From: Streptomyces carminius
GTDB lineage: Bacteria > Actinomycetota > Actinomycetes > Streptomycetales > Streptomycetaceae
DNA: 64,000 nt
Direction: 5' to 3'
Assembly: GCF_002794255.1 (NCBI RefSeq)
Contig: NZ_PGGW01000065.1
Span: 1-64,000 of the forward strand
Shown in pieces: positions 1 to 64,000 of this stretch. Made by a program: the position numbers and the translations under genes. The first letter of the stretch is position 1; the number at the start of each line of letters is the position of its first letter. A model generated the notes under the pieces. The model saw only the letters and a program-made list of their open reading frames with translations, was not told the origin of the DNA and made no database searches.

Positions 1-59
1 GCGGGAGGCTCCAGGGCGCCTGACGGGACATCATGTCGGTTTCCTCCGGTCGGTCTGTC

Positions 60-947
60 TCAGCGGCTCGTGTGCCGGCGGGTCCTGATTCCGCCGTTCC
101 GGCGGGCGAGGACGAGCATCGGGGCGGCGATGGCCACGCCCATGAGGACGGGCATGATCGACGCCTCCAGACCGAAGCTGCCGCCGGTCAGAAGGGCGGA
201 GCCGTGGGTGTCGACGGTGAACAGACCCTCGGGGGCGTGTCCGGAGACCGGGATGCCGAGCAGCTGCTGCGTGAGGTTCCAGGCGAAGTGCAGCCCCACG
301 ACGAACCAGATGTTACGCCGCCACAGGAACGCGGCTCCGAGCAGGACGCCCGCCTCCAGAGCGATCGCCACTGCGCTCCACGCGTTCGCGCCCGGGGTTC
401 CCAGATGGGCGACACCGAAGAACAGCGAGGTGATCACGAGGGCGGCCCGGCTGCCCCACAACTGCTCCAGAGCCTGCAGGGCAAGACCGCGGAACAGCAA
501 CTCCTCGGTGACCGCGGCGCCGATCTGGACCACCACCGCGGTCCAGACGACCGACATGAAGCCATCACCCGCCCAGGAGAACGAATAGCCTCCGAATGCC
601 GTGATCAGGAGGGCGGAGACGAGGATGAAGCCCAGGCCGATCCCACCGCCCAGCAGCACTTCCCGGCCGGCCCCGGCCCGGGCGATCTCCGGCGTGGAGC
701 GTCGTGCGACACGGCGCATGACCAGCCAGTACACGGCCACCGCGGCGACCGCGCCCAGCACCGGCACCGGGCCGGGGCCGGTCGCCGTCAGGCCCGAGAC
801 CAGGCCGATGCCGACCATCCCCGTCAGCATCCAGCCCAGCGGAGAACGCGCGACCCGCCCCAACCGGCCACCGCGCCGGTCGTGTCCGCCGCGGTCCTCG
901 TCCGGGCCGGAGCCCGTGTCGTGCTGTGTGGCGGATATCGTGTCCAT
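60..947 (-). CDS. CPBP-family intramembrane metalloprotease
   Basis: A 295-residue multi-spanning membrane protein of the CPBP (Abi/CAAX-like) protease family. The catalytic motifs are visible: EELLFRG at residues 148-154, FGVAH ending in His181, and a third segment with His220 and Asn224 (LHFAWN), all in or beside hydrophobic helices. Members cleave substrates inside the membrane through a glutamate/histidine centre; the substrate is not predictable. The first 30 residues are hydrophilic and cytosolic-looking. The ATG at 947 is preceded by a GAAGG-type ribosome site at good spacing. The gene stands alone; the sequence upstream (948-1189) holds nothing recognisable. Confidence 0.9.
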   Translation of the reverse strand: MDTISATQHDTGSGPDEDRGGHDRRGGRLGRVARSPLGWMLTGMVGIGLVSGLTATGPGPVPVLGAVAAVAVYWLVMRRVARRSTPEIARAGAGREVLLGGGIGLGFILVSALLITAFGGYSFSWAGDGFMSVVWTAVVVQIGAAVTEELLFRGLALQALEQLWGSRAALVITSLFFGVAHLGTPGANAWSAVAIALEAGVLLGAAFLWRRNIWFVVGLHFAWNLTQQLLGIPVSGHAPEGLFTVDTHGSALLTGGSFGLEASIMPVLMGVAIAAPMLVLARRNGGIRTRRHTSR

Positions 948-1189
948 GGCGACCTTCCCTGTGGTGGTCGCACCTGCGGCGACCTGAGGACCACGCTAGA
1001 AAACCGCCGACCTCCGCGAATCCCCCACGCATCGACAGCCCCGGTAGCTCCCACGGGGGATGCGCCACTCACACCCGCCCACCCGCTTGCGCCGATCCCC
1101 AGAGCCCGCCGGCCGTGGCCCCGGCCCCGGAACGCCACCCGTCCGCGCCGTCCGAGGCACGGTCCGGTTACTGAGGTTGAACTCGTGGA

Positions 1190-1440
1190 GTCGTAGGGGC
1201 TGACGGTTCTCGATCCCTGCGGTATGCCGGTGGGGTGAGGTAGCCGCAAGGCGGCGGTCCGACCGCCGCCCACCACCAGCTCGGCGGCCCAGGTCCGGGA
1301 GCGGTAGCAGGCGCCGTTGTCGATTGGGAAGCGGCGGATCGGCGTGATGTCGCGGGCGGACAGAACGCGACGGCCCGGTGCCAGAACGCGTCAGTGGTGA
1401 TCGCGCGTTCGCCTTCCAGGGCATCGGTGCAGGCGAGCCG
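1190..1440 (-). pseudogene. IS481-type transposase remnant (frameshifted)
   Basis: Reading the minus strand from 1440, one frame gives RLACTDALEGERAITTDAFW, which matches the start of the IS481-family rve core (RLAY..L..E.......F). About 30 residues later the similarity moves to another frame: ITPIRRFPIDNGACYRSRTW, the block carrying the second catalytic Asp (DNG.CYRS). A frameshift therefore breaks the core, and neither the N-terminal HTH nor the region carrying the catalytic Glu can be seen. No terminal inverted repeats were found. The family assignment rests on about 50 residues; beyond them, to about 1190, the match is vague. Confidence 0.6.
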
Positions 1441-1547
1441 GAGTGGCTAGGGCGGGCTTCGGTGGAAGCATCAGGACGGACCGGCGTGGTCCACCTGCGG
1501 GTGAGGCCTTCGTCGTTCTGACGGTGGAAGGTTCCACCTAGGATCGG

Positions 1548-1700
1548 GTGTTGCGTGAGCGGGCCGACCAGGCACTCAAGGAGTACCGCACGGAGATCCG
1601 CCGGTACGTCAGGATCCAGGAGTGCGCGCTGGTTGACCCGGGCAAGGCGCCCGACGAGCTGGCGAAGGAGAGCCGTGCCGACACCTCAGGTACTCGATGA
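1548..1700 (+). CDS. possible 50-residue hypothetical protein
   Basis: A short GTG-initiated frame whose end overlaps the start of the next gene by 26 bp. It is closed upstream by a TAG immediately before, so it is not the tail of a longer frame. The product is hydrophilic, rich in Glu, Lys and Arg, and partly helical (LKEYRTEIRRYVRIQE). No family is recognised. It may be a short upstream coupling frame for the PucR-like gene or a fragment of a lost gene. Support is limited to codon pattern and position. Confidence 0.3.
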   Translation: MLRERADQALKEYRTEIRRYVRIQECALVDPGKAPDELAKESRADTSGTR

Positions 1701-3153
1701 ATTGCTGCGTCAACTAAGGCCTCGTATCTGCCAGGGTGCTGACCTTGATCCGCAGACGTTGATTGTCTGGTTGGGGCGGCAGCTCGAAGCGGAGATCGCC
1801 TTGCTCGACCGCGCGGGCGAGGTGGAGGTGTCCACCACCCGGCTTACGCCGGACATCCTTGCCAGTCTCCAGCCGGTGCTGACGCAGTTGTCAAGCGGAC
1901 AGCTGGCCGCTGCGGCCTCGCAGGTGGGCGTGTTCCATGTGCGGTGTGAGGCGCTGGGACGGCACGTGCCGCGTCCGGTGCTGGTGGTGAGCAGCCGATT
2001 ACCGCTGACACGCGAGGCGCTGGCGCTGGCATCCCATGTCGGCGCCATGGTCGAGGTGCTGCGACAAGCCCGGCAGGCCGACAACCTCGCACTGCGCTAT
2101 CAGCAGGCGGCAGCGCGGCTGCGCCTGGCGGTCTTCATGGCCCTGATGACCGGAGAACCGACACTGGCCCGCCGGATGACAGCCGGCGCCGTTCCGCCGT
2201 TACTGGACGCTGAACGTCTGCGCATCCACCTGCTGCGCTGCCCGCCCTCGGACCGCGGCAGGCTCATCGACGCCCACCAGGACGCGTCCGGCTATCACGG
2301 TCGCGGCCTGATGGTGCGCTGTCCTGTCTACGACCACCACCTCATCTGTCTCCTGCCCCTGGACCACGACGGCAACTACATGGACGACCGCCTGGCCACG
2401 TCCCTGCGGACGCTGGTGCGGGACAACCCGCACTACGCGCTGGGCATCAGCGCCCCCGTGCCCTTGCCGGCCACTGCCCAGGCCTACGATCAAGCCCGCC
2501 ATGCCCTGGCCGTCGCCGGCCATACGCCCGACCGGGTCGCCGACTACCACGGCCGGCCACCGCTGGCCGGGCTGCTCCCCCGTCGACAAGCCCTCGCCTG
2601 GGCCCACGCCTTCCTGGAACCGATCAGGGCAGCCCCCCGGCTCACCTTCGACATCACCAGCCTTGCCCTGAACTTTCCCCGCTCCGGTGTGGCGCGGCTG
2701 CTCGACATCAGCCGCAACACCGTCACCACCCATCTGAGGCGTGCCCAAGACGCCCTCGGCCTCGACCTGCAGGACCCCCGCAGCCGCGCCGAACTCGCCC
2801 TGGCCCTGGCGATCGCCGACCTCCCGCTACCCGACGGCAACACCGCAGCTGAGCAGGTGCCGCCGCCGTCGGTGGACAGTCTGCTGTCCACCGAAGCCGC
2901 CATCACCTGGGCCCACGCCTTCCTCCAGCCCCTCCAGCCCGGTACGGACCGCACCGTGCACCAGACACTGCGAGCCTGGATCGAGGCCGGCACCGATGCC
3001 CAGCGAACGGCCCAGAACCTCGGTATCAGCCGCGCTACCGTTCGCGCGCACCTGCGCACCGCCGAACAGCTCCTGAAACGCAGCCTCCTGCCCCCGGGCC
3101 CCGGCACCCACGAACTGGTCCACGCGTTCCACATCGCCGACCGTGCACCGTGA
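1675..3153 (+). CDS. PucR/CdaR-like transcriptional regulator with two C-terminal HTH units
   Basis: A 492-residue regulator. I place the start at GTG 1675 because AAGGAG lies four bases upstream; the frame is open further upstream but the added residues are Arg/Ser-rich and look non-coding. The middle holds a GGDEF-like/PucR linker region. The C-terminus carries two related helix-turn-helix blocks of the HTH_30 kind (SGVARLLDISRNTVTTHLRR and AQRTAQNLGISRATVRAHLR), each preceded by a WAHAFL segment, so the DNA-binding module has been duplicated inside the gene. It is probably a DNA-binding activator or repressor. The ligand and targets are unknown, and no adjacent metabolic gene suggests them. 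Confidence 0.75.
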   Translation: MPTPQVLDELLRQLRPRICQGADLDPQTLIVWLGRQLEAEIALLDRAGEVEVSTTRLTPDILASLQPVLTQLSSGQLAAAASQVGVFHVRCEALGRHVPRPVLVVSSRLPLTREALALASHVGAMVEVLRQARQADNLALRYQQAAARLRLAVFMALMTGEPTLARRMTAGAVPPLLDAERLRIHLLRCPPSDRGRLIDAHQDASGYHGRGLMVRCPVYDHHLICLLPLDHDGNYMDDRLATSLRTLVRDNPHYALGISAPVPLPATAQAYDQARHALAVAGHTPDRVADYHGRPPLAGLLPRRQALAWAHAFLEPIRAAPRLTFDITSLALNFPRSGVARLLDISRNTVTTHLRRAQDALGLDLQDPRSRAELALALAIADLPLPDGNTAAEQVPPPSVDSLLSTEAAITWAHAFLQPLQPGTDRTVHQTLRAWIEAGTDAQRTAQNLGISRATVRAHLRTAEQLLKRSLLPPGPGTHELVHAFHIADRAP

Positions 3154-3747
3154 ACAGTCCCGACCCTCCAACTACGCACCGTGCGCATTGCCTGAGCAGT
3201 TGTAGATACCCCAGCATCTGTACCCGGGGGACAGTCGGGTGTGTCTGACCGACGGGTACCCATTGAGACCAAAACGAGGAGTTGATTCATTGAAGCTGCA
3301 CCATCTTGAAGCAACTGGCCAGGGTGCTGATGTGACGCCGGTTCGGGGTGCTCGTGCTGGTCGAGGGCGGCAGTCTGCGGTGTAGATCGAGGCTAGTCCT
3401 GGCACCTGCCCCGAAAGGCGCGCTGTTCAACCAATCGCCTCAGTCGCATCATCCGTGCAGTTCACACTCTCCTGATCTGCGTGAACTCAGGATGAAAGAG
3501 GCTCTTTGGCTCCGCAAAGTTACAGGTTCCCGGAACGTCTGTTGTCTCCTTGGCGTTGCACCGTTCACGTAAGTCCCGGCGCGCGCTGCAGACCGACTAC
3601 GGGGATTTCCAGGAGCACCTGCAAGCGCTTTATGCCTTGTGCAGCCCCGTCGACTCGACCGCCAGGTGTGCTGTCTGGAGCTGCTCCTCTCGTTTAACTC
3701 CCGATCTTCCAGAAACACCGAGATCCCGGAAGGAAGCGTGACGAAAA
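3154..3747 (+). other. 594-bp intergenic region, no gene recognised
   Basis: This stretch separates the PucR-like gene from the small secreted protein gene. It is less GC-rich than its surroundings and has only short frames without family resemblance or convincing ribosome sites. It must hold the promoter for the downstream pair, but I could not pick a single convincing -10/-35. It may include remains of a mobile element, given the IS481 fragment at 1.2-1.4 kb, but no inverted repeat or transposase motif was seen. Confidence 0.5.
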
Positions 3748-4125
3748 ATGACCACGAAAATCACTCGACCTGCTCGAAAGGCAGCGGCAGTGCTCGGCAT
3801 GACAACGCTGATGGCGATCGTACCGTTGGTCGCCGCGCCCGGCGCTGAGGCGCTTGGTGACAATCGCACGGTCACCCGCAGTTGCGGCAAGAACCATGTG
3901 TCCAGTGGCCTCAACAACGGAAAGAGCTGGGCGCAGACCGAGAAGGAGTCGGGTACCTGTGCGGGTCGGCTGAGTGCCGCTCTCGAGTTGGTGGACGGCT
4001 ACAGGATCCAGCGTGTGTACGGAACAAAAAGCCGTGCCTACGCTTCCTTCAACACGGGTTCTGGAATGGCGGCCAAGTACGGTCTGCACTGGGGCTGTGA
4101 CAACTGCAACGTGACCAAGTCCTGA
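3748..4125 (+). CDS. small secreted hypothetical protein with four cysteines
   Basis: A 125-residue protein with a clear Sec signal peptide: a basic N-terminus (KITRPARK), a hydrophobic core and a likely cleavage after an Ala-rich stretch ending PGAEA near residue 35. The mature part is about 90 residues with four Cys (RSCGKN, GTCAG, GCDNC), suggesting two disulfides, and is rich in Gly, Ser, Lys and Tyr. AGGAAG lies 11 bases before the ATG. No family is recognised; a small extracellular peptide, inhibitor or bacteriocin-like protein is possible but unproven. Its codon use is less GC-biased than that of neighbours, and the lipoprotein gene starts 4 bp after its stop, so the two are probably co-transcribed. 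Confidence 0.7.
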   Translation: MTTKITRPARKAAAVLGMTTLMAIVPLVAAPGAEALGDNRTVTRSCGKNHVSSGLNNGKSWAQTEKESGTCAGRLSAALELVDGYRIQRVYGTKSRAYASFNTGSGMAAKYGLHWGCDNCNVTKS

Positions 4126-4129
4126 CCGT

Positions 4130-4687
4130 ATGCGTAAAGCGATGCTTGCCGTCGCGGGCATCCTGGCCGCCGTCTCGGGCTGCACCCCAGCTGCAACGAG
4201 TGGCGGCCAGGAAAGGCTCGCTGACATACCGCTTCCCGGACAATCCTGGGCACTCAAAGACGGAGTCGTAACTGCGGAAGAATACCGTGCGGCGGTGGAT
4301 CGGTTCGTCTCGTGCATTCGGGACGCCGGCTACGCGGTCGATGATCCCGTGCGCAGCCCGGTGGACAACCTCACGCTGATCTACGACATAAAGCCCAGTG
4401 GTAAACCGGACGTCTACAACGAGGCTGTACAAGCCTGCAACCTTTCCCATCTGTCGCTTGTCGAGCCTACTTTTGTAGAGTCTGAGCAGCAGGTTATGGA
4501 CGAGGTGCTGCGGACTGCGGTAACTGACTGCCTGCGACGCCAGGGGGTGTCGCTGACGGGCAAGGAGCGCAACCTCAAGGATTACTCCGCCGCCGCCAAG
4601 GATGAGGTGCCCGTCGTGAACTGCGTGACGGGAGAATGGCCAACTGTCTATCCTGATTTACCCGCAACCGTACCCATTCGATTTTAA
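4130..4687 (+). CDS. putative lipoprotein
   Basis: A 185-residue protein beginning with a lipoprotein signal: positively charged start (MRK), hydrophobic core and lipobox VSGC with the modified Cys at residue 18. The mature protein is acidic and carries four or five further Cys, including SCIRDAGY and VTDCLRRQG, which resemble repeated small Cys-containing helices in other actinobacterial lipoproteins of unknown role. It should be anchored to the outer face of the membrane. It begins just after the secreted-protein gene with no strong ribosome site of its own, suggesting coupled translation. Function unknown; partnership with the preceding small protein is inference. Confidence 0.65.
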   Translation: MRKAMLAVAGILAAVSGCTPAATSGGQERLADIPLPGQSWALKDGVVTAEEYRAAVDRFVSCIRDAGYAVDDPVRSPVDNLTLIYDIKPSGKPDVYNEAVQACNLSHLSLVEPTFVESEQQVMDEVLRTAVTDCLRRQGVSLTGKERNLKDYSAAAKDEVPVVNCVTGEWPTVYPDLPATVPIRF

Positions 4688-4965
4688 CCTCTCGGCAGGG
4701 GTGATGCGTGAGCTCATTGAGTCGCGTGCATCGTGAAGCCGCAGGTCATGGGTCTGGTGTGAGTACGTACTGGACCGATTCTCTGCTGACACCCGGTGCT
4801 CTCGTGGCGCTCCAGGGTGCCGTTGAAGTCGCCCTCAACTTTCACGTGCGGCTGTAGGCATTCACAGAAGAGGAACGCCATCCAACGGGGACCCCGCCCG
4901 GGCCCGCCGTTCCTTCCGGGGGCCGCCAGGCTGCCCGGCCTCCCGGGTCCTCAACTCCCGGCGGC

Positions 4966-5574
4966 TCAGCTCCCGTCGCCCCGGGCCGCCCCGGAGCGCT
5001 CCCGCCCACCGCCCCGCTGCCACCAGTGGCGGCGGGGCGGATGGACCGCGCGGCCCAGCCGGCGGCCGAGCAGCAGGTACCCCAGGAGCGCGCCGGTGGT
5101 GTTCAGGATGACGTCGTCGATGTCGAACGCCCGGCCTGTGACGACTGCCCCCTGCACCAGCTCCACCATGGTCATCACCAGCACGGTCAGCGCGCCGATC
5201 CGCAGCAGTCCCCCCGCGCGCGGCCAGGCCACGGGCAGCAGCAGGCCGAAGGGCACGCCCAGTGCGATGTTCCCGCCGAGCTGTTTGAGGGTGTCGCGGA
5301 AGGCGGGCTGGGAGAGGTAGTCGCGGATGGAGTCGCCGGGCTGGAGATTGCTGTGCGTCAGCGGTTGGGAGGCGTACGACGGGGTCAGGGTGAGCCGGGC
5401 GAGGGCCACGGCGAACAGCGCCGTTCCGACCAGCGCCACCAGCATCACCAGCGCCCGCACCACCGGTGGCGGTCCGGGCCGGTCGTGCTGCACCGCCGTG
5501 TCCGTATCGCCGTCCCCGTGCCGACCGTCGGCCGGAGCGCGGTCCTTCCCCCTGGCGAGCGGGCTGAACCCCAT
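4966..5574 (-). CDS. VanZ-family membrane protein
   Basis: About 202 residues with four predicted membrane helices and the VanZ pattern: GGNIALGVPFGLLLP, then a helix ending MVELVQ, then AFDIDDVILNTTGALLGYLL, where FDIDDVxxNTxGxxxG is the family signature. The frame is open to 5706, but the ATG at 5574 is preferred because a GGGGGGAA stretch precedes it and the upstream residues are low-complexity. The founding member contributes to teicoplanin resistance by an unclear mechanism; most Streptomyces copies have no known role. No resistance genes are adjacent. Confidence 0.85.
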   Translation of the reverse strand: MGFSPLARGKDRAPADGRHGDGDTDTAVQHDRPGPPPVVRALVMLVALVGTALFAVALARLTLTPSYASQPLTHSNLQPGDSIRDYLSQPAFRDTLKQLGGNIALGVPFGLLLPVAWPRAGGLLRIGALTVLVMTMVELVQGAVVTGRAFDIDDVILNTTGALLGYLLLGRRLGRAVHPPRRHWWQRGGGRERSGAARGDGS

Positions 5575-5846
5575 TGTTTCCCCCCGGCATGCTCGTCGTC
5601 GGTCCCGACGGCCTCGATCGGTCCCGGTCGGTCCTGATCGGTTCCGGCCGGTGCCCGGTGGCACCGGCCGTACAGCCGACCGGATACCCGGGGTGAGGGG
5701 ACGCATGCGGGCCGGACACGGCCTGCGGGAGCGCGTCCGGCTGTGTGCTGATCCGTCGCCGTCCGGGCTTGCAACCAGTACCCAGGTACAGGTTTACCGT
5801 CGGAGACGTCCCCGCCATCGGGGACGTGGCGACGGGAGTGAACGCG

Positions 5847-6182
5847 ATGAGTGATCCTGCGTGGGTGCCGCGGTCCTGCACCCTGCCCACCGGGGAGCTT
5901 CCCCTGCGGGTCGCGGAGTGGGAAGCGCTGTTCTCCGAGCGGCTGGCCTCGCTGTCGCGGCCGGAGCCGCTCCACCTGCGCCTCGACCTGGCCGGCGGGG
6001 AGGGCGCGGCGGACCGGGTCCGGGACCTGGCGGAGCGCGAGAGCGGCTGCTGCTCGTTCTTCACCTTCACCACCACCGGCGGCCGGGACCTGATCCGGCT
6101 GGACGTCTCGGTGGACCGGGCGCACGAGGCGGTCCTGGACGCCCTCGCGGCACGGGCCGCTGCCGCCGGGGAGCAGCGGTGA
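5847..6182 (+). CDS. small protein with SGCCSFF double-cysteine motif, first gene of a metal-type operon
   Basis: A 111-residue soluble protein. Start chosen at ATG 5847, with GGGAG eight bases upstream. It has Cys11 and an adjacent pair Cys68-Cys69 in ERESGCCSFFTF, followed by a beta-rich segment and an Ala-rich helix. I know similar short proteins beside MerR-type regulators in actinobacteria but not a proven function; thiol-based metal or metalloid binding is inferred from the Cys pair and the neighbours. Its stop overlaps the MerR start by 4 bp (GTGA), so the genes are translated together. Confidence 0.7.
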   Translation: MSDPAWVPRSCTLPTGELPLRVAEWEALFSERLASLSRPEPLHLRLDLAGGEGAADRVRDLAERESGCCSFFTFTTTGGRDLIRLDVSVDRAHEAVLDALAARAAAAGEQR

Positions 6183-6625
6183 GCGCGGGGCTGCGCAGCG
6201 GGCAGGTCGCCGAGGCGGCCGGGGTGAACATCCAGACGCTGCGCTACTACGAGCGGCGCGGCCTGCTGGCCGAGCCGGAACGCAGCAACGGCGGCCACCG
6301 CCTGTACGGCGAGGACGCGGTGACCGTACTGCGGGTGATCAAGGCCGCCCAGCGGCTCGGGTTCACGCTGGAGGAGGTCGCCGAGCTGCTGGAGGCCGGC
6401 CGCCACCGGCACGGCCGCCCCGTGGCCGGGCTCCAGGACCGCGCCGCCGCCAAGCTCGCCGAGGTCGACGCGAGGATCGCCGACCTCACCACCATCCGCA
6501 CCGCCCTGGCCGCCGCCGTGGAGGCGGGCTGCGACGACCTGACCGTCTGTGCGTCCAGCGCCTGCTGCCCCATCCCCTTCACCGGCCTCGCCGAGGAGAA
6601 CCGCCATGCCGGACCCTGCTGCTGA
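6179..6625 (+). CDS. MerR-family metal-responsive regulator
   Basis: 148 residues, GTG start inside the upstream stop. Residues 1-70 are a typical MerR winged helix (VAEAAGVNIQTLRYYERRGL), followed by a dimerisation helix. The C-terminal loop has Cys118, Cys124, Cys129 and Cys130 in CDDLTVCASSACCPIPF, which lines up with the mercury-binding C-terminal loop of Tn501-type MerR (C.......CPLI). The third MerR ligand, in the dimer helix of the partner subunit, is not Cys here (the region reads RHRHGR), so the metal site differs from canonical MerR. The protein ends in a further Cys-Cys pair. It probably regulates this operon and responds to a soft metal; which one is open. Confidence 0.85.
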   Translation: MSAGLRSGQVAEAAGVNIQTLRYYERRGLLAEPERSNGGHRLYGEDAVTVLRVIKAAQRLGFTLEEVAELLEAGRHRHGRPVAGLQDRAAAKLAEVDARIADLTTIRTALAAAVEAGCDDLTVCASSACCPIPFTGLAEENRHAGPCC

Positions 6626-6920
6626 CCGACGTCCCCAGCGGGTCCCGAAGGTGCTCGGGGGCCTGGCCGCGCTGGTCTGCGTGGCGTGCTGCGCGCTGCC
6701 GGTCCTGATCGCGGCCGGCTTCCTGGGAGCCGGCGCCGGGGCGGTGGTGGGCCGGCTGCCCGCCCTCGCCGCCGTCCTGGCCGCTCTCGCCGCAGGAACC
6801 TGGTGGCTCGGGCAGCGCCGCCGCTCCTGCTCTTGCGCACCGAAGGCTGCAGGTGAGGACGGGTGCGGCTGCAAGGCGCCCGCCGATCCGCTGGTTGTCG
6901 GAGGCTTGGACGCACGGTAG
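6606..6920 (+). CDS. MerT/MerF-like membrane protein with Cys-rich tail
   Basis: 104 residues overlapping the end of the MerR gene by 20 bp. Two hydrophobic helices (about 18-40 and 46-67) flank a short loop; the first contains the vicinal pair Cys28-Cys29 in VACCALPVL, as in the MerT and MerF mercury carriers. The tail has SCSC and GCGCK (Cys74, 76, 87, 89), which could act like the metal-collecting MerP/MerT loop. The likely role is handing a soft metal ion across the membrane. No MerA reductase, MerB lyase or efflux ATPase is nearby, so detoxification would have to be completed elsewhere, or the system is for uptake or sensing. Confidence 0.75.
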   Translation: MPDPAADRRPQRVPKVLGGLAALVCVACCALPVLIAAGFLGAGAGAVVGRLPALAAVLAALAAGTWWLGQRRRSCSCAPKAAGEDGCGCKAPADPLVVGGLDAR

Positions 6921-6966
6921 GGCCAGACGTTTGTGCCGACATCGTCTTTCCGGATCGGAGATCTCA

Positions 6967-7506
6967 ATGCCTGTGGGCGTACATGGTGGGGGCGGATTCC
7001 TCCACCGGGCCGCGGCCCGGCGTCCGGCGGCGGTCATCGTGGGAGCGGTCGCCGCCGCCCTGGGGGTCAACCTCGCTCTGTGGCTGATCGGCCTGGGCTT
7101 CGACGGGTCCTTCCAGTACGTCGAGGCCGACGGGTCGCCGCACACCACCACGGCGCCGCAGGGTGTCATCACCATGACGGTGCTTCCCATGAGCGGCGGC
7201 CTGGCGCTGGCCGCACTGCTGGCGGGGGCCGGGAAGCGGCGTCTTGTCCTGCGGTCGGCCCAGGCCGTGGGGGCGGGTGCCGCCCTGGCCACGACAGCGC
7301 GGACGTTCACCGCCGGTTTCGACACGCCCAGCACGATCGCGCTCTCCGTCATGCATGTCGTCATCGCCGTGCTCGTGGTCCTCGCCCTGGAAGCACTGGC
7401 CCGCCGGCAGCGGGCCGGCCGGGCAGGTCCGGTCTCCGGGAACTTCGCTCCCCGGCCCGGGACAACGGTCCCGGAGCCGGGCCACGGGGTCCACCGCAGG
7501 TCATAG
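6967..7506 (+). CDS. DUF6069-type four-helix membrane protein
   Basis: About 179 residues with four hydrophobic segments (roughly 20-42, 66-86, 91-112, 120-142) and a polar C-terminal tail. The first helix is followed by an extracellular-looking loop. Sequence and topology fit the actinobacterial DUF6069 family of unknown function. The ATG at 6967 follows a GGAG-like site. It lies 46 bp after the metal-operon membrane protein on the same strand and could be its last gene, but nothing in the protein (no Cys or His clusters) points to metals. Confidence 0.7.
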   Translation: MPVGVHGGGGFLHRAAARRPAAVIVGAVAAALGVNLALWLIGLGFDGSFQYVEADGSPHTTTAPQGVITMTVLPMSGGLALAALLAGAGKRRLVLRSAQAVGAGAALATTARTFTAGFDTPSTIALSVMHVVIAVLVVLALEALARRQRAGRAGPVSGNFAPRPGTTVPEPGHGVHRRS

Positions 7507-7675
7507 CACCGGCCAGACCGGCGAACGCCTGGCACGCGAGCTGACACGCATGTCCTCGGGTCCGGTTTCCGGTTCCGGACGGCGTCCCGGTGCGCGCCCC
7601 GATGGGCCGGGACTGGCCGGAACGCGCCCTTTACACCCCGCCCCCGCGCTGCCAACGTCAGGGCCCTGTCAGCGC

Positions 7676-7699
7676 GACCGGTCCATACCAGGACCGGTC
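7676..7699. promoter_or_regulatory. inverted repeat upstream of galactose oxidase
   Basis: Two perfect 9-bp arms, GACCGGTCC and GGACCGGTC, separated by six bases, followed within ten bases by a related GGTCCGACCGG. It lies about 55 bp before the oxidase GTG start, where an operator or leader hairpin would be expected. No T-run follows, so a terminator is less likely. Confidence 0.4.
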
Positions 7700-7752
7700 G
7701 GTCCGACCGGCCGGGCGCCTACGGCGCGGTCGGCCATACGGGGGGAGCCGTC

Positions 7753-10257
7753 GTGCGATCAGTCCTGTCCCGCCTGCGTGTCGGAGCGCTCGTCCCGGTG
7801 ACCCTGGTCTCGGTCACTGTCGCGCTCCTGCCCTTACTGGATCCCGCCGCCGGGGACCGCGCCGCCCCGCCGCCCGCCCACCACACCGCGCCCCCGCTCC
7901 TCCCGGCGGCCGCCATGGAACCGGCGGCCGAGACGCTGCCCCGGACCGGCTGGACGGCCACCGCGAGCGACGCGGAGACGGAAGGGGAGGACGGCCGGGC
8001 GGCCAATGTCCTGGACGGCAACCCCGAGACGATCTGGCACAGCAAGTGGTCGGACACGGCCGCGCCGCTGCCGCACTCCCTCACCGTCGACATGGGCGCC
8101 GTCCAGGTCGTCTCCGCGCTGGTCTACCGGCCGCGCGCCGACAGTCCCAACGGCCGGATCGGCACGTACACCGTCGACCTCAGCACCGACGGGCGGGACT
8201 GGGGTCCTCCCGTCGCGACCGGCACGCTGGCCGACGACGCCACCGTCAAGACACTCGGCTTCGCCGCGCAGGGCGCCCGCTATGTGCGGCTGACGGCCAC
8301 GAGCGAAGCGGGCGGGCGCGGCCCGTGGTCCTCGGCCGCCGAGATCGACCTGCTGGGCGACCCGGGGCGGCCGGCCGGAGTGGTGGACCTGCCCCGGTCC
8401 GGCTGGACGGCCGCCGCGAGCGATGAGGAGACGGAAGGGGAGGACGGCCGGGCGGCCAACGTGCTGGACGGGGACGCGGAGACGATCTGGCACAGCCGGT
8501 GGTCGGGCACCGCGGCGCCGCTGCCGCACTCCCTCACCGTCGACATGCAGCGCGCCCGGACCGTCTCGGCGCTCACCTACCAGCCGCGCCGGGGCGGGGC
8601 CAACGGCCGGATCGGCGCGTACACCGTCACCACCAGCGCCGACGGCACCACCTTCACGGACCCGGTGGCCACCGGCACCTGGCGGGACGACGACACCGTC
8701 AAGACCGCCACCTTCACCCGGCCGGTCACCGCCCGGTACGTCCGGCTGACGGCCACCGGTGAGGCGGGCGGGCGCGGCCCGTGGTCCTCGGCCGCCGAGA
8801 TCCGCCTCGCCGGCCCGGCCGACCCCGCCCGGCACGGCTCCTGGGGCCCGCTGATCGGCTTCCCGCTCGTCCCGGTGGCCACCACCGTCCTGCCGGGCGA
8901 CAAGCTGCTGGCCTGGTCGGCGTACGCCACCGACCGGTTCGGCGGCAGCAACGGCTACACCCAGACGGCCGTGATGGACCTGCGGACCGGCGAGGTGAGC
9001 AGACGGCGGGTGGAGAACACCGGGCACGACATGTTCTGCCCCGGCACCGCGATCCTCGCCGACGGCCGGGTGCTGGTCACCGGCGGCAGCAACGCGGACC
9101 GCGCCAGCCTCTACGACCCGCGCACCGACACCTGGTCCGCCACCGACCGGATGAACATCCCCCGCGGCTACCAGGCCATGACCCCGCTCTCCACCGGCGA
9201 CGTCTTCGTGCTGGGCGGCTCCTGGAGCGGCGACGCGGCGCGGGACAAGAACGGCGAGGTGTGGTCCGCGGAGACCGAGACCTGGCGCGAACTGCCCGGT
9301 GTGCCCGTCACCGGCACCATGACCGCCGACCCGGCAGGCCCCTACCGGGCCGACAACCACCAGTGGCTGTACGCCACCTCGAACGGCCGTGTCCTGCACC
9401 TGGGCCCCAGCCGGCAGATGAACTGGATCGACACCGGCGGAGACGGGTCGGTCACCCCGGCCGGGAACCGCGCCGACAGCCAGGACGCCATGAACGGCAA
9501 CGCGGTCTCCTACGACGTCGGCAAGCTCCTCACCCTCGGCGGCGCCACCGCCTACGAGAACGTCACCGCCACCGGACGCGCCCACACCGTCGACGTCAGC
9601 GGCGGCGGACAGCCCGTCAGCCGCCGTACCGGCGACATGGCGCAGCCCCGCGCCTTCGCCAACAGCGTCGTCATGCCGGACGGAAAGGTGGCCGTCTTCG
9701 GCGGGCAGCACCGCCCCGTCCCCTTCAGCGACGCGACCTCGGTGCTGACCCCGGAGATCTGGGACCCGGCCACCGGCGAGTTCACCGAACTGGCCACCAT
9801 GGCGGTGCCGCGCAACTACCACAGCGTCGCCAACCTGCTGCCCGACGGCCGGATCTTCTCCGGCGGCGGCGGGCTGTGCGGCGACTGCGCCACCAACCAC
9901 TTCGACGGGGCCGTCTTCACCCCGCCCCACCTGCTCAACTCCGACGGCACCCCGAAGCCCCGGCCGGCCATCACCGGGTCCGTGCCCGCCGGACTGGAGC
10001 ACGGGACCACGGTGACGGTGACGACCGACAAGCCGGTCACCGCCTTCTCGCTGGTGCGCACCGGGGCGGCCACCCACTCGGTCGACAACGACCAGCGGCG
10101 TGTGCCGCTGGAGTTCCGCGCCACCGGGGGCAACAGTTACGCGCTGGACGTCCCCGACGATCCCGGGGTGGCCCTGCCCGGCCGGTACATGCTGTTCGCG
10201 CTGGACGCCGACGGGGTGCCCAGCGTGGCCCGGCAGGTCACCGTCGGGCGGCCGTGA
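7753..10257 (+). CDS. secreted galactose-oxidase-type copper radical oxidase with two discoidin domains
   Basis: 834 residues, GTG start. Order: signal peptide (1-35), two F5/8 type C (discoidin, CBM32-like) domains at about 55-195 and 213-350, a kelch propeller (about 370-720) and a DUF1929 C-terminal domain. It keeps every metal and cofactor residue of Fusarium galactose oxidase in matching context: Cys429 (HDMFCPG) and Tyr473 (RGYQ), which would form the thioether Tyr-Cys cofactor, stacking Trp491 (GSWSG), Tyr689-His690 (RNYHS) and His775 (THSVDNDQRR). It should oxidise primary alcohols, probably of galactosides or glycans, to aldehydes and release hydrogen peroxide outside the cell. It is closer in motif spelling to the fungal enzyme than to Streptomyces GlxA, and the fungal enzyme has only one discoidin domain. 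Confidence 0.93.
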   Translation: MRSVLSRLRVGALVPVTLVSVTVALLPLLDPAAGDRAAPPPAHHTAPPLLPAAAMEPAAETLPRTGWTATASDAETEGEDGRAANVLDGNPETIWHSKWSDTAAPLPHSLTVDMGAVQVVSALVYRPRADSPNGRIGTYTVDLSTDGRDWGPPVATGTLADDATVKTLGFAAQGARYVRLTATSEAGGRGPWSSAAEIDLLGDPGRPAGVVDLPRSGWTAAASDEETEGEDGRAANVLDGDAETIWHSRWSGTAAPLPHSLTVDMQRARTVSALTYQPRRGGANGRIGAYTVTTSADGTTFTDPVATGTWRDDDTVKTATFTRPVTARYVRLTATGEAGGRGPWSSAAEIRLAGPADPARHGSWGPLIGFPLVPVATTVLPGDKLLAWSAYATDRFGGSNGYTQTAVMDLRTGEVSRRRVENTGHDMFCPGTAILADGRVLVTGGSNADRASLYDPRTDTWSATDRMNIPRGYQAMTPLSTGDVFVLGGSWSGDAARDKNGEVWSAETETWRELPGVPVTGTMTADPAGPYRADNHQWLYATSNGRVLHLGPSRQMNWIDTGGDGSVTPAGNRADSQDAMNGNAVSYDVGKLLTLGGATAYENVTATGRAHTVDVSGGGQPVSRRTGDMAQPRAFANSVVMPDGKVAVFGGQHRPVPFSDATSVLTPEIWDPATGEFTELATMAVPRNYHSVANLLPDGRIFSGGGGLCGDCATNHFDGAVFTPPHLLNSDGTPKPRPAITGSVPAGLEHGTTVTVTTDKPVTAFSLVRTGAATHSVDNDQRRVPLEFRATGGNSYALDVPDDPGVALPGRYMLFALDADGVPSVARQVTVGRP
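7939..8814 (+). repeat. tandem duplication encoding the two discoidin domains
   Basis: The DNA for the second discoidin domain (about 8389-8814) closely repeats that of the first (about 7939-8358). Identical or nearly identical stretches include GAGACGGAAGGGGAGGACGG, ACGATCTGGCACAGC, CTGCCGCACTCCCTCACCGT and GGGCGCGGCCCGTGGTCCTC. Synonymous as well as replacement positions agree, so the duplication is recent or maintained by gene conversion. The repeat keeps frame and could expand or contract by slippage. Confidence 0.85.
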
Positions 10258-10308
10258 CCGCCCGGTGGGGGCGGCGCGCCGCCCCCACCGGACCGGTACG
10301 GTGAGCGC

Positions 10309-11046
10309 ATGTTCGACCCACAGGGCCCGACCCTCCGCGAACTGACCGTGCAGGCGCTGTCGTCCGTCGAGCGCGGCTACGACCTGCTCGCGCCGAAGTT
10401 CGACCGGACCCCGTTCCGGACCCCGGAGAAGGTGCTGGACGCGGTGGCGGACACGCTGCGGCCGCTCGGGCCGTTCGAGTCGGGGCTGGATGTCTGCTGC
10501 GGCACCGGGGCGGGCATGGACGTCCTCGCCCGGCTGTGCGAACGGCGGATCACCGGGGTGGACCTCAGCGCGGGCATGCTCGCCGCGGCCCGGTCCGCCC
10601 ACCCGGACGGGCCGGACGGGCCGGACGGGCCGCCGGTGCACTGGGTGCGCGCCGACGCCCTGCGGCTGCCCTTCGCGCCGGTCTTCGACCTGGCCGTCAG
10701 TTTCGGGGCGTTCGGCCACTTCCTGCCCGCACAACGGCCCGCACTGTTCGGGCAGGTGCACGCGGCGCTGCGGCCCGGTGGCCGGTTCGCCTTCCCCGTC
10801 GGCGCGCCGCCGCGGATCGGCTCGCCGCTCTACTGGACGCTGTGGGGCTTCGACGCCGCGATGCGGGTGCGCAACGCGCTGTGGCGCCCGCGCTTCGTCA
10901 TGTACTACCGCACCTTCCGGCTCCCCGAGGTGCGCCGGGAGCTGGCCGGGGCGGGGTTCGCGGTGGAGACCCTGCCACTGGAGGACCTGGGCCGGCGGCC
11001 GGACGGCAGTCCCCGCGCCCGGCTCGTGGTGGCCCGGCGGAAGTGA
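10309..11046 (+). CDS. class I SAM-dependent methyltransferase
   Basis: A 245-residue protein with a Rossmann methyltransferase core: motif I LDVCCGTGAGMD near residues 64-75, an acidic residue ending the next strand (TGVDLS), and the post-I segment HWVRADALRLPF. An internal GPDGPDGPP repeat is low-complexity and probably a loop. The C-terminal part is hydrophobic and aromatic. The substrate cannot be told from sequence. It is alone, 51 bp after the galactose oxidase on the same strand, and the two could share a transcript. Confidence 0.8.
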   Translation: MFDPQGPTLRELTVQALSSVERGYDLLAPKFDRTPFRTPEKVLDAVADTLRPLGPFESGLDVCCGTGAGMDVLARLCERRITGVDLSAGMLAAARSAHPDGPDGPDGPPVHWVRADALRLPFAPVFDLAVSFGAFGHFLPAQRPALFGQVHAALRPGGRFAFPVGAPPRIGSPLYWTLWGFDAAMRVRNALWRPRFVMYYRTFRLPEVRRELAGAGFAVETLPLEDLGRRPDGSPRARLVVARRK

Positions 11047-11232
11047 GCGGGTCCGGCAGCGGTCCGGGCAGCCGCGCGGGCAGGGGCTGCTGCCCGTACG
11101 GTGGTCCGGAAAGCAGCCCGGAGGCGGCCGGGGGCGTGCCGTACGCCCGGTCGCGACAGGCCGACTGCCTAAACTGATCAACGCAGTTGTTCTATCTTCC
11201 ACTCGTCGCCCATATCACCGGGAGTGATCACG

Positions 11233-11661
11233 ATGGCAACCACCCGCACGGCCAAGACCCACTGGGAAGGCAACCTGATGGAGGGCAAGGGCACCGTCGC
11301 CCTGGAGTCCTCCAGGATCGGCACCTACGACGTGAGCTGGCCCGCCCGCGCCGAGGAGCCCGGTGGCAGGACCAGCCCCGAGGAGCTCATCGCCGCGGCC
11401 CACTCCTCCTGCTACTCCATGGCCTTCTCGCACGGCCTGGCGGGCAAGGGCTACACCGTGGAGAAGGTCGACACCCAGGCCGACGTCACCTTCCAGCCGG
11501 GTGAGGGCATCACCGGCATCAAGCTGACCGTCCGCGCCACCGTTCCGGGGCTGTCCGAGGAGGACTTCCAGGCCGCCGCCCAGGACGCCAAGGCCAACTG
11601 CCCGGTCAGCCAGGCCCTCGCCGGGGTCAAGAACATCACCCTGGACGCCCAGCTGGTCTGA
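11233..11661 (+). CDS. OsmC-family peroxiredoxin
   Basis: A 142-residue protein of the OsmC/Ohr fold. The two redox Cys are present: Cys60 (HSSCYSM) and Cys123 (ANCPVS), with the conserved acidic and basic residues that shape the peroxide pocket. Members reduce organic hydroperoxides in the cytosol. ATG 11233 is chosen over the in-frame GTG at 11224 because GGGAG ends at 11224 and needs spacing. A strong hairpin follows the gene. Its position after a peroxide-producing oxidase locus may be coincidental. Confidence 0.9.
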   Translation: MATTRTAKTHWEGNLMEGKGTVALESSRIGTYDVSWPARAEEPGGRTSPEELIAAAHSSCYSMAFSHGLAGKGYTVEKVDTQADVTFQPGEGITGIKLTVRATVPGLSEEDFQAAAQDAKANCPVSQALAGVKNITLDAQLV

Positions 11662-11730
11662 CGCCGAGGCGGCGTGGTGACGGCGCGGCGCCGGCACGCG
11701 GCCGACACGGCGGCCGCGCCGGTGCCGCAC

Positions 11731-11777
11731 AAGGGCCCGCCGCCCCACCGGTGCTTCCGGTGGGGCGGCGGGCCCTT
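11731..11777. terminator. strong bidirectional hairpin terminator
   Basis: A perfect 21-bp stem with a 5-base loop (TGCTT) between the converging OsmC gene and the broken methyltransferase. The arms begin AAGGGCCCGCC and end GGCGGGCCCTT, so each direction ends in a short T pair. Stability and position support a shared terminator. Confidence 0.8.
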
Positions 11778-11783
11778 CGGCTC

Positions 11784-12389
11784 TCAGCCGGAGCGGCGCC
11801 CGAGCTTGACGACGGCGTCCGGCACGGTCGCGCGCTGCCCGTCGGGGCCGGTCACCTCGCGCGGCCGGTCCTCGCACACCAGCGTCTCCCACTCCCGCTC
11901 CGGGAGGCCGAGCGACTCCCGGGCCTCCCCGGCGGTGGGCAGCTCCACCTTCCGCTGGTGCTCGTCCGCCCGGGGCGGGGCCCCGGCGTGCCCGACGACC
12001 AGCAGTACCCCGCCCGGTGCGACGGCCGCCGCGGAGGTGCGCAGGATCTGCGCCCGGGGCAGTTCGACGGGGTCGGGGGAGTGGAGGAAGTGGGTGGAGA
12101 CCAGGTCGAAGGGGCCCTCGGGGAAGGACTCGGCCAGGTCGTGCCGCTGCCAGTCGATCCGGTCGGCGACACCCGCGTCCCGGGCGTGTCGGGCGCCGCG
12201 GTCGAGGGCGACCTGCGAGACGTCGACGGCGGTGACCCGCCAGCCCCGCTCGGCGAGTCAGATCGCGTCGGCGCCCTCGCCGCAGCCCAGGTCCAGGGCC
12301 CGGCCCGGGGGCAGTCCGGCCGCCTCGCGGACCAGGGCGGCGTTGGGCCGGTCGCTCCAGATCCGCTCCTCCGCGCCGTAGAAGGAGTC
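11784..12389 (-). pseudogene. methyltransferase domain with in-frame stop, detached from the upstream flavoprotein
   Basis: In the same frame as the upstream oxidoreductase, directly after its TAG (12390-12392), the minus strand encodes a normal class I methyltransferase: DSFYGAEERIWSDRPNAAL, then motif I LDLGCGEGADAI, then TGA at 12258-12260, then LAERGWRVTAVDVSQVALD and on to a natural end RRSG at 11784. In this subfamily motif I is followed by W (GADAIWLAERGW), so the TGA replaces a Trp codon. A second Trp before DSFYG is the likely residue behind the TAG. The body between and after the stops is otherwise intact, without frameshifts. Fusions of this flavoprotein type with this methyltransferase exist in Streptomyces, so I read it as the decayed half of a fusion. 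A sequencing error or readthrough cannot be excluded. Confidence 0.75.
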
Positions 12390-13442
12390 CTAGAACTCCC
12401 CGGCTCCGGTCCCGCTTCCGGTCCCGGCCGCCGCCGGGGGCGTGCCCATGGCGCGGCGGGCCGCGACGGCCCGGTCGGTCTCCTCGGCGATCAGATCGGC
12501 GTTGATCGCCGCACCGGCGCGTACGCCCGCGGCGGCGGAGCCGACGACCTGCTCGGTCGGCGAGGTGACGTTGCCGGCCGCCCACACCCCGGGTAGGGCG
12601 GTGGCCCCGGTGGGGTCGGCGGGGATCGCCGTGCCGATCACCTGGCCGCCCCACTCCTGCTCGGCCGGCTTCAGCCCGAGCCCGTCGAGGAAGTCCGCGC
12701 GGGCGGTCAGCCGCGAGGCCGTGGCCAGCGCCCGGCGGGGAATGATCCGGCCACCGGCCAGCCGTACCCCGGTGAGGCGGTCGCCGGTCACCTCCAGTCC
12801 GGTCACCTCGCCGTCGACGACGGAGACGCCGCGGGCGGCGAGTTTCTCGTACTCCTCGTCCCCGAACTCCGGCGCGGTGTGCCGGAAGAGGGTCACGTCT
12901 TCGCTCCACTGCCGCCACAGCAGGGCCTGGTGGACCGCCAGCGGCCCGGTGGCCAGCACGCCGATCGGCGTGTCGCGCACCTCCCAGCCGTGGCAGTACG
13001 GGCAGTGCAGCACGTCGCGGCCCCAGCGCTCGGCCAGCCCCGGCACCGGGGGAAGCTCGTCGACCAGGCCGGTGGTCACCAGCAGCCGGGCGGCCTCGAC
13101 GGCGGTGCCGTCGTCGAGGACGAGCCGGAAGTCCCCCGACCCCCGGCGCTCGGCGGCCACCACGGTGCCCGCCAGGAACTCGCCGCCGTAGCCGGCCACC
13201 TCCGCGCGGGCGGTGGCCAGCAGCCGCGCGGGAGGGGTGCCCTCGTGCCCCGGGTAGACGTGGACGCCGTCCGCCGGGGCGTTGCGCGGCGCCCCGGAGT
13301 CGATCACCAGTACCGAGCGCCGCGCCCGGACCAGGGCCAGCGCCCCGCCCAGTCCCGCGGCGCCGCCTCCGACGACCACCACGTCGTAGCGGTGCTGCGC
13401 GTCCCCGGCGGCGGCCGGGGAGCGGTGGCTGTGTGCCGTCAT
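12390..13442 (-). CDS. NAD(P)/FAD-dependent thioredoxin-reductase-like oxidoreductase
   Basis: About 350 residues. FAD-binding GGGAAG at 25-30, the redox motif CPYC at 147-150 in HCPYCHGWE, and a C-terminal GVWAAGNV motif that contacts FAD. This matches the subgroup of thioredoxin-reductase-like flavoproteins with CPYCHGWE found in actinobacteria, which have unclear dithiol substrates. ATG 13442 is favoured over ATG 13454 because GAGGTGGAG lies before it. The end is a Gly/Thr/Ala-rich linker (AGTGSGTGAGEF) that would join to a methyltransferase domain but for the TAG. The flavoprotein itself looks intact. It is divergent from the molybdenum hydroxylase operon. Confidence 0.88.
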   Translation of the reverse strand: MTAHSHRSPAAAGDAQHRYDVVVVGGGAAGLGGALALVRARRSVLVIDSGAPRNAPADGVHVYPGHEGTPPARLLATARAEVAGYGGEFLAGTVVAAERRGSGDFRLVLDDGTAVEAARLLVTTGLVDELPPVPGLAERWGRDVLHCPYCHGWEVRDTPIGVLATGPLAVHQALLWRQWSEDVTLFRHTAPEFGDEEYEKLAARGVSVVDGEVTGLEVTGDRLTGVRLAGGRIIPRRALATASRLTARADFLDGLGLKPAEQEWGGQVIGTAIPADPTGATALPGVWAAGNVTSPTEQVVGSAAAGVRAGAAINADLIAEETDRAVAARRAMGTPPAAAGTGSGTGAGEF

Positions 13443-13530
13443 GCTCCACCTCATCGGTTCTCGTGTGCCGTGTCCTGTTCCCTGTGCTCACCGGAAGCCT
13501 CGCGCCGACCACCCTCCACGGACAAGAAAT

Positions 13531-13547
13531 CTTGCCGGAACGGCAAG
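13531..13547. promoter_or_regulatory. palindromic operator candidate CTTGCCG-N3-CGGCAAG
   Basis: A perfect 7-3-7 inverted repeat in the 283-bp region between the divergent flavoprotein and molybdenum hydroxylase genes, about 90 bp before the first and 180 bp before the second. The dyad symmetry and divergent position fit a repressor binding site, though the cognate regulator is not adjacent. Confidence 0.45.
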
Positions 13548-13725
13548 AAGAGCGGAGGGGGTGGAGCGCCGACGGCAGGTCCGAAAGCGCCGTAGCGCTC
13601 GGCCGCCGGCCCATGCTTCACTCCCTGTGACACGGCTCACAGGGGCTCCGTCCGGCCCCGGGCATCCGTGTCCGTCCCCCACACCCCCCACACCACGGCG
13701 CGCTCGCGCCCCCGAAGGAGTCCCC

Positions 13726-14373
13726 ATGTCACCTCCCGCGCGGCACACGGCGGAAGACGGCGCCCCCTTGGCGGCGTCCCGGAGAGGATTCCTGCGCGGC
13801 TCGGCCGCGGCCGGCGCGGCGGCCGGCGCCCTGCTGCACGGCGGGCCGCCGGCCGCCGCCGCGACGCCCGCGGCCCGGTCGGCGGCCGCCCCGGAGTATC
13901 CCGTCGAGGTGGTGTTCACCCTCAACGGGGAGCGCCGGGCCCTGACCGTCGATCCCCGCACCACCCTGCTGGACGCCCTGCGGGAGCAACTGGGGACCAC
14001 CGGCCCGAAGAAGGGCTGCGACCGCGGCCAGTGCGGTGCCTGCACCGTGCAGGACGGCGGCCGGCCCGTACTGGCGTGCCTGACGCTGGCCGCGACCGTG
14101 CGGGACAGGGAGATCACCACCGTCGAGGGCCTGGCCCGGGGCGAGGAACTGCATCCCGTACAGGAGGCGTTCATCGACCGCGACGCCTTCCAGTGCGGGT
14201 TCTGCACCTCCGGCCAGCTCATGTCCGCCGCCGCGCTGGTCGACGGCGGCGGCGCCGCCGGGGACGGCGAGATCCGCGAGTACATGTCCGGCAACCTGTG
14301 CCGCTGCGCGGCCTACCCCAACATCGTCGACGCCGTCCGGCAGGCCATGGAGCAGGGAGGCGTGCGGAGATGA
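13726..14373 (+). CDS. Tat-exported 2Fe-2S subunit of a molybdenum hydroxylase (PaoA/YagT-like)
   Basis: 215 residues. The N-terminus has a twin-arginine signal (SRRGFLRG at about 18-25, then an Ala-rich hydrophobic run), so the complex is probably exported folded. Both [2Fe-2S] sites are present: a plant-ferredoxin type (CDRGQCGAC then a Cys in VLACL) and the alpha-helical site (CGFC and CRC). It passes electrons between the FAD subunit and the Mo centre. GAAGGAG precedes the ATG. Its stop overlaps the start of the FAD subunit by 4 bp. The subunit order small-FAD-large is that of periplasmic aldehyde oxidoreductase PaoABC of E. coli. Confidence 0.92.
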   Translation: MSPPARHTAEDGAPLAASRRGFLRGSAAAGAAAGALLHGGPPAAAATPAARSAAAPEYPVEVVFTLNGERRALTVDPRTTLLDALREQLGTTGPKKGCDRGQCGACTVQDGGRPVLACLTLAATVRDREITTVEGLARGEELHPVQEAFIDRDAFQCGFCTSGQLMSAAALVDGGGAAGDGEIREYMSGNLCRCAAYPNIVDAVRQAMEQGGVRR

Positions 14374-15338
14374 GGGAGTTCGTCTACACAGCGCCCGCCA
14401 CCACCGAGCAGGCACTCGGCGGGGCCGGGGAGGACACCGCGTTCCTCGCCGGCGGCACCACGCTGGTCGACCTGATGAAGCTCGGGGTGATGTCCCCGGC
14501 GCGGGTCCTGGACATCAACGCCCTTCCACTGCGCGGCATCCGGGCCGACGACGGCGGGCTGCGCATCGGCGCCCTGGAGAAGATGGCCGACGTCGCCGGA
14601 CATCCGCGGGTGACGGCGGACTACCCGGCGCTCGCCCAGGCACTGCGGGGCGCCTCCCAGCAGATCCGCAACATGGCGAGCATGGGCGGCAACCTGCTCC
14701 AGCGAACCCGGTGCGACTACTTCCGCGACACCGGCTCCCGGTGCAACAAGCGGCAGCCGGGCAGCGGCTGCCCGGCCGTCACCGGCGTCAACCGCACCCA
14801 CGCCGTCCTGGGCACCAGCGACGCCTGCGTGGCCACCCACCCCAGCGACGCGGCCGTCGCCCTCGTCGCCCTGGACGCCTCGGTCCGGCTGCTGGGCCGG
14901 GACGGGGAGCGCACGGTGCGCCTGGCGGACTTCTACCGGCTGCCCGGTGCCACCCCCCACCTGGAGAACGTGCTGGAGCCGGGCGAACTGCTCGCCGAGA
15001 TCACCGTCCCCGCGCTGCCGTGGGCGGCCCGCTCGGCCTACCTCAAGATCAGCGACCGGCAGTCGTACGCGTTCGCCCTGGCCTCCGCCGCCGTGGCCCT
15101 GGAACTGAACGGGAACACCGTGGCCCGGGCCCGGGTCGCGGTGGGCGGGGTCGGCACCAGGCCGTGGCGGCTGCCGGCGGTCGAGGCGGAGCTCACCGGC
15201 CGCCCGGCCACCGAGGAGAGCTACGCGCGGGCGGCGGCGCTCGCCGTCGAGGGGGCCCGGCCGCTGAGCGGCAACCGTTTCAAGACCACCCTTGTCCAAC
15301 GCGCCCTGGTACGGGCCCTGCTGACAGTGGGAGGCTGA
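14370..15338 (+). CDS. FAD-binding subunit of the molybdenum hydroxylase (PaoB/YagS-like)
   Basis: 322 residues with the VAO-type FAD-binding signatures (FLAGGTTLVDLMK near 30, ASMGGNLLQRTRCDYFR near 110). It carries the extra Cys-rich insertion of the PaoB branch, with Cys in TRCDYF, SRCNK and SGCPA, which in PaoB ligates a [4Fe-4S] cluster. Electrons would leave through FAD to an unknown acceptor. It has no signal of its own and would travel with the Tat-tagged small subunit. Translation is coupled to the gene before; the large subunit follows with one base between. Confidence 0.92.
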   Translation: MREFVYTAPATTEQALGGAGEDTAFLAGGTTLVDLMKLGVMSPARVLDINALPLRGIRADDGGLRIGALEKMADVAGHPRVTADYPALAQALRGASQQIRNMASMGGNLLQRTRCDYFRDTGSRCNKRQPGSGCPAVTGVNRTHAVLGTSDACVATHPSDAAVALVALDASVRLLGRDGERTVRLADFYRLPGATPHLENVLEPGELLAEITVPALPWAARSAYLKISDRQSYAFALASAAVALELNGNTVARARVAVGGVGTRPWRLPAVEAELTGRPATEESYARAAALAVEGARPLSGNRFKTTLVQRALVRALLTVGG

Positions 15339-15339
15339 G

Positions 15340-17547
15340 GTGGCCAGGAGAAGGGCACACGGCGCCCCCGTCGACCGGGTGGACGGCAGGCTCAAGGTCA
15401 CCGGCGGGGCCGACTACGCCATGGACCGGCTCCCGGCCCGCACCGCCCACGGGTACGTCGTCGTCAGCACGGTGGCCAACGCCACCATCACGGCCGTGGA
15501 CACCCGGGTGGCCACCGGGACCCCGGGGGTCCTGGGCGTCTACACGCCCTTCAACCCGCTGCCGATCCTCCCGCAGGGCGCGATGGGCCCGGCGTGGGCG
15601 CCCCTGCGGGACAAGGAGGTCGCCTTCCACGGGCAGCCGGTCGGCTTCGTCGTCGCGGAGAGCTTCGAACTGGCCCGGGAGGCGGCCGGGACGATCCGGT
15701 TCGACTACGCGGAGCGGACCCCCGCCCACTCCCTGGAGGACAACCTCTCCCGGGCGCAGGCACCCCGGAGCGTCAGCGGGGAGCCGGCCGTGGTCACCAT
15801 CCTCGCCGACGGGGTTCCCACCATCGACCGGGCCCTGGAGAGCAGCGAGGTCACCGTCTCGGCCACCTACCGCACCGCCGCGCAGAACCACGCGGCGATG
15901 GAGCCCCACTCGGCCGTGGCCGTCTGGGAGAACGACCGGATGACGGTCCACAGCAGTACCCAGGGCCCGTCGTTCCTGGCGGGGGACATCGCCGCGGCGC
16001 TGGGGCTGCAGGCCTCCCAGGTACGCGCCGTCAGCCCGTACATCGGCGGGGCCTTCGGCGGGAAGTTCTACACCTACGCGCAGACCAGACTCGCCGCGGC
16101 CGCCGCGCGGGAGCTGGGCCGCCCGGTGAAGGTGGCCCTCACCCGCGAGCAGGTCTTCACCGCGACCGCGGGCCGCCCCGAGACCCGGCAGACCGTCGCG
16201 CTGGGGGCCCGCCGGGACGGCACCCTCACCGCGGTCAAGCACCACTCCTGGTCGAGCGCCTCGCCGGGGTCGACCACCGTCGAGGCCGCGGCGCACACCA
16301 CCTCGCGCCGCTGGTACGCCTCGCCGAACATCGAGGTCGGCGCCAAGTACGTGCCGCTGAACGTGCCCGAGGCCACCATCATGCGGGCCCCGGGGGAGGC
16401 TCCCGGCTCCTTCGCGCTGGAGAGCGCCATGGATGAGCTCGCGGTGAAGCTCGGGATGGACCCGGTGGAGCTGCGCGTCAGGAACCACGCGGACACCGAG
16501 CCGGGCAGCGGCCGGCCGTGGTCGAGCAAGCACCTGCTGGAGTGCTACCGCACCGGGGCCGAGCGCTTCGGCTGGAACGGCCGCGACCGCACACCGGGCG
16601 GGACGGCCGACGGTGACTGGTACGTCGGCACCGGCATGGCCACCGCCTCCTTCCCGGCCTACCGCTTCCAGGCCACCATGAAGGTCCGCTTCCGGGCGGA
16701 CGGCACCGCCGACGTCTCCGGCTCCACCGTCGACCTGGGCACGGGCATGTGGACGGTGCTGTCCGTGGTGGGGGCGCAGGCACTGGGCATCCCGGTGCAG
16801 CGGATCAGGCCCGACCTGGGCGACTCGCGGCTGTCGGCGGCCGGGTTCGTCGGCGGCTCCTCGGGCACCTCCACCGTCTCCGGCGCGATCCTGGTGGCGG
16901 CGGAGAACGCCAAGAAGGCGCTGATCGACCTGGCGGTGCGGGACGCCCGCTCCCCGTTCCAGGGCATGGACCCCGGCCAGGTGCGCTACGAGAACGGCAG
17001 GCTCACCGCGTCCGGCCGCGGCGAGGACTTCGGCGCGCTGCTCGCCGCGGTCGGCCGCGACGGCGTGGAGGCCGAGGGGTCGTCGGGCCCGGGGGCGGAG
17101 ACGCAGAACTACGCCTTCGCCTCCTTCGGGGCCCAGTTCTGCGAGGTCCGGGTGAACCGGTGGACCTCGCAGATCCGCGTGTCGCGGCTGCTGTCGGTGA
17201 TGGACGCGGGCACCGTCGTCAACCCCAAGACGGCCCGCAGCCAGATCCTCGGCGGCATGGTCTGGGGGGTGTCCGCGGCGCTCCACGAAGGGCTCCGCGC
17301 CGACGGCGCCGGCCGCTGGGGCAACGGCTCCCTCGCCGACTACCTGATCCCGGTGAACGCCGACATCCCCGAGGTGGAGGTGCACTTCCTGGACCACCCC
17401 GACACCCTGCACAACCCGCTGGGCGCCCGGGGCGTCGGCGAGATCGGCACGGTGGGGACGGCGGCGGCGGTGGCCAACGCGGTCCACCACGCCACCGGCC
17501 GGCGGATCAGGGAGCTGCCCATCACCCTGGACAAGCTGCTCGACTGA
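15340..17547 (+). CDS. molybdopterin-binding catalytic subunit (PaoC/YagR-like aldehyde dehydrogenase)
   Basis: 735 residues, GTG start with GGGAGG upstream. A two-domain xanthine oxidase-type large subunit: N-terminal a/b-hammerhead domain (to about 130) and the Mo-cofactor domain. Recognisable blocks include IGGAFGGKF, RAPGEAPGSFALE and the C-terminal GVGEIG, whose Glu is the general base of the family. It should hydroxylate aldehydes or aromatic heterocycles with water as oxygen source; the substrate is not predictable. It is the last gene of the three-gene operon. Confidence 0.92.
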   Translation: MARRRAHGAPVDRVDGRLKVTGGADYAMDRLPARTAHGYVVVSTVANATITAVDTRVATGTPGVLGVYTPFNPLPILPQGAMGPAWAPLRDKEVAFHGQPVGFVVAESFELAREAAGTIRFDYAERTPAHSLEDNLSRAQAPRSVSGEPAVVTILADGVPTIDRALESSEVTVSATYRTAAQNHAAMEPHSAVAVWENDRMTVHSSTQGPSFLAGDIAAALGLQASQVRAVSPYIGGAFGGKFYTYAQTRLAAAAARELGRPVKVALTREQVFTATAGRPETRQTVALGARRDGTLTAVKHHSWSSASPGSTTVEAAAHTTSRRWYASPNIEVGAKYVPLNVPEATIMRAPGEAPGSFALESAMDELAVKLGMDPVELRVRNHADTEPGSGRPWSSKHLLECYRTGAERFGWNGRDRTPGGTADGDWYVGTGMATASFPAYRFQATMKVRFRADGTADVSGSTVDLGTGMWTVLSVVGAQALGIPVQRIRPDLGDSRLSAAGFVGGSSGTSTVSGAILVAAENAKKALIDLAVRDARSPFQGMDPGQVRYENGRLTASGRGEDFGALLAAVGRDGVEAEGSSGPGAETQNYAFASFGAQFCEVRVNRWTSQIRVSRLLSVMDAGTVVNPKTARSQILGGMVWGVSAALHEGLRADGAGRWGNGSLADYLIPVNADIPEVEVHFLDHPDTLHNPLGARGVGEIGTVGTAAAVANAVHHATGRRIRELPITLDKLLD

Positions 17548-17701
17548 GTGCCGGTGCCGTCCGCCGCCTCCGGCCGGAGAGAACACCACTTCGGCCTCTC
17601 CACGATCACAGGCAGCCGTCCTCCTGGCGCATCGGCTGTCTGCGCTGCCGGGATTTCATCCTGTGTTTCCACGCTGCGGTCACCGGCCTTCTGTGTTCGT
17701 C

Positions 17702-20700
17702 TCAAGGGCCTGAGGGCCGGGTACTGCCGGGAAAATCGTCAGGCAGGCTGGGGAAGTCCGCGGCGATCGCCGCGGCGAGACTCAGCAGCGCTTGTACGGT
17801 GTCGTTGCGCAGACGGCCGATGTCTATTTTATCTTCCGCCGTGAGGCGGGAGTCGTAGGGGATGACGGTGGCTGAAGCGTGCTGTGGCGGTAGCCATCTG
17901 CTGATGTCGCTCTCGTGGGCGGGCACACCGATGAGGCTCAGGACAAGGTGTGCCCGTGAGGCCAGTCGGGGGTAGCTCTCGTCGAGGGCTTCGAGCAGGT
18001 TCAAGGCGACTTCCGTGGAGGATCGGCTGGCGATGCAGCACACCACCAAAGCGTCAGTGGTGTCCAGCACGGCGGTTTCATGCTCGCCGAATCGGCGCGT
18101 CGCCGGGTAGGGCACGGCCCAATCCGTGAGCAGGATGCTGTAGTGATGCTGGGCGTGCTCGACGATCCGTTGGTATTCGTCGGCGAAGTTGGTGCTGGCC
18201 GCCGGCCGTGTAGGAGCGAGGCTGAGAACCTCCAGCCCGTTCCGGGTCACGGAAGTGAAGGACCGCAGTTGCTCGTAGGTCACCGGGGTGGGCAAGGTAG
18301 CGAGCCGGTATCGGCTGGCCTCCACCGGATCGGTGATTTTGCCTGCCAAGTCCGTAATGCCGGGAGCGCCGTCCAGGGCGAGGACCCGATCCCCGCGTAC
18401 GGCAGCCAGGATTGAGCCCAGCGTGATCGTCACCGTTGCCCGTCCGGAACCTGGATGGGCGCCCACTACGGTGATGCGATGGCTGTGCAGGAGCCGGGTA
18501 CCGATTTCGGGGTGGCTCCTGCGGAAGCGCGCGACCCGCCGTCTGGTACGGGAGGGGAGGGAGCCTTGCGGCAGCGCCCCGGCCAGGCTCTCCGCGGCTA
18601 GTTGCGGGCGCAGGTTCGGGGACCCCGTCTCGCGGGACGCATAGGGCGTCGGTGGTGTCCGGGTGGTGCTGGCCGCGGCGAGGGAGACGTAACGGGCCAG
18701 TGCACGCTCCACATCCCCGGCGGTCGGACGCAGGGCGGGGTCATCAGCGGCGCAGGACGCCACCAGATCATAAAGAGGACGCCAACTGCCGCTTCTCCAC
18801 AGAGTCATTTCCTCCGGCCTGCCGCGCGGTGAGAGCGCGGTGTGTTTGGCGCTGATTTTCCCGAGGATCTCGCCCAGAGCGCGGATGTTGTCCGTGCGTG
18901 TCGGTACGGGACCCGCATCGGTGTAACTGTCGATGTCATCGTCGATGATGCACCGGGTCAGGCCGTCCAGAATGACCTCCCGTTCGGTGACGATAACGCC
19001 GTACGGGGAGAGGCCACCCAGAACCACATTATGGAAATGGCACAGGCTCAGCGCCCTCGCTAGCCGCCAACCGAGCGTCAGGCTGGTCAGAAGGTCGAGT
19101 GATGTCTCAGCCTGACGCCAGGCGATGTTGTGCAGTACATCGCTCAGCCGTTGGGCTTTCGCCGACGCATCGTCGATGAACCATTCGGAACTCATCGCGG
19201 TCCAGGGTCGTTGCGGGTCTGTTCCGGTACCGGCCAAGGTTGGTGCGCAGCGGCCGCGCAGCCTGCGCAGGACCTCGGCCTCGACGGTGACAAGCCGCCG
19301 AGCCGCGTCGGTGGTTCTGCCCGGAGCGACCGTCCGCAGGATCACCCTGCCTTCCGCCGTCTCCGCCAGGTATAGAACGGTGCTTCCTTCGGGGCGGCGC
19401 AGAAGCAATCGATACGGACCGAGCTGGCGGGGGTCCTGGCCTGTCAGTGGTGCCCATTCCGAGTGGGACGGTTGCGGCTCATGCGCGCGAGGCGGCTGGA
19501 CGGCGATGCCGAGGCGTCTCATCAGCCGTTCCTCGATGGTGGTGAAGCCCTGTTGGCGCTGAGGCAGGGCGTCGTGTCCGGACGGGTGGGCCAACCAGGC
19601 GGGAAAGTCCGGTGACCGGCCTGCGAGTGCTTCCAGCTGGCGGCCAATGCGGCGGCTGGTGAGCATCAGCTCCGCGGTGGGCACAGCATCGAGCAGCGTG
19701 TTCTTGATGTGGTCGCTGAAGTCGAAGATCCGATGCTGCGCAGGCAGGGTCCCGGGCACCGGTGCGGGTGCCGGATGCAGCAACCCTCCGAGGAACACTT
19801 CTGCCAAGTGGTTCGTACTGGCCTGCCAGGGGAGAGCGGACTGGATCAGCCGCATGACCGGAATCGAGACCGGCGCCACAGCGGCCAGATGGGCGGCGAG
19901 GCGGTACGCCTCGGGGGATGCGGCGTCGCGGAACCGCTGAAGGTCGTCTCCACGTTCCTGCGGCGGTGTAGAGGGACTTCCACCAGGTTGGGCGAACAGC
20001 GGAAGTTCCACGGTGCCACCAGGAGAGGCCAGAAACCTGGCCCACTGGTGGGCGGCGGACGGAACCGGCTCCAGCACTGGTACGGGGACACCGTGGAAGA
20101 CGCCGAGTTCGCCGGGGAGTACCGGATCTGTGATGTGCCAGGAGGAGTTGGCCGCCCCACGATGACGAGTGGTGACCTGCCACCGTTCGGCCCGGATTCC
20201 CGAGCTCCCCCACAAGGCGGGTGGAAGTGCGTGGAAGAGCGCCACGGGGCCGGTTGAGGCCCAGCGACTCAATACGCCGTGCAGGGAACCGTCGCGCCAG
20301 GCGGCTCCCATGCCGTCACTGACCACAATGACCAGGGTCTGTCCGGAAGGATCGTCGAGAACTGAGGGTGGCAGAGTGGCTGTCGCGGTGGAGTAGGGAC
20401 GAGTCCGCAGTAGTGGAGCATCAGGGCTGCGGGTGTCGAGGCCGTAGGAGCGCATCAGCCGGAAGGCCCCCAGGCGTTGCAGGACTTTTCCGAGTTCGTT
20501 GCTGAGGCGGTGCCACAGCAGCATGGAAAGACCGTCGTCGATGACGAGAATCAGATTGAGCCACCGCTCCCGGGCCGGCCTTAGTATCACGTCAGGAAGT
20601 CGCGTCTCGGCCAGTGCGTCCGCTGTGGCGGACTCGTCGATTTCCCGTGCGTGCGAGCTGGGTCTGCGCTGCTTCAGAGGACGCAGGGCCCGGCTCATTT

Positions 20701-21142
20701 TTAACTGTTCGGGAATGGCCTTTCTTTCGGGAACTCGTAGAGGAAGTGCCCGTTTGAACGGGGGAGGCGGTGGCAGGGCGAGCCGGTCCTCCGTCGTGCC
20801 GGGACGCGGTGCGGCGTGGAGCCGCACCCGGTGTTCCTCGGCGCCCGGTGGAGAGGTCGGTCCCCGGGGAGCCTCCCCAATCCCGTCGTCGATTGTGTGC
20901 CGCTTCGGCTCCTCCGTCGTGTCCCTCGTGCTCCGCCGGGACTCGTGAGCTTCGACAGAGTGCCCGGGAAGCGACAGTTCCCATACCAGAGCCCCTGGTG
21001 GCAGTCGAGTGGCCAGCCATAGCACGTCGAGGATTTCGTGCGGTTCCAGGGAGCACCCTGCGGTCCGCAGCACCCGCAGGAATGTGCTCAGAGCGTCTTC
21101 CTCGGGCGAGACAGCAGAAAATCCGTCGTGGTGGTCCTGCAT
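17702..21142 (-). CDS. SAV_2336-type vWA-like protein fused to a pseudokinase and a ParA-like domain
   Basis: 1146 residues. About 190-480 is the SAV_2336 N-terminal region, a vWA-like fold whose metal motif is eroded (LVIDDGLSM). About 570-830 resembles a Ser/Thr kinase (LGPYRLL, GSTVLYLAE), but the ATP lysine is Arg (VILRTV), the HRD loop reads GGLSPYG and DFG reads DGL, so it is probably inactive. From about 885 comes a ParA/MinD-like domain with a changed P-loop (GAHPGSGRAT, Arg for Lys) and VLALDGAPG. In vWA-MoxR-VMAP systems this protein is thought to work with the MoxR ATPase to control the VMAP protease effector. It starts 1 bp after the ATPase stop and ends the operon. Role inferred from family and context. 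Confidence 0.85.
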   Translation of the reverse strand: MQDHHDGFSAVSPEEDALSTFLRVLRTAGCSLEPHEILDVLWLATRLPPGALVWELSLPGHSVEAHESRRSTRDTTEEPKRHTIDDGIGEAPRGPTSPPGAEEHRVRLHAAPRPGTTEDRLALPPPPPFKRALPLRVPERKAIPEQLKMSRALRPLKQRRPSSHAREIDESATADALAETRLPDVILRPARERWLNLILVIDDGLSMLLWHRLSNELGKVLQRLGAFRLMRSYGLDTRSPDAPLLRTRPYSTATATLPPSVLDDPSGQTLVIVVSDGMGAAWRDGSLHGVLSRWASTGPVALFHALPPALWGSSGIRAERWQVTTRHRGAANSSWHITDPVLPGELGVFHGVPVPVLEPVPSAAHQWARFLASPGGTVELPLFAQPGGSPSTPPQERGDDLQRFRDAASPEAYRLAAHLAAVAPVSIPVMRLIQSALPWQASTNHLAEVFLGGLLHPAPAPVPGTLPAQHRIFDFSDHIKNTLLDAVPTAELMLTSRRIGRQLEALAGRSPDFPAWLAHPSGHDALPQRQQGFTTIEERLMRRLGIAVQPPRAHEPQPSHSEWAPLTGQDPRQLGPYRLLLRRPEGSTVLYLAETAEGRVILRTVAPGRTTDAARRLVTVEAEVLRRLRGRCAPTLAGTGTDPQRPWTAMSSEWFIDDASAKAQRLSDVLHNIAWRQAETSLDLLTSLTLGWRLARALSLCHFHNVVLGGLSPYGVIVTEREVILDGLTRCIIDDDIDSYTDAGPVPTRTDNIRALGEILGKISAKHTALSPRGRPEEMTLWRSGSWRPLYDLVASCAADDPALRPTAGDVERALARYVSLAAASTTRTPPTPYASRETGSPNLRPQLAAESLAGALPQGSLPSRTRRRVARFRRSHPEIGTRLLHSHRITVVGAHPGSGRATVTITLGSILAAVRGDRVLALDGAPGITDLAGKITDPVEASRYRLATLPTPVTYEQLRSFTSVTRNGLEVLSLAPTRPAASTNFADEYQRIVEHAQHHYSILLTDWAVPYPATRRFGEHETAVLDTTDALVVCCIASRSSTEVALNLLEALDESYPRLASRAHLVLSLIGVPAHESDISRWLPPQHASATVIPYDSRLTAEDKIDIGRLRNDTVQALLSLAAAIAADFPSLPDDFPGSTRPSGP

Positions 21143-21143
21143 C

Positions 21144-22091
21144 TCATCCGGTCCCGGTGAGCTGGTGCAGTACCGCGTCCAGCAAATCCTCACCCAGGTT
21201 GACGCCATTGGTGCGCAGAAAGACAGCGTTGAGCAGTTGGTCGGTGGCCAGTTCGCCCGGTGCTCTGCGCTGCAGGAAAGCCTCGATCAGGTCCTGGGCC
21301 TCACTCAGCGTCTCCTCGCCCAGGTGCGCGGCGACGATGGAACGCAGTCGTCCTTCGTCTGCGACGGGGAAAACCAGCGGGATGCAACGGCGCAGGAATG
21401 CCGGTGGGAATTCCCGCTCCCCGTTGCTGGTGATCACCACGATGGGAAACTCCGTGCAGTGCACGTGTCCGCTCTCCACCCGCACCTCATGACCGGGATC
21501 GGCGGAGCGCACCTGCATCACGGACTGCTCCTCCGGAAGCCGGACGAGTTCGGGAATCTCGAAGTAGCCTTCCTCGAAGACCGTGAGAAGGTCATTGGGA
21601 AGATCCACATCTCCCTTGTCCATCTCATCGACCAGAAGGACACGGGGCCGATCCTGGGGAACCAGTGCGGTGCCCAGCGGGCCCAGGCGAATAAAACTGC
21701 CCATGGTCGGCTCCTCCTTGCCCTGGTCCCGGCTGATGTTCGTCTCCCGTAGCCTTCCGATGGCGTCGTACTGGTACAGAGCCTCCCGGACGCTCGACCG
21801 GCTGTTCACCGGCCAGCGAAGTACCGTCCCGAGGCACAGCTCATGAGCGATCGCGAAGGCCAGAGAGGATTTGCCGGTTCCGGCGGGGCCGGTCACCAGC
21901 AGCGGACGACGCAGGTGGAGCGCGGCGTTCACCACGTTGGCGTGTTCCGATGAGATCAGGTACGGCAAGGGCCGGGGTGTGCTTCGCATGTCCCGGAACC
22001 GGCGCCACGGCGGGGCCGGTGGCATTGCGACCTGACGCCGTACACCGTCGCCATGGAAGAGCCGCCAGTTTTCGTCGGGAGTGGTACTCAT
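21144..22091 (-). CDS. MoxR-type AAA+ ATPase of a VMAP system
   Basis: 315 residues. Walker A GPAGTGKS at 68-75, Walker B VLLVDEMDK at 151-159, sensor 1 in VVITSNGE, and arginines in FLRRCIPL fitting the Arg-finger/sensor region. The MoxR branch acts as a ring-shaped chaperone working with vWA proteins. The ATG lies inside the upstream stop (ATGA), so it is made with the trypsin-VMAP protein, and the SAV_2336 protein follows at once. Likely role: ATP-driven remodelling or licensing of the effector complex in response to an invader or stress signal. That role comes from comparative genomics of the family, not from this sequence. Confidence 0.9.
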   Translation of the reverse strand: MSTTPDENWRLFHGDGVRRQVAMPPAPPWRRFRDMRSTPRPLPYLISSEHANVVNAALHLRRPLLVTGPAGTGKSSLAFAIAHELCLGTVLRWPVNSRSSVREALYQYDAIGRLRETNISRDQGKEEPTMGSFIRLGPLGTALVPQDRPRVLLVDEMDKGDVDLPNDLLTVFEEGYFEIPELVRLPEEQSVMQVRSADPGHEVRVESGHVHCTEFPIVVITSNGEREFPPAFLRRCIPLVFPVADEGRLRSIVAAHLGEETLSEAQDLIEAFLQRRAPGELATDQLLNAVFLRTNGVNLGEDLLDAVLHQLTGTG

Positions 22092-24241
22092 GGTGCCTCC
22101 ATTGGTTCCGACAGGTGGAGAGCAGGTACGGGCCGATCGGCGTCGGCCCAGGCCAGCACAGGGCGCCCCGGGTGGTCCTGCGGTCGGTGGACGGTCTTGG
22201 CCCGGTACGCGCGTACCTCCTCGGGCAGCGCTCGCGTGGCATGGCGAGCGGTGTGCCGGAGGGCGTGGGAATTGCCCTGCGGGCTCCGGTCCCACAGGAC
22301 AACCGGCACTCCGACGGCGATGCACACCTGTACCACTTCGGCGCGGATCCGGGCCGGCAGGTCCACGACGACCTGGACAGTGTCCAGCCGTTCCATCAGT
22401 GCCCCGTACACGGTGCGAGGGCTGGCCGTGCTGTCGGAGATGTGAAGGACCGTGCCAGTGTCCAGCCGCCGCCATCTGCGCCGCCAGTCGGTAAGGAAGC
22501 GTTCGTAGCGGCGCAGAAGTTCCGGGCAGTGCACGACCAGGGGGTACTCCGCACCCAGTACTCCGGGGACCAGGCCGTCCGGCCCTGGACTTTCCCACTC
22601 GTCGACAGGAACGTCCAGTCCCGTCCGATCCACCAGTACCTCGACCAGTGGGCGCTGGCCCTCCGGCGCCAGTCGGGCGAGGGGTTCCACCACGCCCAGC
22701 ACCTCCCGGGCGGCCTGCCGCGCTGTGCAGACACTCTCACCCGAGTGGTACATCTGCCGAAGACCGTCCCCACGGTCGCACCAGATGCGCAGCCGGTGGT
22801 TCCCCTCCACCGTCTCCACATGGACCAGTACACGCGGAGCCGAGACCATCGACCGAGTGTGGCGTTCCCACTCCTCGGCGTCGGCCCGCCGCTCCCGCAA
22901 TGCCGGACGGGAGATCTCCAGTCGGTTTGCGACTCCGTCGTTCCACAGCCGCAGTTTGGCCCGTGGGCTCGCCGAGCACAGCGTTGCGAAGTACTCGATC
23001 ACGCGCAGCAGCGCGGGCATCCGCTGCTCGGACGAATCCGCCCTGCCGTCTCCCGGGAGTTGTTCCAGCCATCGCAGCAGGACATCCAGGTCGCTGCCGT
23101 GGGGCATGGCGGCGGCCAGGGGCAGTGCGGCCCGTACCGCTTCCGGGAAACGGTCCACGGCGCCGTCGGGAAGACTACTCAGAAGCGTATGCAGTGCGCG
23201 GTGTTCTCCTGGCGAGAGAAGCAGCGGCACGGTGGACAGACGTCCGACGGAGAGGAACTCGGGCAGGACCGAGCCCAGACGCCACTGCAGCGAGTCAGTG
23301 AAGGCCGCCAGTGCCCTCGGCTCCGTCAGCAGGAGTAGGGCGAGTTGGTCGTCGTCCCACCCCACGGATGACGGTATCGAGACGAGTCCGCAGCGATCCA
23401 TGACCTCCGCGGTGGCTTCCCGTAGCTCCCCTCTGCTCAGATGCCGCTCGAGCAGATTCCGCAGGAGGGGGTACGCCGGATCTTCCCGCCCCCGGTCCAG
23501 GCTTGGAGTACCGGCGAAGAGGTACTCCGCTCCCACCGTGCGCAGTTCCTCTTGGACGCGTTGCCAGGGAATGGCCCAGCTGCGTCGAATGACGTGTTGG
23601 GGATCGTGGACGGCGGGACTTCCTGTCACAGGGTCGGCCTGCGGCGCCATCCGCGCGGCGACCAGGCCGATTACTGCGTTGTCCACTGCGGACCACAGAG
23701 GCCCCCCGCTGTAGGCATGGCCGACTGCCATCCCGGTGGAGTCTCCGTCCAGATAACCGATGCGTCCGTCGCAGGACTTGACGAGAGCATCGGCGAAGGA
23801 TCCGGGCAGTGCCGTACCGTGCCACGCCCGTACGGTGCGGCCTTCGTGCATGGGCCGCCACTGTGGTGGCAGCAGAGGATCACCGCCGATCTGTCCGGTG
23901 AGGTGGAGGACGGCCAGATCCCCATACCACTCCAGATCGTCTTGATGTGGAGGCGTGTCCGAATTATCGCTTCGGCAGGCGGGAATCCAGTGAGCGATGC
24001 GGGCGGTGTACTTCCTGGAACCCGCCCGGCCATGGACGGCCACCGTCACGGTGGCCGTCCCGGGACGGCGCGGGTCGAAGGGCTCCCGACCCAGAGCGCC
24101 GTTGATCACATGAGCGCAGGTCACCAGGTGTTCCGGGGTCAGTAGTGCGCCGGCTCCGGCGGCCATGCCGTCCCGAGAGCCCAAGACCGACACCACGGCG
24201 TGGCGGGGGTCGTATGCGGAGGCCGGATCGGATTGCTTCAC
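22088..24241 (-). CDS. trypsin-like protease fused to VMAP-C effector domain
   Basis: 717 residues. GTG 24241 is chosen because it overlaps the stop of the small upstream gene (GTGA); earlier in-frame codons only shadow that gene. Residues 10-200 are a chymotrypsin-fold protease with an intact triad: His44 (TCAHV), Asp108 (YGDLAVL) and Ser178 (YSGGPLW). The middle is helical. The C-terminal about 330 residues form the VMAP-C domain (VLVDRTGLDVPVDEW, VVLWDRSP), the defining piece of vWA-MoxR-associated proteins. No signal peptide, so the protease is cytosolic and presumably held inactive until triggered. It may cleave host or invader proteins, but the target is unknown. Confidence 0.88.
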   Translation of the reverse strand: MKQSDPASAYDPRHAVVSVLGSRDGMAAGAGALLTPEHLVTCAHVINGALGREPFDPRRPGTATVTVAVHGRAGSRKYTARIAHWIPACRSDNSDTPPHQDDLEWYGDLAVLHLTGQIGGDPLLPPQWRPMHEGRTVRAWHGTALPGSFADALVKSCDGRIGYLDGDSTGMAVGHAYSGGPLWSAVDNAVIGLVAARMAPQADPVTGSPAVHDPQHVIRRSWAIPWQRVQEELRTVGAEYLFAGTPSLDRGREDPAYPLLRNLLERHLSRGELREATAEVMDRCGLVSIPSSVGWDDDQLALLLLTEPRALAAFTDSLQWRLGSVLPEFLSVGRLSTVPLLLSPGEHRALHTLLSSLPDGAVDRFPEAVRAALPLAAAMPHGSDLDVLLRWLEQLPGDGRADSSEQRMPALLRVIEYFATLCSASPRAKLRLWNDGVANRLEISRPALRERRADAEEWERHTRSMVSAPRVLVHVETVEGNHRLRIWCDRGDGLRQMYHSGESVCTARQAAREVLGVVEPLARLAPEGQRPLVEVLVDRTGLDVPVDEWESPGPDGLVPGVLGAEYPLVVHCPELLRRYERFLTDWRRRWRRLDTGTVLHISDSTASPRTVYGALMERLDTVQVVVDLPARIRAEVVQVCIAVGVPVVLWDRSPQGNSHALRHTARHATRALPEEVRAYRAKTVHRPQDHPGRPVLAWADADRPVPALHLSEPMEAP

Positions 24242-24654
24242 GGCTCGGTGCTGGGTTCCGAGATATGCCAAGTGGCCGAAACCTGGAGGTGAGCCTGACC
24301 ACCGCCTTCGACGATGCCCAGCTTGAGGTCCTGGCTGATCTCGACGCCGAACTCCACAGTCACTTCGTGCGGAGGGCGCTCGGACGCTGTGATCGCTTCG
24401 TGTACCTCCTGGAGTACCGGACCCAGAGGTCGCAGAGCTGCGCGCAAGGTGCCCACGGCCAACTCGGTCACCGCTCCCTCCCTGCGGGCCCGGCGTGCCA
24501 CGGGAACGCTGCGGCCGAGGCCGTCGGGCAGATCCTGTCCGGAGGGTTCGACGTGTCCGGGTATTGCGGTTCCGGGGCCCGCGGTGGTGACCGGTGTCAG
24601 TCGCATACGCACAGATGTGCCGTCGGCGAGCTGCAAGTCGGAGATCTCTGGCAT
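24238..24654 (-). CDS. trypsin-co-occurring domain protein (trypco1, CU044_2847 type)
   Basis: 138 residues, all beta-rich. The C-terminal VTVEFGVEISQDLKLGIV and AHLQVSATW match the trypsin-co-occurring domain 1 family, small proteins encoded next to trypsin-like conflict proteases. The ATG at 24654 has GGGTGA just upstream and its stop overlaps the protease GTG, so it leads the four-gene operon. It may sense a signal, act as an activator or be a substrate; the role is not established. The intergenic region upstream (24655-24818) must carry the operon promoter, but no clear -35/-10 pair could be chosen. Confidence 0.85.
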   Translation of the reverse strand: MPEISDLQLADGTSVRMRLTPVTTAGPGTAIPGHVEPSGQDLPDGLGRSVPVARRARREGAVTELAVGTLRAALRPLGPVLQEVHEAITASERPPHEVTVEFGVEISQDLKLGIVEGGGQAHLQVSATWHISEPSTEP

Positions 24655-24818
24655 TCACCCATTGTGTCCATCACGTCACCTGTATCGCAGGGGAATGAGG
24701 AAAGACCCACTGGCTTCTGCCTGGCGGTCCCGTACCACCGGAACGAGCCGCCTACCCGGGCTCGGGAAGAACCGTGGGAAACACGTTCTTCACCGAGCCC
24801 CGGGGCGCGCAGATTGCC

Positions 24819-25640
24819 TCAGGACCGGTCCGAGGCGTCGCCGGAGCCGGGTTCGGCCATCCTGCGGTGTCCGGCGGCCTTGAGCCGGTCGGGGAGGACG
24901 GCGTTGGCGCGGGCCTGCGCCCGTGACTTCACCGAGCCGGCGAGCTTCTTCTCCTCGCCCGCCATCAGGGCCTCGAAGCCCTGCCGGGCGACCAGCGCCG
25001 GATCGTCCGTGGCCAGCTCGGCCAGCTTGGTGTCCTCCAGGTCGCCCCGGCGGAAGAAGTCGGTGTCGGTGGGCCCCGGCATCAGCGAGGTGACCGTCAC
25101 CCCGGTGTCCTTCAGCTCGCTGCGGACGGCCTCGGCGAAGGACTGCAGGAAGGACTTCGAGGCGTTGTAGACCGCCTGGAAGGGGCCGGGCATGGTGGAC
25201 GCGATGGACGAGGTGATCAGCAGCCTGCCCTCGCCGCGGGCGGCCATGCCGGTCAGCAGCCGTTTGGCCAGGTGCACGGTGGAGGTGATGTTGAGGTCGA
25301 TGATGTCGAGCTCGTCGGCCAGATCGGTGTCGGTGAACGCGCCGCCCTGCCCCACTCCGGCGTTGAGGGCGGCGGCGGTGACCGGCCGCCCCGTCGCGGT
25401 GACGGCGGACCACAGCCGTTCGACCTCGTCGTAGCCGCGCAGGTCCGCCCGGACGAGAAGGACGTCGGTACCGGCCGTGCGCAGCTCCTCGGCGGCGTCC
25501 GCCAGCCGGTCGTCCTCGGCGTTGACCACCAGGTCGAAGCCGTGTTCGGCGAACTGCCGGGCGAGTTCGAGGCCGATGCCGCTGGAGGCACCGGTGACCA
25601 GGGCCAGGGGACGGGTGCCGTTGGTGCGGTATTCGCTCAT
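24819..25640 (-). CDS. SDR-family oxidoreductase
   Basis: About 273 residues. NAD(P)-binding TGASSGIG near the N-terminus, NAGVG, catalytic Ser in ITSSIAST and YNASK with the catalytic Tyr and Lys. The C-terminal tail is longer than in the basic SDR fold and ends in a short helical region (KKLAGSVKSRAQARANAV), a layout common in Streptomyces DltE-like SDRs. ATG 25640 is preferred; an in-frame GTG lies two codons earlier. Substrate unknown. It is probably not part of the VMAP operon, since 164 bp separate them. Confidence 0.85.
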   Translation of the reverse strand: MSEYRTNGTRPLALVTGASSGIGLELARQFAEHGFDLVVNAEDDRLADAAEELRTAGTDVLLVRADLRGYDEVERLWSAVTATGRPVTAAALNAGVGQGGAFTDTDLADELDIIDLNITSTVHLAKRLLTGMAARGEGRLLITSSIASTMPGPFQAVYNASKSFLQSFAEAVRSELKDTGVTVTSLMPGPTDTDFFRRGDLEDTKLAELATDDPALVARQGFEALMAGEEKKLAGSVKSRAQARANAVLPDRLKAAGHRRMAEPGSGDASDRS

Positions 25641-25785
25641 GTCCACCCGGGTATCCCGTGGCGGCTCTCCCTCACCTCCCGTCTCATCTTTCCGTCCGTG
25701 TCCGTGTCCGTGTCTGCGGCTGCGTCCGCGTCCGTGCGGGCCCGGGTCCCCGGGCCCGCACGGTGTGCGTACCGCGTGTCCGCGG

Positions 25786-26883
25786 TCAGAAGTCGTCGGG
25801 CGTGCGGATGTGGTCCCGGATCCACACGCCGGCCTCCTTCAGTGCCGACGTCCCGGCCCAGCCGGAGTCCGCGGCGCAGGTGCCCGGCCGGAAGACCGCC
25901 CCGGAGCGGTGGTCGTCGGAGAAGTTCCAGTTGACCCAGCTGATCTTCTTCTGCTCCATCAGGTCCAGGTAGCGCTGTGCCATGGCGAAGTCGTTGGCCC
26001 CTTCGCCGCTGTAGTCCTGGGTGCCGAACTCGGTGACGAACACCGGCAGCCGGTCGGCCGCCCGGGAGAGGGTCGCCAGGTACTCCTCCCGGTGCGAGGC
26101 GGCGTAGAAGTGGAAGGTGTACATGATGTTGTCGGCGCGCACCGGAGCGTCGACGATCTCCTGTTCGTCCGCGCCCTCGGAGACACCGAGCGAGGACCAG
26201 GCCCGGGTGCCGACCAGGACGACACCGTCCGGGTCCCGGTCGCGGATGACCGGGACGACCTGCTCGGCGTAGTCCCGTATCCGGCTCCAGCTCACCCCGT
26301 TGGGTTCGTTGGCGATCTCGTAGAGGACGTTGGGGCGGTCCCCGTGGCGCTCGGCGATCTCGGCGAAGAAGGTCCGGGCACGCTCCAGGTTGTGGTGCGG
26401 GTCGCCGGGGCTGAGCATGTGCCAGTCGACGATCACGTACATTCCGCGGTCACTGGCCTGCTCCACGATCCGGTGGACGAGGTCGGTGAAGCGCCGGGGG
26501 TCGGTCTCGTAACCGTCCTCCTGGACGTAGGTGGAGACCCTGAGCACATCCGCGCGCCAGTCGGTCGCCAGGGCGTCCAGGGATCCGTCGGTCACGCACT
26601 GGGCGTACCACTGGGTGCCGTGGGTACTCATGCCGCGCAACTGGACGGCCGTGCCGTGGCTGTTGCAGAGCCGGACGCCGCAGACCTCCAGCGGGCCGTT
26701 GGCCGCGACGGGGGAGCCGGGCGGCGCGGTGGCCTCGCCGGCACCGGGCGGGGCGGTGGTGGTGGCGGCGCCGGCCCCGGCGGTGGGGGCGAGGGCGAGC
26801 AGGGCGCCGAGAAGGGCGGTCGAGGTGAGCGCCGCCATGGCGGTCGGCAGGGACCTGACACGGAATCGGGGAGAAGCGGGCAT
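25786..26883 (-). CDS. secreted GH5 endoglucanase (cellulase)
   Basis: 365 residues. A signal peptide with arginines in the first 10 residues and a cleavage region near 38-40, then a Pro/Thr/Ala-rich linker, then a glycoside hydrolase family 5 barrel from about 65. The two catalytic glutamates are visible: acid/base Glu193 in EIANEPNG and nucleophile Glu285 in FVTEFG; His and Trp residues of the active site lie in VDWHML. It should cleave beta-1,4-glucan. No cellulose-binding module is present. An AAGGAG site lies nine bases before the ATG. No CebR-type palindrome was seen upstream. Confidence 0.92.
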   Translation of the reverse strand: MPASPRFRVRSLPTAMAALTSTALLGALLALAPTAGAGAATTTAPPGAGEATAPPGSPVAANGPLEVCGVRLCNSHGTAVQLRGMSTHGTQWYAQCVTDGSLDALATDWRADVLRVSTYVQEDGYETDPRRFTDLVHRIVEQASDRGMYVIVDWHMLSPGDPHHNLERARTFFAEIAERHGDRPNVLYEIANEPNGVSWSRIRDYAEQVVPVIRDRDPDGVVLVGTRAWSSLGVSEGADEQEIVDAPVRADNIMYTFHFYAASHREEYLATLSRAADRLPVFVTEFGTQDYSGEGANDFAMAQRYLDLMEQKKISWVNWNFSDDHRSGAVFRPGTCAADSGWAGTSALKEAGVWIRDHIRTPDDF

Positions 26884-27340
26884 CGCTGACTGCTCCTTGG
26901 CCGAGCGTTGTGGGGGAGGTGCTTCGGTCAGACCAGCAGGTAACCGTCAGTTAGGTTTCCTGTCAATGGGGGCGGAGGTTCCCGGGGGAGCGGCCGGCGG
27001 TCCGGTCCGGAGCCGCCCGGAGGGGACGGTGGCGAACCGGCCATGCCGCGGCACCCCCCGGAAAGGCTGCTCGGAAGGGGTGCCCTGGGGGCGGCGGCAG
27101 GAGGATCCGGCGACCCGCCGTACGCGCGGGCGCGCTCCGAGGTGGTCCCGGCACCGGCCCCCGCCGTCCCGTTGCGCCGTGCACGGCGCCTCCGGGTGGC
27201 ACGGGGGTACGGGGGCACGGGGGAGGTGCGTACGCCACCCGTTCCGCCCGCGGACCGTGTGCCCGGCGCACCTGGCCGGTCCGGGGCGGTTTCCGCACGC
27301 TTGTCCCAGTGCCGGAAGCCGACTACCCCAAGGAGAGAGG
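26884..27340. other. divergent intergenic region between endoglucanase and transposase-like regulator
   Basis: 457 bp. The left end holds the endoglucanase promoter. The remainder is very GC-rich, without a convincing gene, terminal inverted repeat or target-site duplication that would mark the transposase-like gene to the right as part of an insertion sequence. An AAGGAGAGAGG ribosome site ends the region. Confidence 0.5.
26938..26966 (-). promoter_or_regulatory. predicted promoter of the endoglucanase gene
   Basis: On the minus strand TTGACA (26966-26961) is followed after 17 bases by TTACCT (26943-26938), a good -35 and a fair -10 for a housekeeping sigma factor, about 55 bp before the start codon. 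The spacer contains AGGAAACCTAACTGACGG. Confidence 0.5.
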
Positions 27341-28555
27341 ATGAGTGGCGCCGTCCTGCACGCGACGCGCAACGAAGCACGGAACGCGCAGGTCAGCCGC
27401 CTGGCGGCGGCTCACGAAAACGTTCTCGCGGAACTCGGTTCCGCGCTGTTCGTCTCCCTTCCCCGCAGTGACCAGCGGCGCAGAGGAATGGAGTACCTCC
27501 AGGGACTGCTGAACGCCCGGGGGCGCAAGACCATCCGCAACATAGCGGCGGTGACCGGTGGCCGGGCGGCTGAACAGAGCCTGCACCACTTCGTCTCCGG
27601 CTCCACCTGGGACTGGGCCCCGGTCCGCCGCGCGCTGGCCCGCCATGTGACGGACACCGCACCGCCGACGGCATGGGTGATGCACTCCATGACGATTCCG
27701 AAGGCCGGGGAGAACTCGGTCGGGGTGGAGCGGCGCTACGTCCCCTCACTGGGCCAGATCGTCAACGCGCAGCAGGCCTTCGGCGTGTGGGCCGTCTCCG
27801 ACCGGGCGAGCGTGCCCGTCAACTGGCGGCTGCACCTCTCCCCGGCCTGGCTGGGCGACGGCGAGCGGCGCGGCAGGGCCGCCATCCCCGCGGACATCTC
27901 CCCGGAGACGCCGACCGACTGCGCGGCCCGCGCCTACCTGGAAACGGCCGGAGGCTGGGGTCTGCCGGTGCGGCCCGTCGTGGCGGACATCCAGGAGGTG
28001 GACACGCCGGTCCTGGTCGGCCTGCTCCGCGCGGCCCGTGCGCCGTTCCTGGTCCGGGTGGGTGGCGGTGTCCGGCTGTGGGCGGCCGATCCCGCGCTGC
28101 GCGTGCGCGGCCGGCGACTGCCGTGCCACCAGATCATGCGGGAGGCCAGGGACATGCGGCGTCCGGTGATCTGGCGCGACCCCGGACTGCCGGGGGGAGC
28201 CCGCCACGGCTTCGCCGCGGCGGTGCGGGTCGGCACCTCCCCGTGTCCGGTGCGCGCGGGTCGTCCCGCGGCGCGGGGTGAACTGCTGCTGCTGGCGGTG
28301 GGCGGGGTGGGCCGGTCCTGGCCCGGGGAACTGTGGCTCACCGACCTGGTGTCCGCCTCCCCCGCCGAACTGCTGCGTCTGACGAAGACCGTCCGCCGGG
28401 TGGACCGGGACTTCTCCGGGATCGCCGAACGGGTGGGTCTGCGGGACTACACGGGCCGTTCCTTCGGCGGATGGCACCGGCACATCACCCTGGCGTCGGC
28501 CGCCCACGCCGTCGCCGCGCTGGGCGGTGTCCCCGAGTACCGGGAGGCATGCTGA
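27341..28555 (+). CDS. domesticated IS701-type transposase, catalytically dead, probable regulator
   Basis: 404 residues with the layout of IS701 (DDE_5) transposases: N-terminal QRRRGMEYLQGLL, then NSVGVERRYV, a WRLHL block, VVAD, and the C-terminal GRSFGGWHRH block. The catalytic residues are mostly gone: the normal DDT motif before PK reads MHSMTIPK (His115-Ser116), the second Asp (Asp216) remains, and the Glu before GRS is Thr371. It therefore cannot transpose itself. There are no flanking repeats, and it has a strong ribosome site (AAGGAGAGAGG). Similar inactive IS701-like genes occur beside Streptomyces metabolite clusters; a DNA-binding regulatory role here is inference. It is convergent with the PucR-type regulator. 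Confidence 0.75.
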   Translation: MSGAVLHATRNEARNAQVSRLAAAHENVLAELGSALFVSLPRSDQRRRGMEYLQGLLNARGRKTIRNIAAVTGGRAAEQSLHHFVSGSTWDWAPVRRALARHVTDTAPPTAWVMHSMTIPKAGENSVGVERRYVPSLGQIVNAQQAFGVWAVSDRASVPVNWRLHLSPAWLGDGERRGRAAIPADISPETPTDCAARAYLETAGGWGLPVRPVVADIQEVDTPVLVGLLRAARAPFLVRVGGGVRLWAADPALRVRGRRLPCHQIMREARDMRRPVIWRDPGLPGGARHGFAAAVRVGTSPCPVRAGRPAARGELLLLAVGGVGRSWPGELWLTDLVSASPAELLRLTKTVRRVDRDFSGIAERVGLRDYTGRSFGGWHRHITLASAAHAVAALGGVPEYREAC

Positions 28556-28583
28556 CCCGCGCACCCGGCCCCCCGCCGCCGCG

Positions 28584-30524
28584 TCACTCCCGTACCGCCG
28601 GCGGGGGGCCGGGGACCCGCAGCACATGCCGCAGCCGGGACAGCCGGAGGGCCACCTGGATCTCCAGGGACCGGTCGGCCTGCTGCCAGTCGGCGCCCAG
28701 GAGTTCGCCGATGCGCTCCAGACGGCGGGCGACGGTGTTGGGGTGCACATGGAGCCGCTTGGCGGCGTGCGTCGGGCTGCTCCCGGCCTCGAAGTACACC
28801 TCCAGAGTGCGGGCGAGCTCGGTCAGACGCTGCCGGTCGTAGTCGAGCACCGGTCCGACGGCGGACTCGATGAAGCCCTCCACGTCGTGCTTCTCGGACA
28901 GCAGAAGTCCCAGGAAACCCAGTTCGCGGGCCGAGGCCGACTGCCCGGTGATGCCGAGCGCGGCCATGGCGGCGAGGCAGCGCCGTGCCTCCAGGAAGGC
29001 CCGGTGAACCGACTCCGGGGACGACACCGGGCCCGCCGCGCCCACCGTCACCGCCTTCCGCAGCAGTGGGGAGAGCTCGTCGAACACCTCCCGGGCGACC
29101 GCGCCGGCGTCCTCGCCCGGGAGCAGGAGCACGAGGTGGCCCTCGTGCGTGTTCCCGAGCCCGCTCCTGCGGTGGGCGTAGGAGACGGCCCACACGGGCT
29201 CCTTGTCCCGGACGCCGTTCTCGGGGTGGACGACGGCCACCACATGCGGCCTGTGGAGGTCGAGCCCGAGCCGCCGGGCCCGCTTCTCCAGATGCGGCAC
29301 GGGGCGGCCGGCGGCGGCCAGCAGATCGCCGAGCAGTTCGTCGCGGCCCTGGTCCGCCAGGGTCGCGGACCTGCCGTTGTGCAGGGTCAGCAGGACCGCC
29401 ACCGTCTGGGTGACCAGGCCGAGCAGCCGCCGGGCGTGGCCGGTGACCGGGGTGGCGGGCCGGAACAGCACTCTGCCCAGGTACTCGTCGCCCGCGAAGA
29501 CGGGGGCCACCTGGAGACCGTCGTCGAGTTCCACGGGCTCCCGGGCGGCGCAGGCATCCAGCGTCGCGGCGGTCAGGGCCGTCCCGTCGGGCTCGGGCAG
29601 GTCTCCGGCGCCGGCCAGGAAGGTGCCGTCCGCGGCGTGGACCCGCAGCGGTCCGGCGAGGCTCCGGGACGCCTCCTCGGCCAGGGCCGGGAGGCTGCCG
29701 CCGCGGAGCACCCGGTCGAGCAGCTGGTCCTGGACTTCGCCGATCTCGCGCAGCTCGCGCAGGCCCGCCTCGGTCCGCGCGGCGTACCGTTCCAGCGCGG
29801 CCACCTCGGCGGCGGTCCGCTCCAGCAGCAGGGCCCGCTCGACGGCCGCGCCCACCAGGTCGCCGAGGGAGGTCAGCAGGGAGATCTCGTCCGTGGTGAA
29901 GTGCCGGACGTCCCGGTCGGCCACGTACAGGGTGCCGAACGGAGCGCGGCCATGGCTCAGCGGCACCGCCAGGACGGCCCGCAGTCCCTCGGCCCGGACC
30001 ATCTCGCCGAAGGCGTCGCCGTCCCGGAACCTGGTGTCGGCGAGGTAGTCGGGGGTCCAGGCGGGGGCCGGACCGGTCAGGGCGTCGCGGTCGGCCCCCG
30101 GCCCCCGCGGCAGCCGCAGTTCCAGGGGGAGCGCCGAGACGTTGCCGTCGCAGGCCCGTATGCGGAGGGTCTCCCGATCGCCCTCGGGCAGGCCGGCGCA
30201 GGCCAGGTCGGTGCCCAGCAGTAACCGTGCGCGCCGGATGGCGATCCGCAGTACGGTGTCGAGGTCGTACGGGGCGGCGAGCTCGCGCGCGGTGTCGACC
30301 AGGGCGGACAGATCCGCCTCGCGCTGCTGTCTCCTGTCGAGTTGCGACTGGACGCGCAGTGCCAGTCGGCGGGCGTTCTCCAACTGCGTGACATCCGCCT
30401 CGGAAACCCCCGCCCCCCGGGCCTGGGAGACCAGGGATTCGAAACGGTCAGCCGGTGCCTCGCTGGCCAACAGCTCCAGTACGGCAAAGGCATTGGGACC
30501 TGTTGCGGGCTGCTGCTGAGCCAC
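28584..30524 (-). CDS. GAF-domain PucR-type transcriptional regulator
   Basis: 646 residues. GTG 30524 is favoured because AAGGG lies five bases upstream. An N-terminal GAF domain (about 75-230) could bind a small molecule, followed by a coiled helix, a second sensor-like region, and a C-terminal PucR HTH_30 domain (LEVYFEAGSSPTHAAKRLHV then TVARRLERIGELLG). Proteins of this build regulate purine catabolism, amino-acid use or antibiotic genes. It faces the transposase-like regulator tail to tail at the left edge of the 3-hydroxyanthranilate locus, so control of that locus is plausible but untested. Confidence 0.88.
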   Translation of the reverse strand: MAQQQPATGPNAFAVLELLASEAPADRFESLVSQARGAGVSEADVTQLENARRLALRVQSQLDRRQQREADLSALVDTARELAAPYDLDTVLRIAIRRARLLLGTDLACAGLPEGDRETLRIRACDGNVSALPLELRLPRGPGADRDALTGPAPAWTPDYLADTRFRDGDAFGEMVRAEGLRAVLAVPLSHGRAPFGTLYVADRDVRHFTTDEISLLTSLGDLVGAAVERALLLERTAAEVAALERYAARTEAGLRELREIGEVQDQLLDRVLRGGSLPALAEEASRSLAGPLRVHAADGTFLAGAGDLPEPDGTALTAATLDACAAREPVELDDGLQVAPVFAGDEYLGRVLFRPATPVTGHARRLLGLVTQTVAVLLTLHNGRSATLADQGRDELLGDLLAAAGRPVPHLEKRARRLGLDLHRPHVVAVVHPENGVRDKEPVWAVSYAHRRSGLGNTHEGHLVLLLPGEDAGAVAREVFDELSPLLRKAVTVGAAGPVSSPESVHRAFLEARRCLAAMAALGITGQSASARELGFLGLLLSEKHDVEGFIESAVGPVLDYDRQRLTELARTLEVYFEAGSSPTHAAKRLHVHPNTVARRLERIGELLGADWQQADRSLEIQVALRLSRLRHVLRVPGPPPAVRE

Positions 30525-31009
30525 GATAGCCCTTCCCCCGTATTCGAGTCTTTGGCTGTTCGGCCATGAATTGGAAGTTACGCACCACATGACGAACTAG
30601 TCAACCGGCCATGATCAAGGACGGTAAGGCGCTGGTCCGGGGAAGCGCGGGAGGTGGCGGGACCACCGCCGGAGACCTTCGAAGGTGTGAGGAGAGCACC
30701 GTCGGCCGCGTCATTGCGGGAACAGGGGAACATCGCTTGACGGCGGATTTGCCGAGGTGGCGGCGGAAGGGGGGCGGAGGGAAAAGGGTGGCCGCGGCAG
30801 CTATTCCCGGAAGAGGGAGCCGTAACGTTCACTCGCCGGGGATTCCCGGTGGGACGGGCTCCGTGACTTTACGCTTCGAGGCCATAAGCGGCGTATCGCG
30901 CGGTGTGTGGAATGCGTGATTCCGGTGTCCGTCTCATATGCGAGTGGATCGCAGAAATGCTTTCCGGTGCCGGGCTCCGGGCCGGTCCCCGCCGGGGCCG
31001 GCCCGGGCG
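30525..31009. other. 485-bp upstream region of the PucR-type regulator
   Basis: The region between the PucR-type gene start and the end of the transaldolase-like gene, both on the minus strand. It has lower GC patches than the genes and no coding frame with family resemblance. It contains the predicted promoter at 30575-30604 and two direct copies of GGCCATGA (near 30562 and 30608) flanking it, which could be regulator sites. A terminator for the transaldolase-like gene is expected near 30950-31009, but no strong hairpin was found. Confidence 0.5.
30575..30604 (-). promoter_or_regulatory. predicted promoter of the PucR-type regulator
   Basis: On the minus strand TTGACT (30604-30599) is followed after 18 bases by TAACTT (30580-30575), about 50 bp before the GTG start. 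Spacing and sequence fit a housekeeping-type promoter. Confidence 0.5.
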
Positions 31010-32134
31010 CTACGCCGCAGCGAGCTCGTCGGCCACCACCGCGAGCAGTCGCCGCCACCGGTCCGCCAGCCGCCGCAAGCCGTCGGCCGACAGCTCCGCG
31101 GCGACCGTCCCGGCCGGTACGCCGGCCCGCTCCAGCCGCTCCCAGACGGTACGGGCCGCCTCCGCCTGCCCGGAGAGCGTGTCGCCCCGGAGCGCGCGGG
31201 AACGGACGGCGGCCTCGAGTACCGGAGGGGGCATCGCGTTGACGGTGCCCCAGGCCACCAGCCGGTCGACGTACCGGGCCCGGGGCGGCGACCCGGCAAG
31301 GGTGTCCATCCACATCAGGCGCTGCGGTCGGGCCCCGGCCGCCCGCAGCGGACGCCAGCGGCTCCGGCCCAGCCACTCCTCGTAGACCTCGTACGCCAGC
31401 CGGGCGGTCGCGGTCGCCGCCGTCCCGCGCAGCCGTTCCGCCTCCGGGGTGGCCGACGCCGCCAGCCGTGCGTCGACCTCGGCGTCCAGCCGCGCCACGG
31501 GGAAGGCGGCCACCGAGGCGATCGCGGACAGCCGCCGGCCGGCCGCCAGGGCGCGCTCCAGCCCCTCGAAGTACGCCGCGACGGCCGCCTCGTAGCGGCG
31601 CACCGAGAAGATCTCGGTGATCTGCACCCCGATGCCCCGGCCGAGGCAGTCGGCGGCGGCCCGCAGGCCCTGGGGCGTGGCGGGGATCTTGACCAGCGCG
31701 TTGGGCCGGTCCACCGCACCGGCCACGGCCACGGCGTCCGCCACCGTCGCCGACGCGTCGTGGGCGTGGCGGGGATCCAGGTCCACCGACACCAGCCCGT
31801 CCGCGCCGCCGGTCTCCTCGAACACCCCCAGGAGGCAGTCACAGGCCGACCGGGCGTCCTGGACGAGGATCTCCCGCAGGACCGCCTCGGCGGACGCGCC
31901 CCGCGCGCCGTCCCGGACCAGCTGCTCGCGGTAGGCGGCCGTACGGGTCAGGGCCCGCAGCAGGGCGGCGAGCTCGGTGGTGGCACCGCGGACCCCGGTC
32001 CGCCGGACGAGACGTGCCAGATACCCGGAGGCGATCCGGTCGCGGGTGACCCCCTCGACCCAGGGGGAGACCCCTTCCGCGACCAGCTCCTCCAACCGGT
32101 GCTCCTCGTACGGTGCCGCCCGCTCGGAAGCCAT
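31010..32134 (-). CDS. transaldolase-like protein of a metabolite cluster
   Basis: 374 residues, the length of actinobacterial transaldolases. The Schiff-base lysine is present (Lys149 in NALVKIPATPQG), as are VQITEIFSVRRY and a SVAAFPVARLD block. But the N-terminal motifs are changed: the usual LDD/SR turn reads VEGVTRD, and TTNPSIF, whose Asn binds substrate, reads TTELAAL. It may thus be a weakened or altered aldolase. A true transaldolase could supply erythrose 4-phosphate for the DAHP synthase at 42 kb, as pentose-phosphate genes do in other aromatic clusters. It lies downstream of the MFS gene on the same strand. Confidence 0.8.
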   Translation of the reverse strand: MASERAAPYEEHRLEELVAEGVSPWVEGVTRDRIASGYLARLVRRTGVRGATTELAALLRALTRTAAYREQLVRDGARGASAEAVLREILVQDARSACDCLLGVFEETGGADGLVSVDLDPRHAHDASATVADAVAVAGAVDRPNALVKIPATPQGLRAAADCLGRGIGVQITEIFSVRRYEAAVAAYFEGLERALAAGRRLSAIASVAAFPVARLDAEVDARLAASATPEAERLRGTAATATARLAYEVYEEWLGRSRWRPLRAAGARPQRLMWMDTLAGSPPRARYVDRLVAWGTVNAMPPPVLEAAVRSRALRGDTLSGQAEAARTVWERLERAGVPAGTVAAELSADGLRRLADRWRRLLAVVADELAAA

Positions 32135-32150
32135 GGGCGCATGCGACTCC

Positions 32151-32258
32151 TCTCAGGTCCTCTCAGGTCCTCTCGGGCCCTTCCCGGGCCCTTCCCGGGT
32201 CCTTCCGGAACGGACCGCGGGGCGGACCGCCGGCCCGGGCCGGCGGTCCGCCCCGCGG
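32151..32258. repeat. short direct repeats followed by a 44-bp perfect palindrome
   Basis: Between the MFS and transaldolase-like genes. 32215-32258 is a perfect palindrome with two 22-bp arms and no loop (centre GGCCC/GGGCC). Beside it, 32151-32200 is a run of 10-11-bp repeats, first TCTCAGGTCC twice, then drifting copies such as TCTCGGGCCC and TTCCCGGGCC. The palindrome follows the MFS stop by 12 bp, so it probably acts as a terminator or attenuator that lowers transaldolase expression. No T-run is present. Confidence 0.65.
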
Positions 32259-32269
32259 ACCGGCGGCGG

Positions 32270-33502
32270 TCACAGTGCCAGCAGCCCCACGACGGCCGGA
32301 CCGAACGCCGCCCCCAGCAGATAGCAGAGGTTGAACAGCCCGATCGCCGCCGGCCGGTGGCCGTCGGGCACCGCGGAGGTGGCGTGGACCGCCAGCACAC
32401 CCTGCCCGGAGGCCGCGGCGATCGACGCCAGGCCCTGGGCGACCAGCAGCACCGGCGGCGCGGCGGCGAGCCACGCCGTCACGGCACCCGCGACGCCCAT
32501 GGCCGCCAGGACGCCCGCCACCGGGACGCGGCCCACCCGGGCCGAGGCCGCCACGACGAACCAGGAGAGCGTGCCGCCGAGCAGCAGCGGCCACACCATG
32601 GCCACCCCGATCTGGCTGCTCGTCCAGTCCGTGTGCTCCGACAGCCGCTCCGGTATCGCGTACATCAGGCCGAAGTTGACGACCGCCAGGGCGAACGCCG
32701 TTCCCGCGGAGAACAGGAACGCGGGCGTGCGGACCAGCACCGCCGGGACGAAGCCGTCCGGCCGCGCGCGCAGGTGCAGCCCGAGCAGCACGGCGGCGGC
32801 GACGGCGCAGACCCCCGCGGCCGGCGGCTGGTGCGGGACGAAGACCAGCGCGGTGACCAGGGCCGTCATCAGGACGGCACCGGTCGCGTCGAACCGGCCC
32901 CGCGCCACCGTGTCCGGCGGCGCACCCCGCAGCACGGCGGGCAGCGCCAGCAGGCTCAGCACCGGCAGCGCGAGGGTGGCCCGCCAGGAGAACACGTCGT
33001 TCACCAGCGATCCGACCAGCGGGGCCGTCGAACCGACCACAGCGAGCGAGGCGGTGACACAGCCCATCCGCAGTGGTGTCACCGCCAGGCTCATGGCGGT
33101 CGCCGTCAGCCCGGCGGTGCCCAGGCCCTGCAGGGCGGTGCCCAGCACCACGGCGGGAAGCACCGGCACGGCCGCGGCCAGAACCGCGCCGGCCGCCACC
33201 AGCAGGCCGCAGACGGTCAGGGCGGCCCGCAGCCCGCGGCGCCCCAGCAGCCCGGCCAGCAGCGGTGTGCCGACCGCGATGCCCCAGCCGAACGCCGTCA
33301 CGGCCCAGGTCGCCGCCCCGGTCCGGACACCGAGAGCCGCGGCCACGTCGTCCAGGACGAGGGCCGGGCCCGCGATGCCGAAGGACAGCGGTCCGGCCAG
33401 CAGGGCCAGCCAGAAGGCTCCGGTCCGGGCGGGACCGGGTGCCGCCGCCCGGCCGCGTCCGGCGGAGGGGACGACGCCGGGCTCGGCCAGTGATTCGCTC
33501 AT
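32270..33502 (-). CDS. MFS transporter, probable product exporter
   Basis: 410 residues with about 12 membrane helices. The intracellular loop between helices 2 and 3 reads LLGRRGLRAAL, fitting the drug-proton antiporter signature (G...DR.GRR) in shortened form, and TM5 carries a Gly/Ala/Pro-rich stretch typical of exporters. AGGAGG precedes the ATG. It sits immediately downstream of the old-yellow-enzyme gene. In this locus export of, or resistance to, the aromatic product is the simplest role; the substrate is not shown by sequence. Confidence 0.85.
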   Translation of the reverse strand: MSESLAEPGVVPSAGRGRAAAPGPARTGAFWLALLAGPLSFGIAGPALVLDDVAAALGVRTGAATWAVTAFGWGIAVGTPLLAGLLGRRGLRAALTVCGLLVAAGAVLAAAVPVLPAVVLGTALQGLGTAGLTATAMSLAVTPLRMGCVTASLAVVGSTAPLVGSLVNDVFSWRATLALPVLSLLALPAVLRGAPPDTVARGRFDATGAVLMTALVTALVFVPHQPPAAGVCAVAAAVLLGLHLRARPDGFVPAVLVRTPAFLFSAGTAFALAVVNFGLMYAIPERLSEHTDWTSSQIGVAMVWPLLLGGTLSWFVVAASARVGRVPVAGVLAAMGVAGAVTAWLAAAPPVLLVAQGLASIAAASGQGVLAVHATSAVPDGHRPAAIGLFNLCYLLGAAFGPAVVGLLAL

Positions 33503-33551
33503 CGTTCCTCCTACGTGGAATGGAGGCTGTGCCGGGGCGCGACCGCCGGGA

Positions 33552-34625
33552 TCAGCCGCCGAGCGTGGGGTAGTCGGTGTAACCGCGGTGGTCGCCGCCG
33601 TAGAAGGTCGACGGGTCGGGCTCGTTGTACGGACCGCCGGCCCTGATGCGGGCGGGCAGGTCGGGGTTGGCGAGCCAGAGCGAGGCGAGGGCGACCGCGT
33701 CCGCCAGTCCGCCGCGCAGCACCTCGGCGGCCGCCTCCGGGGTCACCCGCTCCTCCGTGCCGGTCGCGTGCGGGTTGAGGATCAGCGTCCCCGGCCACTC
33801 CCGGCGGATCAGCTCGGTGACCTCGCGGTGGCCGAACTCCATGAGGTGCACATAGGCCAGGTGGTACGGCGCCAGCGCCCGGATCAGGGCCCCGTACAGC
33901 CCGGCGGGGTCGCTCTCCCGGATGCCGTTGGCGGTGTTGCCCGGCGACAGGCGGATGCCGACCCGCTCCGGGCCGATCGCGTCGCCGACCGCCCGGGCGA
34001 CCTCGACGGCGAAGCGGATCCGGTTCTCCACCGACCCTCCGTAGCCGTCGGTGCGCGTGTTGGAGCCGTCGGCGAGGAACTGCTGGATGAGGTAGCCGTT
34101 GGCGCCGTGCAGCTCCACACCGTCGAAGCCGGCCTCGACCGCGAGACGGGCGGCGGAGACGAAGTCCTCGACCGTGGCCGCGATGTCGTCGAGCGTCATC
34201 TCCCGGGGCACGGGGTGGTCCAGCATCCCCTGCGGGGTGTACATCCGCTCGCCCGAGGCGATCGGTGAGGGCGCCACCGGCAGCGCGCCGTCCGGGTAGA
34301 GGCTGGGGTGGCCGACCCGGCCGGAGTGCATCAGCTGCACGAAGATCCGGCCGCCCCCGCCGTGGACGGCGTCGGTGACCTTCCGCCAGGCCTGGACGTG
34401 CTCCGGCGAGTGCAGGCCCGGGGTGTCGATGTAGCCCTGTCCGATCACGCTGGGCTGGGTGCCCTCGGTGATGATCAGGCCCGCGCCGGCCCGCTGGGAG
34501 TAGTACTCGGGCGCGAGGTCGTTGATCACTCCCTTGGACGCCCGGCTGCGCGTCATCGGGGCCATCACGAGCCGGTTGGGGAGGGTCAGGCCGCCCAGCC
34601 GCAGCGGCTCGAAGAGTTCGTCCAT
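33552..34625 (-). CDS. old-yellow-enzyme family NADH:flavin oxidoreductase
   Basis: 357 residues, FMN-dependent barrel. The family marks are present: N-terminal LPNRLVMAPMTRSRA, QLMHSGR, the substrate-binding pair in HGANGYL (His/Asn), LADGSNTRTDGYGGS and GIRLSPG. Members reduce the C=C bond of enones or nitro compounds. GGAGGAGA precedes the ATG. It heads the short minus-strand set OYE-MFS-transaldolase and is divergent from the LuxR regulator, with about 155 bp between the starts. It could be a tailoring enzyme or deal with electrophilic stress. Confidence 0.92.
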   Translation of the reverse strand: MDELFEPLRLGGLTLPNRLVMAPMTRSRASKGVINDLAPEYYSQRAGAGLIITEGTQPSVIGQGYIDTPGLHSPEHVQAWRKVTDAVHGGGGRIFVQLMHSGRVGHPSLYPDGALPVAPSPIASGERMYTPQGMLDHPVPREMTLDDIAATVEDFVSAARLAVEAGFDGVELHGANGYLIQQFLADGSNTRTDGYGGSVENRIRFAVEVARAVGDAIGPERVGIRLSPGNTANGIRESDPAGLYGALIRALAPYHLAYVHLMEFGHREVTELIRREWPGTLILNPHATGTEERVTPEAAAEVLRGGLADAVALASLWLANPDLPARIRAGGPYNEPDPSTFYGGDHRGYTDYPTLGG

Positions 34626-34781
34626 GGTCTCCTCCGTGGGTACCGAACAACCTGGGAACGAAGGTAGGAGCAGGTCAGGCCCACCGAATCAGTAGGTTTT
34701 CTGATGTTCCTTACGTAGATTTGGCAGGGCACCTACGGAGGCGGTCCGCCGGATCACCGAGGGCGAGCGGAGGTCGGATTC

Positions 34782-37472
34782 GTGTTGTACGGCAGGTCCA
34801 CCGAGCAGGCCGAGCTCGAGGGGCTGCTCGCCGCCGTGGACTCCGGCCGCAGCGCCGCGCTGGTGCTGCGCGGCGAGGCGGGCATCGGCAAGACGGCGCT
34901 GCTGGACTGGCTGGCCCGGACCGCGCCCCGGCGGGGCCTGCGCCTGCTGCGGGTACGGGGCGTCGAGCCGGAGGCGGACCTGGCCTTCGGCGGCCTGGTC
35001 CAGCTGCTGTGGCCGGTCCAGGACCGGCTGGCGGCGCTGCCCGGCGCGCAGGCCGACACCCTCAGAGCGGTGCTCGGCGCCGGCCGGCTGTCCGGCCAGG
35101 ACCGCTTCCTCACCGGTCTGGCGGTCCTCACCCTCCTCGCCGAACTGGCCGACGAGGAGCCGCTGCTGTGCCTGGTCGACGACGCCCAGTGGCTCGACCG
35201 GGCCACCGCCGAGGCGCTGCTGTTCGCCGCCCGGCGGCTCTCCGCGGAGCGGGTGGCGATGGTGTTCGCGACCCGGGAGGAGGGGTTCACCGCCCAGGGC
35301 CTCACCGAACTGCGGCCGTCCCGGCTGGACCCCCGGGACGCGGCCCGGCTGCTGGCCGACCGGGGGCTCGCCCCGGCACTGCGCGAGCAGGTGATCGCCG
35401 AGTCCGCCGGGAACCCGCTCGCGCTGATCGAGTTCGCCGCCGCGCAGCGGCAGCACCCCGACCGCGCGATGCCCCTGCCGGTCGCCGACCGGGTGCTGAC
35501 CTCCTTCCGCGCCCAGATCGGCCGGCTGCCCGAGCGGACCCGGCTGATGATGCTGATCGCGGCGGCCGAGGGCCGGGGCGACCTGCCCATGCTGCTGAAG
35601 GCCGCGCAGTCGATGAACGTGGGGCTGGAGGACCTGGAGGAGGCCGAACGGGAACGGCTGGTGCTCGTGACGGAGAGCAGCGTCGCCTTCCGCCACCCCC
35701 TGATCGCGTCCGCCGCCTACCAGGGAGCCGTACTGGCCCGGCGGATCGCCGTGCACCGGGCCCTGGCCGAGGCGGCGACGGACCCCGACTGCCGCGCCCG
35801 GCACCTGGCCGCCGCCACCACGGCACCCGACCCGGGGATCGCCGCCGAACTCGCCGCCGCCGCCGAGCGGGCCCGCCACCGCAGCGCCTACGCCGCCGCG
35901 GCCGGCCTGTACCGGCACGCCGCCCGGCTCACCACCGACCGCGCGTCCCGGGCCGGATGGCTGGGCGAGGCGGCCGGTCTCGCCCTCGCGGCCGGGCAGG
36001 CGGGGCCGGCCGGGGAACTGGCCGAGCAGGCGGAGGCGTGCGCCGACGAGCCGGCGGCACTGGCCGACCTCGCCCCGATCCGCGCGGCCGTCGTGTTCGA
36101 GACCGGCGACCAGCGCCGGGCCGCCCGGCTGCTGATCGAGCGCGCGGCCGGGGCGGACCCGGAACGGGCCGCCGCCCTGCTGCGCACCGGTGCCACCTAC
36201 GCCTGGTCCTGCGGCGACCGGTCCGCGGTGCGCAGCGCCGCCCGGCACCTGGCGGCCGTCGGCCGTCCCGACCTCCTGGTGCGGGGCATGGCCCGGCTGG
36301 CCGACGGCGACCACACCGGCGGGCTGCCGCTGGTGGCCGAGTTCCTGGAACGGCACCGGGTGGCCGACCGGGAGGCCGACGACGAGGCGGAGCGCATGCG
36401 CGTCCTGCACAGCGCCGTGATCCTGGGTGACGACACCGCGGTGCTGGCCCTGGCCGCCGCCGAGGTGGAACGCCGCCGCAAGCACGGGCTGATCGGCGCG
36501 CTGCCGCAGGTGCTGCACATCCTGGCGCGGACCCAGGTGCTGGCCGGACTGCACCGCGACGCCGAGGCGTCGGCCGCCGAGGCGGCCGAGATCGCCCGCG
36601 ACACCGGCCCGCACCGGCGCACCGACTGGTTCGGGGACGTACCGGCCCGGGTTGCGGCCGTCGAGGGCGACGCGGAGCGGTGCCGCCGGCTGGCCCGGGA
36701 GGCGCCGGAGGCCGACCGGGCGGCGGCCGACGGCGTCCTGGCCCTGCTGGAGCTGGGCACCGGGGACCACGAGGCCGCGCTGCGGCGGCTGGAGACGTCC
36801 GGGGAGTCCGGCGCCGGGTCCGGGGAGTATCCGGCACTGCTCGTCGCCTCGGCCGCGGACCAGGTCGAGGCGGCGGCACGGCTGGGCAGCCGGGACCGCG
36901 CGGAGGAGCCGCTGCGCCGGTTCGAGACCTGGGCGGCGGCCGGCCGCCGCCCCTGGGCGCGGGCGGTCGCCCTGCGCTGCCGGGCCCTGACCGAGGAGGC
37001 GGTCGGCGGGGCGGCGGGGGAGGCGGCCGGAGACGCGGAGGAGCACTACGCCGAGGCGCTGCGGCTGCACGCGCGCGACGGCAGACCGTTCGAACGGGCC
37101 CGCACCCAGCTGCTCTACGGCGAGTGGCTGCGCCGCTCCCGGCGGCGCACCGACGCCCGCGCACCGCTGCGGTCGGCCCTGGAGACGTTCGAACGGCTGC
37201 GCGCCGCCCCCTGGGCGGAGCGGACCCGGACCGAACTGCGGGCCACCGGCGAGCCGGGCACGGCGGCCCGGACGGCCGCGGCGAACCTGATCGACCGGCT
37301 GACCCCCCAGGAGCTGCAAGTGGTGCGGCTCGCGGCGCGGGGGAGCAGCAGCCGGGAGATCGCCGCGCAGCTCTTCCTCAGCCCCCGGACCGTCGAGCAC
37401 CACCTCTACAAGGCCTACCCGAAGCTCGGTGTCGGGTCCCGCCGGGAGTTGGTCCGGCTGGAGCTGGACTGA
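34782..37472 (+). CDS. LAL-type LuxR-family regulator
   Basis: 896 residues, GTG start with GGAGG 10 bp upstream. N-terminal ATPase with Walker A GEAGIGKT (about 31-38) and Walker B LLCLVDDAQW (about 127-136), a long helical repeat middle rich in Ala/Arg/Glu, and a C-terminal LuxR HTH (LTPQELQVVRLAARG then SSREIAAQLFLSPRTVEHHL). Large ATP-binding LuxR regulators commonly activate Streptomyces biosynthetic clusters. It is divergent from the OYE gene, which makes the 34.6-34.8 kb gap a probable control region. It is slightly Ala/Arg-rich but intact. Confidence 0.92.
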   Translation: MLYGRSTEQAELEGLLAAVDSGRSAALVLRGEAGIGKTALLDWLARTAPRRGLRLLRVRGVEPEADLAFGGLVQLLWPVQDRLAALPGAQADTLRAVLGAGRLSGQDRFLTGLAVLTLLAELADEEPLLCLVDDAQWLDRATAEALLFAARRLSAERVAMVFATREEGFTAQGLTELRPSRLDPRDAARLLADRGLAPALREQVIAESAGNPLALIEFAAAQRQHPDRAMPLPVADRVLTSFRAQIGRLPERTRLMMLIAAAEGRGDLPMLLKAAQSMNVGLEDLEEAERERLVLVTESSVAFRHPLIASAAYQGAVLARRIAVHRALAEAATDPDCRARHLAAATTAPDPGIAAELAAAAERARHRSAYAAAAGLYRHAARLTTDRASRAGWLGEAAGLALAAGQAGPAGELAEQAEACADEPAALADLAPIRAAVVFETGDQRRAARLLIERAAGADPERAAALLRTGATYAWSCGDRSAVRSAARHLAAVGRPDLLVRGMARLADGDHTGGLPLVAEFLERHRVADREADDEAERMRVLHSAVILGDDTAVLALAAAEVERRRKHGLIGALPQVLHILARTQVLAGLHRDAEASAAEAAEIARDTGPHRRTDWFGDVPARVAAVEGDAERCRRLAREAPEADRAAADGVLALLELGTGDHEAALRRLETSGESGAGSGEYPALLVASAADQVEAAARLGSRDRAEEPLRRFETWAAAGRRPWARAVALRCRALTEEAVGGAAGEAAGDAEEHYAEALRLHARDGRPFERARTQLLYGEWLRRSRRRTDARAPLRSALETFERLRAAPWAERTRTELRATGEPGTAARTAAANLIDRLTPQELQVVRLAARGSSSREIAAQLFLSPRTVEHHLYKAYPKLGVGSRRELVRLELD

Positions 37473-37536
37473 GGTCCCCGGTGCCGGTGCCGGTGCCGGG
37501 GAACGGGGCCCCGGTGTCCCGGCCCGGACCGGGAAC

Positions 37537-38043
37537 TCAGGACGTGGTCCGGGCCGCCGCGAACCAGCGGCGGGCGCGCCGCGGCACACCGGGGGAGACC
37601 CGCTCCACCCGGTCCCTGACGTCCGCCAGGGTCCGCCCGGCCAGCTCCCGCCGCCACACCAGCTCGGCCTCCCGCATGGCCTGGTGGATCTGGCAGTCCT
37701 CGGCGGGCTCGGGCACGGGGCCGTCCTCGTGGGGGCGGCCCCGCGGTGCCCGCAGCCGGATTCCCGCGCACCGGAACGCCTCCTCGGGACCCTCCACGGC
37801 CGCCACCACGTCCATCAGGGTGATGTCCTCCAGCCGCCGGGCGAGCCGGAAGCCGCCCCGCGGCCCGCTGCCGGAGGAGACCAGGCCCGCCCGGACCAGT
37901 GCCTGGAGCTGCTTGTTCAGGTACGCCGGCGGAAGGTCGTAGTAGGCGGCCAGCCGGGCGGCGGACACCGCGTGCTCCGGCCCGGCCCAGGCCAGGTTGA
38001 GGATGCTGTGGAGGGCCCACTCCACGCCTTCGCTCATCCGCAT
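37537..38043 (-). CDS. Rrf2-family redox regulator, RsrR-like
   Basis: 168 residues. Winged helix with AYLNKQLQALVRAGLVSS and GPRGGFRLAR, then a dimer helix. Two Cys, Cys92 (FRC) and Cys117 (DCQIHQAM), rather than the three usual in NsrR/IscR. Glu8-Trp9 in GVEWALH correspond to Glu8 and Trp9 of Streptomyces RsrR, whose [2Fe-2S] cluster is held by few Cys plus Glu and His; a matching His is not evident here. The likely role is sensing redox state or nitrogen oxides. It lies 75 bp downstream of the PhzE-like gene on the same strand and may be its last co-transcribed gene. ATG 38037 is an alternative start. Confidence 0.85.
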   Translation of the reverse strand: MRMSEGVEWALHSILNLAWAGPEHAVSAARLAAYYDLPPAYLNKQLQALVRAGLVSSGSGPRGGFRLARRLEDITLMDVVAAVEGPEEAFRCAGIRLRAPRGRPHEDGPVPEPAEDCQIHQAMREAELVWRRELAGRTLADVRDRVERVSPGVPRRARRWFAAARTTS

Positions 38044-38118
38044 GGCACAGATGCTACGTACCGGCGGCCGGCCGGGCCCGGGGCCGGCGGTGCGGCCCGG
38101 GCCCGGCCGGCCGGGCGG

Positions 38119-40011
38119 TCAGACACCCGGCAGCCCGGCCAGCAGTCCCCGGACGATGCGCACACCGTCCCGGGTGAGCACCGACTCGGCGTGGAACTGC
38201 GTGGAGGCGAAGTGCGGGCCCCGCAGCGCGTGCACCTCGTTCGTGGCCGCGTCCCGGCTCACCTCCACCACGCCCACTCCCGGGCAGTCGATCTTGTCCT
38301 CGCCGCAGCGGGCGGCGAAGGTGTTGTAGAACCCCACCCGCTCGCGGGAGCCGAACAGGTCGATCTCCCGCTGCACGCCCTGGTTGGGCACCTCGCGCCG
38401 GACCAGCGGCAGGCCGAGCAGCCGGCAGAGGACCTGGTGGCTGAGGCAGACCGCCAGGAAGGGGCGCTGCCGCGCCAGCAGGCTCCGCACCGCCGACCGC
38501 AGCCGGTCGATCTTGGGGTGGTCCTCCGCGCGGGGATCGCCCGGCCCCGGGCCCATGACGGTCAGGTCGTACCCGTCGAAGGAGTACTCCTCGTCGAACC
38601 GGCGCACCGTCACCTCCAGTCCCGTGGCGCGCAACTGGTGCGCGATCATCGCGGTGAAGGTGTCCTCGGCGTCCACCACCAGCACCCGGCGGCCCGCGAG
38701 CGCGGGATCGTGCCGCTCGCGCGCCCCGGTCCCGGCCAGCCAGAAGTCGGCGATGCCGTGGTTGCGCCGCTCCAGGGCGGCGCGGACGCCGGGATGGGCG
38801 GAGAACCGTTCGGTGCCGCGGGTCTCCAGCGCCGAGAGCAGGCCGGACGCCTTGGCCCGGGTCTCCTCGGCCTCCGCGCCGGGATCGGAGTGGCGCACCA
38901 GGGTGGCGCCCGCACCGATCCGCAGCCGGCCGCCGCGGTCGATGTCCGCGGTGCGGATGAGGATGGCGGAGTCCAGGGCGTGACCGCCCTGTCCGTCGCG
39001 GCCGGCGAGGGCGAGGACACCGCTGTAGTAGCCGCGCCCCGCGGGCTCGTACCGCTCGATGACCCGGCAGGCGTTCTCCAGCGGGGACCCGGTGACGGTG
39101 GGCGCGAACATCGTCTCGCGCAGGATCTCCCGCGGATCGCGGGTGCTGTGCCCCTCGATGAAGTACTCGGTGTGGGCGAGACGGGCCATCTCCTTGAGGA
39201 ACGGACCGACCACCCGGCCGCCGGACTCGCAGATCCGGGCCATCATCTTCAGTTCCTCGTCGACCACCATGTACAGCTCGTCGGCCTCCTTGCGGTCGGC
39301 GAGGAACTCCATCACCTCCGGCAGGGTGGGCCCGCCCGGCGGATAGCGGTAGGTGCCGCTGATGGGGTTCATCACCGCCCGGCCCCCGTGCAGGCTGACG
39401 TGCCGCTCGGGGGTGGCGCCGACGAGGGTCCGCTCGCCGGTGTGGACGACGAACGTCCAGTACGCGCCGGACTCGTGCTCCAGCAGGCGCCGGAAGAAGG
39501 TGAGGGCGGCGCGCGGCGTGTAGCCGGTGATGTCGGCGGTGAAGGAGCGCCGGAACACGAAGTTGGCGCCCTCGCCGGTGCCGATCTCGTCGGCGACGAT
39601 CCGGCGGACGGTCTCGGCGTACTCCTCGTCGGTGACGTCGAAGCGGCCGCCGGACAGCTCGATCGGGTCGTCCGGGATCCGGGCTAGCACCTCGGCCACC
39701 GACCGCTGCTCCTGCCCGGTGACCGCCATCGCGACCAGCGGCGTCCCGTCGTCGGGGGCGGCGAAGCCGCGCTCGGCGATCTGCCGGTAGGGGACCAGCG
39801 CCAGTACGTCGTGGCGCGGTCCGCCGGGGGCGCCGGAGGAGTCGGGCCCGCCGGGGCAGCCGGGCAGCGGGATCTCCGCCAGGGTCCGCGGCGTGGACAC
39901 CTCGCCGACCAGCACGTCCAGGACGCCGACCCCGGTCGTCTCGGGGCGGTGGAGCAGGGCGAAGGCGGGCGGGTCCGCCGCCAGGATCCGGTCCAGCATC
40001 TCGCCGGTCAT
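38119..40011 (-). CDS. phzE: PhzE-like 2-amino-2-desoxyisochorismate (ADIC) synthase
   Basis: 630 residues, a fusion of an anthranilate-synthase-type chorismate domain (about 1-400) and a class I glutamine amidotransferase (about 430-630). Chorismate blocks include [18 protein letters not shown] and [14 protein letters not shown]. The amidotransferase triad is intact: nucleophile Cys in AVCLSHQV and His/Glu in FHAES. It converts chorismate and glutamine to ADIC. PhzE rather than anthranilate synthase is favoured by the domain fusion, length and adjacency to PhzD. The ATG is inside the stop of the isochorismatase (ATGA) with AAGGAGG upstream, giving tight coupling. Confidence 0.93.
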
Positions 40012-40631
40012 CCCAGGACCTCCTTGGTGCCGAGCACCACGGCGCAGCGGCGCGCGGCGTAGTCGAGCGCCATCCGGTGGTCCGCCGCGGAGAAGTCGGC
40101 CACCGCGTCGGCCACCAGGAAGGTCTCGATGTCGCGGGTGAAGGCGTCGACGGCGGTGGCCAGCACGCCGATGTGCGCGTAGACCCCGCACACCACGAGC
40201 TGGTCGCGGCCGTGCGCGCGCATCCGCTCCGCCAGGTCGGTGCGGAAGAAGGCGCTGTAGCGCCACTTGGTGAGCACCCAGTCCCCGGGGGCGGGGGCCA
40301 GCGGCTCGACGATCCGCCGCTGGCCGGGCTCGCCGCGCATGCCCGGCCCCCAGAAGTCCCTGAGCAGACCGCGCTGTTCGGCGGTCATGCCGCCGGGCTG
40401 CGCCGTGTAGGCGACGGGGACGCCGCGGGCGGCGCAGTGCTCGCGCAGCGCGACGGTGTTGCGCAGCAGTTCGTCGCGGAGCCCCTCGGGCAGGAACCGC
40501 ACGAAGTAGCGCTGCATGTCGTGGACGAGGAGCACCGCCCGGGCGGGGTCGACGCTCCACCCGGCGGTGTTGTCCGGCAGGTCGCCCGCTGCCGGCATCG
40601 GATAGGGCTCGATGGCCCCTATGCCTGCCAT
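40008..40631 (-). CDS. phzD: PhzD-like isochorismatase
   Basis: 207 residues, exactly the length of Pseudomonas PhzD, with matching blocks throughout: [13 protein letters not shown] (catalytic Asp), [30 protein letters not shown] (catalytic Lys) and [11 protein letters not shown] with Cys next to the nucleophile loop. It hydrolyses the enol-pyruvate of ADIC to give trans-2,3-dihydro-3-hydroxyanthranilate (DHHA). Immediately upstream of and overlapping the PhzE gene. With no PhzF in the window, DHHA most likely goes to the SDR encoded just upstream. Confidence 0.95.
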
Positions 40632-40780
40632 ACAGTCTCCTGGTGGGGGAATCACCGGCCGCGGCCGGCGGGGGATCGCTCCCCTGAAGCGGATGGTTTC
40701 CGCCCGCCCCGTGCGGGGCCGGTGCGCGCCCGTGCCGTGGGGGGCGTCCCGTGCCGTGGGGCGGGGAGTCACGGGGGCGG

Positions 40781-41551
40781 TCACGCGCCCAGGGAGGCCC
40801 CGCCGTCCACCGTGAGGTCGTGCATGGTGATGTGTCCGGCGCGGTCGGACAGCAGGAACACCACGGCCTCCGCGATGTCCGAAGGCCGGGCGATCCGCTT
40901 CAGCGGGATGCCGACCCGGTAGGCGTCCGGCCGGCCCTCGACGGTCGCCCGCGGGCCGGACTCGTCGTGCCACATCGACCGGAGCATGGGGGTGTCGGTG
41001 GAACCGGGGGCCACCAGGTTGCACCGGATGCCGTACCGGGCGACCTCCAGGGCGAGGGCCTTCGTGAACATGGCGGCCGCCGCCTTCGAGGCGCCGTACG
41101 CGGCCATCCCGGTGCGCGGGACCGCCGCGGCGTTCGAGGTGACGGTGACGATCGCGCCGCGCGAGCGGGGGATCATGCGGTCGACCACGGCCCGGCAGAC
41201 GTGGAAGACGCCGTTGACGTTGACCGCGAAGGTGGCCGCCCAGTCCGCGTCGGTCAGGGTGTGCGCCTCGCCCAGGCGCAGCACCCCCGCGGCGTTGACC
41301 AGGTACTCCACCGGGCCGAGGACCCGTTCGACCTCGTCGACCGCCGCCGCCACCCGGCCGCCGTCGGTGACGTCGGCGGGGAACGCCCGCACCCGCAGCC
41401 CGTCCGCGGCCAGCTTCTCCGTCAGCTCCGTGAGCCGCGGCCCGTCCCGGTCGACGGCGGCCACCACCGCGCCCCGTTCGCCCAGGGCGCGGACGACGGC
41501 CGCCCCGATGCCTCCGGCCGCCCCCGTGACGAGGGCCACCCGACTGTCCAT
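40781..41551 (-). CDS. EntA/DhbA-like SDR, probable DHHA dehydrogenase
   Basis: 256 residues, NAD-dependent SDR with TGAAGGIG near residue 9, VNAAGV, Ser in TVTSNAAA and YGASK. Overall it resembles 2,3-dihydro-2,3-dihydroxybenzoate dehydrogenases ([18 protein letters not shown] is characteristic of EntA/DhbA). Next to PhzD/PhzE its substrate should be DHHA and its product 3-hydroxyanthranilate, as in benzoxazole and pyrrolobenzodiazepine pathways. GGGAGGAA precedes the ATG. It shares the operon with the DAHP synthase 99 bp upstream and PhzD 149 bp downstream. Confidence 0.88.
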
Positions 41552-41650
41552 GTGGAGTTCCTCCCAGAGTGCTGGAACGGTGCCGGCCGGATGTGCCGGC
41601 CGGGTGTGCTGGGTGTGCCGCACGCGTGCCGCACGCGTGCCGTGCGCCGG

Positions 41651-42823
41651 TCAGCCGCGCCACGCGGAGGCGACGGAGACGGCCTGCGAGGGGTTGAGCC
41701 GCGGATCGCAGAAGGTCGTGTACTTGGTGCCGACCCGGTCGGCGTAGGAGGCGTTGGACACGCACTCGGTGACGTTGTCCGGGGTGGTCTCCAGATGGAG
41801 CCCCCCGGCGACGCCGCCCCGTGAGCGGACGGCGGCCTGGAAGTCGCGCACCTCCCGCTCGACCGTCTCCAGATAGCGCGTCTTGAGGCCGTCGGGGGTG
41901 GTGACGGTGTTGGCGTGCAGGGGGTCGCAGAGCCACACGACCGGATGCCCGGCGGTCCGTACGGCATCGACCAGCGGGGGCAGCCGGTCGGCGACCACCT
42001 CGGCGCCCATCCGGACGACGAGGGTCAGCCTGCCGGGCTCCCGCCGGGGGTCGAGCCGTTCGCACAGGCCGAGCAGCTCGGGAACGGTCATGGCGGGGCC
42101 GACCTTGCAGGCCACCGGGTTGCCGACCCGGGCGAGCAGGGCGACATGGGCGCCGTCGGGCTGCCGGGTCCGCTCGCCGATCCAGGGCAGATGCGTCGAG
42201 GCCAGCACCGGGCGGCCGTCCTCGCCGGGGCGGACCATGGGCAGTTCGTAGTCGAGCAGCAGGGCCTCGTGGCTGGTCCACACGGGCGGTTCGACGGCCG
42301 CCCGCCGCCCGGGGCCGTGCCACCCGAGATGGCGCATGACGGCGGCGGCCGCCTCGTACCCGGTGAGCAGGCGCCGGGGGTCGGGGCGCCGGCCCTCCGG
42401 CTCGGGCTCCGGGCTGTTGACCATGTGGCCGCGGAACGCGGGCAGTTCGAGGTCGCCGACCCGCTCGACGGGCTTGGAGCGCGGCTTGCCGAACTGGCCC
42501 GCGATACGGCCCACCCGCACCACCGGCTTGTGGGTGATCATCTTCAGGGTGCCGGCCAGGAGGTCCAGTACGGCGGCCTTGCGGGCGACGTACCCGGGGG
42601 TGCTCTCGGCCGGGTCCTCGGCGCAGTCGCCCGCCTGGACGACCTGGGCCTCTCCCGCGGCGACCCGGGCCAGCAGGGCGCGGAGCCTGCGCAGGTCCCG
42701 GGGCCGCACCAGCGGCGGCCGGGTGGCGAGTTCCTTCCGGACCCGCCTCAGCAGTGCCGTGTCCTCCCACTCCGGCTGCTGCAGGGCCGGTTTTCGCCGG
42801 ACATCGGGCAGAAGGGTCTCCAC
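41651..42823 (-). CDS. type II DAHP synthase (PhzC-like)
   Basis: 390 residues, shorter than primary-metabolic type II enzymes (about 450), as usual for cluster-borne copies that lack regulatory extensions. Blocks: [40 protein letters not shown] (Lys at phosphoenolpyruvate site), [10 protein letters not shown] (metal ligands) and [10 protein letters not shown]. It condenses phosphoenolpyruvate and erythrose 4-phosphate, feeding extra carbon into the shikimate pathway. GTG start with GGAGG upstream. First gene of the DAHP-SDR-PhzD-PhzE(-Rrf2) operon. Confidence 0.92.
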
Positions 42824-43263
42824 TGTGCCTCCAGGGGTGAAGGGGCCGGAACGGCGGACCGGCCCGTCGGGGCGCCGCCCCGGGGACTCCTCGTGCGTTC
42901 GGCCGCCGGGCCGTCCGTCCGGTCGCGGCGGGACGGCGGGCGGGCGGTACGGACGGCGCCGGCGCCGGCGGTGGTGCCGGGCGGTCCCGGCCGCGGTCCT
43001 CGGCCGTCATCTCGATCCTGGGCCGGGCCGCGGAGCCTGCCAACGCCGGTGGCGGCACTTCGTCACCTGGCGGGGACTCCGTCAAGTCGCGGCCCCCGGG
43101 GAGCGGCCGGAGCTTGCGCGAGCGGATTCCGGATGAATAATGTCCAGGATTCATGCCGGGCTCCCCGGGACGGGCCCCCGGAAAACGGCGCGGGGCGCGC
43201 CCCCCCGGGCCGGGGAGCGCGCCCTTGTGGTGCCCGGTCTGTGCCCGGGTCGCGGACGGTGGG
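42824..43263. other. 440-bp promoter region of the 3-hydroxyanthranilate operon, with possible terminator
   Basis: No gene is seen. For the DAHP operon a TTGACG hexamer on the minus strand near 43086-43091 may be part of a promoter, and an imperfect operator ATGAAT-N10-ATTCAT lies at 43133-43154. At 43193-43224 a GC-rich hairpin (GGGCGCGC/GCGCGCCC) is followed, in the minus direction, by a TTTT run and could terminate the upstream acetyltransferase transcript. Together these mark the boundary between two transcription units. Confidence 0.45.
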
Positions 43264-44118
43264 TCAGAAGCGGGCGAGGAAGCGCAGCAGGAGCCGTTCG
43301 TCCTCCTCGTCCAGGGGGAGGTCGAAGACGCCCCGCAGGACGTCCACCACGGACCGCGCGGACAGGCTCTCGCGCTCCTCCCGCCCGTCGGGGTACTCCG
43401 TCACCAGCACGTTGTCCCGCAGCAGGTACCGGGCCTTGGCCAGACCGCGCTGCACCACCAGCCGGCCGACGAAGGGCGAGCCCGGTCTGGTCGAGCTGAT
43501 GTAGTGCGCGGCCTGGTAGTCGACCGCGAACTGGGGTTCCGGGCGGAAGGCGTACAGGTCGAACCAGTCCCCGGGCCGCCGGGACTGCAGCACCCAGTGG
43601 CCCTCGTCCACCACCAGCCGCCAGGTCCAGCCGTCGACGGTGCGCACGGCGCCCTCCCGCCAGGGGATGGGCTCGATCAGACCCGCGTAGCCGTAGCCGG
43701 GGTCCGCGAGCCACACCGTGTCGTCGGCCCGCACCAGCAGACAGGTGTGGGAACGGAACCGGCGTTTGCGGTCGCCCTCGCGGATGCGCGCCAGCAGCCG
43801 GGTGACGGGGAAGCCGAGGCGGTCCAGCGCCGCCGCGAACAGCAGGTTGGACTCGTAGCAGTAGCCACCGCGACCCGCGCGCACCACCTTCCGCTCGATG
43901 CTCGCCAGATCGACCGAGACCGTTCTGCCGAGCACCATGTCGACGTTCTCGAAGCACACCGTGCCCATGTGCGCCCGGTGGAGCCGGCGCAGCGTCTCCC
44001 CGGAGTTGTCGCGCGGTCCGTCGTAGCCGACCCGGGCGAGGTAGGCGTCCAGGTCGAGCCGCGCGCTGCCCCACTCCGGCGAGTCGTCGACCACGGCGGC
44101 GGGTTCGGAGTTGACCAT
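43264..44118 (-). CDS. arylamine N-acetyltransferase family acyltransferase
   Basis: 284 residues. The NAT triad is complete: Cys87 (RGGYCYES), His124 (SHTCLLV) and Asp139 (ADPGYG). Classic NATs transfer acetyl from acetyl-CoA to aromatic amines; relatives in clusters, such as RifF, form amides with larger acyl groups. 3-Hydroxyanthranilate is an obvious arylamine substrate here. AAGGGA lies before the ATG. It starts 57 bp downstream of the amidotransferase gene and is probably co-transcribed with it. Confidence 0.92.
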
Positions 44119-44175
44119 CGCATCGTGTCCCTTCTCGGCGTCGGCCGGGCCGGGGACCGGGCGGGGCCCGGCCCG

Positions 44176-46032
44176 TCAGTCCTCGACCCGCACGCCGTAC
44201 TCCCTGACCCAGGCGTCGTACTCCACCAGGCGCTCCATGACGGCCCGGGTCCCCCACAGACCGCCCAGCCCGGCGTAGGACTCGAGCGGCTTGTCCAGCA
44301 GTGCGCGCAGGCCGGCGGCCGGGACCAGCTCCAGTACCGGCGAGTCCGTGCGCAGCAGGGCGGCCACCTTGTCGCGCAGCGCCCGTACGTACCCCTGGTC
44401 CTGGGTGGAGGGGTAGGGGCTCTTCTTGCGCCTGAGCACCGACTCGGGCAGCACATGGGCGGTGGCCGCGCGCAGCAGGCTCTTCTCCCGGCCGTCAAAG
44501 TTCTTCATCTCCCAGGGGACGTTGAAGACGTACTCCACCAGCCGGTGGTCGGTGAACGGCACCCGGACCTCCAGGCCGGTGGCCATGCTGATGCGGTCCT
44601 TGCGGTCCAGCAGGAACTTCTCCCAGCGGCTGATGTTGAGGTAGGACAGCTCGCGCATCCGCGCCTCGATCCCGGTCTCGCCCGCCAGCCGCGGCACCTC
44701 CGCCAGGGCCTCGGCGTACCGCTGCTTGACGTACTCCTCCATTCCCAGCCGGTCCCACAGGCCGATCTCCCGGACGGCGGCCAGGCCGCCGAGCCGGCGC
44801 CAGGCGTCGTACCAGGGGAAGGTGTCGCCCTCCACCGCCTCCCGGTCGAAGAACCAGTTGTAGCCGCCGAACAGCTCGTCGGAGGTCTCACCGGACAGAG
44901 CGACCGTCACCCGCTCCTTGAGCGCCCTGCACAGGTGGTAGAGCGAGTGCTCCATGTCGCCGGTGGAGACCGGCAGGTCCTGGGCGAGCAGCACGCGCCG
45001 GCGCACGTCCTCGTCCAGGACGTCGGAGTTCTCCAGCTCGACGACGATGTGCTCGGCCCCGCAGTGCCGGGCGACCTCCACGGCGTACGGGGTGTCGGGG
45101 TCCAGCCAGATGCCGTTGTCCTTGAAGTCCCGCTCGTTGTCGCGGAAGTCGACGGAGAACGCCTTGATGCGCTCCTCGGCGCCCTGGTCCCGGAGCGCCT
45201 TCGCCGCGAGCGCGGTGATGGCGCTGGAGTCCAGGCCGCCGGAGAGCAGGGTGCCGACCTTCACGTCGGCGACGAGCTGGCGCTCGACGATGTCCTCCAG
45301 CAGCTCGCGGACCCGGGCGACGGTGGTGTCGAGGTCGTCGGTGTGCGGGCGGGCCCGCAGCTCCCAGTACGTCCGGGTGGTGCGGCCGCCGCGGGTGAAG
45401 CGGACGACGGTGCCGGGCACCACCTCGTGCATGCCCTTGAAGACCGCGTGGCCGGGGGTGTTGATGATGGCGAAGATCTCCGCCAGCCCCTCGCGGTCGA
45501 CCGCCGCCCGGGCCTCGGGGTGGGCCAGGATCGCCTTGGCCTCGGAGCCGAACAGCACCCCGTCCCGGGTGGGGTAGTAGAACAGCGGCTTGACGCCCAT
45601 GCGGTCGCGCACCAGCAGCAGCTCCTCGACGCGCGGGTCCCAGACGGCCAGCGCGTACATGCCGTTGAGGCGTTCGGTGAACTCCTGCCCCCACTCCAGG
45701 TAGGCGTGCAGGACGACCTCGGTGTCGCTGGTGGTGCGGAAGGTGTGTCCGAGTCCGGTCAGTTCCCGGCGCAGCTCGCGGTAGTTGTAGACCTCGCCGG
45801 TGTAGACGATCACCGGCAGGCCGTCGTCCGCGCCGGTGACGTGCATCGGCTGCCGGCCACCCGCCAGGTCGATGACCGACAGCCGGCGGTGCCCGAGGGC
45901 GGCGTGGGGCGACACCCAGGTGCCGTGGTCGTCCGGCCCCCGGCACTCCAGGGTCCGCGCCATGGCCGACACCGTGTCGGTGTGCCGTGTCAGGTCGCGG
46001 TCGTAGCCGACCCAGCCTGCGAGTCCGCACAT
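44176..46032 (-). CDS. asparagine-synthetase-type (glutamine-hydrolysing) amidotransferase
   Basis: 618 residues with both AsnB domains. Cys2 is the glutamine-hydrolysing nucleophile (MCGLAGW), with RGPDDHG and YTGEVYNY around the site; the ATP-pyrophosphatase domain has SGGLDSS at 264-270 and ALSGETSDELFGGY. In clusters, such enzymes turn carboxylates into amides rather than making asparagine. Together with a 3-hydroxyanthranilate pathway, a ring carboxamide is possible. AAGGAG precedes the ATG. Followed by the acetyltransferase gene. Confidence 0.92.
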   Translation of the reverse strand: MCGLAGWVGYDRDLTRHTDTVSAMARTLECRGPDDHGTWVSPHAALGHRRLSVIDLAGGRQPMHVTGADDGLPVIVYTGEVYNYRELRRELTGLGHTFRTTSDTEVVLHAYLEWGQEFTERLNGMYALAVWDPRVEELLLVRDRMGVKPLFYYPTRDGVLFGSEAKAILAHPEARAAVDREGLAEIFAIINTPGHAVFKGMHEVVPGTVVRFTRGGRTTRTYWELRARPHTDDLDTTVARVRELLEDIVERQLVADVKVGTLLSGGLDSSAITALAAKALRDQGAEERIKAFSVDFRDNERDFKDNGIWLDPDTPYAVEVARHCGAEHIVVELENSDVLDEDVRRRVLLAQDLPVSTGDMEHSLYHLCRALKERVTVALSGETSDELFGGYNWFFDREAVEGDTFPWYDAWRRLGGLAAVREIGLWDRLGMEEYVKQRYAEALAEVPRLAGETGIEARMRELSYLNISRWEKFLLDRKDRISMATGLEVRVPFTDHRLVEYVFNVPWEMKNFDGREKSLLRAATAHVLPESVLRRKKSPYPSTQDQGYVRALRDKVAALLRTDSPVLELVPAAGLRALLDKPLESYAGLGGLWGTRAVMERLVEYDAWVREYGVRVED

Positions 46033-46145
46033 GGGAGGTGGGCTCCTTTCCGATGAGAGGGGGTGAGGGCGAGCGACGGGAAGAGGGGGGCGGTCCCCGG
46101 CGGTCCCCGGCGGCTTGTGGCGGTGTCCGCCGCGGGCCCGGGCGC

Positions 46146-47750
46146 TCAGGTCCGGGGCACCAGGCCGGCGGTGTCCCAGTACCGCAGCTGGGGCAGGGCG
46201 GAGAGCCGGCCGGTCCGTGCCACCGGGGCGCCGCCGAGGATCATCGCGGTGGGTTCCGTGGGATCGAAGACCGGCCACGCGGGGGCGTGCCGGCTGGTGG
46301 GTCTGCCGTTCCGGGCGAAGGAGGCCACCAGGTCGATCAGGGTGTCGGAGATCCGCCGCTCCAGCGGCCCGTCCCCGTACACCGGGGCGTGGACCGGCAG
46401 CCGGTGGGTGCCGAAGAGGAACTTCGAGGTGGCCTCGTGCGGCGTGCCGGCGTACGGCGGGCGCACCGGGTGGGCGAACTCCATGACGTACTGCGGCGAC
46501 CTCCCCTCCCGCGCGTGCCGCTCGGCCAGCCGGACGATCTGGTACCGGAACAGCGCGTCGCCCCACACCTCGGTCCACAGCGACACCGGGTCGGCGGCCC
46601 GGCCCGCGGCCGGCAGGGCCTCCCGGTAGTGGGCGAGGCACTCGCCGACCTGCTCGTCGCCGACCTTGGCGGCGCACTTGTCCAGCACGGCGCGCACCGC
46701 GGCGCGCAGCCCTGCCTCGTCGGCCGGGAGCGGGCCGTCGAAGGGGTAGCCCGGACCGGTGGTGAAGAACGACCCCTCGGTGCGGGCGAAGACGCACATC
46801 ACCGGCACGGCGGGGGTGGGCAGCGCGTGGTCGTACCCGCGCATCCACCGCCCGTCCACCACCGGGCCCCGGTACTCGCGCCAGCCCTCCACCGCGCGCC
46901 CGGCAGGATCACCGGAGAACGTCCCGTCCCAGGCGTCGCGGAGCGCGGCGGCCGGTACCCGGCGCAGACCCGGCACCGTCGTGCCGAACCGCCGTGCCAG
47001 CCGTTCGAAGACGGCGCGGGACTCCTCGGGCGTGGTCGAACTCGCCGGCGCCCACACGTGCTTGGTGCTGACGGCGACGATCCGCCGCACGATGCCGCGC
47101 AGTTCGGGCAGCAGGCTCAGCTGCCAGGCGCTGGAACCGCCCGCGGAGGTGCCGGCGAGCGTGATGTTGCCGGGGTCGCCCCCGAACGCCTCGGCGTTGT
47201 CCCGCACCCAGCGCAGCAGCGCCGCCTGGTCCTGCAGGCCCCAGTTGGCGAAGGAGCCGGTGGCGGGGTCCGCGAGGTCCTCGTGCAGTCCCCAGCCGAA
47301 GGCGCCCAGGCGGTAGTTGAAGGTGACCACGACCAGGTCGCCGCGTTCCGCGGTGCGGGCGCCGTCGTAGTCCGGCTCGCTTCCCGCCCCCAGCAGCCAG
47401 CCGCCGCCGTGGACGTAGACCAGGACCGGGCGGCGGCCCCGGACACCGGGGGTCCAGACGTTGGCGTACAGACTGTCCTCGGCGCTGCCGGGCAGGTAGT
47501 CGCCCTGCAGGGACGGCGGGGCGAACGCGGTGGTCTCGCGCACTCCGCCCCACGGTTCGGGAGGGCGCGGCGAGGCGAAGCGCAGCCGCCCCACCGGGGG
47601 CGCGGCGTAGGGCACCCCCCGGAAGACGGTGACCCGGCCGGTGCGCACTCCGGCGATCCGGCCGGCGGTGGTCTCGGTGACCACCGTGCCGCCCCGCCCC
47701 GCCGCCGCGGAGGAGGAGGCACGCGGTGGGTGTTGCTCTCGTCGGGACAT
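46146..47750 (-). CDS. type-B carboxylesterase
   Basis: About 534 residues, alpha/beta hydrolase of the carboxylesterase type. Oxyanion hole HGGG at 114-117; nucleophile Ser202 in AGTSAGG, where most members read GESAGA; a catalytic-His candidate in the C-terminal GTPHEATSKF. No signal peptide. The start is uncertain: ATG 47750 lacks a strong ribosome site and a GTG near residue 23 (VVTETTAG) is possible. It could hydrolyse an ester or act on an intermediate of the locus; it lies 113 bp upstream of the amidotransferase gene. Confidence 0.88.
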   Translation of the reverse strand: MSRREQHPPRASSSAAAGRGGTVVTETTAGRIAGVRTGRVTVFRGVPYAAPPVGRLRFASPRPPEPWGGVRETTAFAPPSLQGDYLPGSAEDSLYANVWTPGVRGRRPVLVYVHGGGWLLGAGSEPDYDGARTAERGDLVVVTFNYRLGAFGWGLHEDLADPATGSFANWGLQDQAALLRWVRDNAEAFGGDPGNITLAGTSAGGSSAWQLSLLPELRGIVRRIVAVSTKHVWAPASSTTPEESRAVFERLARRFGTTVPGLRRVPAAALRDAWDGTFSGDPAGRAVEGWREYRGPVVDGRWMRGYDHALPTPAVPVMCVFARTEGSFFTTGPGYPFDGPLPADEAGLRAAVRAVLDKCAAKVGDEQVGECLAHYREALPAAGRAADPVSLWTEVWGDALFRYQIVRLAERHAREGRSPQYVMEFAHPVRPPYAGTPHEATSKFLFGTHRLPVHAPVYGDGPLERRISDTLIDLVASFARNGRPTSRHAPAWPVFDPTEPTAMILGGAPVARTGRLSALPQLRYWDTAGLVPRT

Positions 47751-48033
47751 TCGCCGATCCTCGCTTCAGCGTGTTGCGACGGGGACGGTGCGACGGTGGA
47801 CGCGTCGGCGGCGGGCGCCGTGACGGTCGGGGGACCGCAACGATCGTGCAACCGGTGCCGCGGCGGCCTCCAACACAGCGCGGCATCTGTGTCAGGTCGC
47901 GGCGGCACTGTGTCAGGTCGGGACGGCGGGGCCGCATCGGGTGACGTACGGTGCCGTGGCACGACGACCGTGTCCGTCACCGGGCGGGCCCGCCGGGGTC
48001 CGCCCGGAGGAGCAGAGAGGAAGACCGCACACC

Positions 48034-48804
48034 ATGACCGTCCTGGGGACCGCGCGGGACGACGGCACGCCGGTGGTGACCGTCTGGTCGGACATCAGCT
48101 GCCCCTGGGCGACGCTCGCCCTGCACACGCTGCACCGCGCCGCCGAGCGCCTGGCGCTGCCGGTGCTGGTGGACCACCGGGCCTTCCCGCTGGAGCTGTT
48201 CAACGGCGTGCCCAACCCGAAGTACATCGTCGACGCCGAGGTGGCGGTGATCGCCGGCCGGCTGCCCGAACTGGGCTGGCGGCGCTGGTCGGCGCCGGAG
48301 TGGACCTACCCGGTGACCCTGCTGCCCGCCATGGAGGCCGTCCAGGCCGCCAAGGACCCGGAGATCGGCGGCCTGCGCGGCAGCGACGAGCTGGACGCCG
48401 CGCTGCGCCGGGCGTACTACACCGACAGCCGGTGCGTCAGCATGCACGCGGTGATCCTGGACGTCGCCGGGCAGTGCCCGCACGTGGACGCCGGGAGGCT
48501 GGCCGAGGCACTGGCCCGGGGCGCCGGGCGGGCCGAGGTGTACGAGCAGTGGCGCACCGCGCGGGGACCGGAGATCCAGGGCAGCCCGCACCTGTTCGCC
48601 CCCGGCGGCTACCGCGCGCACAACCCCGGGGCGGTGTACGCCTGGCACGGCGACCCGCTGAAGGGCGACGGCTTCCCGCGGCTGGACGACTACCGCCCCG
48701 AGTGGGCCGGGGAACTGCTGCGGCGGCTGCACCGCGCCGAGGACAGCAGCCGCTCCGGGGAGGCGGGCAGCTCCCGCCCGACCAGCGAGCGCAGCACGGG
48801 ATAG
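48034..48804 (+). CDS. DsbA-family (FrnE-like) oxidoreductase
   Basis: 256 residues. N-terminal thioredoxin fold with a single active-site Cys23 (ISCPWATLAL), a helical insertion, and a C-terminal GSPHLFAPGGY block that supplies the cis-Pro. This matches the FrnE/2-hydroxychromene-2-carboxylate isomerase-like DsbA group rather than secreted DsbA, since no signal is present. Substrate unknown. Its last 115 bp overlap the convergent flavoprotein gene, so one of the two C-termini may be a secondary extension. It is the only plus-strand gene between 37.5 and 58 kb. Confidence 0.82.
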   Translation: MTVLGTARDDGTPVVTVWSDISCPWATLALHTLHRAAERLALPVLVDHRAFPLELFNGVPNPKYIVDAEVAVIAGRLPELGWRRWSAPEWTYPVTLLPAMEAVQAAKDPEIGGLRGSDELDAALRRAYYTDSRCVSMHAVILDVAGQCPHVDAGRLAEALARGAGRAEVYEQWRTARGPEIQGSPHLFAPGGYRAHNPGAVYAWHGDPLKGDGFPRLDDYRPEWAGELLRRLHRAEDSSRSGEAGSSRPTSERSTG

Positions 48805-49958
48805 GCACCGGCGTCCCCGGCCAGTATCCCGCCCAGCAGGGTGCCCGCGTCGGGGGCGAGCACCAGCTTGGCGTACGTCCGGGCGGCCCGGTCGGCGTAG
48901 ACCAGTTCCATCGCCCCCTGTGCCGAGGCGTGGGCGTCGCCGAAACTGGCGACGTCCACGCCGAGCAGCTTCAGGCGGGTGGACAGGTCCGCGCCGGGGA
49001 AGGACGCGTCGCGCAGGCCCAGCAACTGGTCGGCGACGGCTTCCGCCATCCGGTAGCCGGGCGACACCAGCCCGTAGCAGCGGCCCTCCACGGCCGCGCA
49101 CTCGCCGATCGCCCAGACGTGCGGATCGGCGGTGCGGCAGCGCCGGTCCACCAGGAAGCCGCCGCGCGGGCCCGTCTCCAGGCCCGCCGGCGCGGCCAGT
49201 TCGTCACGTGGCCGGATCCCGGTGGAGAACACCACCAGATCGGCCTCCAGTTCGGTGCCGTCGCCGAGGACCACCGCGCGCACCCGGCCGCCGGGACCCG
49301 CCTCGACGGACCGGAGGGCCGTACCGCAGCGCACCGTCAGGCCCAGTTCGGTGACGTACCCGGCCAGCAGCCGCCCGGCGGCCCCGTCGAGCTGCGCCGG
49401 CATCAGGTGCGGCGCCAGCTCCACGACGTGCGGGCGCATGCCCAGCCGCCGCAGCGCCCCGGCGGCCTCCAGGCCCAGCAGGCCGCCGCCGACGACGACA
49501 CCGGGACGGCCGGGGACGGCCGCGGCGCGGACGGCCTCGAGGTCCTCGACGGTGCGGTAGACGAAGCAGCCGGGCAGTTCGCGGCCGGGGACCGGCGGTA
49601 CGAGGGGGCGCGAGCCGGTGGCGAGCACCAGCGCGTCGTAGCCGACGAGGTCGCCGTGCGCGGTGCGCACCGCGCGGTGGTGCCGGTCGACGGTGGTGAC
49701 CGGGGTGGCCAGCCGCAGTTCCACCCGCGGGTCCGCCGCCGGGTCCGGTCCGGCCGGCGCGGGCCCGGCGGCGCCGCCGGTACCGTGGTCGCCCTGGCCG
49801 GCCAGCCAGGAGGAGAGCCGGGTCCGGTCGTAGGCGGGGCGGGGTTCCTCGGCCAGGACGGTGACGCGCCAGGTGCCGGCCGGGTCACGGGCCCGCAGGT
49901 GCTGGACGAGGTGGTGGCCCACCATGCCGTGGCCGACGACGACGAGTGTGCGGGTCAT
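48690..49958 (-). CDS. NirB N-terminal-like FAD/NAD(P)H oxidoreductase, lacking the reductase half
   Basis: 422 residues equal to the first half of the nitrite reductase large subunit: FAD motif VVVGHGMVGHHL, DRTRLSSWL, NAD motif VVVGGGLLGLEAAG, then FSTGIRPRDEL and GGILAGDAGAYPVLRSLVG. In NirB a BFD-type [2Fe-2S] and a siroheme domain follow; here the frame ends after a short Ser/Arg-rich tail that overlaps the convergent DsbA gene. It may be a truncated NirB or a stand-alone diaphorase for the nitrate reductase. Last gene of the nitrate operon. Confidence 0.8.
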   Translation of the reverse strand: MTRTLVVVGHGMVGHHLVQHLRARDPAGTWRVTVLAEEPRPAYDRTRLSSWLAGQGDHGTGGAAGPAPAGPDPAADPRVELRLATPVTTVDRHHRAVRTAHGDLVGYDALVLATGSRPLVPPVPGRELPGCFVYRTVEDLEAVRAAAVPGRPGVVVGGGLLGLEAAGALRRLGMRPHVVELAPHLMPAQLDGAAGRLLAGYVTELGLTVRCGTALRSVEAGPGGRVRAVVLGDGTELEADLVVFSTGIRPRDELAAPAGLETGPRGGFLVDRRCRTADPHVWAIGECAAVEGRCYGLVSPGYRMAEAVADQLLGLRDASFPGADLSTRLKLLGVDVASFGDAHASAQGAMELVYADRAARTYAKLVLAPDAGTLLGGILAGDAGAYPVLRSLVGRELPASPERLLSSARCSRRSSSPAHSGR

Positions 49959-50039
49959 GGGTGGCGGTCCTTCCGGATTCCTCGCGTTCTCTCGCGTTCC
50001 CCGGTCCGCGGCGGTCCGCCGGGGCGTGCGTCCCGGACG

Positions 50040-51446
50040 TCACCGCGCGGCGGCCGGCAGCGTCTCGCACAGGCGCCGGACGTCGTCGGCGCAGGTGCCG
50101 CAGCCGGTGGTCGCCCGGGTCGCGGCGGCCAGTGCGGGCAGGTCGCGGGCACCGGCGCGCCAGGCCGCGGCGAGCGCGGCCCTGGTGACGTTGTTGCAGA
50201 AGCAGAGCACCGTGTCGTCCGGCAGTTCGACCCGGCCGGGCCCGGGCGCGGCGCTGCCCAGCAGGAGGGCGAGCCGTCCGGCGGGCACCGGCAGGTCGCG
50301 GTCGTGGAGCCGGCTGACGGCGGCGATGGCCCGGGGCAGACCGATCAGCACCCCGCCCGTGATCCGGTCCCCGTCGAGCGTCAGCGCGGCGTAGCGGCCG
50401 CGGGACGGGTCGGACAGGGTCACCGACTCGTCGCCCGGGGCGCCGGGCGGACCGAGGACGGCCAGGTCGGTCCCGGGGGCCCGGAGCCGGACGACGGTCC
50501 TGGCCGGCCGGTGGCGGACCCGTTGTCCGGCCAGTAGCCGGGCGAGGGTCTCGGCCTGCTCCCAGGCGCAGGAGAGCAGCCCCGGCACCTGTCCGGCGTG
50601 CTCGGCGCAGTCCCCGATCGCGTGGATACGGGGATCGCCGGTGCGCAGCCGGTCGTCGACGACCACGCCCCGGCGCACCGGCAGGCCGGCCTGCCGGGCG
50701 AGCCGGGTGTCGGGGACCACCCCGGTGCACAGCAGCAGCGTGTCGGCCCCGACCATCCGGCCGTCCGTCAGGGTCAGTTTCCCGGGCGCGTACTCCACCG
50801 CCCGCCGCCCGGGGCACAGCCGGACGCCGTACTCCGCCAGCCGGGCCGCGAGCAGGGCCCCGGCCCGGGCGTCCAGCAGGTGGTCCATCGGGTGCGGGCC
50901 GGGATGGACGAGGGTGACCTCGCGTCCGGCGCGGCGCAGCGCGAACGCGGTCTCCACGCCGAGGACTCCGCCGCCCAGCACGGCCACCGGGCCCGCACCG
51001 GGCCCGCCACCGGGCCCGCCACCGGGACCGCCACCGGGACCACTGCGCGGACCGTCGGCGAGGCCGGTGACATCGGCCGGGGACCGCACCGTGCGCACCC
51101 CCTCGCCCGGGACGCCCGGCAGCCGGGGGACGTCCGGGCGGGCCCCGGTGGCCAGCACCAGTGTGTCGTACGGGTGGACGCTCCCGTCGTCGGTGTGCAC
51201 CGCGCGGGCCCGCCGGTCGACGCGGACGGCCCGCACCCCCAGCAGCACCCGGGTGTCCCCGGGAGGAGGCGGCGGCACGGCCGCCTCCGGCGGCAGCTCG
51301 CCCGCGAGCACGGAGGTCAGCAGGGGGCGGTGGCAGGCCGGCTCCGCACCGAGGACCGTGACCGGACCGTGGTGGCCGTGGTGGCGCAGCCGCTCCACCA
51401 GCCGGTGCGCGGCCGGTCCGTAACCGACGACCAGGACGCCGCTCAC
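50040..51446 (-). CDS. FAD/[2Fe-2S] electron-transfer subunit of assimilatory nitrate reductase (NasB-like)
   Basis: 468 residues, GTG start overlapping the nitrate reductase stop by 4 bp. An N-terminal pyridine-nucleotide disulfide-type module (VVGYGPAAHRL; second nucleotide motif VLGGGVLGVETA), a Gly/Pro-rich linker made of repeated GGGP, and a C-terminal BFD-type [2Fe-2S] domain with Cys415, Cys417, Cys449 and Cys452. It would pass electrons from NAD(P)H to the Mo subunit. Start choice rests on the coupling and on the Rossmann motif falling at the N-terminus. Confidence 0.85.
   Translation of the reverse strand: MSGVLVVGYGPAAHRLVERLRHHGHHGPVTVLGAEPACHRPLLTSVLAGELPPEAAVPPPPPGDTRVLLGVRAVRVDRRARAVHTDDGSVHPYDTLVLATGARPDVPRLPGVPGEGVRTVRSPADVTGLADGPRSGPGGGPGGGPGGGPGAGPVAVLGGGVLGVETAFALRRAGREVTLVHPGPHPMDHLLDARAGALLAARLAEYGVRLCPGRRAVEYAPGKLTLTDGRMVGADTLLLCTGVVPDTRLARQAGLPVRRGVVVDDRLRTGDPRIHAIGDCAEHAGQVPGLLSCAWEQAETLARLLAGQRVRHRPARTVVRLRAPGTDLAVLGPPGAPGDESVTLSDPSRGRYAALTLDGDRITGGVLIGLPRAIAAVSRLHDRDLPVPAGRLALLLGSAAPGPGRVELPDDTVLCFCNNVTRAALAAAWRAGARDLPALAAATRATTGCGTCADDVRRLCETLPAAAR
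50985..51042 (-). repeat. 12-bp tandem repeat coding for (GGGP)n linker
   Basis: About four to five copies of a CCACCGGGCCCG-like unit inside the NasB-like gene, just before the second nucleotide-binding motif. It keeps frame and should vary in copy number by slippage. Confidence 0.7.
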
Positions 51447-53575
51447 GACGGCTCCGCCCAGGGCTCGACGCGCACGGCGCACACCTTGAACTCCGGCATC
51501 CGGCTGACCGGGTCCAGCGCGGGACGGGTCAGCAGGTTGGCCCGCCCCCGCCCCGGGAAGTGGAACGGCAGGAAGACGGTGTCGGTACGCAGCGTCCCGT
51601 CCAGGCGCACCCGCGCGACGGTGCCGCCGCGCGCCGAGGACACCAGCGCGAGCTGTCCCTCCTCCAGGCCGAAGCGTTCGGCGGTGTCGGGGTGCACCTG
51701 GACGAAGACCTCGCCGGCGGCCTCGTTCAGCTCCGGCACCCGCCGGGTCTGGGCACCGGACTGGTACTGGGCCAGGACGCGTCCGGTGGTGGCGTACAGG
51801 GGACGGTCCGCCGTGACCGGCTCCGCGGGCTCGCGGTGGTCCACCGCGGCGAACCGGGCCCGCCCGTCGGGGTGGGCGAAGCGGTCCAGGAACAGCCGCG
51901 GGGTGCCCGGGTGCGGGGCGCCGGACGTCCGCGGGCACGGCCAGTGCAGGGCCTCGCCCGCCTCCAGCCGGTCGTAGGTGATGCCCGAGTAGTCGGCCCG
52001 GCCGCCGGCGGAGGCGGCACGCAGCTCGTCGAAGACCGCCCGGGGATCGGTGGGGTAGCGGTGGCCGGGTTCGCCCAGGCGGACGGCCAGGCCGTGCAGG
52101 ACCTCCAGGTCGGTGCGGACCCCGGCGGGGGGCGGCAGCAGTGCCCTGCGGCGCAGCACCCGTCCCTCCAGGCTGGTCATCGTGCCCTCCTCCTCGGCCC
52201 ACTGGGCCACGGGAAGCACCACATCGGCCATGGCGGCCGTCTCGGAGGGCACGAAGTCGGCCACCACCAGCAGGTCCAGGGCGGCCAGCCGCTCGGTGAC
52301 GTGGGCGGCGCGGGGCGCGGAGACCACGGGGTTGGAGCCGAAGACCAGCAGCGCGCGCGGGCCGCCCTCGGTGCCGAGCGCGTCGAGGAGCTCGTAGGCG
52401 CTGCGACCGGGACCGGGCAGCGAGCCGGGGTCCACGCCCCACACCTTCGCCACCCGGGCCCGCGCCTCCGGGTCGGTGATGCTGCGGTAGCCGGGCAGTT
52501 GGTCGGTCTTCTGGCCGTGCTCGCGGCCGCCCTGTCCGTTGCCCTGCCCGGTCAGGGTGCCGTAGCCGCTGCCCCGGCGGCCCGGCAGGCCCAGTGCCAG
52601 GGCCAGGTTGACGAAGGCGGCCGCGGTGTCGGTGCCCTTGCTGTGCTGCTCGACGCCCCGGCCGGTGAGCACGTACGCCCGCCGGGCCCGGGCGAGTGCG
52701 CGCACCGCCTCGTACTGCTCCGCGGCCGGCACGCCCGTGACGCGCTCGGCGCGTTCGGGCCACCAGGCCGCGGCCCGGCTCCAGACGGCGTCGAAGCCGG
52801 TGGTGCGCTCGGCCACGTACTCCTTGTCGAGGTGGCCTTCGGCGACCGCGATGTGCAACAGGCCCAGGGCGAGGGCCAGGTCGGTGCCGGGCGCGGGCTG
52901 CAGGTGGAGGGCGGCCCGCTCGGCGGTGCGGGTGCGGCGCGGGTCGACGACCACCAGGTCGGCGTGGTCCAGGTGGCGCATCAGCGGCGGCATGGTCTCG
53001 GCCGGGTTGGCGCCCGCCAGCAGGATCACCTCGGCCGCGCCGAGGTCGGTGACGGGGAACGGCAGCCCCCGGTCCACGCCGAAGGCGGCGTTGGCCGCGG
53101 CGGCGGCCGAGGACATGCAGAACCGGCCGTTGTAGTCGATCTGCGAGGTGCCCAGCGCCAGCCGGGCGAACTTGCCCAGCAGATACGCCTTCTCGTTCGT
53201 CAGCCCGCCGCCGCCGAAGACGGCGACGGCGTCCGCGCCGTGCTCGGCCCGGACGGCGCGCAGCCGCTCCGCCACCAGGTCCAGTGCCTCGTCCCAGCCC
53301 GCCGGCCGCGGCCGGCCGTCACCGTCGCGCACCCGCGGGGCGCGCAGCCGGTCCGGGGCGCTCAGGACCGACGGGGCGGTCCAGCCCTTCTGGCACAGAC
53401 GCCCGGAGTTGACCGGGAAGGCGGACGGACGAACCGTCACCGCGCCGTGCTCGCGGCCCAGCAGCGTGCCGCACTGCAGGGCGCAGTACGGGCAGTGCGT
53501 CGCCACCCGCGCCGTCGCCGGTGCCGTCGCCCGGTCCGCCCCCGGCGCGGTGGCCCCGGCGGTCGTCTCAGACAC
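51443..53575 (-). CDS. assimilatory nitrate reductase catalytic subunit (Mo-bis-MGD)
   Basis: 710 residues. The N-terminal [4Fe-4S] site has Cys28, Cys31, Cys35 and Cys61 (HCPYCALQCG then LCQKGW). The molybdopterin domains follow with GGGGLTNEKAYLLGKFAR, GANPAETMPPLMRHL, GYGTLTGQGNGQGGREHG, SETAAMADVVLPVAQWAEE and EGRVLRRR, all typical of NasC/NasA nitrate reductases. It is cytosolic (no Tat signal), as expected for assimilation, and reduces nitrate to nitrite. GTG start inside the end of the transporter gene (8-bp overlap). Confidence 0.93.
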   Translation of the reverse strand: MSETTAGATAPGADRATAPATARVATHCPYCALQCGTLLGREHGAVTVRPSAFPVNSGRLCQKGWTAPSVLSAPDRLRAPRVRDGDGRPRPAGWDEALDLVAERLRAVRAEHGADAVAVFGGGGLTNEKAYLLGKFARLALGTSQIDYNGRFCMSSAAAAANAAFGVDRGLPFPVTDLGAAEVILLAGANPAETMPPLMRHLDHADLVVVDPRRTRTAERAALHLQPAPGTDLALALGLLHIAVAEGHLDKEYVAERTTGFDAVWSRAAAWWPERAERVTGVPAAEQYEAVRALARARRAYVLTGRGVEQHSKGTDTAAAFVNLALALGLPGRRGSGYGTLTGQGNGQGGREHGQKTDQLPGYRSITDPEARARVAKVWGVDPGSLPGPGRSAYELLDALGTEGGPRALLVFGSNPVVSAPRAAHVTERLAALDLLVVADFVPSETAAMADVVLPVAQWAEEEGTMTSLEGRVLRRRALLPPPAGVRTDLEVLHGLAVRLGEPGHRYPTDPRAVFDELRAASAGGRADYSGITYDRLEAGEALHWPCPRTSGAPHPGTPRLFLDRFAHPDGRARFAAVDHREPAEPVTADRPLYATTGRVLAQYQSGAQTRRVPELNEAAGEVFVQVHPDTAERFGLEEGQLALVSSARGGTVARVRLDGTLRTDTVFLPFHFPGRGRANLLTRPALDPVSRMPEFKVCAVRVEPWAEPS

Positions 53576-54941
53576 GGGTGACCTCCCGCCGTACGGGTGC
53601 GGCCGGGGCGGCACCGGACCGCCCGCGCCGCGGCCGGAGGGCCAGGACCATCGGTACGCACAGCGCGTAGTAGCACAGGAAGGCGACGAAGGCCGGCTCC
53701 CCGGACCCGGATCCGTCGCCGTACGCGGCGCGGAACGCCAGGTTGACGGCCACCCCGCCGAGCGTGCCGACCGCCCCGGCGACGGCGATCGCGGCACCGG
53801 CGAGCCGGCGCGCCTCGGCGAAGGCAGTGGCCGCGTCGTGCCCGGCGGTGACGGCCTCCTCGGCACGCCGGGCGAAGGCCACCGGGATCATCTTGTACGT
53901 CGAGCCGTTGCCGAGCCCGCTGAGCACGAACAGCGCCGTGAAGCCGGCCGTGAACAGGGGCAGGGAGTTCTGTCCGGCGGCCACCAGCAGCACCACGGTG
54001 CCCGCCGCCATCCCGGCGAAGTTCCACAGGGTCACCCGGCCCGCGCCGAAGCGGTCCGCGAGCCAGCCGCCCAGCGGGCGGGAGAGCGAGCCCAGCAGCG
54101 GCCCCAGGAAGGTGTGGCCGGCCGCCTCCAGGGGGGTGGCGCCGAACTGGGTCTGCAGCACCAGGCCGAAGGCGAAGCCGTAGCCGATGAAGGAACCGAA
54201 GGTGCCGACGTACAGCAGTGAGATCCACCAGGTGTCGGCGCACGCGACGGCCCGGCGCAGGGTGCCGGGGCCGGCGCGCACGGCGTCCACGTTGTCCATC
54301 TTCCACGCGGCCAGCAGCGCGGCCAGGGCGATCAGCGGCAGGTAGGCCGCCACCACGTACGACGGGTGGGTGTCGCCCGCCGTGGCGATGACCAGCAGCC
54401 CGACGAGCTGGACCGCGGCGACCCCCAGGTTGCCGCCTCCCGCGTTGAGCCCGAGGGCCCAGCCCTGGTGCCGCCGAGGGAAGAACGCGGCGATGTTGGT
54501 CATCGAGGAGGCGAAGTTGCCGCCGCCGACCCCGGCCGCCGCGCCGATCAGCAGGAACACCCACAGCGGGGTGCCCGGCCGCCGCACGGCCCACAGCGTC
54601 AGCAGGGTGGGCACGAACAGCACCAGGCAGGAGAACACGGTCCAGTTCCGGCCGCCGAACCGGGTCACCGCCCGGCTGTACGGCAGCCGCAGCGCCGCGC
54701 CGACCAGGGTCGGGACCACCACCAGCAGGAACTTCTCGTCCGGACCGAAGGCGAAGCCGATCTCCGGGGACAGGAACAGCACCAGGACCGACCACATCGT
54801 CCACACCGAGAACCCGATGTGCTCGGCGAGGACCGACAGGGCCAGATTGCGCAGGGCGACGCGCCGGCCGCCCCGCCGCCACGCTTCCTCGTCCTCCGGA
54901 TCCCAGCCGGTGAGCCAGCGGGAGGTGCGTCGTACGGTCAC
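53568..54941 (-). CDS. narK: NarK-type nitrate/nitrite transporter
   Basis: About 457 residues with 12 predicted helices. Both nitrate-signature regions are present: GGGNFASSMTNIAAFFP in TM5 and GLGNGSTYKMIP in TM11, with conserved Arg-bearing helices. GTG 54941 is favoured; an in-frame GTG at 55019 would add 26 Pro/Arg-rich residues. It imports nitrate and may export nitrite. First gene of the narK-reductase-electron-transfer operon, 115 bp downstream of the adenylating ligase on the same strand. Confidence 0.9.
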   Translation of the reverse strand: MTVRRTSRWLTGWDPEDEEAWRRGGRRVALRNLALSVLAEHIGFSVWTMWSVLVLFLSPEIGFAFGPDEKFLLVVVPTLVGAALRLPYSRAVTRFGGRNWTVFSCLVLFVPTLLTLWAVRRPGTPLWVFLLIGAAAGVGGGNFASSMTNIAAFFPRRHQGWALGLNAGGGNLGVAAVQLVGLLVIATAGDTHPSYVVAAYLPLIALAALLAAWKMDNVDAVRAGPGTLRRAVACADTWWISLLYVGTFGSFIGYGFAFGLVLQTQFGATPLEAAGHTFLGPLLGSLSRPLGGWLADRFGAGRVTLWNFAGMAAGTVVLLVAAGQNSLPLFTAGFTALFVLSGLGNGSTYKMIPVAFARRAEEAVTAGHDAATAFAEARRLAGAAIAVAGAVGTLGGVAVNLAFRAAYGDGSGSGEPAFVAFLCYYALCVPMVLALRPRRGRSGAAPAAPVRREVTRV

Positions 54942-55056
54942 GGCCGCACCACCCGGAGCGGCGGGAGGCCGCCGGACCCGCACGGCGGCAGGTCCCGGCG
55001 GACTCCCCTCGCGGTCCACCGCGCACCGGGCCGGCGGACCACACGGCGGACGCGGC

Positions 55057-56628
55057 TCACGCCCGATCGCCTCCCGCGGTCAGCAGGCGGGCGAGCTCGA
55101 GCCGCTTGATCTTCGTCGTGGCGGTCTGCGGCAGGTCCTCCAGCCGCCAGTGGACGGGCTCGGCCATCGCCGGCAGACCCACCGTGGCGGCCTGCCAGGC
55201 GACCGGGTCCAGCGGCTTGTCGTCCCGGGTGCACACCACGGGCACGGGGCGGCGGTCGGCGTCGGGGACGATGATGACCTCCACCAGCTCCGGCAGCCGC
55301 GCGAAGAGCTTGTCCTCGATCTCCAGCGTGCTGTCGACGCCGGGAATCCGGTCGACCTCGCGGTCCAGCAGGTGCAGACAGCCCCACCTGGTGCGGTAGC
55401 CCAGATCGCCCATGCGCCACCAGCCGTCGTTGACCTGCTTCTTCCAGCGCTCGTGCTCCCCGAGGTAGGTGACGATCCGCCCGTCGCTGCGGACCTCGAT
55501 GTACCCGGGGTTCTCCTTGGTGGGCGGCTTGCCGTCGCGGCTGACCACCCGCACGTCCGTCATGCCGGGGAAGGGGGCGCCCACGCACCGGCCGTCGGCT
55601 TCGGCGCCGCGCCTGCGGGTGTAGGTGCGGGCCGCGATCGGGCCGACCTCGCTCTGCCCGTACGCCTGGGCGAACAGCGGCATCCGGCGCCGCGAGGCGC
55701 CCAGCAGCCGGTGCACCGTCCGGGGGTGGATGGCGTCGAAGGTGCTGGAGAAGTACTTCACGTTGGCCAGCGGCTCGCGCGGGTCGTCGGCCAGCACCTC
55801 CCAGCGCAGGAAGGTGTTGGGGTGCGCCTCGATCAGCCCCGGCGGGCACTGGGCGAACAGCGTGCCCACGCTCTCCGGGTCGTCGTCCCGCAGGATGAGC
55901 AGCGGGTGCCCCTGGAGCACCGAGATGGGCATGGCGGTGAACATCCGCGAGTGCACGAAGGACACGTGGATCGCGACCGGCTCGCGCCTGCGGACGGCGG
56001 AGAGGACCACGGTCGCCTGCGGCCGGTAGCGGGACTGGAAGGTGAAACCGGTGTGGACGGCCAGCTTCGGCGTGCCGGTGGTCCCGGAGGTGTGCGTGAT
56101 CAGGGTCGGATGGTCCGGCGCCATCCGCACCGGGGAGACCCGCCGGACGCCGGCGAACTCCGCGAGCGGGGTGGCCCGCGGGTGGTCGCCGGAGGTCAGG
56201 AGCACCCGCTCGGACAGCTCGAAGACCTTCTCCGGCAGTTCGCCGTCCAGCTTGGCCTGGTCGGTCACCAGGTACGGCCGGTTCACGCGGCGCACCAGCT
56301 CGGCGACGGTCCCGCCGTCCAGCTTGGGCGACAGCAGCGCGGGGATCGCGCCGATCCGCGCCGCGGCACAGGCCAGCAGGGAGATGTCGAAACCGTCGGT
56401 CTTGTGGACCACGACGTACTCGCCGGGCCGGATCCCGGCGGCCCACAGCCGGGACGCGAAGTCGTCGACCAGATCGGCGACCTCGGTCAGGGTCAGCCGG
56501 CGGCCGCGCTCGGGGGCGATGTCGAGATCGTGGTCGAGGATCACCGGGCTCGCCGGGTGGCGCGCCGCCGCCCGGTCGAAGAGAGTGCCCAGTCGGATTC
56601 CCCGGTTTCCTATACGCTGCAGAAGCAT
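55057..56628 (-). CDS. ANL-superfamily adenylate-forming ligase
   Basis: 523 residues. Adenylation motifs: ITHTSGTTGTPK (P-loop, about 193-204), AYGQSE (A5), GWWRMGDLGYR (A7/A8) and catalytic Lys in TATTKIKR near the end. The N-terminus RLGTLFDRAA and LACAAARIGAIPALLSPKL fit acyl-CoA synthetase-like stand-alone ligases of Streptomyces. It should activate a carboxylate as its AMP ester. A more unusual possibility is nitrite activation by CreM-type ligases, which use ATP and nitrite to diazotise aromatic amines. No carrier protein is nearby, so CoA or direct transfer is likely. Confidence 0.88.
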   Translation of the reverse strand: MLLQRIGNRGIRLGTLFDRAAARHPASPVILDHDLDIAPERGRRLTLTEVADLVDDFASRLWAAGIRPGEYVVVHKTDGFDISLLACAAARIGAIPALLSPKLDGGTVAELVRRVNRPYLVTDQAKLDGELPEKVFELSERVLLTSGDHPRATPLAEFAGVRRVSPVRMAPDHPTLITHTSGTTGTPKLAVHTGFTFQSRYRPQATVVLSAVRRREPVAIHVSFVHSRMFTAMPISVLQGHPLLILRDDDPESVGTLFAQCPPGLIEAHPNTFLRWEVLADDPREPLANVKYFSSTFDAIHPRTVHRLLGASRRRMPLFAQAYGQSEVGPIAARTYTRRRGAEADGRCVGAPFPGMTDVRVVSRDGKPPTKENPGYIEVRSDGRIVTYLGEHERWKKQVNDGWWRMGDLGYRTRWGCLHLLDREVDRIPGVDSTLEIEDKLFARLPELVEVIIVPDADRRPVPVVCTRDDKPLDPVAWQAATVGLPAMAEPVHWRLEDLPQTATTKIKRLELARLLTAGGDRA

Positions 56629-56665
56629 TTTTCGCTCTCTCGTGCGTCCGGCGGGAGTTTCCTTC

Positions 56666-57208
56666 TCACTGCTTCTCGATGACGCCCTTGATGCGCTTGA
56701 GGGTCTCGTCGAGATCCTTTTCGAGCTTCTCCGTCCAGTCCTGGACGAACTTCTTGCGGTCCGTCTCGTCCAGGTCGGCCACTATCTTGTGAATTCCGGC
56801 GGTGGCCCGGCCCATGCGGAAATGGTGGGTCAGTACGCAGCCGCCGGCCGCGGGCGCCATGTCGAAGCCCCAGACGCTCTCCTGGTCCTCGCGGGCGTGC
56901 GAGAGCATCATCCAGCGGAAGGTACGGCCCGGCTCGGCCGCCACCACCCTGGCCTCGGTGTACCAGGTGCCGCGGACCAGCGGCGCCCAGCCGACCACGT
57001 CCTCGCCGCGGAGGTTCTCGCCGCGGAAGACGGCCCCCACCGTGCGGGGTTCGCCGGAAATCCACTCACCGCCCCGGCATTCCGGGCTCCATTCACCGCT
57101 GCGGCCGAGATCGCTGACGACCTCGTAGACCTCCAGCGGTGAGGCGGGCACATGGATATCGGCGCGGAGTTCGAAAAGAGGAGAGGTGTCGATGATTGAT
57201 TCGCTCAT
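56666..57208 (-). CDS. SRPBCC (START-like) family protein
   Basis: About 180 residues with the polyketide-cyclase/START-like fold: ADIHVPASPLEVYEVVSD at the N-terminus, then SGEWSPEC, alternating strands and a long C-terminal helix rich in Lys and Glu. Such proteins bind hydrophobic or aromatic ligands and in clusters can assist cyclisation or carry intermediates. ATG 57208 (MSESIIDTS) is the best start; ribosome site weak. It lies 37 bp upstream of the ligase gene and is probably co-transcribed. Confidence 0.8.
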   Translation of the reverse strand: MSESIIDTSPLFELRADIHVPASPLEVYEVVSDLGRSGEWSPECRGGEWISGEPRTVGAVFRGENLRGEDVVGWAPLVRGTWYTEARVVAAEPGRTFRWMMLSHAREDQESVWGFDMAPAAGGCVLTHHFRMGRATAGIHKIVADLDETDRKKFVQDWTEKLEKDLDETLKRIKGVIEKQ

Positions 57209-57277
57209 GCTGAAAATGCTGCGAGAATCACCGGGGCCGGTCAACGGGCGCCGTAATGGTCCGTCAAGTCGTCATCC

Positions 57278-58264
57278 TCAGTCCTCCGCCCCGGTCACGC
57301 GGAGAACGATTTTCCCGCGCACCGCGCCCGTCTCCAGCCGGCGGTGCGCCTCGGCGGCGGCGCTCAGCGGAAGCGGCTCGACGGCCGGCGGGCGCAGCGC
57401 CCCCTCGGCGAGCAGCCGGTTGATCGCCGCGGCCGCGTCCGCCAGTTCGGTGACCGTGGCCTGGGAGATGGCGAAACCGACGACCGAGCAGTCCTTGAGG
57501 TAGAGCGGCCCGGCGGGCAGCACCGGCCGGGTCCGCATTCCGGCCAGGAGCACCACCCGCCCGCGCCGCGCCAGCAGGTCGACCGCGCCCTCCAGGTCGT
57601 TCCCGGCGGAGGTGTCGACGTAGAGGTCCGCGCCGTGCGGGCACGCCTCCCGCAGGCGCTTGAGGACGCCGGGGTCCCGGCGGTCGACCACCTCGACGGC
57701 GCCCAGCGCCCGGCAGCGCTCCGCGTCCCGGGCGCTCGCCGTGGCCACGACCCGGGCACCGGCCCGCGCGGCCATCGTGACCAGGGCACCGCCCACGTTG
57801 CCGGCGCCGCCGATGACGACGACGGTCTCCCCGGCACGCAGTCGGCCGTGGGTGAACAGCGCCAGATGGGCGGTGGCGGCGGGATGGGCCACGGCCACCG
57901 CGGCGACGGGATCCACTCCCGGGGGCAGGTGGTAGAGCCGGTCCGCCGGTACGACCACCTGCTCGGCGGCGGCGCCCTGCCGCCCGGCGTGGCCCAGGCT
58001 GTTGCACCACACGCGGTCGCCGGCCGCGAACCCGGGCGCGCCGGGGGACGCGGCGGCCACCGTGCCGACCAGGTCGCGGCCGATCACGAAGGGAAAGGCC
58101 ACCGGGGTGCGCCACGCTCCGGAGCGCACGAAGGTGTCCACATGGTTGACGGCCGTGACCTCCACGTTCACCAGAACGTCGGTCGGGCCCGGCCGGGGGG
58201 TGGGCAGTTCGCCGTGGCGGATGACGTCCGGCCCACCGAGTTCCTCGATGTAGGCAGCACGCAT
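57278..58264 (-). CDS. quinone oxidoreductase-like MDR alcohol dehydrogenase
   Basis: 328 residues, medium-chain dehydrogenase/reductase of the zeta-crystallin kind: no structural-zinc Cys cluster, GRDLVGTV, a nucleotide-binding VIGGAGNVGGALV and a C-terminal HRRLETGAVRGKIVLRV typical of quinone oxidoreductases. It reduces a C=C or C=O bond with NADPH. First gene of the ADH-SRPBCC-ligase set; the likely right edge of the metabolite locus, as the neighbour (CorA) is divergent and housekeeping. Confidence 0.88.
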   Translation of the reverse strand: MRAAYIEELGGPDVIRHGELPTPRPGPTDVLVNVEVTAVNHVDTFVRSGAWRTPVAFPFVIGRDLVGTVAAASPGAPGFAAGDRVWCNSLGHAGRQGAAAEQVVVPADRLYHLPPGVDPVAAVAVAHPAATAHLALFTHGRLRAGETVVVIGGAGNVGGALVTMAARAGARVVATASARDAERCRALGAVEVVDRRDPGVLKRLREACPHGADLYVDTSAGNDLEGAVDLLARRGRVVLLAGMRTRPVLPAGPLYLKDCSVVGFAISQATVTELADAAAAINRLLAEGALRPPAVEPLPLSAAAEAHRRLETGAVRGKIVLRVTGAED

Positions 58265-58367
58265 GGCTCGGATTCTGGCAGCCCGCCGCCCCGGCCGTCG
58301 CCCCGTGCCGCAGGTGTCTGTCAGGTCGGCCAGGCATGAATCCGGCCCGCCGAAGCATCCGGGTGAC

Positions 58368-59360
58368 ATGGAGTGTGTGATTTACCGGGAGGGATCCGGT
58401 GAGGCCCGGGAGGTCGACTGCGGGCAGGCCGCCGACGCGGGGCAGGCGGTGCTGGAGAACCTGCGGGACCTGGCCGGCGAGGAGTTCGGGTGGGTGCGCC
58501 TCGACGCCCCCTCCGAACGCGACATGGACCGGCTCACCGAGGGTCTGGGGCTGCATCCGCTGGCGGTCGAGGACGCCGTCCAGGCCCACCAGCGCCCCAA
58601 GTGGGAGCGGTACGGCGAACTGCTGGCGGTGGCGCTGAAGACGCTGTGGTACCTGCCGGAGGAGGTCGAGGTGGAGACGGGGGAGATGATGCTCTTCCTC
58701 GGTCCCCGCTTCGTGGTGACGGTCCGGCACGGCGGGGCCGATCCGGCCGCCGAGGCCGCCCGTCGGCTGGCGGCCGACCCCACGACACTGCGCTTCGGGC
58801 CCGCCGCGGTCCTGCACGCCGTCCTGGACGTGGTGGTGGACGCCTACAGTGACGCCGCCGACAAGGTGCGGAGGGAACTCACCGGGTTGGAGCGGTGCGT
58901 CTTCTCCCCCTCGCGCGACGACGTCACCGAGGACATCTACTCGCTCAAACGGGAAGTGCTGGAGTTCCGCGACGCCGTCCAGCCCCTGGTCCCGGTGGTG
59001 CGGGAGCTGTTCGACGGCCCGCACGTCCGGTGGCCCGAGGACCTCCAGCCGTACCTGCGCGACGTGGCCGACCACCTGTACCGCACCGACATCGAGGTCC
59101 GCTCGCTGGACGAGCTGCTCAACTCCGTGCTCGACGCCCAGCTCGCCCGCGTGGGCACCTGGCAGAACGACGACATGCGCCGGATCTCCGCATGGGCCGC
59201 GATCCTGGCCATCCCCACCATGATCGCCGGTGTGTACGGCATGAACTTCCAGCACATGCCCGAACTGGGCTGGGCGTACGGCTATCCGCTCGCCGTGGGC
59301 GGCATGGCCCTCCTCTCGGGCTTCCTGTACCGGGCCTTCCGCCGCAGCGGATGGTTGTAA
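58368..59360 (+). CDS. corA: CorA-type magnesium/cobalt transporter
   Basis: 330 residues: a large cytosolic N-terminal domain (to about 265) and two C-terminal membrane helices joined by the signature YGMNF, the selectivity motif of CorA channels. The long helix before TM1 is rich in charged residues. It conducts Mg2+ or Co2+ as a pentamer. The ATG at 58368 follows GGGTGA. Divergent from the alcohol dehydrogenase. Confidence 0.93.
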   Translation: MECVIYREGSGEAREVDCGQAADAGQAVLENLRDLAGEEFGWVRLDAPSERDMDRLTEGLGLHPLAVEDAVQAHQRPKWERYGELLAVALKTLWYLPEEVEVETGEMMLFLGPRFVVTVRHGGADPAAEAARRLAADPTTLRFGPAAVLHAVLDVVVDAYSDAADKVRRELTGLERCVFSPSRDDVTEDIYSLKREVLEFRDAVQPLVPVVRELFDGPHVRWPEDLQPYLRDVADHLYRTDIEVRSLDELLNSVLDAQLARVGTWQNDDMRRISAWAAILAIPTMIAGVYGMNFQHMPELGWAYGYPLAVGGMALLSGFLYRAFRRSGWL

Positions 59361-59434
59361 CGGCGAGGTCACGACAGGGTTTCAGCCGGAGGCGCGAGGC
59401 AACGCGACGCACGTAACGCCCTTTTCGGAATGGA

Positions 59435-59650
59435 GTGTCCGTGGTTGTCGCAGCCTTCGTCATACCTCCCCTGATGTTGTGCGTCCTGGTCGCCCTGGGG
59501 CGCTACGAGGAACACATGCTCGGCGGTGACCCGGGGGCGCCGCGGCACGCCTCGCGCAGGCGCCATCTGCGTGCCGTGCCCGACGAGCCCGCCCCGGCGC
59601 CCGCCCCGGCGGCCTCCTCCGCGGCGGAGCGGACCGGGCGCGCGGCCTGA
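59435..59650 (+). CDS. small membrane protein, hypothetical
   Basis: 71 residues, GTG start. One N-terminal helix (AAFVIPPLMLCVLVAL), then an Arg-rich and Pro/Ala-rich cytosolic tail (PAPAPAPAAS). Similar one-helix proteins are common in Streptomyces but have no known role. It follows CorA by 74 bp. Confidence 0.55.
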   Translation: MSVVVAAFVIPPLMLCVLVALGRYEEHMLGGDPGAPRHASRRRHLRAVPDEPAPAPAPAASSAAERTGRAA

Positions 59651-59722
59651 GGGCACCGGGCGCCGGGCCGTACCCGCCCAGGCGGACGTATGGGACGAAG
59701 CGCCGGGGGCAGTCGTTCCTCC

Positions 59723-60121
59723 ATGGGAACGCTGAGCCGCTGGGAACAGAGGATGGAACGCTGGGAGCGGGCGCTGCTCGACAGGATCCTCCGCCGGGAG
59801 CCGGCCGAGGCCGAACTGCTCACCGCCCTGCGCCGGGAGTGCGACGCCCGGGCCGTGGTGTGCAGTCACAGCCGGGTGGTGGCCCCCAATCTCTACGAGG
59901 TGGAGCTCCCCGAGGGCGTCTCCGGGGAACTGGCACGGCACGGCGGCCAGGTCCTGGCCGAGAACCTGGCGCGCTACGGGGAGCGCAAGGGCTACGAGTG
60001 GGCCGGCCCGCTCACCGTCCGCGTCGTCACCACCTCCGAACCGCTGCCCAACGGCCGCTACCGCGTCACCAGCGCCGCCGCACCCAACGTCAGCGCCGCC
60101 GCGTTCCCCGCCCACGACTAG
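59723..60121 (+). CDS. DUF3662 (FhaA N-terminal-like) protein without FHA domain
   Basis: 132 residues if started at ATG 59723, which gives the usual MGTLSRWEQRMERW opening of this domain; ATG 59690 adds 11 residues and is the other choice. The body (LLTALRRECDARAVV, APNLYEVELPEG) matches the N-terminal domain of FhaA, a protein of the cell-wall/PknA-PknB signalling locus. The phosphothreonine-binding FHA half is absent, so this is a stand-alone copy. Function unknown. Confidence 0.7.
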   Translation: MGTLSRWEQRMERWERALLDRILRREPAEAELLTALRRECDARAVVCSHSRVVAPNLYEVELPEGVSGELARHGGQVLAENLARYGERKGYEWAGPLTVRVVTTSEPLPNGRYRVTSAAAPNVSAAAFPAHD

Positions 60122-60207
60122 CGGGGACGGGCCCGGATGTACGCGGGCGGACGCGGACCGGCACGGACGGGACCGGTTCCCCCTCCCGGGCCGCACGGCC
60201 CGCGGCC

Positions 60208-60579
60208 TCACCGCCCGCCGGCGGCCTCCGCGCCCGGCACCAGCGCCGGATGGGCCTCGCGCAGCCGGTCGGGTGCGGCCTGCCGCCAGGAGTCGACGAC
60301 CACATCGCGCAGTTCGGCCAGATCCTCCAGGGCCGCCAGCCGTACCCGCACCCAGGCGGAGGACGCCTCGTGCGGCGGCACCCAGAACTTCTCCGGCTCG
60401 GCCGCCATCAGCTCCTCGCGCTCGTGCCGGGGGCAGCGCACCGCGATGGAGGTCTCGTCGTCCGGGACGGTGAGGTACATCCTGCCCGCCACCCGGAAGG
60501 TGGGCATGCGCCACGCCTCCTTCTCCACGGTCTCGGGAAGGGACAGCGCGATACGGCGGACGTCGTCGGCATCGATCAC
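60208..60579 (-). CDS. MmcQ/YjbR-family protein
   Basis: 123 residues, GTG start with AGGGG upstream. YjbR-like fold: VRRIALSLPETVEKEAW at the start, FRVAGRMYLTVPDDE, and the closing WVRVRLAALEDLAELRDVVVDSWR. The family has a CyaY-like fold and is often annotated as DNA-binding; its role is not known. Stands alone with a terminator of the next gene upstream. Confidence 0.85.
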   Translation of the reverse strand: MIDADDVRRIALSLPETVEKEAWRMPTFRVAGRMYLTVPDDETSIAVRCPRHEREELMAAEPEKFWVPPHEASSAWVRVRLAALEDLAELRDVVVDSWRQAAPDRLREAHPALVPGAEAAGGR

Positions 60580-60682
60580 GCCCCTACGGTAGCCAGCCCC
60601 GCGCACCGGTTCGACAGCCTCCCCGGCTTTTCCCGTCTTTCCCCCGGAGCCTCCCGTCTTCCCCGCCGCGCTCCCGGGCGCG

Positions 60683-60735
60683 CGGCTGCTCCGGCCGGTG
60701 CGGCACCGACGGCACCGCACCGGCCGGAGCAGCCG
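60683..60735 (-). terminator. long hairpin terminator
   Basis: Perfect 21-bp arms (starting CGGCTGCTCCGG) with an 11-base loop, 12 bp after the stop of the SCO4225-type gene on the minus strand. No T-run follows, as is usual for Streptomyces terminators. Confidence 0.75.
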
Positions 60736-60746
60736 GCCGCGAGGGG

Positions 60747-61076
60747 TCAGGCGTGGACGGCCCGGCCGCGCAGCCTGCGCAGCAGGGCGCTGAACAGCCA
60801 GGCGTTGACCACCGCGGCCACCGGGGTCAGCACGAAGTAGGACACCGCCGCGGCCGTTCCCTCGTCGGGGCCGAAGGTGTTGATCAGCCCGGTCGGGAGG
60901 GTGAACAGGATCGGCCATATCCCCGCGAACGAGGCGTCCTCGTGCTGGACGAAGGCCGCGTCGTAGGCCACCCACAGCAGCAGGGCGGCACAGACCGCCA
61001 GGTAGACCCGGGCGATCCAGTTGTCCGCGACGCTGTCGGCGATCCGCCGCAGGGTGCCGGGCTGGTTGTCGTTCAT
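60747..61076 (-). CDS. SCO4225-type membrane protein
   Basis: 109 residues, two or three hydrophobic helices. The sequence IARVYLAVCAALLLWVAYD then FAGIWPILFTLPT is typical of a small Streptomyces membrane family named after SCO4225, of unknown function. ATG 61076 is chosen; the upstream ATG at 61106 adds a polar HEHHERQNK stretch. Followed by a strong terminator. Confidence 0.75.
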   Translation of the reverse strand: MNDNQPGTLRRIADSVADNWIARVYLAVCAALLLWVAYDAAFVQHEDASFAGIWPILFTLPTGLINTFGPDEGTAAAVSYFVLTPVAAVVNAWLFSALLRRLRGRAVHA

Positions 61077-61243
61077 CTTGTTCTGCCTCTCGTGGTGTTC
61101 GTGCACTGGAGTCGCCGTGTCGGCGAATCACTGTGTGGCTGTGTGGTTGTGTCGATTTGTCGTCTGTCGCGGCGGGGTGCGCACCGCCGGTGGTTCCTCA
61201 GCCCGCCGGCGGCAGCACGGGCCGGTGCTGCCGGATGGCTCGT

Positions 61244-62188
61244 TCAGTCGGCGTTCAGCCGGCGCAGCGTCGGTCCGGGCTCCACCCCCAGTTCGGCCCG
61301 CAGCAGCCGACGGCACCGCTCGTACTCCCGCACCGCCTCGGCGGGGCGTCCGGCCTGCCGCAGCGAGCGCAGCAGCAGGTCCCAGCAGGACTCCCGCAGC
61401 GGCTCCCGGTCGGTCAGGGCACGCGCGGCGGCGACCGCCTGCCCCCGGCACCCCTGGGCCAGCAGCACCTCCACGTGCAGCTCCCGGCCGGTGATCCGGG
61501 CCTCCTCCAGTCGCCGGATCTCCTCGGCGGCGAAGGGGTGGTCGCCCGCCTCGGCCAGCGCGGGACCGCGCCAGAGCCGCAGCGCCCGGTCCACCTCCGC
61601 ACGGGCCGCCGCCGGCCGCCCGTCCGCCAGCAGACCGCGGGCCAGCTCCAGGGACCGCTCGAAACCGGCCGAGTCCCGGGCGGAGACGTCGGCGCGCAGC
61701 GCGTACCCGCCGGGGCCGCGGACCAGCAGCGGCTCCCGCTCCCGTGCCGCGCGGTCCGGCTCCAGCGCGGACCGCAGCCTGCTGAGGTGCGCGTGCAGCG
61801 CGGCCTGCGCCTTGGCGGGCGGACGGCCCGCCCACAGGTCCTCGCAGAGCCGGTCCGCGCCGACGAACCGCCCCTCCTCCAGCAGCAGACGGAGGAGCAG
61901 CACGCGCCGCTGCGGCGGTCCCGGGTCGACCGGGTCACCCGCCCTGCGGACCTCCAGCGGACCGAGCAGGCCGAACCACAGACCGCGGGCCCGGCCCCGC
62001 TCCCCGGCGGGGACGCCGTGCGCCGCCTCCGCACGCGCCCGGCAGACGTCCGCCGGTGCCGTGCGGTGCCGGGCGCGGACCGGCGGTGCGGAAGGCGGCG
62101 GGAGGAAGGTCCCCCGGCCGGTCCGGACCCGGGCCGACGGGCCGGACCGGCGGTGCGGAGTTGCCCCGGCGGGCTGCGGAAACGTCAT
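61244..62188 (-). CDS. small SARP-family transcriptional regulator (AfsR/DnrI type)
   Basis: About 314 residues from ATG 62188, though the first 70 are Pro/Arg-rich and the true start may be nearer LWFGLLGPLEVRR. That block opens the OmpR-like winged helix (PQRRVLLLRLLLEEGRFV), followed by a bacterial transcriptional activation domain (LWRGPALAEAGDHPF then LRSLRQAGRPAEAVREYERC). No ATPase or TPR follows, so it is a small SARP like ActII-ORF4. These activate antibiotic clusters; whether it acts on the 27-58 kb locus is unknown. Confidence 0.85.
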   Translation of the reverse strand: MTFPQPAGATPHRRSGPSARVRTGRGTFLPPPSAPPVRARHRTAPADVCRARAEAAHGVPAGERGRARGLWFGLLGPLEVRRAGDPVDPGPPQRRVLLLRLLLEEGRFVGADRLCEDLWAGRPPAKAQAALHAHLSRLRSALEPDRAAREREPLLVRGPGGYALRADVSARDSAGFERSLELARGLLADGRPAAARAEVDRALRLWRGPALAEAGDHPFAAEEIRRLEEARITGRELHVEVLLAQGCRGQAVAAARALTDREPLRESCWDLLLRSLRQAGRPAEAVREYERCRRLLRAELGVEPGPTLRRLNAD

Positions 62189-62323
62189 GTGACCAGCATC
62201 GCGGCCACTCGTGGCCCGTTCCTCGGCCGACGGCACGATAGGTGTCTCTATCCCCGGGTGGAGAAGGCCCCGTACCACCGGGGGATCCGCCCGGCGCCGC
62301 CCTGTTCGTAGGCTCGTACCGAC

Positions 62324-63262
62324 ATGACAGAGACCACCCCCGCCGCGGCGCTGAGCGCGGTTCCGAGTCCGGTCCCGTACGTGTTGCCGTGGGTGTTCCT
62401 GTGCGCCGCGGCGGTGCTGGGCGCCGGGGCCGCGCTGCGGCGTGTCCGGCGCGCGTCGCGCCGGCGGGTGGCGCGGGACGCGTACGGGCGGCTGGTCCGG
62501 GAGTGGTGTGACCTGTGCGCCCATCAGCTGGCCGCGGTCGTCGTGAGCGCCGACGCCGCGCGGCGGCTCGGCGGGCGGCGGCCGGAGCTGCGGGAGGAGA
62601 CCCGGACGCTCGCGGTGCGCACCGGCCGCGAGATGCTGACGGCGCTGCGGCGGCTGGTGGCGGCCCTCCCGCCGGACGGCCCGTCCGGTACGGGGGACCG
62701 CCCCGGGCGTCCCGGAGGTGCCGCGTACGAGGCCGTCCGGTGCCCGACGGACCGGATGGTGTCCCTGGCGGAGGAGGAGCGGCTGGACGGCGTGGCGGCC
62801 GAGGCGCGGTCCGCGCTCGCCGCCCTGCGGGAACTGGCCGCCGCCCTGCGGCCGCCGGACCCGTGGCCGGGCCCGGAACCGGCCGCCGGGCCCGCGCCCC
62901 TGCCGACCGCCGAGGACATCGGCGGCCTGTGCGGCGCCCGGCGGGCTGACGGGCGGCGGGTGGCGCTGCACGCCCCGCCCGCCGCGCTGACCGGTCTGCC
63001 CGCCATTGTCGGACTGTCGGCCTTCCGGGTCGTGGAGGCGGCACTGGGCGCGGGGGACAGCGGTGCCGCCCGGGTCGTGCTGGGGCACGGACGGGAGGAG
63101 TTCACCGTCACCGTCACCGGGGTGCCCTCGGCCGCCGCGGGGCCGGTCGCCGACCTGCTGCGGCTGCGCTCCGAGGCGGCGGGCGGACACGCCGAGCTGG
63201 ACCCCGCCGGAGTGGTGCGGGTGCGGCTGCCCACCGGGCCGGACCGGCCGGCGGTCCGGTAG
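62324..63262 (+). CDS. degenerate histidine-kinase-like protein (phospho-acceptor His lost)
   Basis: 312 residues. One membrane helix (about 19-38), then a HisKA_3-like dimerisation region. Where kinases of this class read RELHDVVAHQL, this one reads REWCDLCAHQL, with Cys62 in place of the phosphorylated His. The C-terminal part follows the ATPase fold (LSAFRVVEAAL) but the N-box Asn and the DGxG loop are missing. It is therefore unlikely to phosphorylate itself. It may be a pseudokinase partner of the response regulator encoded convergently 30 bp away. Pro/Gly/Arg-rich linkers interrupt the domains. Confidence 0.7.
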   Translation: MTETTPAAALSAVPSPVPYVLPWVFLCAAAVLGAGAALRRVRRASRRRVARDAYGRLVREWCDLCAHQLAAVVVSADAARRLGGRRPELREETRTLAVRTGREMLTALRRLVAALPPDGPSGTGDRPGRPGGAAYEAVRCPTDRMVSLAEEERLDGVAAEARSALAALRELAAALRPPDPWPGPEPAAGPAPLPTAEDIGGLCGARRADGRRVALHAPPAALTGLPAIVGLSAFRVVEAALGAGDSGAARVVLGHGREEFTVTVTGVPSAAAGPVADLLRLRSEAAGGHAELDPAGVVRVRLPTGPDRPAVR

Positions 63263-63292
63263 CGCGGGTCCGGTGGCGCGGGCCCGGGAACG

Positions 63293-63952
63293 CTACGTGG
63301 TCGGGGTGGCGCGCGGCCTGATCAGGCCGGTGTCGTAGGCGAGGATGGTGGCCTGGACCCGGTCGCGCAGCCCCAGTTTGCTCAGCAGCGCGTTGACATG
63401 GCTCTTGACCGTGCCGGTGGTCACCTTCAGCCGCTCGCCGATCTCGGCGTTGGTCAGCCCCGAGGCCACCAGGAAGAGCACCTCCCGCTCGCGGGGCGTG
63501 AGCCGGTCCAGCGTGCCGGCGGCCTCGGGCCGGACGGGGGCGCCGTGGGCGAAGGCGGAGATCAGCCGGCGGGTCACCGTCGGGGCCAGCACGCCGTCAC
63601 CGGAGGCGACCACCCGGATCGCGGACAGCAGGCCGTCGGCCTCGGAGTCCTTGAGCAGGAAACCGGAGGCCCCGGCGCGCAGCGCCTCGAAGACGTAGGA
63701 GTCCAGGTCGAAGGTGGTCAGCACCAGGACCCGGGCCGTCCCCGCGCCCTCGATGATCAGCCGGGTGGCCGTCAGCCCGTCCATGCCGGGCATGCGGATG
63801 TCCATCAGGACCACGTCGGGCTTCAGTTCGGTCGCCAGCGCCACGGCCGTGGCGCCGTCGCCGGCCTGGCCGACCACCGACAGATCCGGTTCGGCGTCGA
63901 CGATGGCGGCGAAACCCGCGCGGACCACGGCCTGGTCGTCGGCGATCAGCAC
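63293..63952 (-). CDS. NarL/LuxR-type response regulator
   Basis: About 219 residues. Receiver domain with acidic pair (IADDQ) and phospho-acceptor Asp51 (LMDIRMPGMDG), Thr in VLTTFD and Lys in LLKD, then a LuxR-type HTH (LTPREREVLFLVASG, TVKSHVNALLSKLGL). The first usable start is GTG 63952, which lacks a well-spaced ribosome site and trims the usual N-terminus; a GAGGAG site lies seven bases before an in-frame ATC at 63964 (reading ITVRVLIADD). The start is therefore uncertain. Confidence 0.9.
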   Translation of the reverse strand: MLIADDQAVVRAGFAAIVDAEPDLSVVGQAGDGATAVALATELKPDVVLMDIRMPGMDGLTATRLIIEGAGTARVLVLTTFDLDSYVFEALRAGASGFLLKDSEADGLLSAIRVVASGDGVLAPTVTRRLISAFAHGAPVRPEAAGTLDRLTPREREVLFLVASGLTNAEIGERLKVTTGTVKSHVNALLSKLGLRDRVQATILAYDTGLIRPRATPTT

Positions 63953-64000
63953 ACGGACGGTGATGGCTCCACTCCTCGCCTCGGGCCGGTCTCCCCTCCG

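Follow-up and report, generated by a model that had tools for sequence, protein, structure and literature searches.

Gene organization of the locus

The window analyzed here is the whole 64,000-nucleotide stretch at positions 1 to 64,000 (forward strand) of Streptomyces carminius contig NZ_PGGW01000065.1 (GCF_002794255.1), part of a draft genome of 71 contigs (96.6% complete, 6.3% contamination). Features are on the minus strand unless stated otherwise. A run from 56628 to 48690 encodes an ANL (adenylate-forming) ligase (55057 to 56628; PF00501), for which we propose an ATP- and nitrite-dependent diazotase function; a NarK-family nitrate/nitrite MFS transporter (53568 to 55019, with a start likely near 54941; TIGR00886 at 267.5 bits, cutoff of 311.7); a NasC-type molybdenum nitrate reductase catalytic subunit (51443 to 53560, start approximate, in an open reading frame opening at 53866; NF047855); and two FAD reductases. 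The first reductase (50040 to 51443; PF07992, PF04324) carries a C-terminal BFD [2Fe-2S] domain and is a NasB-like electron donor, and the second (48690 to 49958) corresponds to the N-terminal half of NirB (TIGR02374 positions 1 to 408 of 794), without the BFD and siroheme parts. On the other side of the ligase are genes for an SRPBCC/polyketide-cyclase-like protein (56666 to 57244; PF10604), which lies no more than 4 kb from the ligase in 61 of 66 ligase loci, and a zinc-type quinone/alcohol dehydrogenase (57278 to 58369, start uncertain; Pfam ADH_N/ADH_zinc_N, NCBIfam quinone_pig3 at 171 bits, cutoff of 296.8), found within 6 kb in 50 of them.

Close by, downstream of the Nas genes, lie the 3-hydroxyanthranilate genes (38119 to 42823), encoding a class II DAHP synthase (41651 to 42823; TIGR01358 at 400.8 bits, cutoff of 614.7), a DhbA-type dehydrogenase for the 3-hydroxyanthranilate step (40781 to 41623; TIGR04316 at 353 bits, cutoff of 300), a PhzD-like isochorismatase (40008 to 40620, start approximate; PF00857), and a PhzE-like aminodeoxyisochorismate synthase (38119 to 40008, start approximate; PF00425, PF00117). 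As read from this gene content, the cluster product would be a 3-hydroxyanthranilate-derived compound. The two gene sets are separated by genes for an arylamine N-acetyltransferase (43264 to 44118; NF011621 at 133 bits, cutoff of 493), an asparagine-synthase-type amidotransferase (44176 to 46032, start approximate; TIGR01536 at 511 bits, cutoff of 267), a carboxylesterase (46146 to 47750; PF00135), and a DsbA-like thioredoxin-fold protein (47941 to 48804, plus strand; PF01323, 4e-7) that is convergent with the NirB-like reductase and has homologues in the clusters of some relatives. Beyond the 3-hydroxyanthranilate genes are an Rrf2-family regulator (37537 to 38043; PF02082, TIGR00738), in which two cysteines are seen versus the three expected of a three-cysteine NO sensor; a LuxR/AAA (LAL-type) regulator (34782 to 37472, plus strand; PF13191, PF00196); an Old-yellow-enzyme-type FMN oxidoreductase (33552 to 34625; PF00724, N-ethylmaleimide-reductase-like but below the cutoff); an MFS exporter (32270 to 33502; PF07690); and a transaldolase (31010 to 32134; PF00923), of which three relatives have a 51 to 52% homologue in their matching clusters.

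All genes named in a preliminary description of this DNA were confirmed in place by domains and coordinates, and many other genomes carry this run as well. Its statement that they all lie on one strand holds for the ligase and Nas run but overlooks the plus-strand DsbA-like frame between the Nas and 3-hydroxyanthranilate genes.

A nitrate reductase module without the siroheme half

The cluster NasC scores 744.9 bits against the NCBIfam equivalog NF047855, under its cutoff of 1100, which the housekeeping NasC of the same genome also misses (759.9 bits); "housekeeping" is our label for a NasC not near the ligase, with NirB- or NasB-like neighbors seen for some only. The cluster protein has the Pfam molybdopterin, Fe4S4, and dinucleotide domains and the motifs CPYC-C-C and GRFCMSS, and its Mo-pterin domains, N-terminal Fe4S4 cysteines, and Cys-Met active site are NasC-type features as in the housekeeping copy, to which it is 64% identical. 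The BFD-bearing reductase is 38% identical to the housekeeping NasB-like protein, and the NirB-like reductase is 52% identical to residues 13 to 415 of the 877-aa housekeeping NirB.

As the preliminary description had noted, the window holds no siroheme nitrite reductase; on the whole contig, the NirB model matches only N-terminal parts (positions 1 to 408 and 2 to 465 of 794). Judged by its predicted domains, the module is not a complete nitrate-assimilation operon, the siroheme nitrite reductase being missing. The second nitrate reductase and the nitrite reductase that the preliminary description thought worth seeking elsewhere in the genome are both present, as a separate nasC-nirB locus with a full NirB on contig C69. 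Nitrite, which that description expected to build up, thus need not do so cell-wide; the housekeeping NasC and NirB could make or remove it.

Nitrite sources near related ligases

In cremeomycin biosynthesis, the ligase CreM uses ATP and nitrite to diazotize an aromatic amine, and the nitrite is normally made by CreE and CreD. Neither CreE nor CreD is encoded in the window. The best CreE match in the genome is a 38% CreE-like protein on contig C23 that has no CreD match in its 20-kb neighborhood, and the search for CreD gave nothing above 30%, only lyase matches at about 30% that are probably adenylosuccinate lyase. Both proteins were sought in 19 genomes, a set that does not take in the genome of locus L079; in five of them (G000, G298, G303, G306, and G307), the best matches stay at or below 31% for CreD and 40% for CreE.

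Of the first 20 relative loci examined, 19 have CreE and 17 have CreD downstream of the ligase, both placed in related clusters between the ligase and NarK; NasC is present in nine, and there the NarK-NasC-reductase genes come after CreE/CreD. The relatives' CreD exceeds the NCBIfam nitrosuccinate lyase cutoff (824 versus 650 bits) and matches CreD in the PDB at 6.7e-183, and their CreE matches PDB 8cp2 at 3e-204. A count over 66 ligase loci took "near" as within 12.5 kb of the ligase and left CreE or CreD matches below 50% uncounted; 9 of 75 rows with less than 7.5 kb downstream were dropped, as were L128 and L131 (frame-broken records of Streptomyces sp. I6) and proteins identical to one already taken. 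CreE and CreD occur together in 38 loci, 21 with NasC and 17 without it, whereas NasC accompanies neither in 14 (window included) and CreE alone in 1. The other 13 lack a full source (neither in 10, CreE only in 2, CreD only in 1). At locus L076 (G304), the available sequence is too short to reach any Nas gene.

On the ligase tree, the three loci nearest to the window by branch all have CreE/CreD (SH-aLRT of 89), which favors loss of these genes in the window lineage over their never having been present. Flanks were compared more deeply for three of the eight same-layout loci, and these strains (HM190, S. albogriseolus, and S. werraensis) have the same 3-hydroxyanthranilate, acetyltransferase, and amidotransferase genes as the window; HM190 carries CreE/CreD elsewhere in its genome. 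The amidotransferase is 83 to 84% identical in all eight, and 82 to 84% identical over the part present in L194 to L196.

The suggestion in the preliminary description that nitrate reduction might stand in for CreE/CreD here thus gains strong comparative support, with CreE/CreD in the relatives and, by gene content, Nas alone in the window and several other loci. We consider it probable that a dedicated module makes nitrite from nitrate and that the ligase uses this nitrite to diazotize an aromatic amine. NarK would import nitrate and NasC would reduce it to nitrite, while the two FAD reductases, one with the [2Fe-2S] BFD domain and the other the NirB half, would pass on electrons from NAD(P)H. 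Reduction would stop at nitrite, the NirB half having no nitrite-reducing part, and the ligase would install the diazo group at the cost of ATP and nitrite, presumably with flux to the cluster product. In most related clusters, nitrite would come from aspartate via CreE/CreD, often with the same Nas module as well; in the window lineage, where CreE/CreD are missing, the Nas module would be the only cluster-borne source. As the Nas set stands where relatives keep, or also keep, CreE/CreD, the N-N bond of the product, probably a reactive diazo compound, may come from environmental nitrate.

If the ligase is a diazotase, the module might instead serve mainly for salvage, reducing to nitrite the nitrate that arises from escaped nitrite or from NO, with the primary nitrite coming from CreE/CreD where present and otherwise from the housekeeping nitrate reductase. 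Such recycling would fit the coexistence of Nas with CreE/CreD in the 21 loci, the second NasC in the window genome, and the nitrate-nitrite-NO cycle on record for S. coelicolor (PMC10552308, in the text available), but we regard it as unlikely: with no CreE/CreD near the ligase at the window locus or at 13 others, and no close pair anywhere in the five genomes named above, no such aspartate-derived nitrite would be there to recycle.

The ligase as a candidate diazotase

The ligase carries the motifs TSGTTGTPK, YGQSE, MGD, and TTKIK. E327 and K506, which we take to be the Mg-binding Glu and the A10 Lys, are invariant across 36 aligned sequences and sit in an ANL fold, as expected of a CreM-type diazotase; the role of the Glu is also described in the accessible part of PMC11705231. 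The structure model (pLDDT of 91) has the diazotase CmaA6 at Foldseek rank 1, and in the VIA fold comparison CmaA6 tied for first with CoA ligases; Tri17 is among the fold matches as well. A profile search of the PDB returned, in order, FadD 9xb8, Tri17, 4-chlorobenzoate CoA ligase, FadD-1, and CmaA6, so that the nearest solved relatives mix FadD, Tri17, CoA ligases, and CmaA6, a divided picture for the grouping with fatty-acid CoA ligases that the preliminary description had set as a refuting outcome. Assignment as an AvaA6-type (3-aminoavenalumate) diazotase was rejected at 94.7 bits against the NF058622 cutoff of 975; ten more distant homologues also miss this cutoff, making AvaA6 unfit to anchor the tree.

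These relationships bear on whether the enzyme could be an acyl-AMP/acyl-CoA ligase or amide former acting on 3-hydroxyanthranilate, with nitrite used for nitration, nitrosation, or regulation. The top NCBIfam scores are generic FadD models, far under their cutoffs; CoA ligases and amide synthetases are close fold matches as well; and CreE/CreD are missing from the 20 kb around 9 of 12 homologues at 48 to 56% identity. We nonetheless think this quite unlikely, given that CreE plus CreD or NasC is near this ligase subfamily in 53 of the 66 loci, that the profile search puts nitrite-dependent Tri17 ahead of the CoA ligases, with one FadD-named entry before it, and that the window has no second such ligase in a search with the ligase at 1e-15, which a distant ANL protein would escape.

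Phylogeny and linkage of the cluster-type NasC

In a tree of 28 NasC, the cluster NasC form a clade apart from the others (support of 100/98). The 28 were drawn from 37 NasC matches, of which two were dropped as copies of one genome and seven because they had no locus (three part-length 65% copies and four 44 to 46% relatives); a wider tree mixes ligase-linked and unlinked rows. Three NasC matches have in-frame TGA codons, located right at the match ends.

In the family genome sample, with three candidates scored per genome, 11 of the 20 genomes that carry a cluster-type NasC have it 3.6 to 8.5 kb from this ligase, with about 0.04 expected, and the ligase-Nas linkage recurs across Streptomyces, Longimycelium, Micromonospora, and Kibdelosporangium. 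Seven of the 20 sit away from such ligases in varied settings, two of them lacking part of the module, and an eighth, in G231, adjoins a 39% ligase relative. One outcome that the preliminary description had named as refuting its idea, conservation of the same nas operon in relatives lacking the phz-like genes, is thereby partly borne out. An ordinary assimilation operon sitting here by chance, the simple alternative of that description, would explain the NarK-NasC-reductase content and the seven unlinked NasC, but it is contradicted by the missing siroheme reductase, the separate nasC-nirB locus, the NasC clade, and the repeated close linkage, and we reject it as highly improbable.

Strict replacement of CreE/CreD by nitrate reduction is weakened by their frequent coexistence (21 of 38 loci), by the seven NasC found elsewhere, and by an independent-pair test on the ligase tree that found no link between CreE/CreD and NasC presence (median p of 1, with few informative pairs). 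Tentatively, we suggest that the NarK-NasC-reductase set may be a portable, dedicated nitrate-to-nitrite cassette, derived from an assimilatory operon minus the nitrite-reducing half of NirB and taken up by diazo clusters either in addition to CreE/CreD or in their place; the distal diazo nitrogen could then come from environmental nitrate instead of aspartate, and this nitrate might gate production.

Relation to known systems

Like the aspartate-nitrosuccinate (ANS) clusters with a CreM-type diazotase (cremeomycin and also the tasikamide, avenalumate, and p-coumarate clusters), the window couples an ANL ligase in-cluster to a nitrite source, here too for the proposed diazotization of an aromatic amine. 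Its relatives share the CreD and CreE homologues, whereas the window has neither and its nitrite would come via NarK-NasC. With the assimilatory nas operon (NasC, NasB, NirB) it shares NasC, NarK, and a NasB-like partner, and differs in having only the N-terminal NirB half, with no nitrite-reducing domain. The penzonemycin (pzm) cluster, compared by description rather than sequence (PMC9323291, accessible part), likewise combines 3-hydroxyanthranilate genes with a CreM homologue beside an SRPBCC protein, a quinone reductase, an Rrf2 regulator, and an MFS protein, but it has CreD/CreE (Pzm11/12) and its gene table lists no nitrate reductase, while the window has NasC, the N-acetyltransferase, the amidotransferase, and the Old-yellow-enzyme-type protein. 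For alanosine clusters without ANS genes, nitrate/nitrite reductases have been suggested as the nitrogen-oxide source (PMC11705231) and called nondedicated (PMC12154649); alanosine is a nitrosohydroxylamine, unlike the proposed window product, and the accessible parts of these two papers describe no recurrent cluster-embedded Nas module.

The ANS pathway is the source usually named for the nitrite behind ligase-made diazo groups, and genome mining for diazo clusters searches for CreD/CreE homologues (PMC10777205, PMC11705231, and PMC11429834, in the portions available), so clusters with only a nitrate reductase module would be missed. In titles and abstracts, which cover the subscription literature thinly, we found no earlier description of nitrate reductase genes inside a diazo cluster. 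If confirmed, the reading would mean that a natural-product cluster has recruited enzymes of the nitrogen cycle; adding nitrate to the medium would then be an easy switch to test on diazo clusters that are silent, and the matching clusters with both sources or either one would provide a ready natural experiment. If the cassette reading is true, cassettes elsewhere would mark further nitrite-using pathways, an example being that at L184, whose neighbors include a 39% ligase homologue as well as a chorismate-binding enzyme and a TPP enzyme.

Layout of the cluster and its nitrate module

The S. carminius genome assembly (G000) comprises 7.2 Mb in 71 contigs, and the window is part of contig C65. 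On the minus strand, positions 58369-48690 encode a quinone reductase (QOR), an SRPBCC protein, the ANL ligase (55057-56628) proposed to be an ATP- and nitrite-dependent diazotase, NarK, NasC, and two FAD reductases, the first of which contains a BFD domain. These are followed at 47750-37537, also on the minus strand, by genes for an esterase, an asparagine synthase-like protein (AsnS), an arylamine acetyltransferase, DAHP synthase, DhbA, PhzD, PhzE, and an Rrf2 regulator. As described for penzonemycin and others, PhzE, PhzD, and DhbA form a chorismate route to 3-hydroxyanthranilate (3-HAA) (PMC9323291). A NarL/MadR-type response regulator is encoded close to the window end (63293-63952).

The nitrate module is predicted to stop at nitrite. 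Domain search and sequence motifs identify the Mo-pterin domains in its NasC, together with the N-terminal cysteine set. Of 28 NasC rows compared, every one contains the CMSS active-site stretch and 27 contain the cysteine set, the exception (genome G169) being a match that begins late. Cys-Met instead of Cys-His at the active site points to nitrate reductase over formate dehydrogenase. The last reductase shares 52% identity with the genome's own NirB (877 residues) over NirB residues 13-415 and terminates where the BFD and siroheme parts of NirB start. The preliminary description had left to be checked whether a second nitrate reductase and nirBD exist elsewhere in the genome; another NasC and a full NirB were indeed found on contig C69.

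Nitrite sources at related ligase loci

Searching 297 genomes of the family, we found ligase matches at 1e-60 in 124, and a species-genome collection yielded 62 loci. Of 20 loci of 20 kb around the closest matches and one 57% relative, 19 have CreE and 17 have CreD, the enzymes of the aspartate-nitrosuccinate (ANS) nitrite pathway, downstream of the ligase; in nine of the 20, NarK, NasC, and the reductases come next, in the gene order of the window. The CreE gene of these relatives encodes a PF13454 family member about 660 residues long that matches the FAD-binding protein PDB 8cp2; its family and position are the basis for naming it CreE. The CreD gene encodes a Lyase_1 protein identified as nitrosuccinate lyase by NCBIfam (824 bits versus a cut-off of 650) that also matches PDB CreD.

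We compared 66 distinct ligase loci, each with 7.5 kb or more of downstream sequence: 21 carried CreE, CreD, and NasC, 17 CreE and CreD, 14 NasC only, and one CreE and NasC; the rest had neither source (10, including L109, with a CreE about 15 kb off), CreE only (2), or CreD only (1). Besides the window, the NasC-only group consists of eight Streptomyces loci and those of S. thermovulgaris, Longimycelium, two Micromonospora, and Kibdelosporangium. All eight Streptomyces loci have the window's neighbors (MFS, old yellow enzyme [OYE], LAL regulator, QOR, SRPBCC, ANL, Nas, esterase, and AsnS); in the three for which the next 20 kb was examined, DAHP synthase, DhbA, PhzD, PhzE, the acetyltransferase, and transaldolase were all present, and AsnS was 82-84% identical to the window's. 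As this layout occurs in several independently assembled species, including S. albogriseolus JCM 4616, S. werraensis JCM 4860, and the complete chromosome of HM190, it is not an artefact of the window's draft assembly.

Strict replacement of CreE/CreD by NasC does not appear to be the pattern: minimum changes on the ligase tree were 11 for CreE/CreD and 14 for NasC, a pair test on this tree gave no systematic NasC difference between pairs differing in CreE/CreD, and, judging by gene content, one cluster can hold both sources. The three rows grouped with the window (SH-aLRT 89) all have CreE/CreD, which favors loss of CreE/CreD, the window being a case with only one nitrite source left.

Kutzneria L192, L097, and L054 (G169, 12409-17603) are clusters with CreE and no CreD nearby; G169 has a CreE/CreD pair elsewhere in its genome. 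In Streptomyces sp. I6 (L128 and L131), cluster genes are broken across several frames, and this record is likely a low-accuracy assembly.

The available accounts give experimental precedent for nitrate as a diazo nitrogen source, as kinamycin D and SF2415A3 acquire label from 15N-nitrate (PMC6133997), and suggest reductases as the source for alanosine clusters without ANS genes (PMC11705231). None of the titles and abstract openings retrieved on nitrate reductase in relation to cremeomycin, CreM, nitrosuccinate, or diazo clusters reports in-cluster reductase genes. The new element is a dedicated, recurrent, cluster-borne nitrate module, together with clusters having that module alone.

CreE and CreD at genome scale

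Searches of 19 genomes indicate that CreE/CreD are missing from the entire genome in five, while in some others they are missing from the cluster only. Across the whole genomes of S. carminius, S. albogriseolus (G298), S. werraensis (G303), Longimycelium (G306), and Micromonospora KC606 (G307), matches did not exceed 31% for CreD or 40% for CreE. G308 and G309 have CreD-like proteins (48% and 46%) and no detected CreE, S. thermovulgaris (G305) has CreE at 40% and CreD at 57%, and six genomes (G297, G299, G300, G301, G302, and G304) have relatives of both (57-76%) elsewhere in the genome. The remaining five (G169 and G310-G313) have both, inside or outside the cluster.

In S. carminius, a 38% CreE-like monooxygenase (C23:12173-14005, L181) has no CreD match within its 20 kb. 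Two lyase matches, one at C8:120188-120946 and one on a different contig at C38:158510-159268, share their score and query range, consistent with the contamination or duplication estimated at 6.3% for the assembly.

Assignment of the ligase

The ligase has low generic family scores, and its AvaA6 score is far under the cut-off. For its AlphaFold model (pLDDT 91), the first Foldseek match was the ATP-dependent diazotase CmaA6, and VIA matching placed CmaA6 tied first with CoA ligases (Z 40.5; Tri17, 38.7). The family profile ranked a FadD-named entry first, then Tri17, CoA ligases, and CmaA6. Given these mixed rankings, sequence by itself does not settle the ligase class, and the diazotase reading draws mainly on coupling to a nitrite source, seen at 53 of the 66 loci. 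Against this coupling, CreE/CreD were absent from the 20 kb around most homologues with 48-56% identity (9 of 12). The penzonemycin proposal has the second amine of an N-acylated 3-HAA ring diazotized (PMC9323291); the window's acetyltransferase would fit such a substrate.

Association of NasC with the ligase cluster

In a tree of the 28 NasC, a branch (support 100/98) separates 16 cluster-type rows, 15 of which adjoin a ligase, from 12 others; the exception is S. microflavus. Cluster-type NasC was detected in 20 of the 297 genomes (E up to 1e-295). In 11 of them, the starts of NasC and the ligase are 3.6-8.5 kb apart, whereas about 0.04 cases within 10 kb would be expected by chance in the 16 genomes that carry both genes. 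In G242, the two genes are close to the ends of separate contigs; G231 has its NasC beside a chorismate-binding enzyme and a 39% relative of the ligase; and in seven genomes NasC is elsewhere, two of these (G061 and G008) lacking the full module. When unlinked NasC rows were added, linked and unlinked rows intermixed, and Nas modules therefore seem to have been transferred into or out of clusters several times.

Three of these settings may be described individually. In G166 (L183, 6693-13618), an SRPBCC gene with 73% identity to the window's stands immediately before the unlinked module, as if the ligase had once lain between them and since been lost. The S. microflavus module (L162, 9106-18863) is followed by acyl-CoA dehydrogenase and thiolase-like genes and is distant from that strain's own ligase-CreE-CreD cluster. 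The G231 module (L184, 4379-19878), perhaps part of another nitrite-using aromatic cluster, is accompanied by OYE, a TPP enzyme, an FAD monooxygenase, and an enoyl-CoA hydratase in addition to the chorismate-binding enzyme and ligase homologue.
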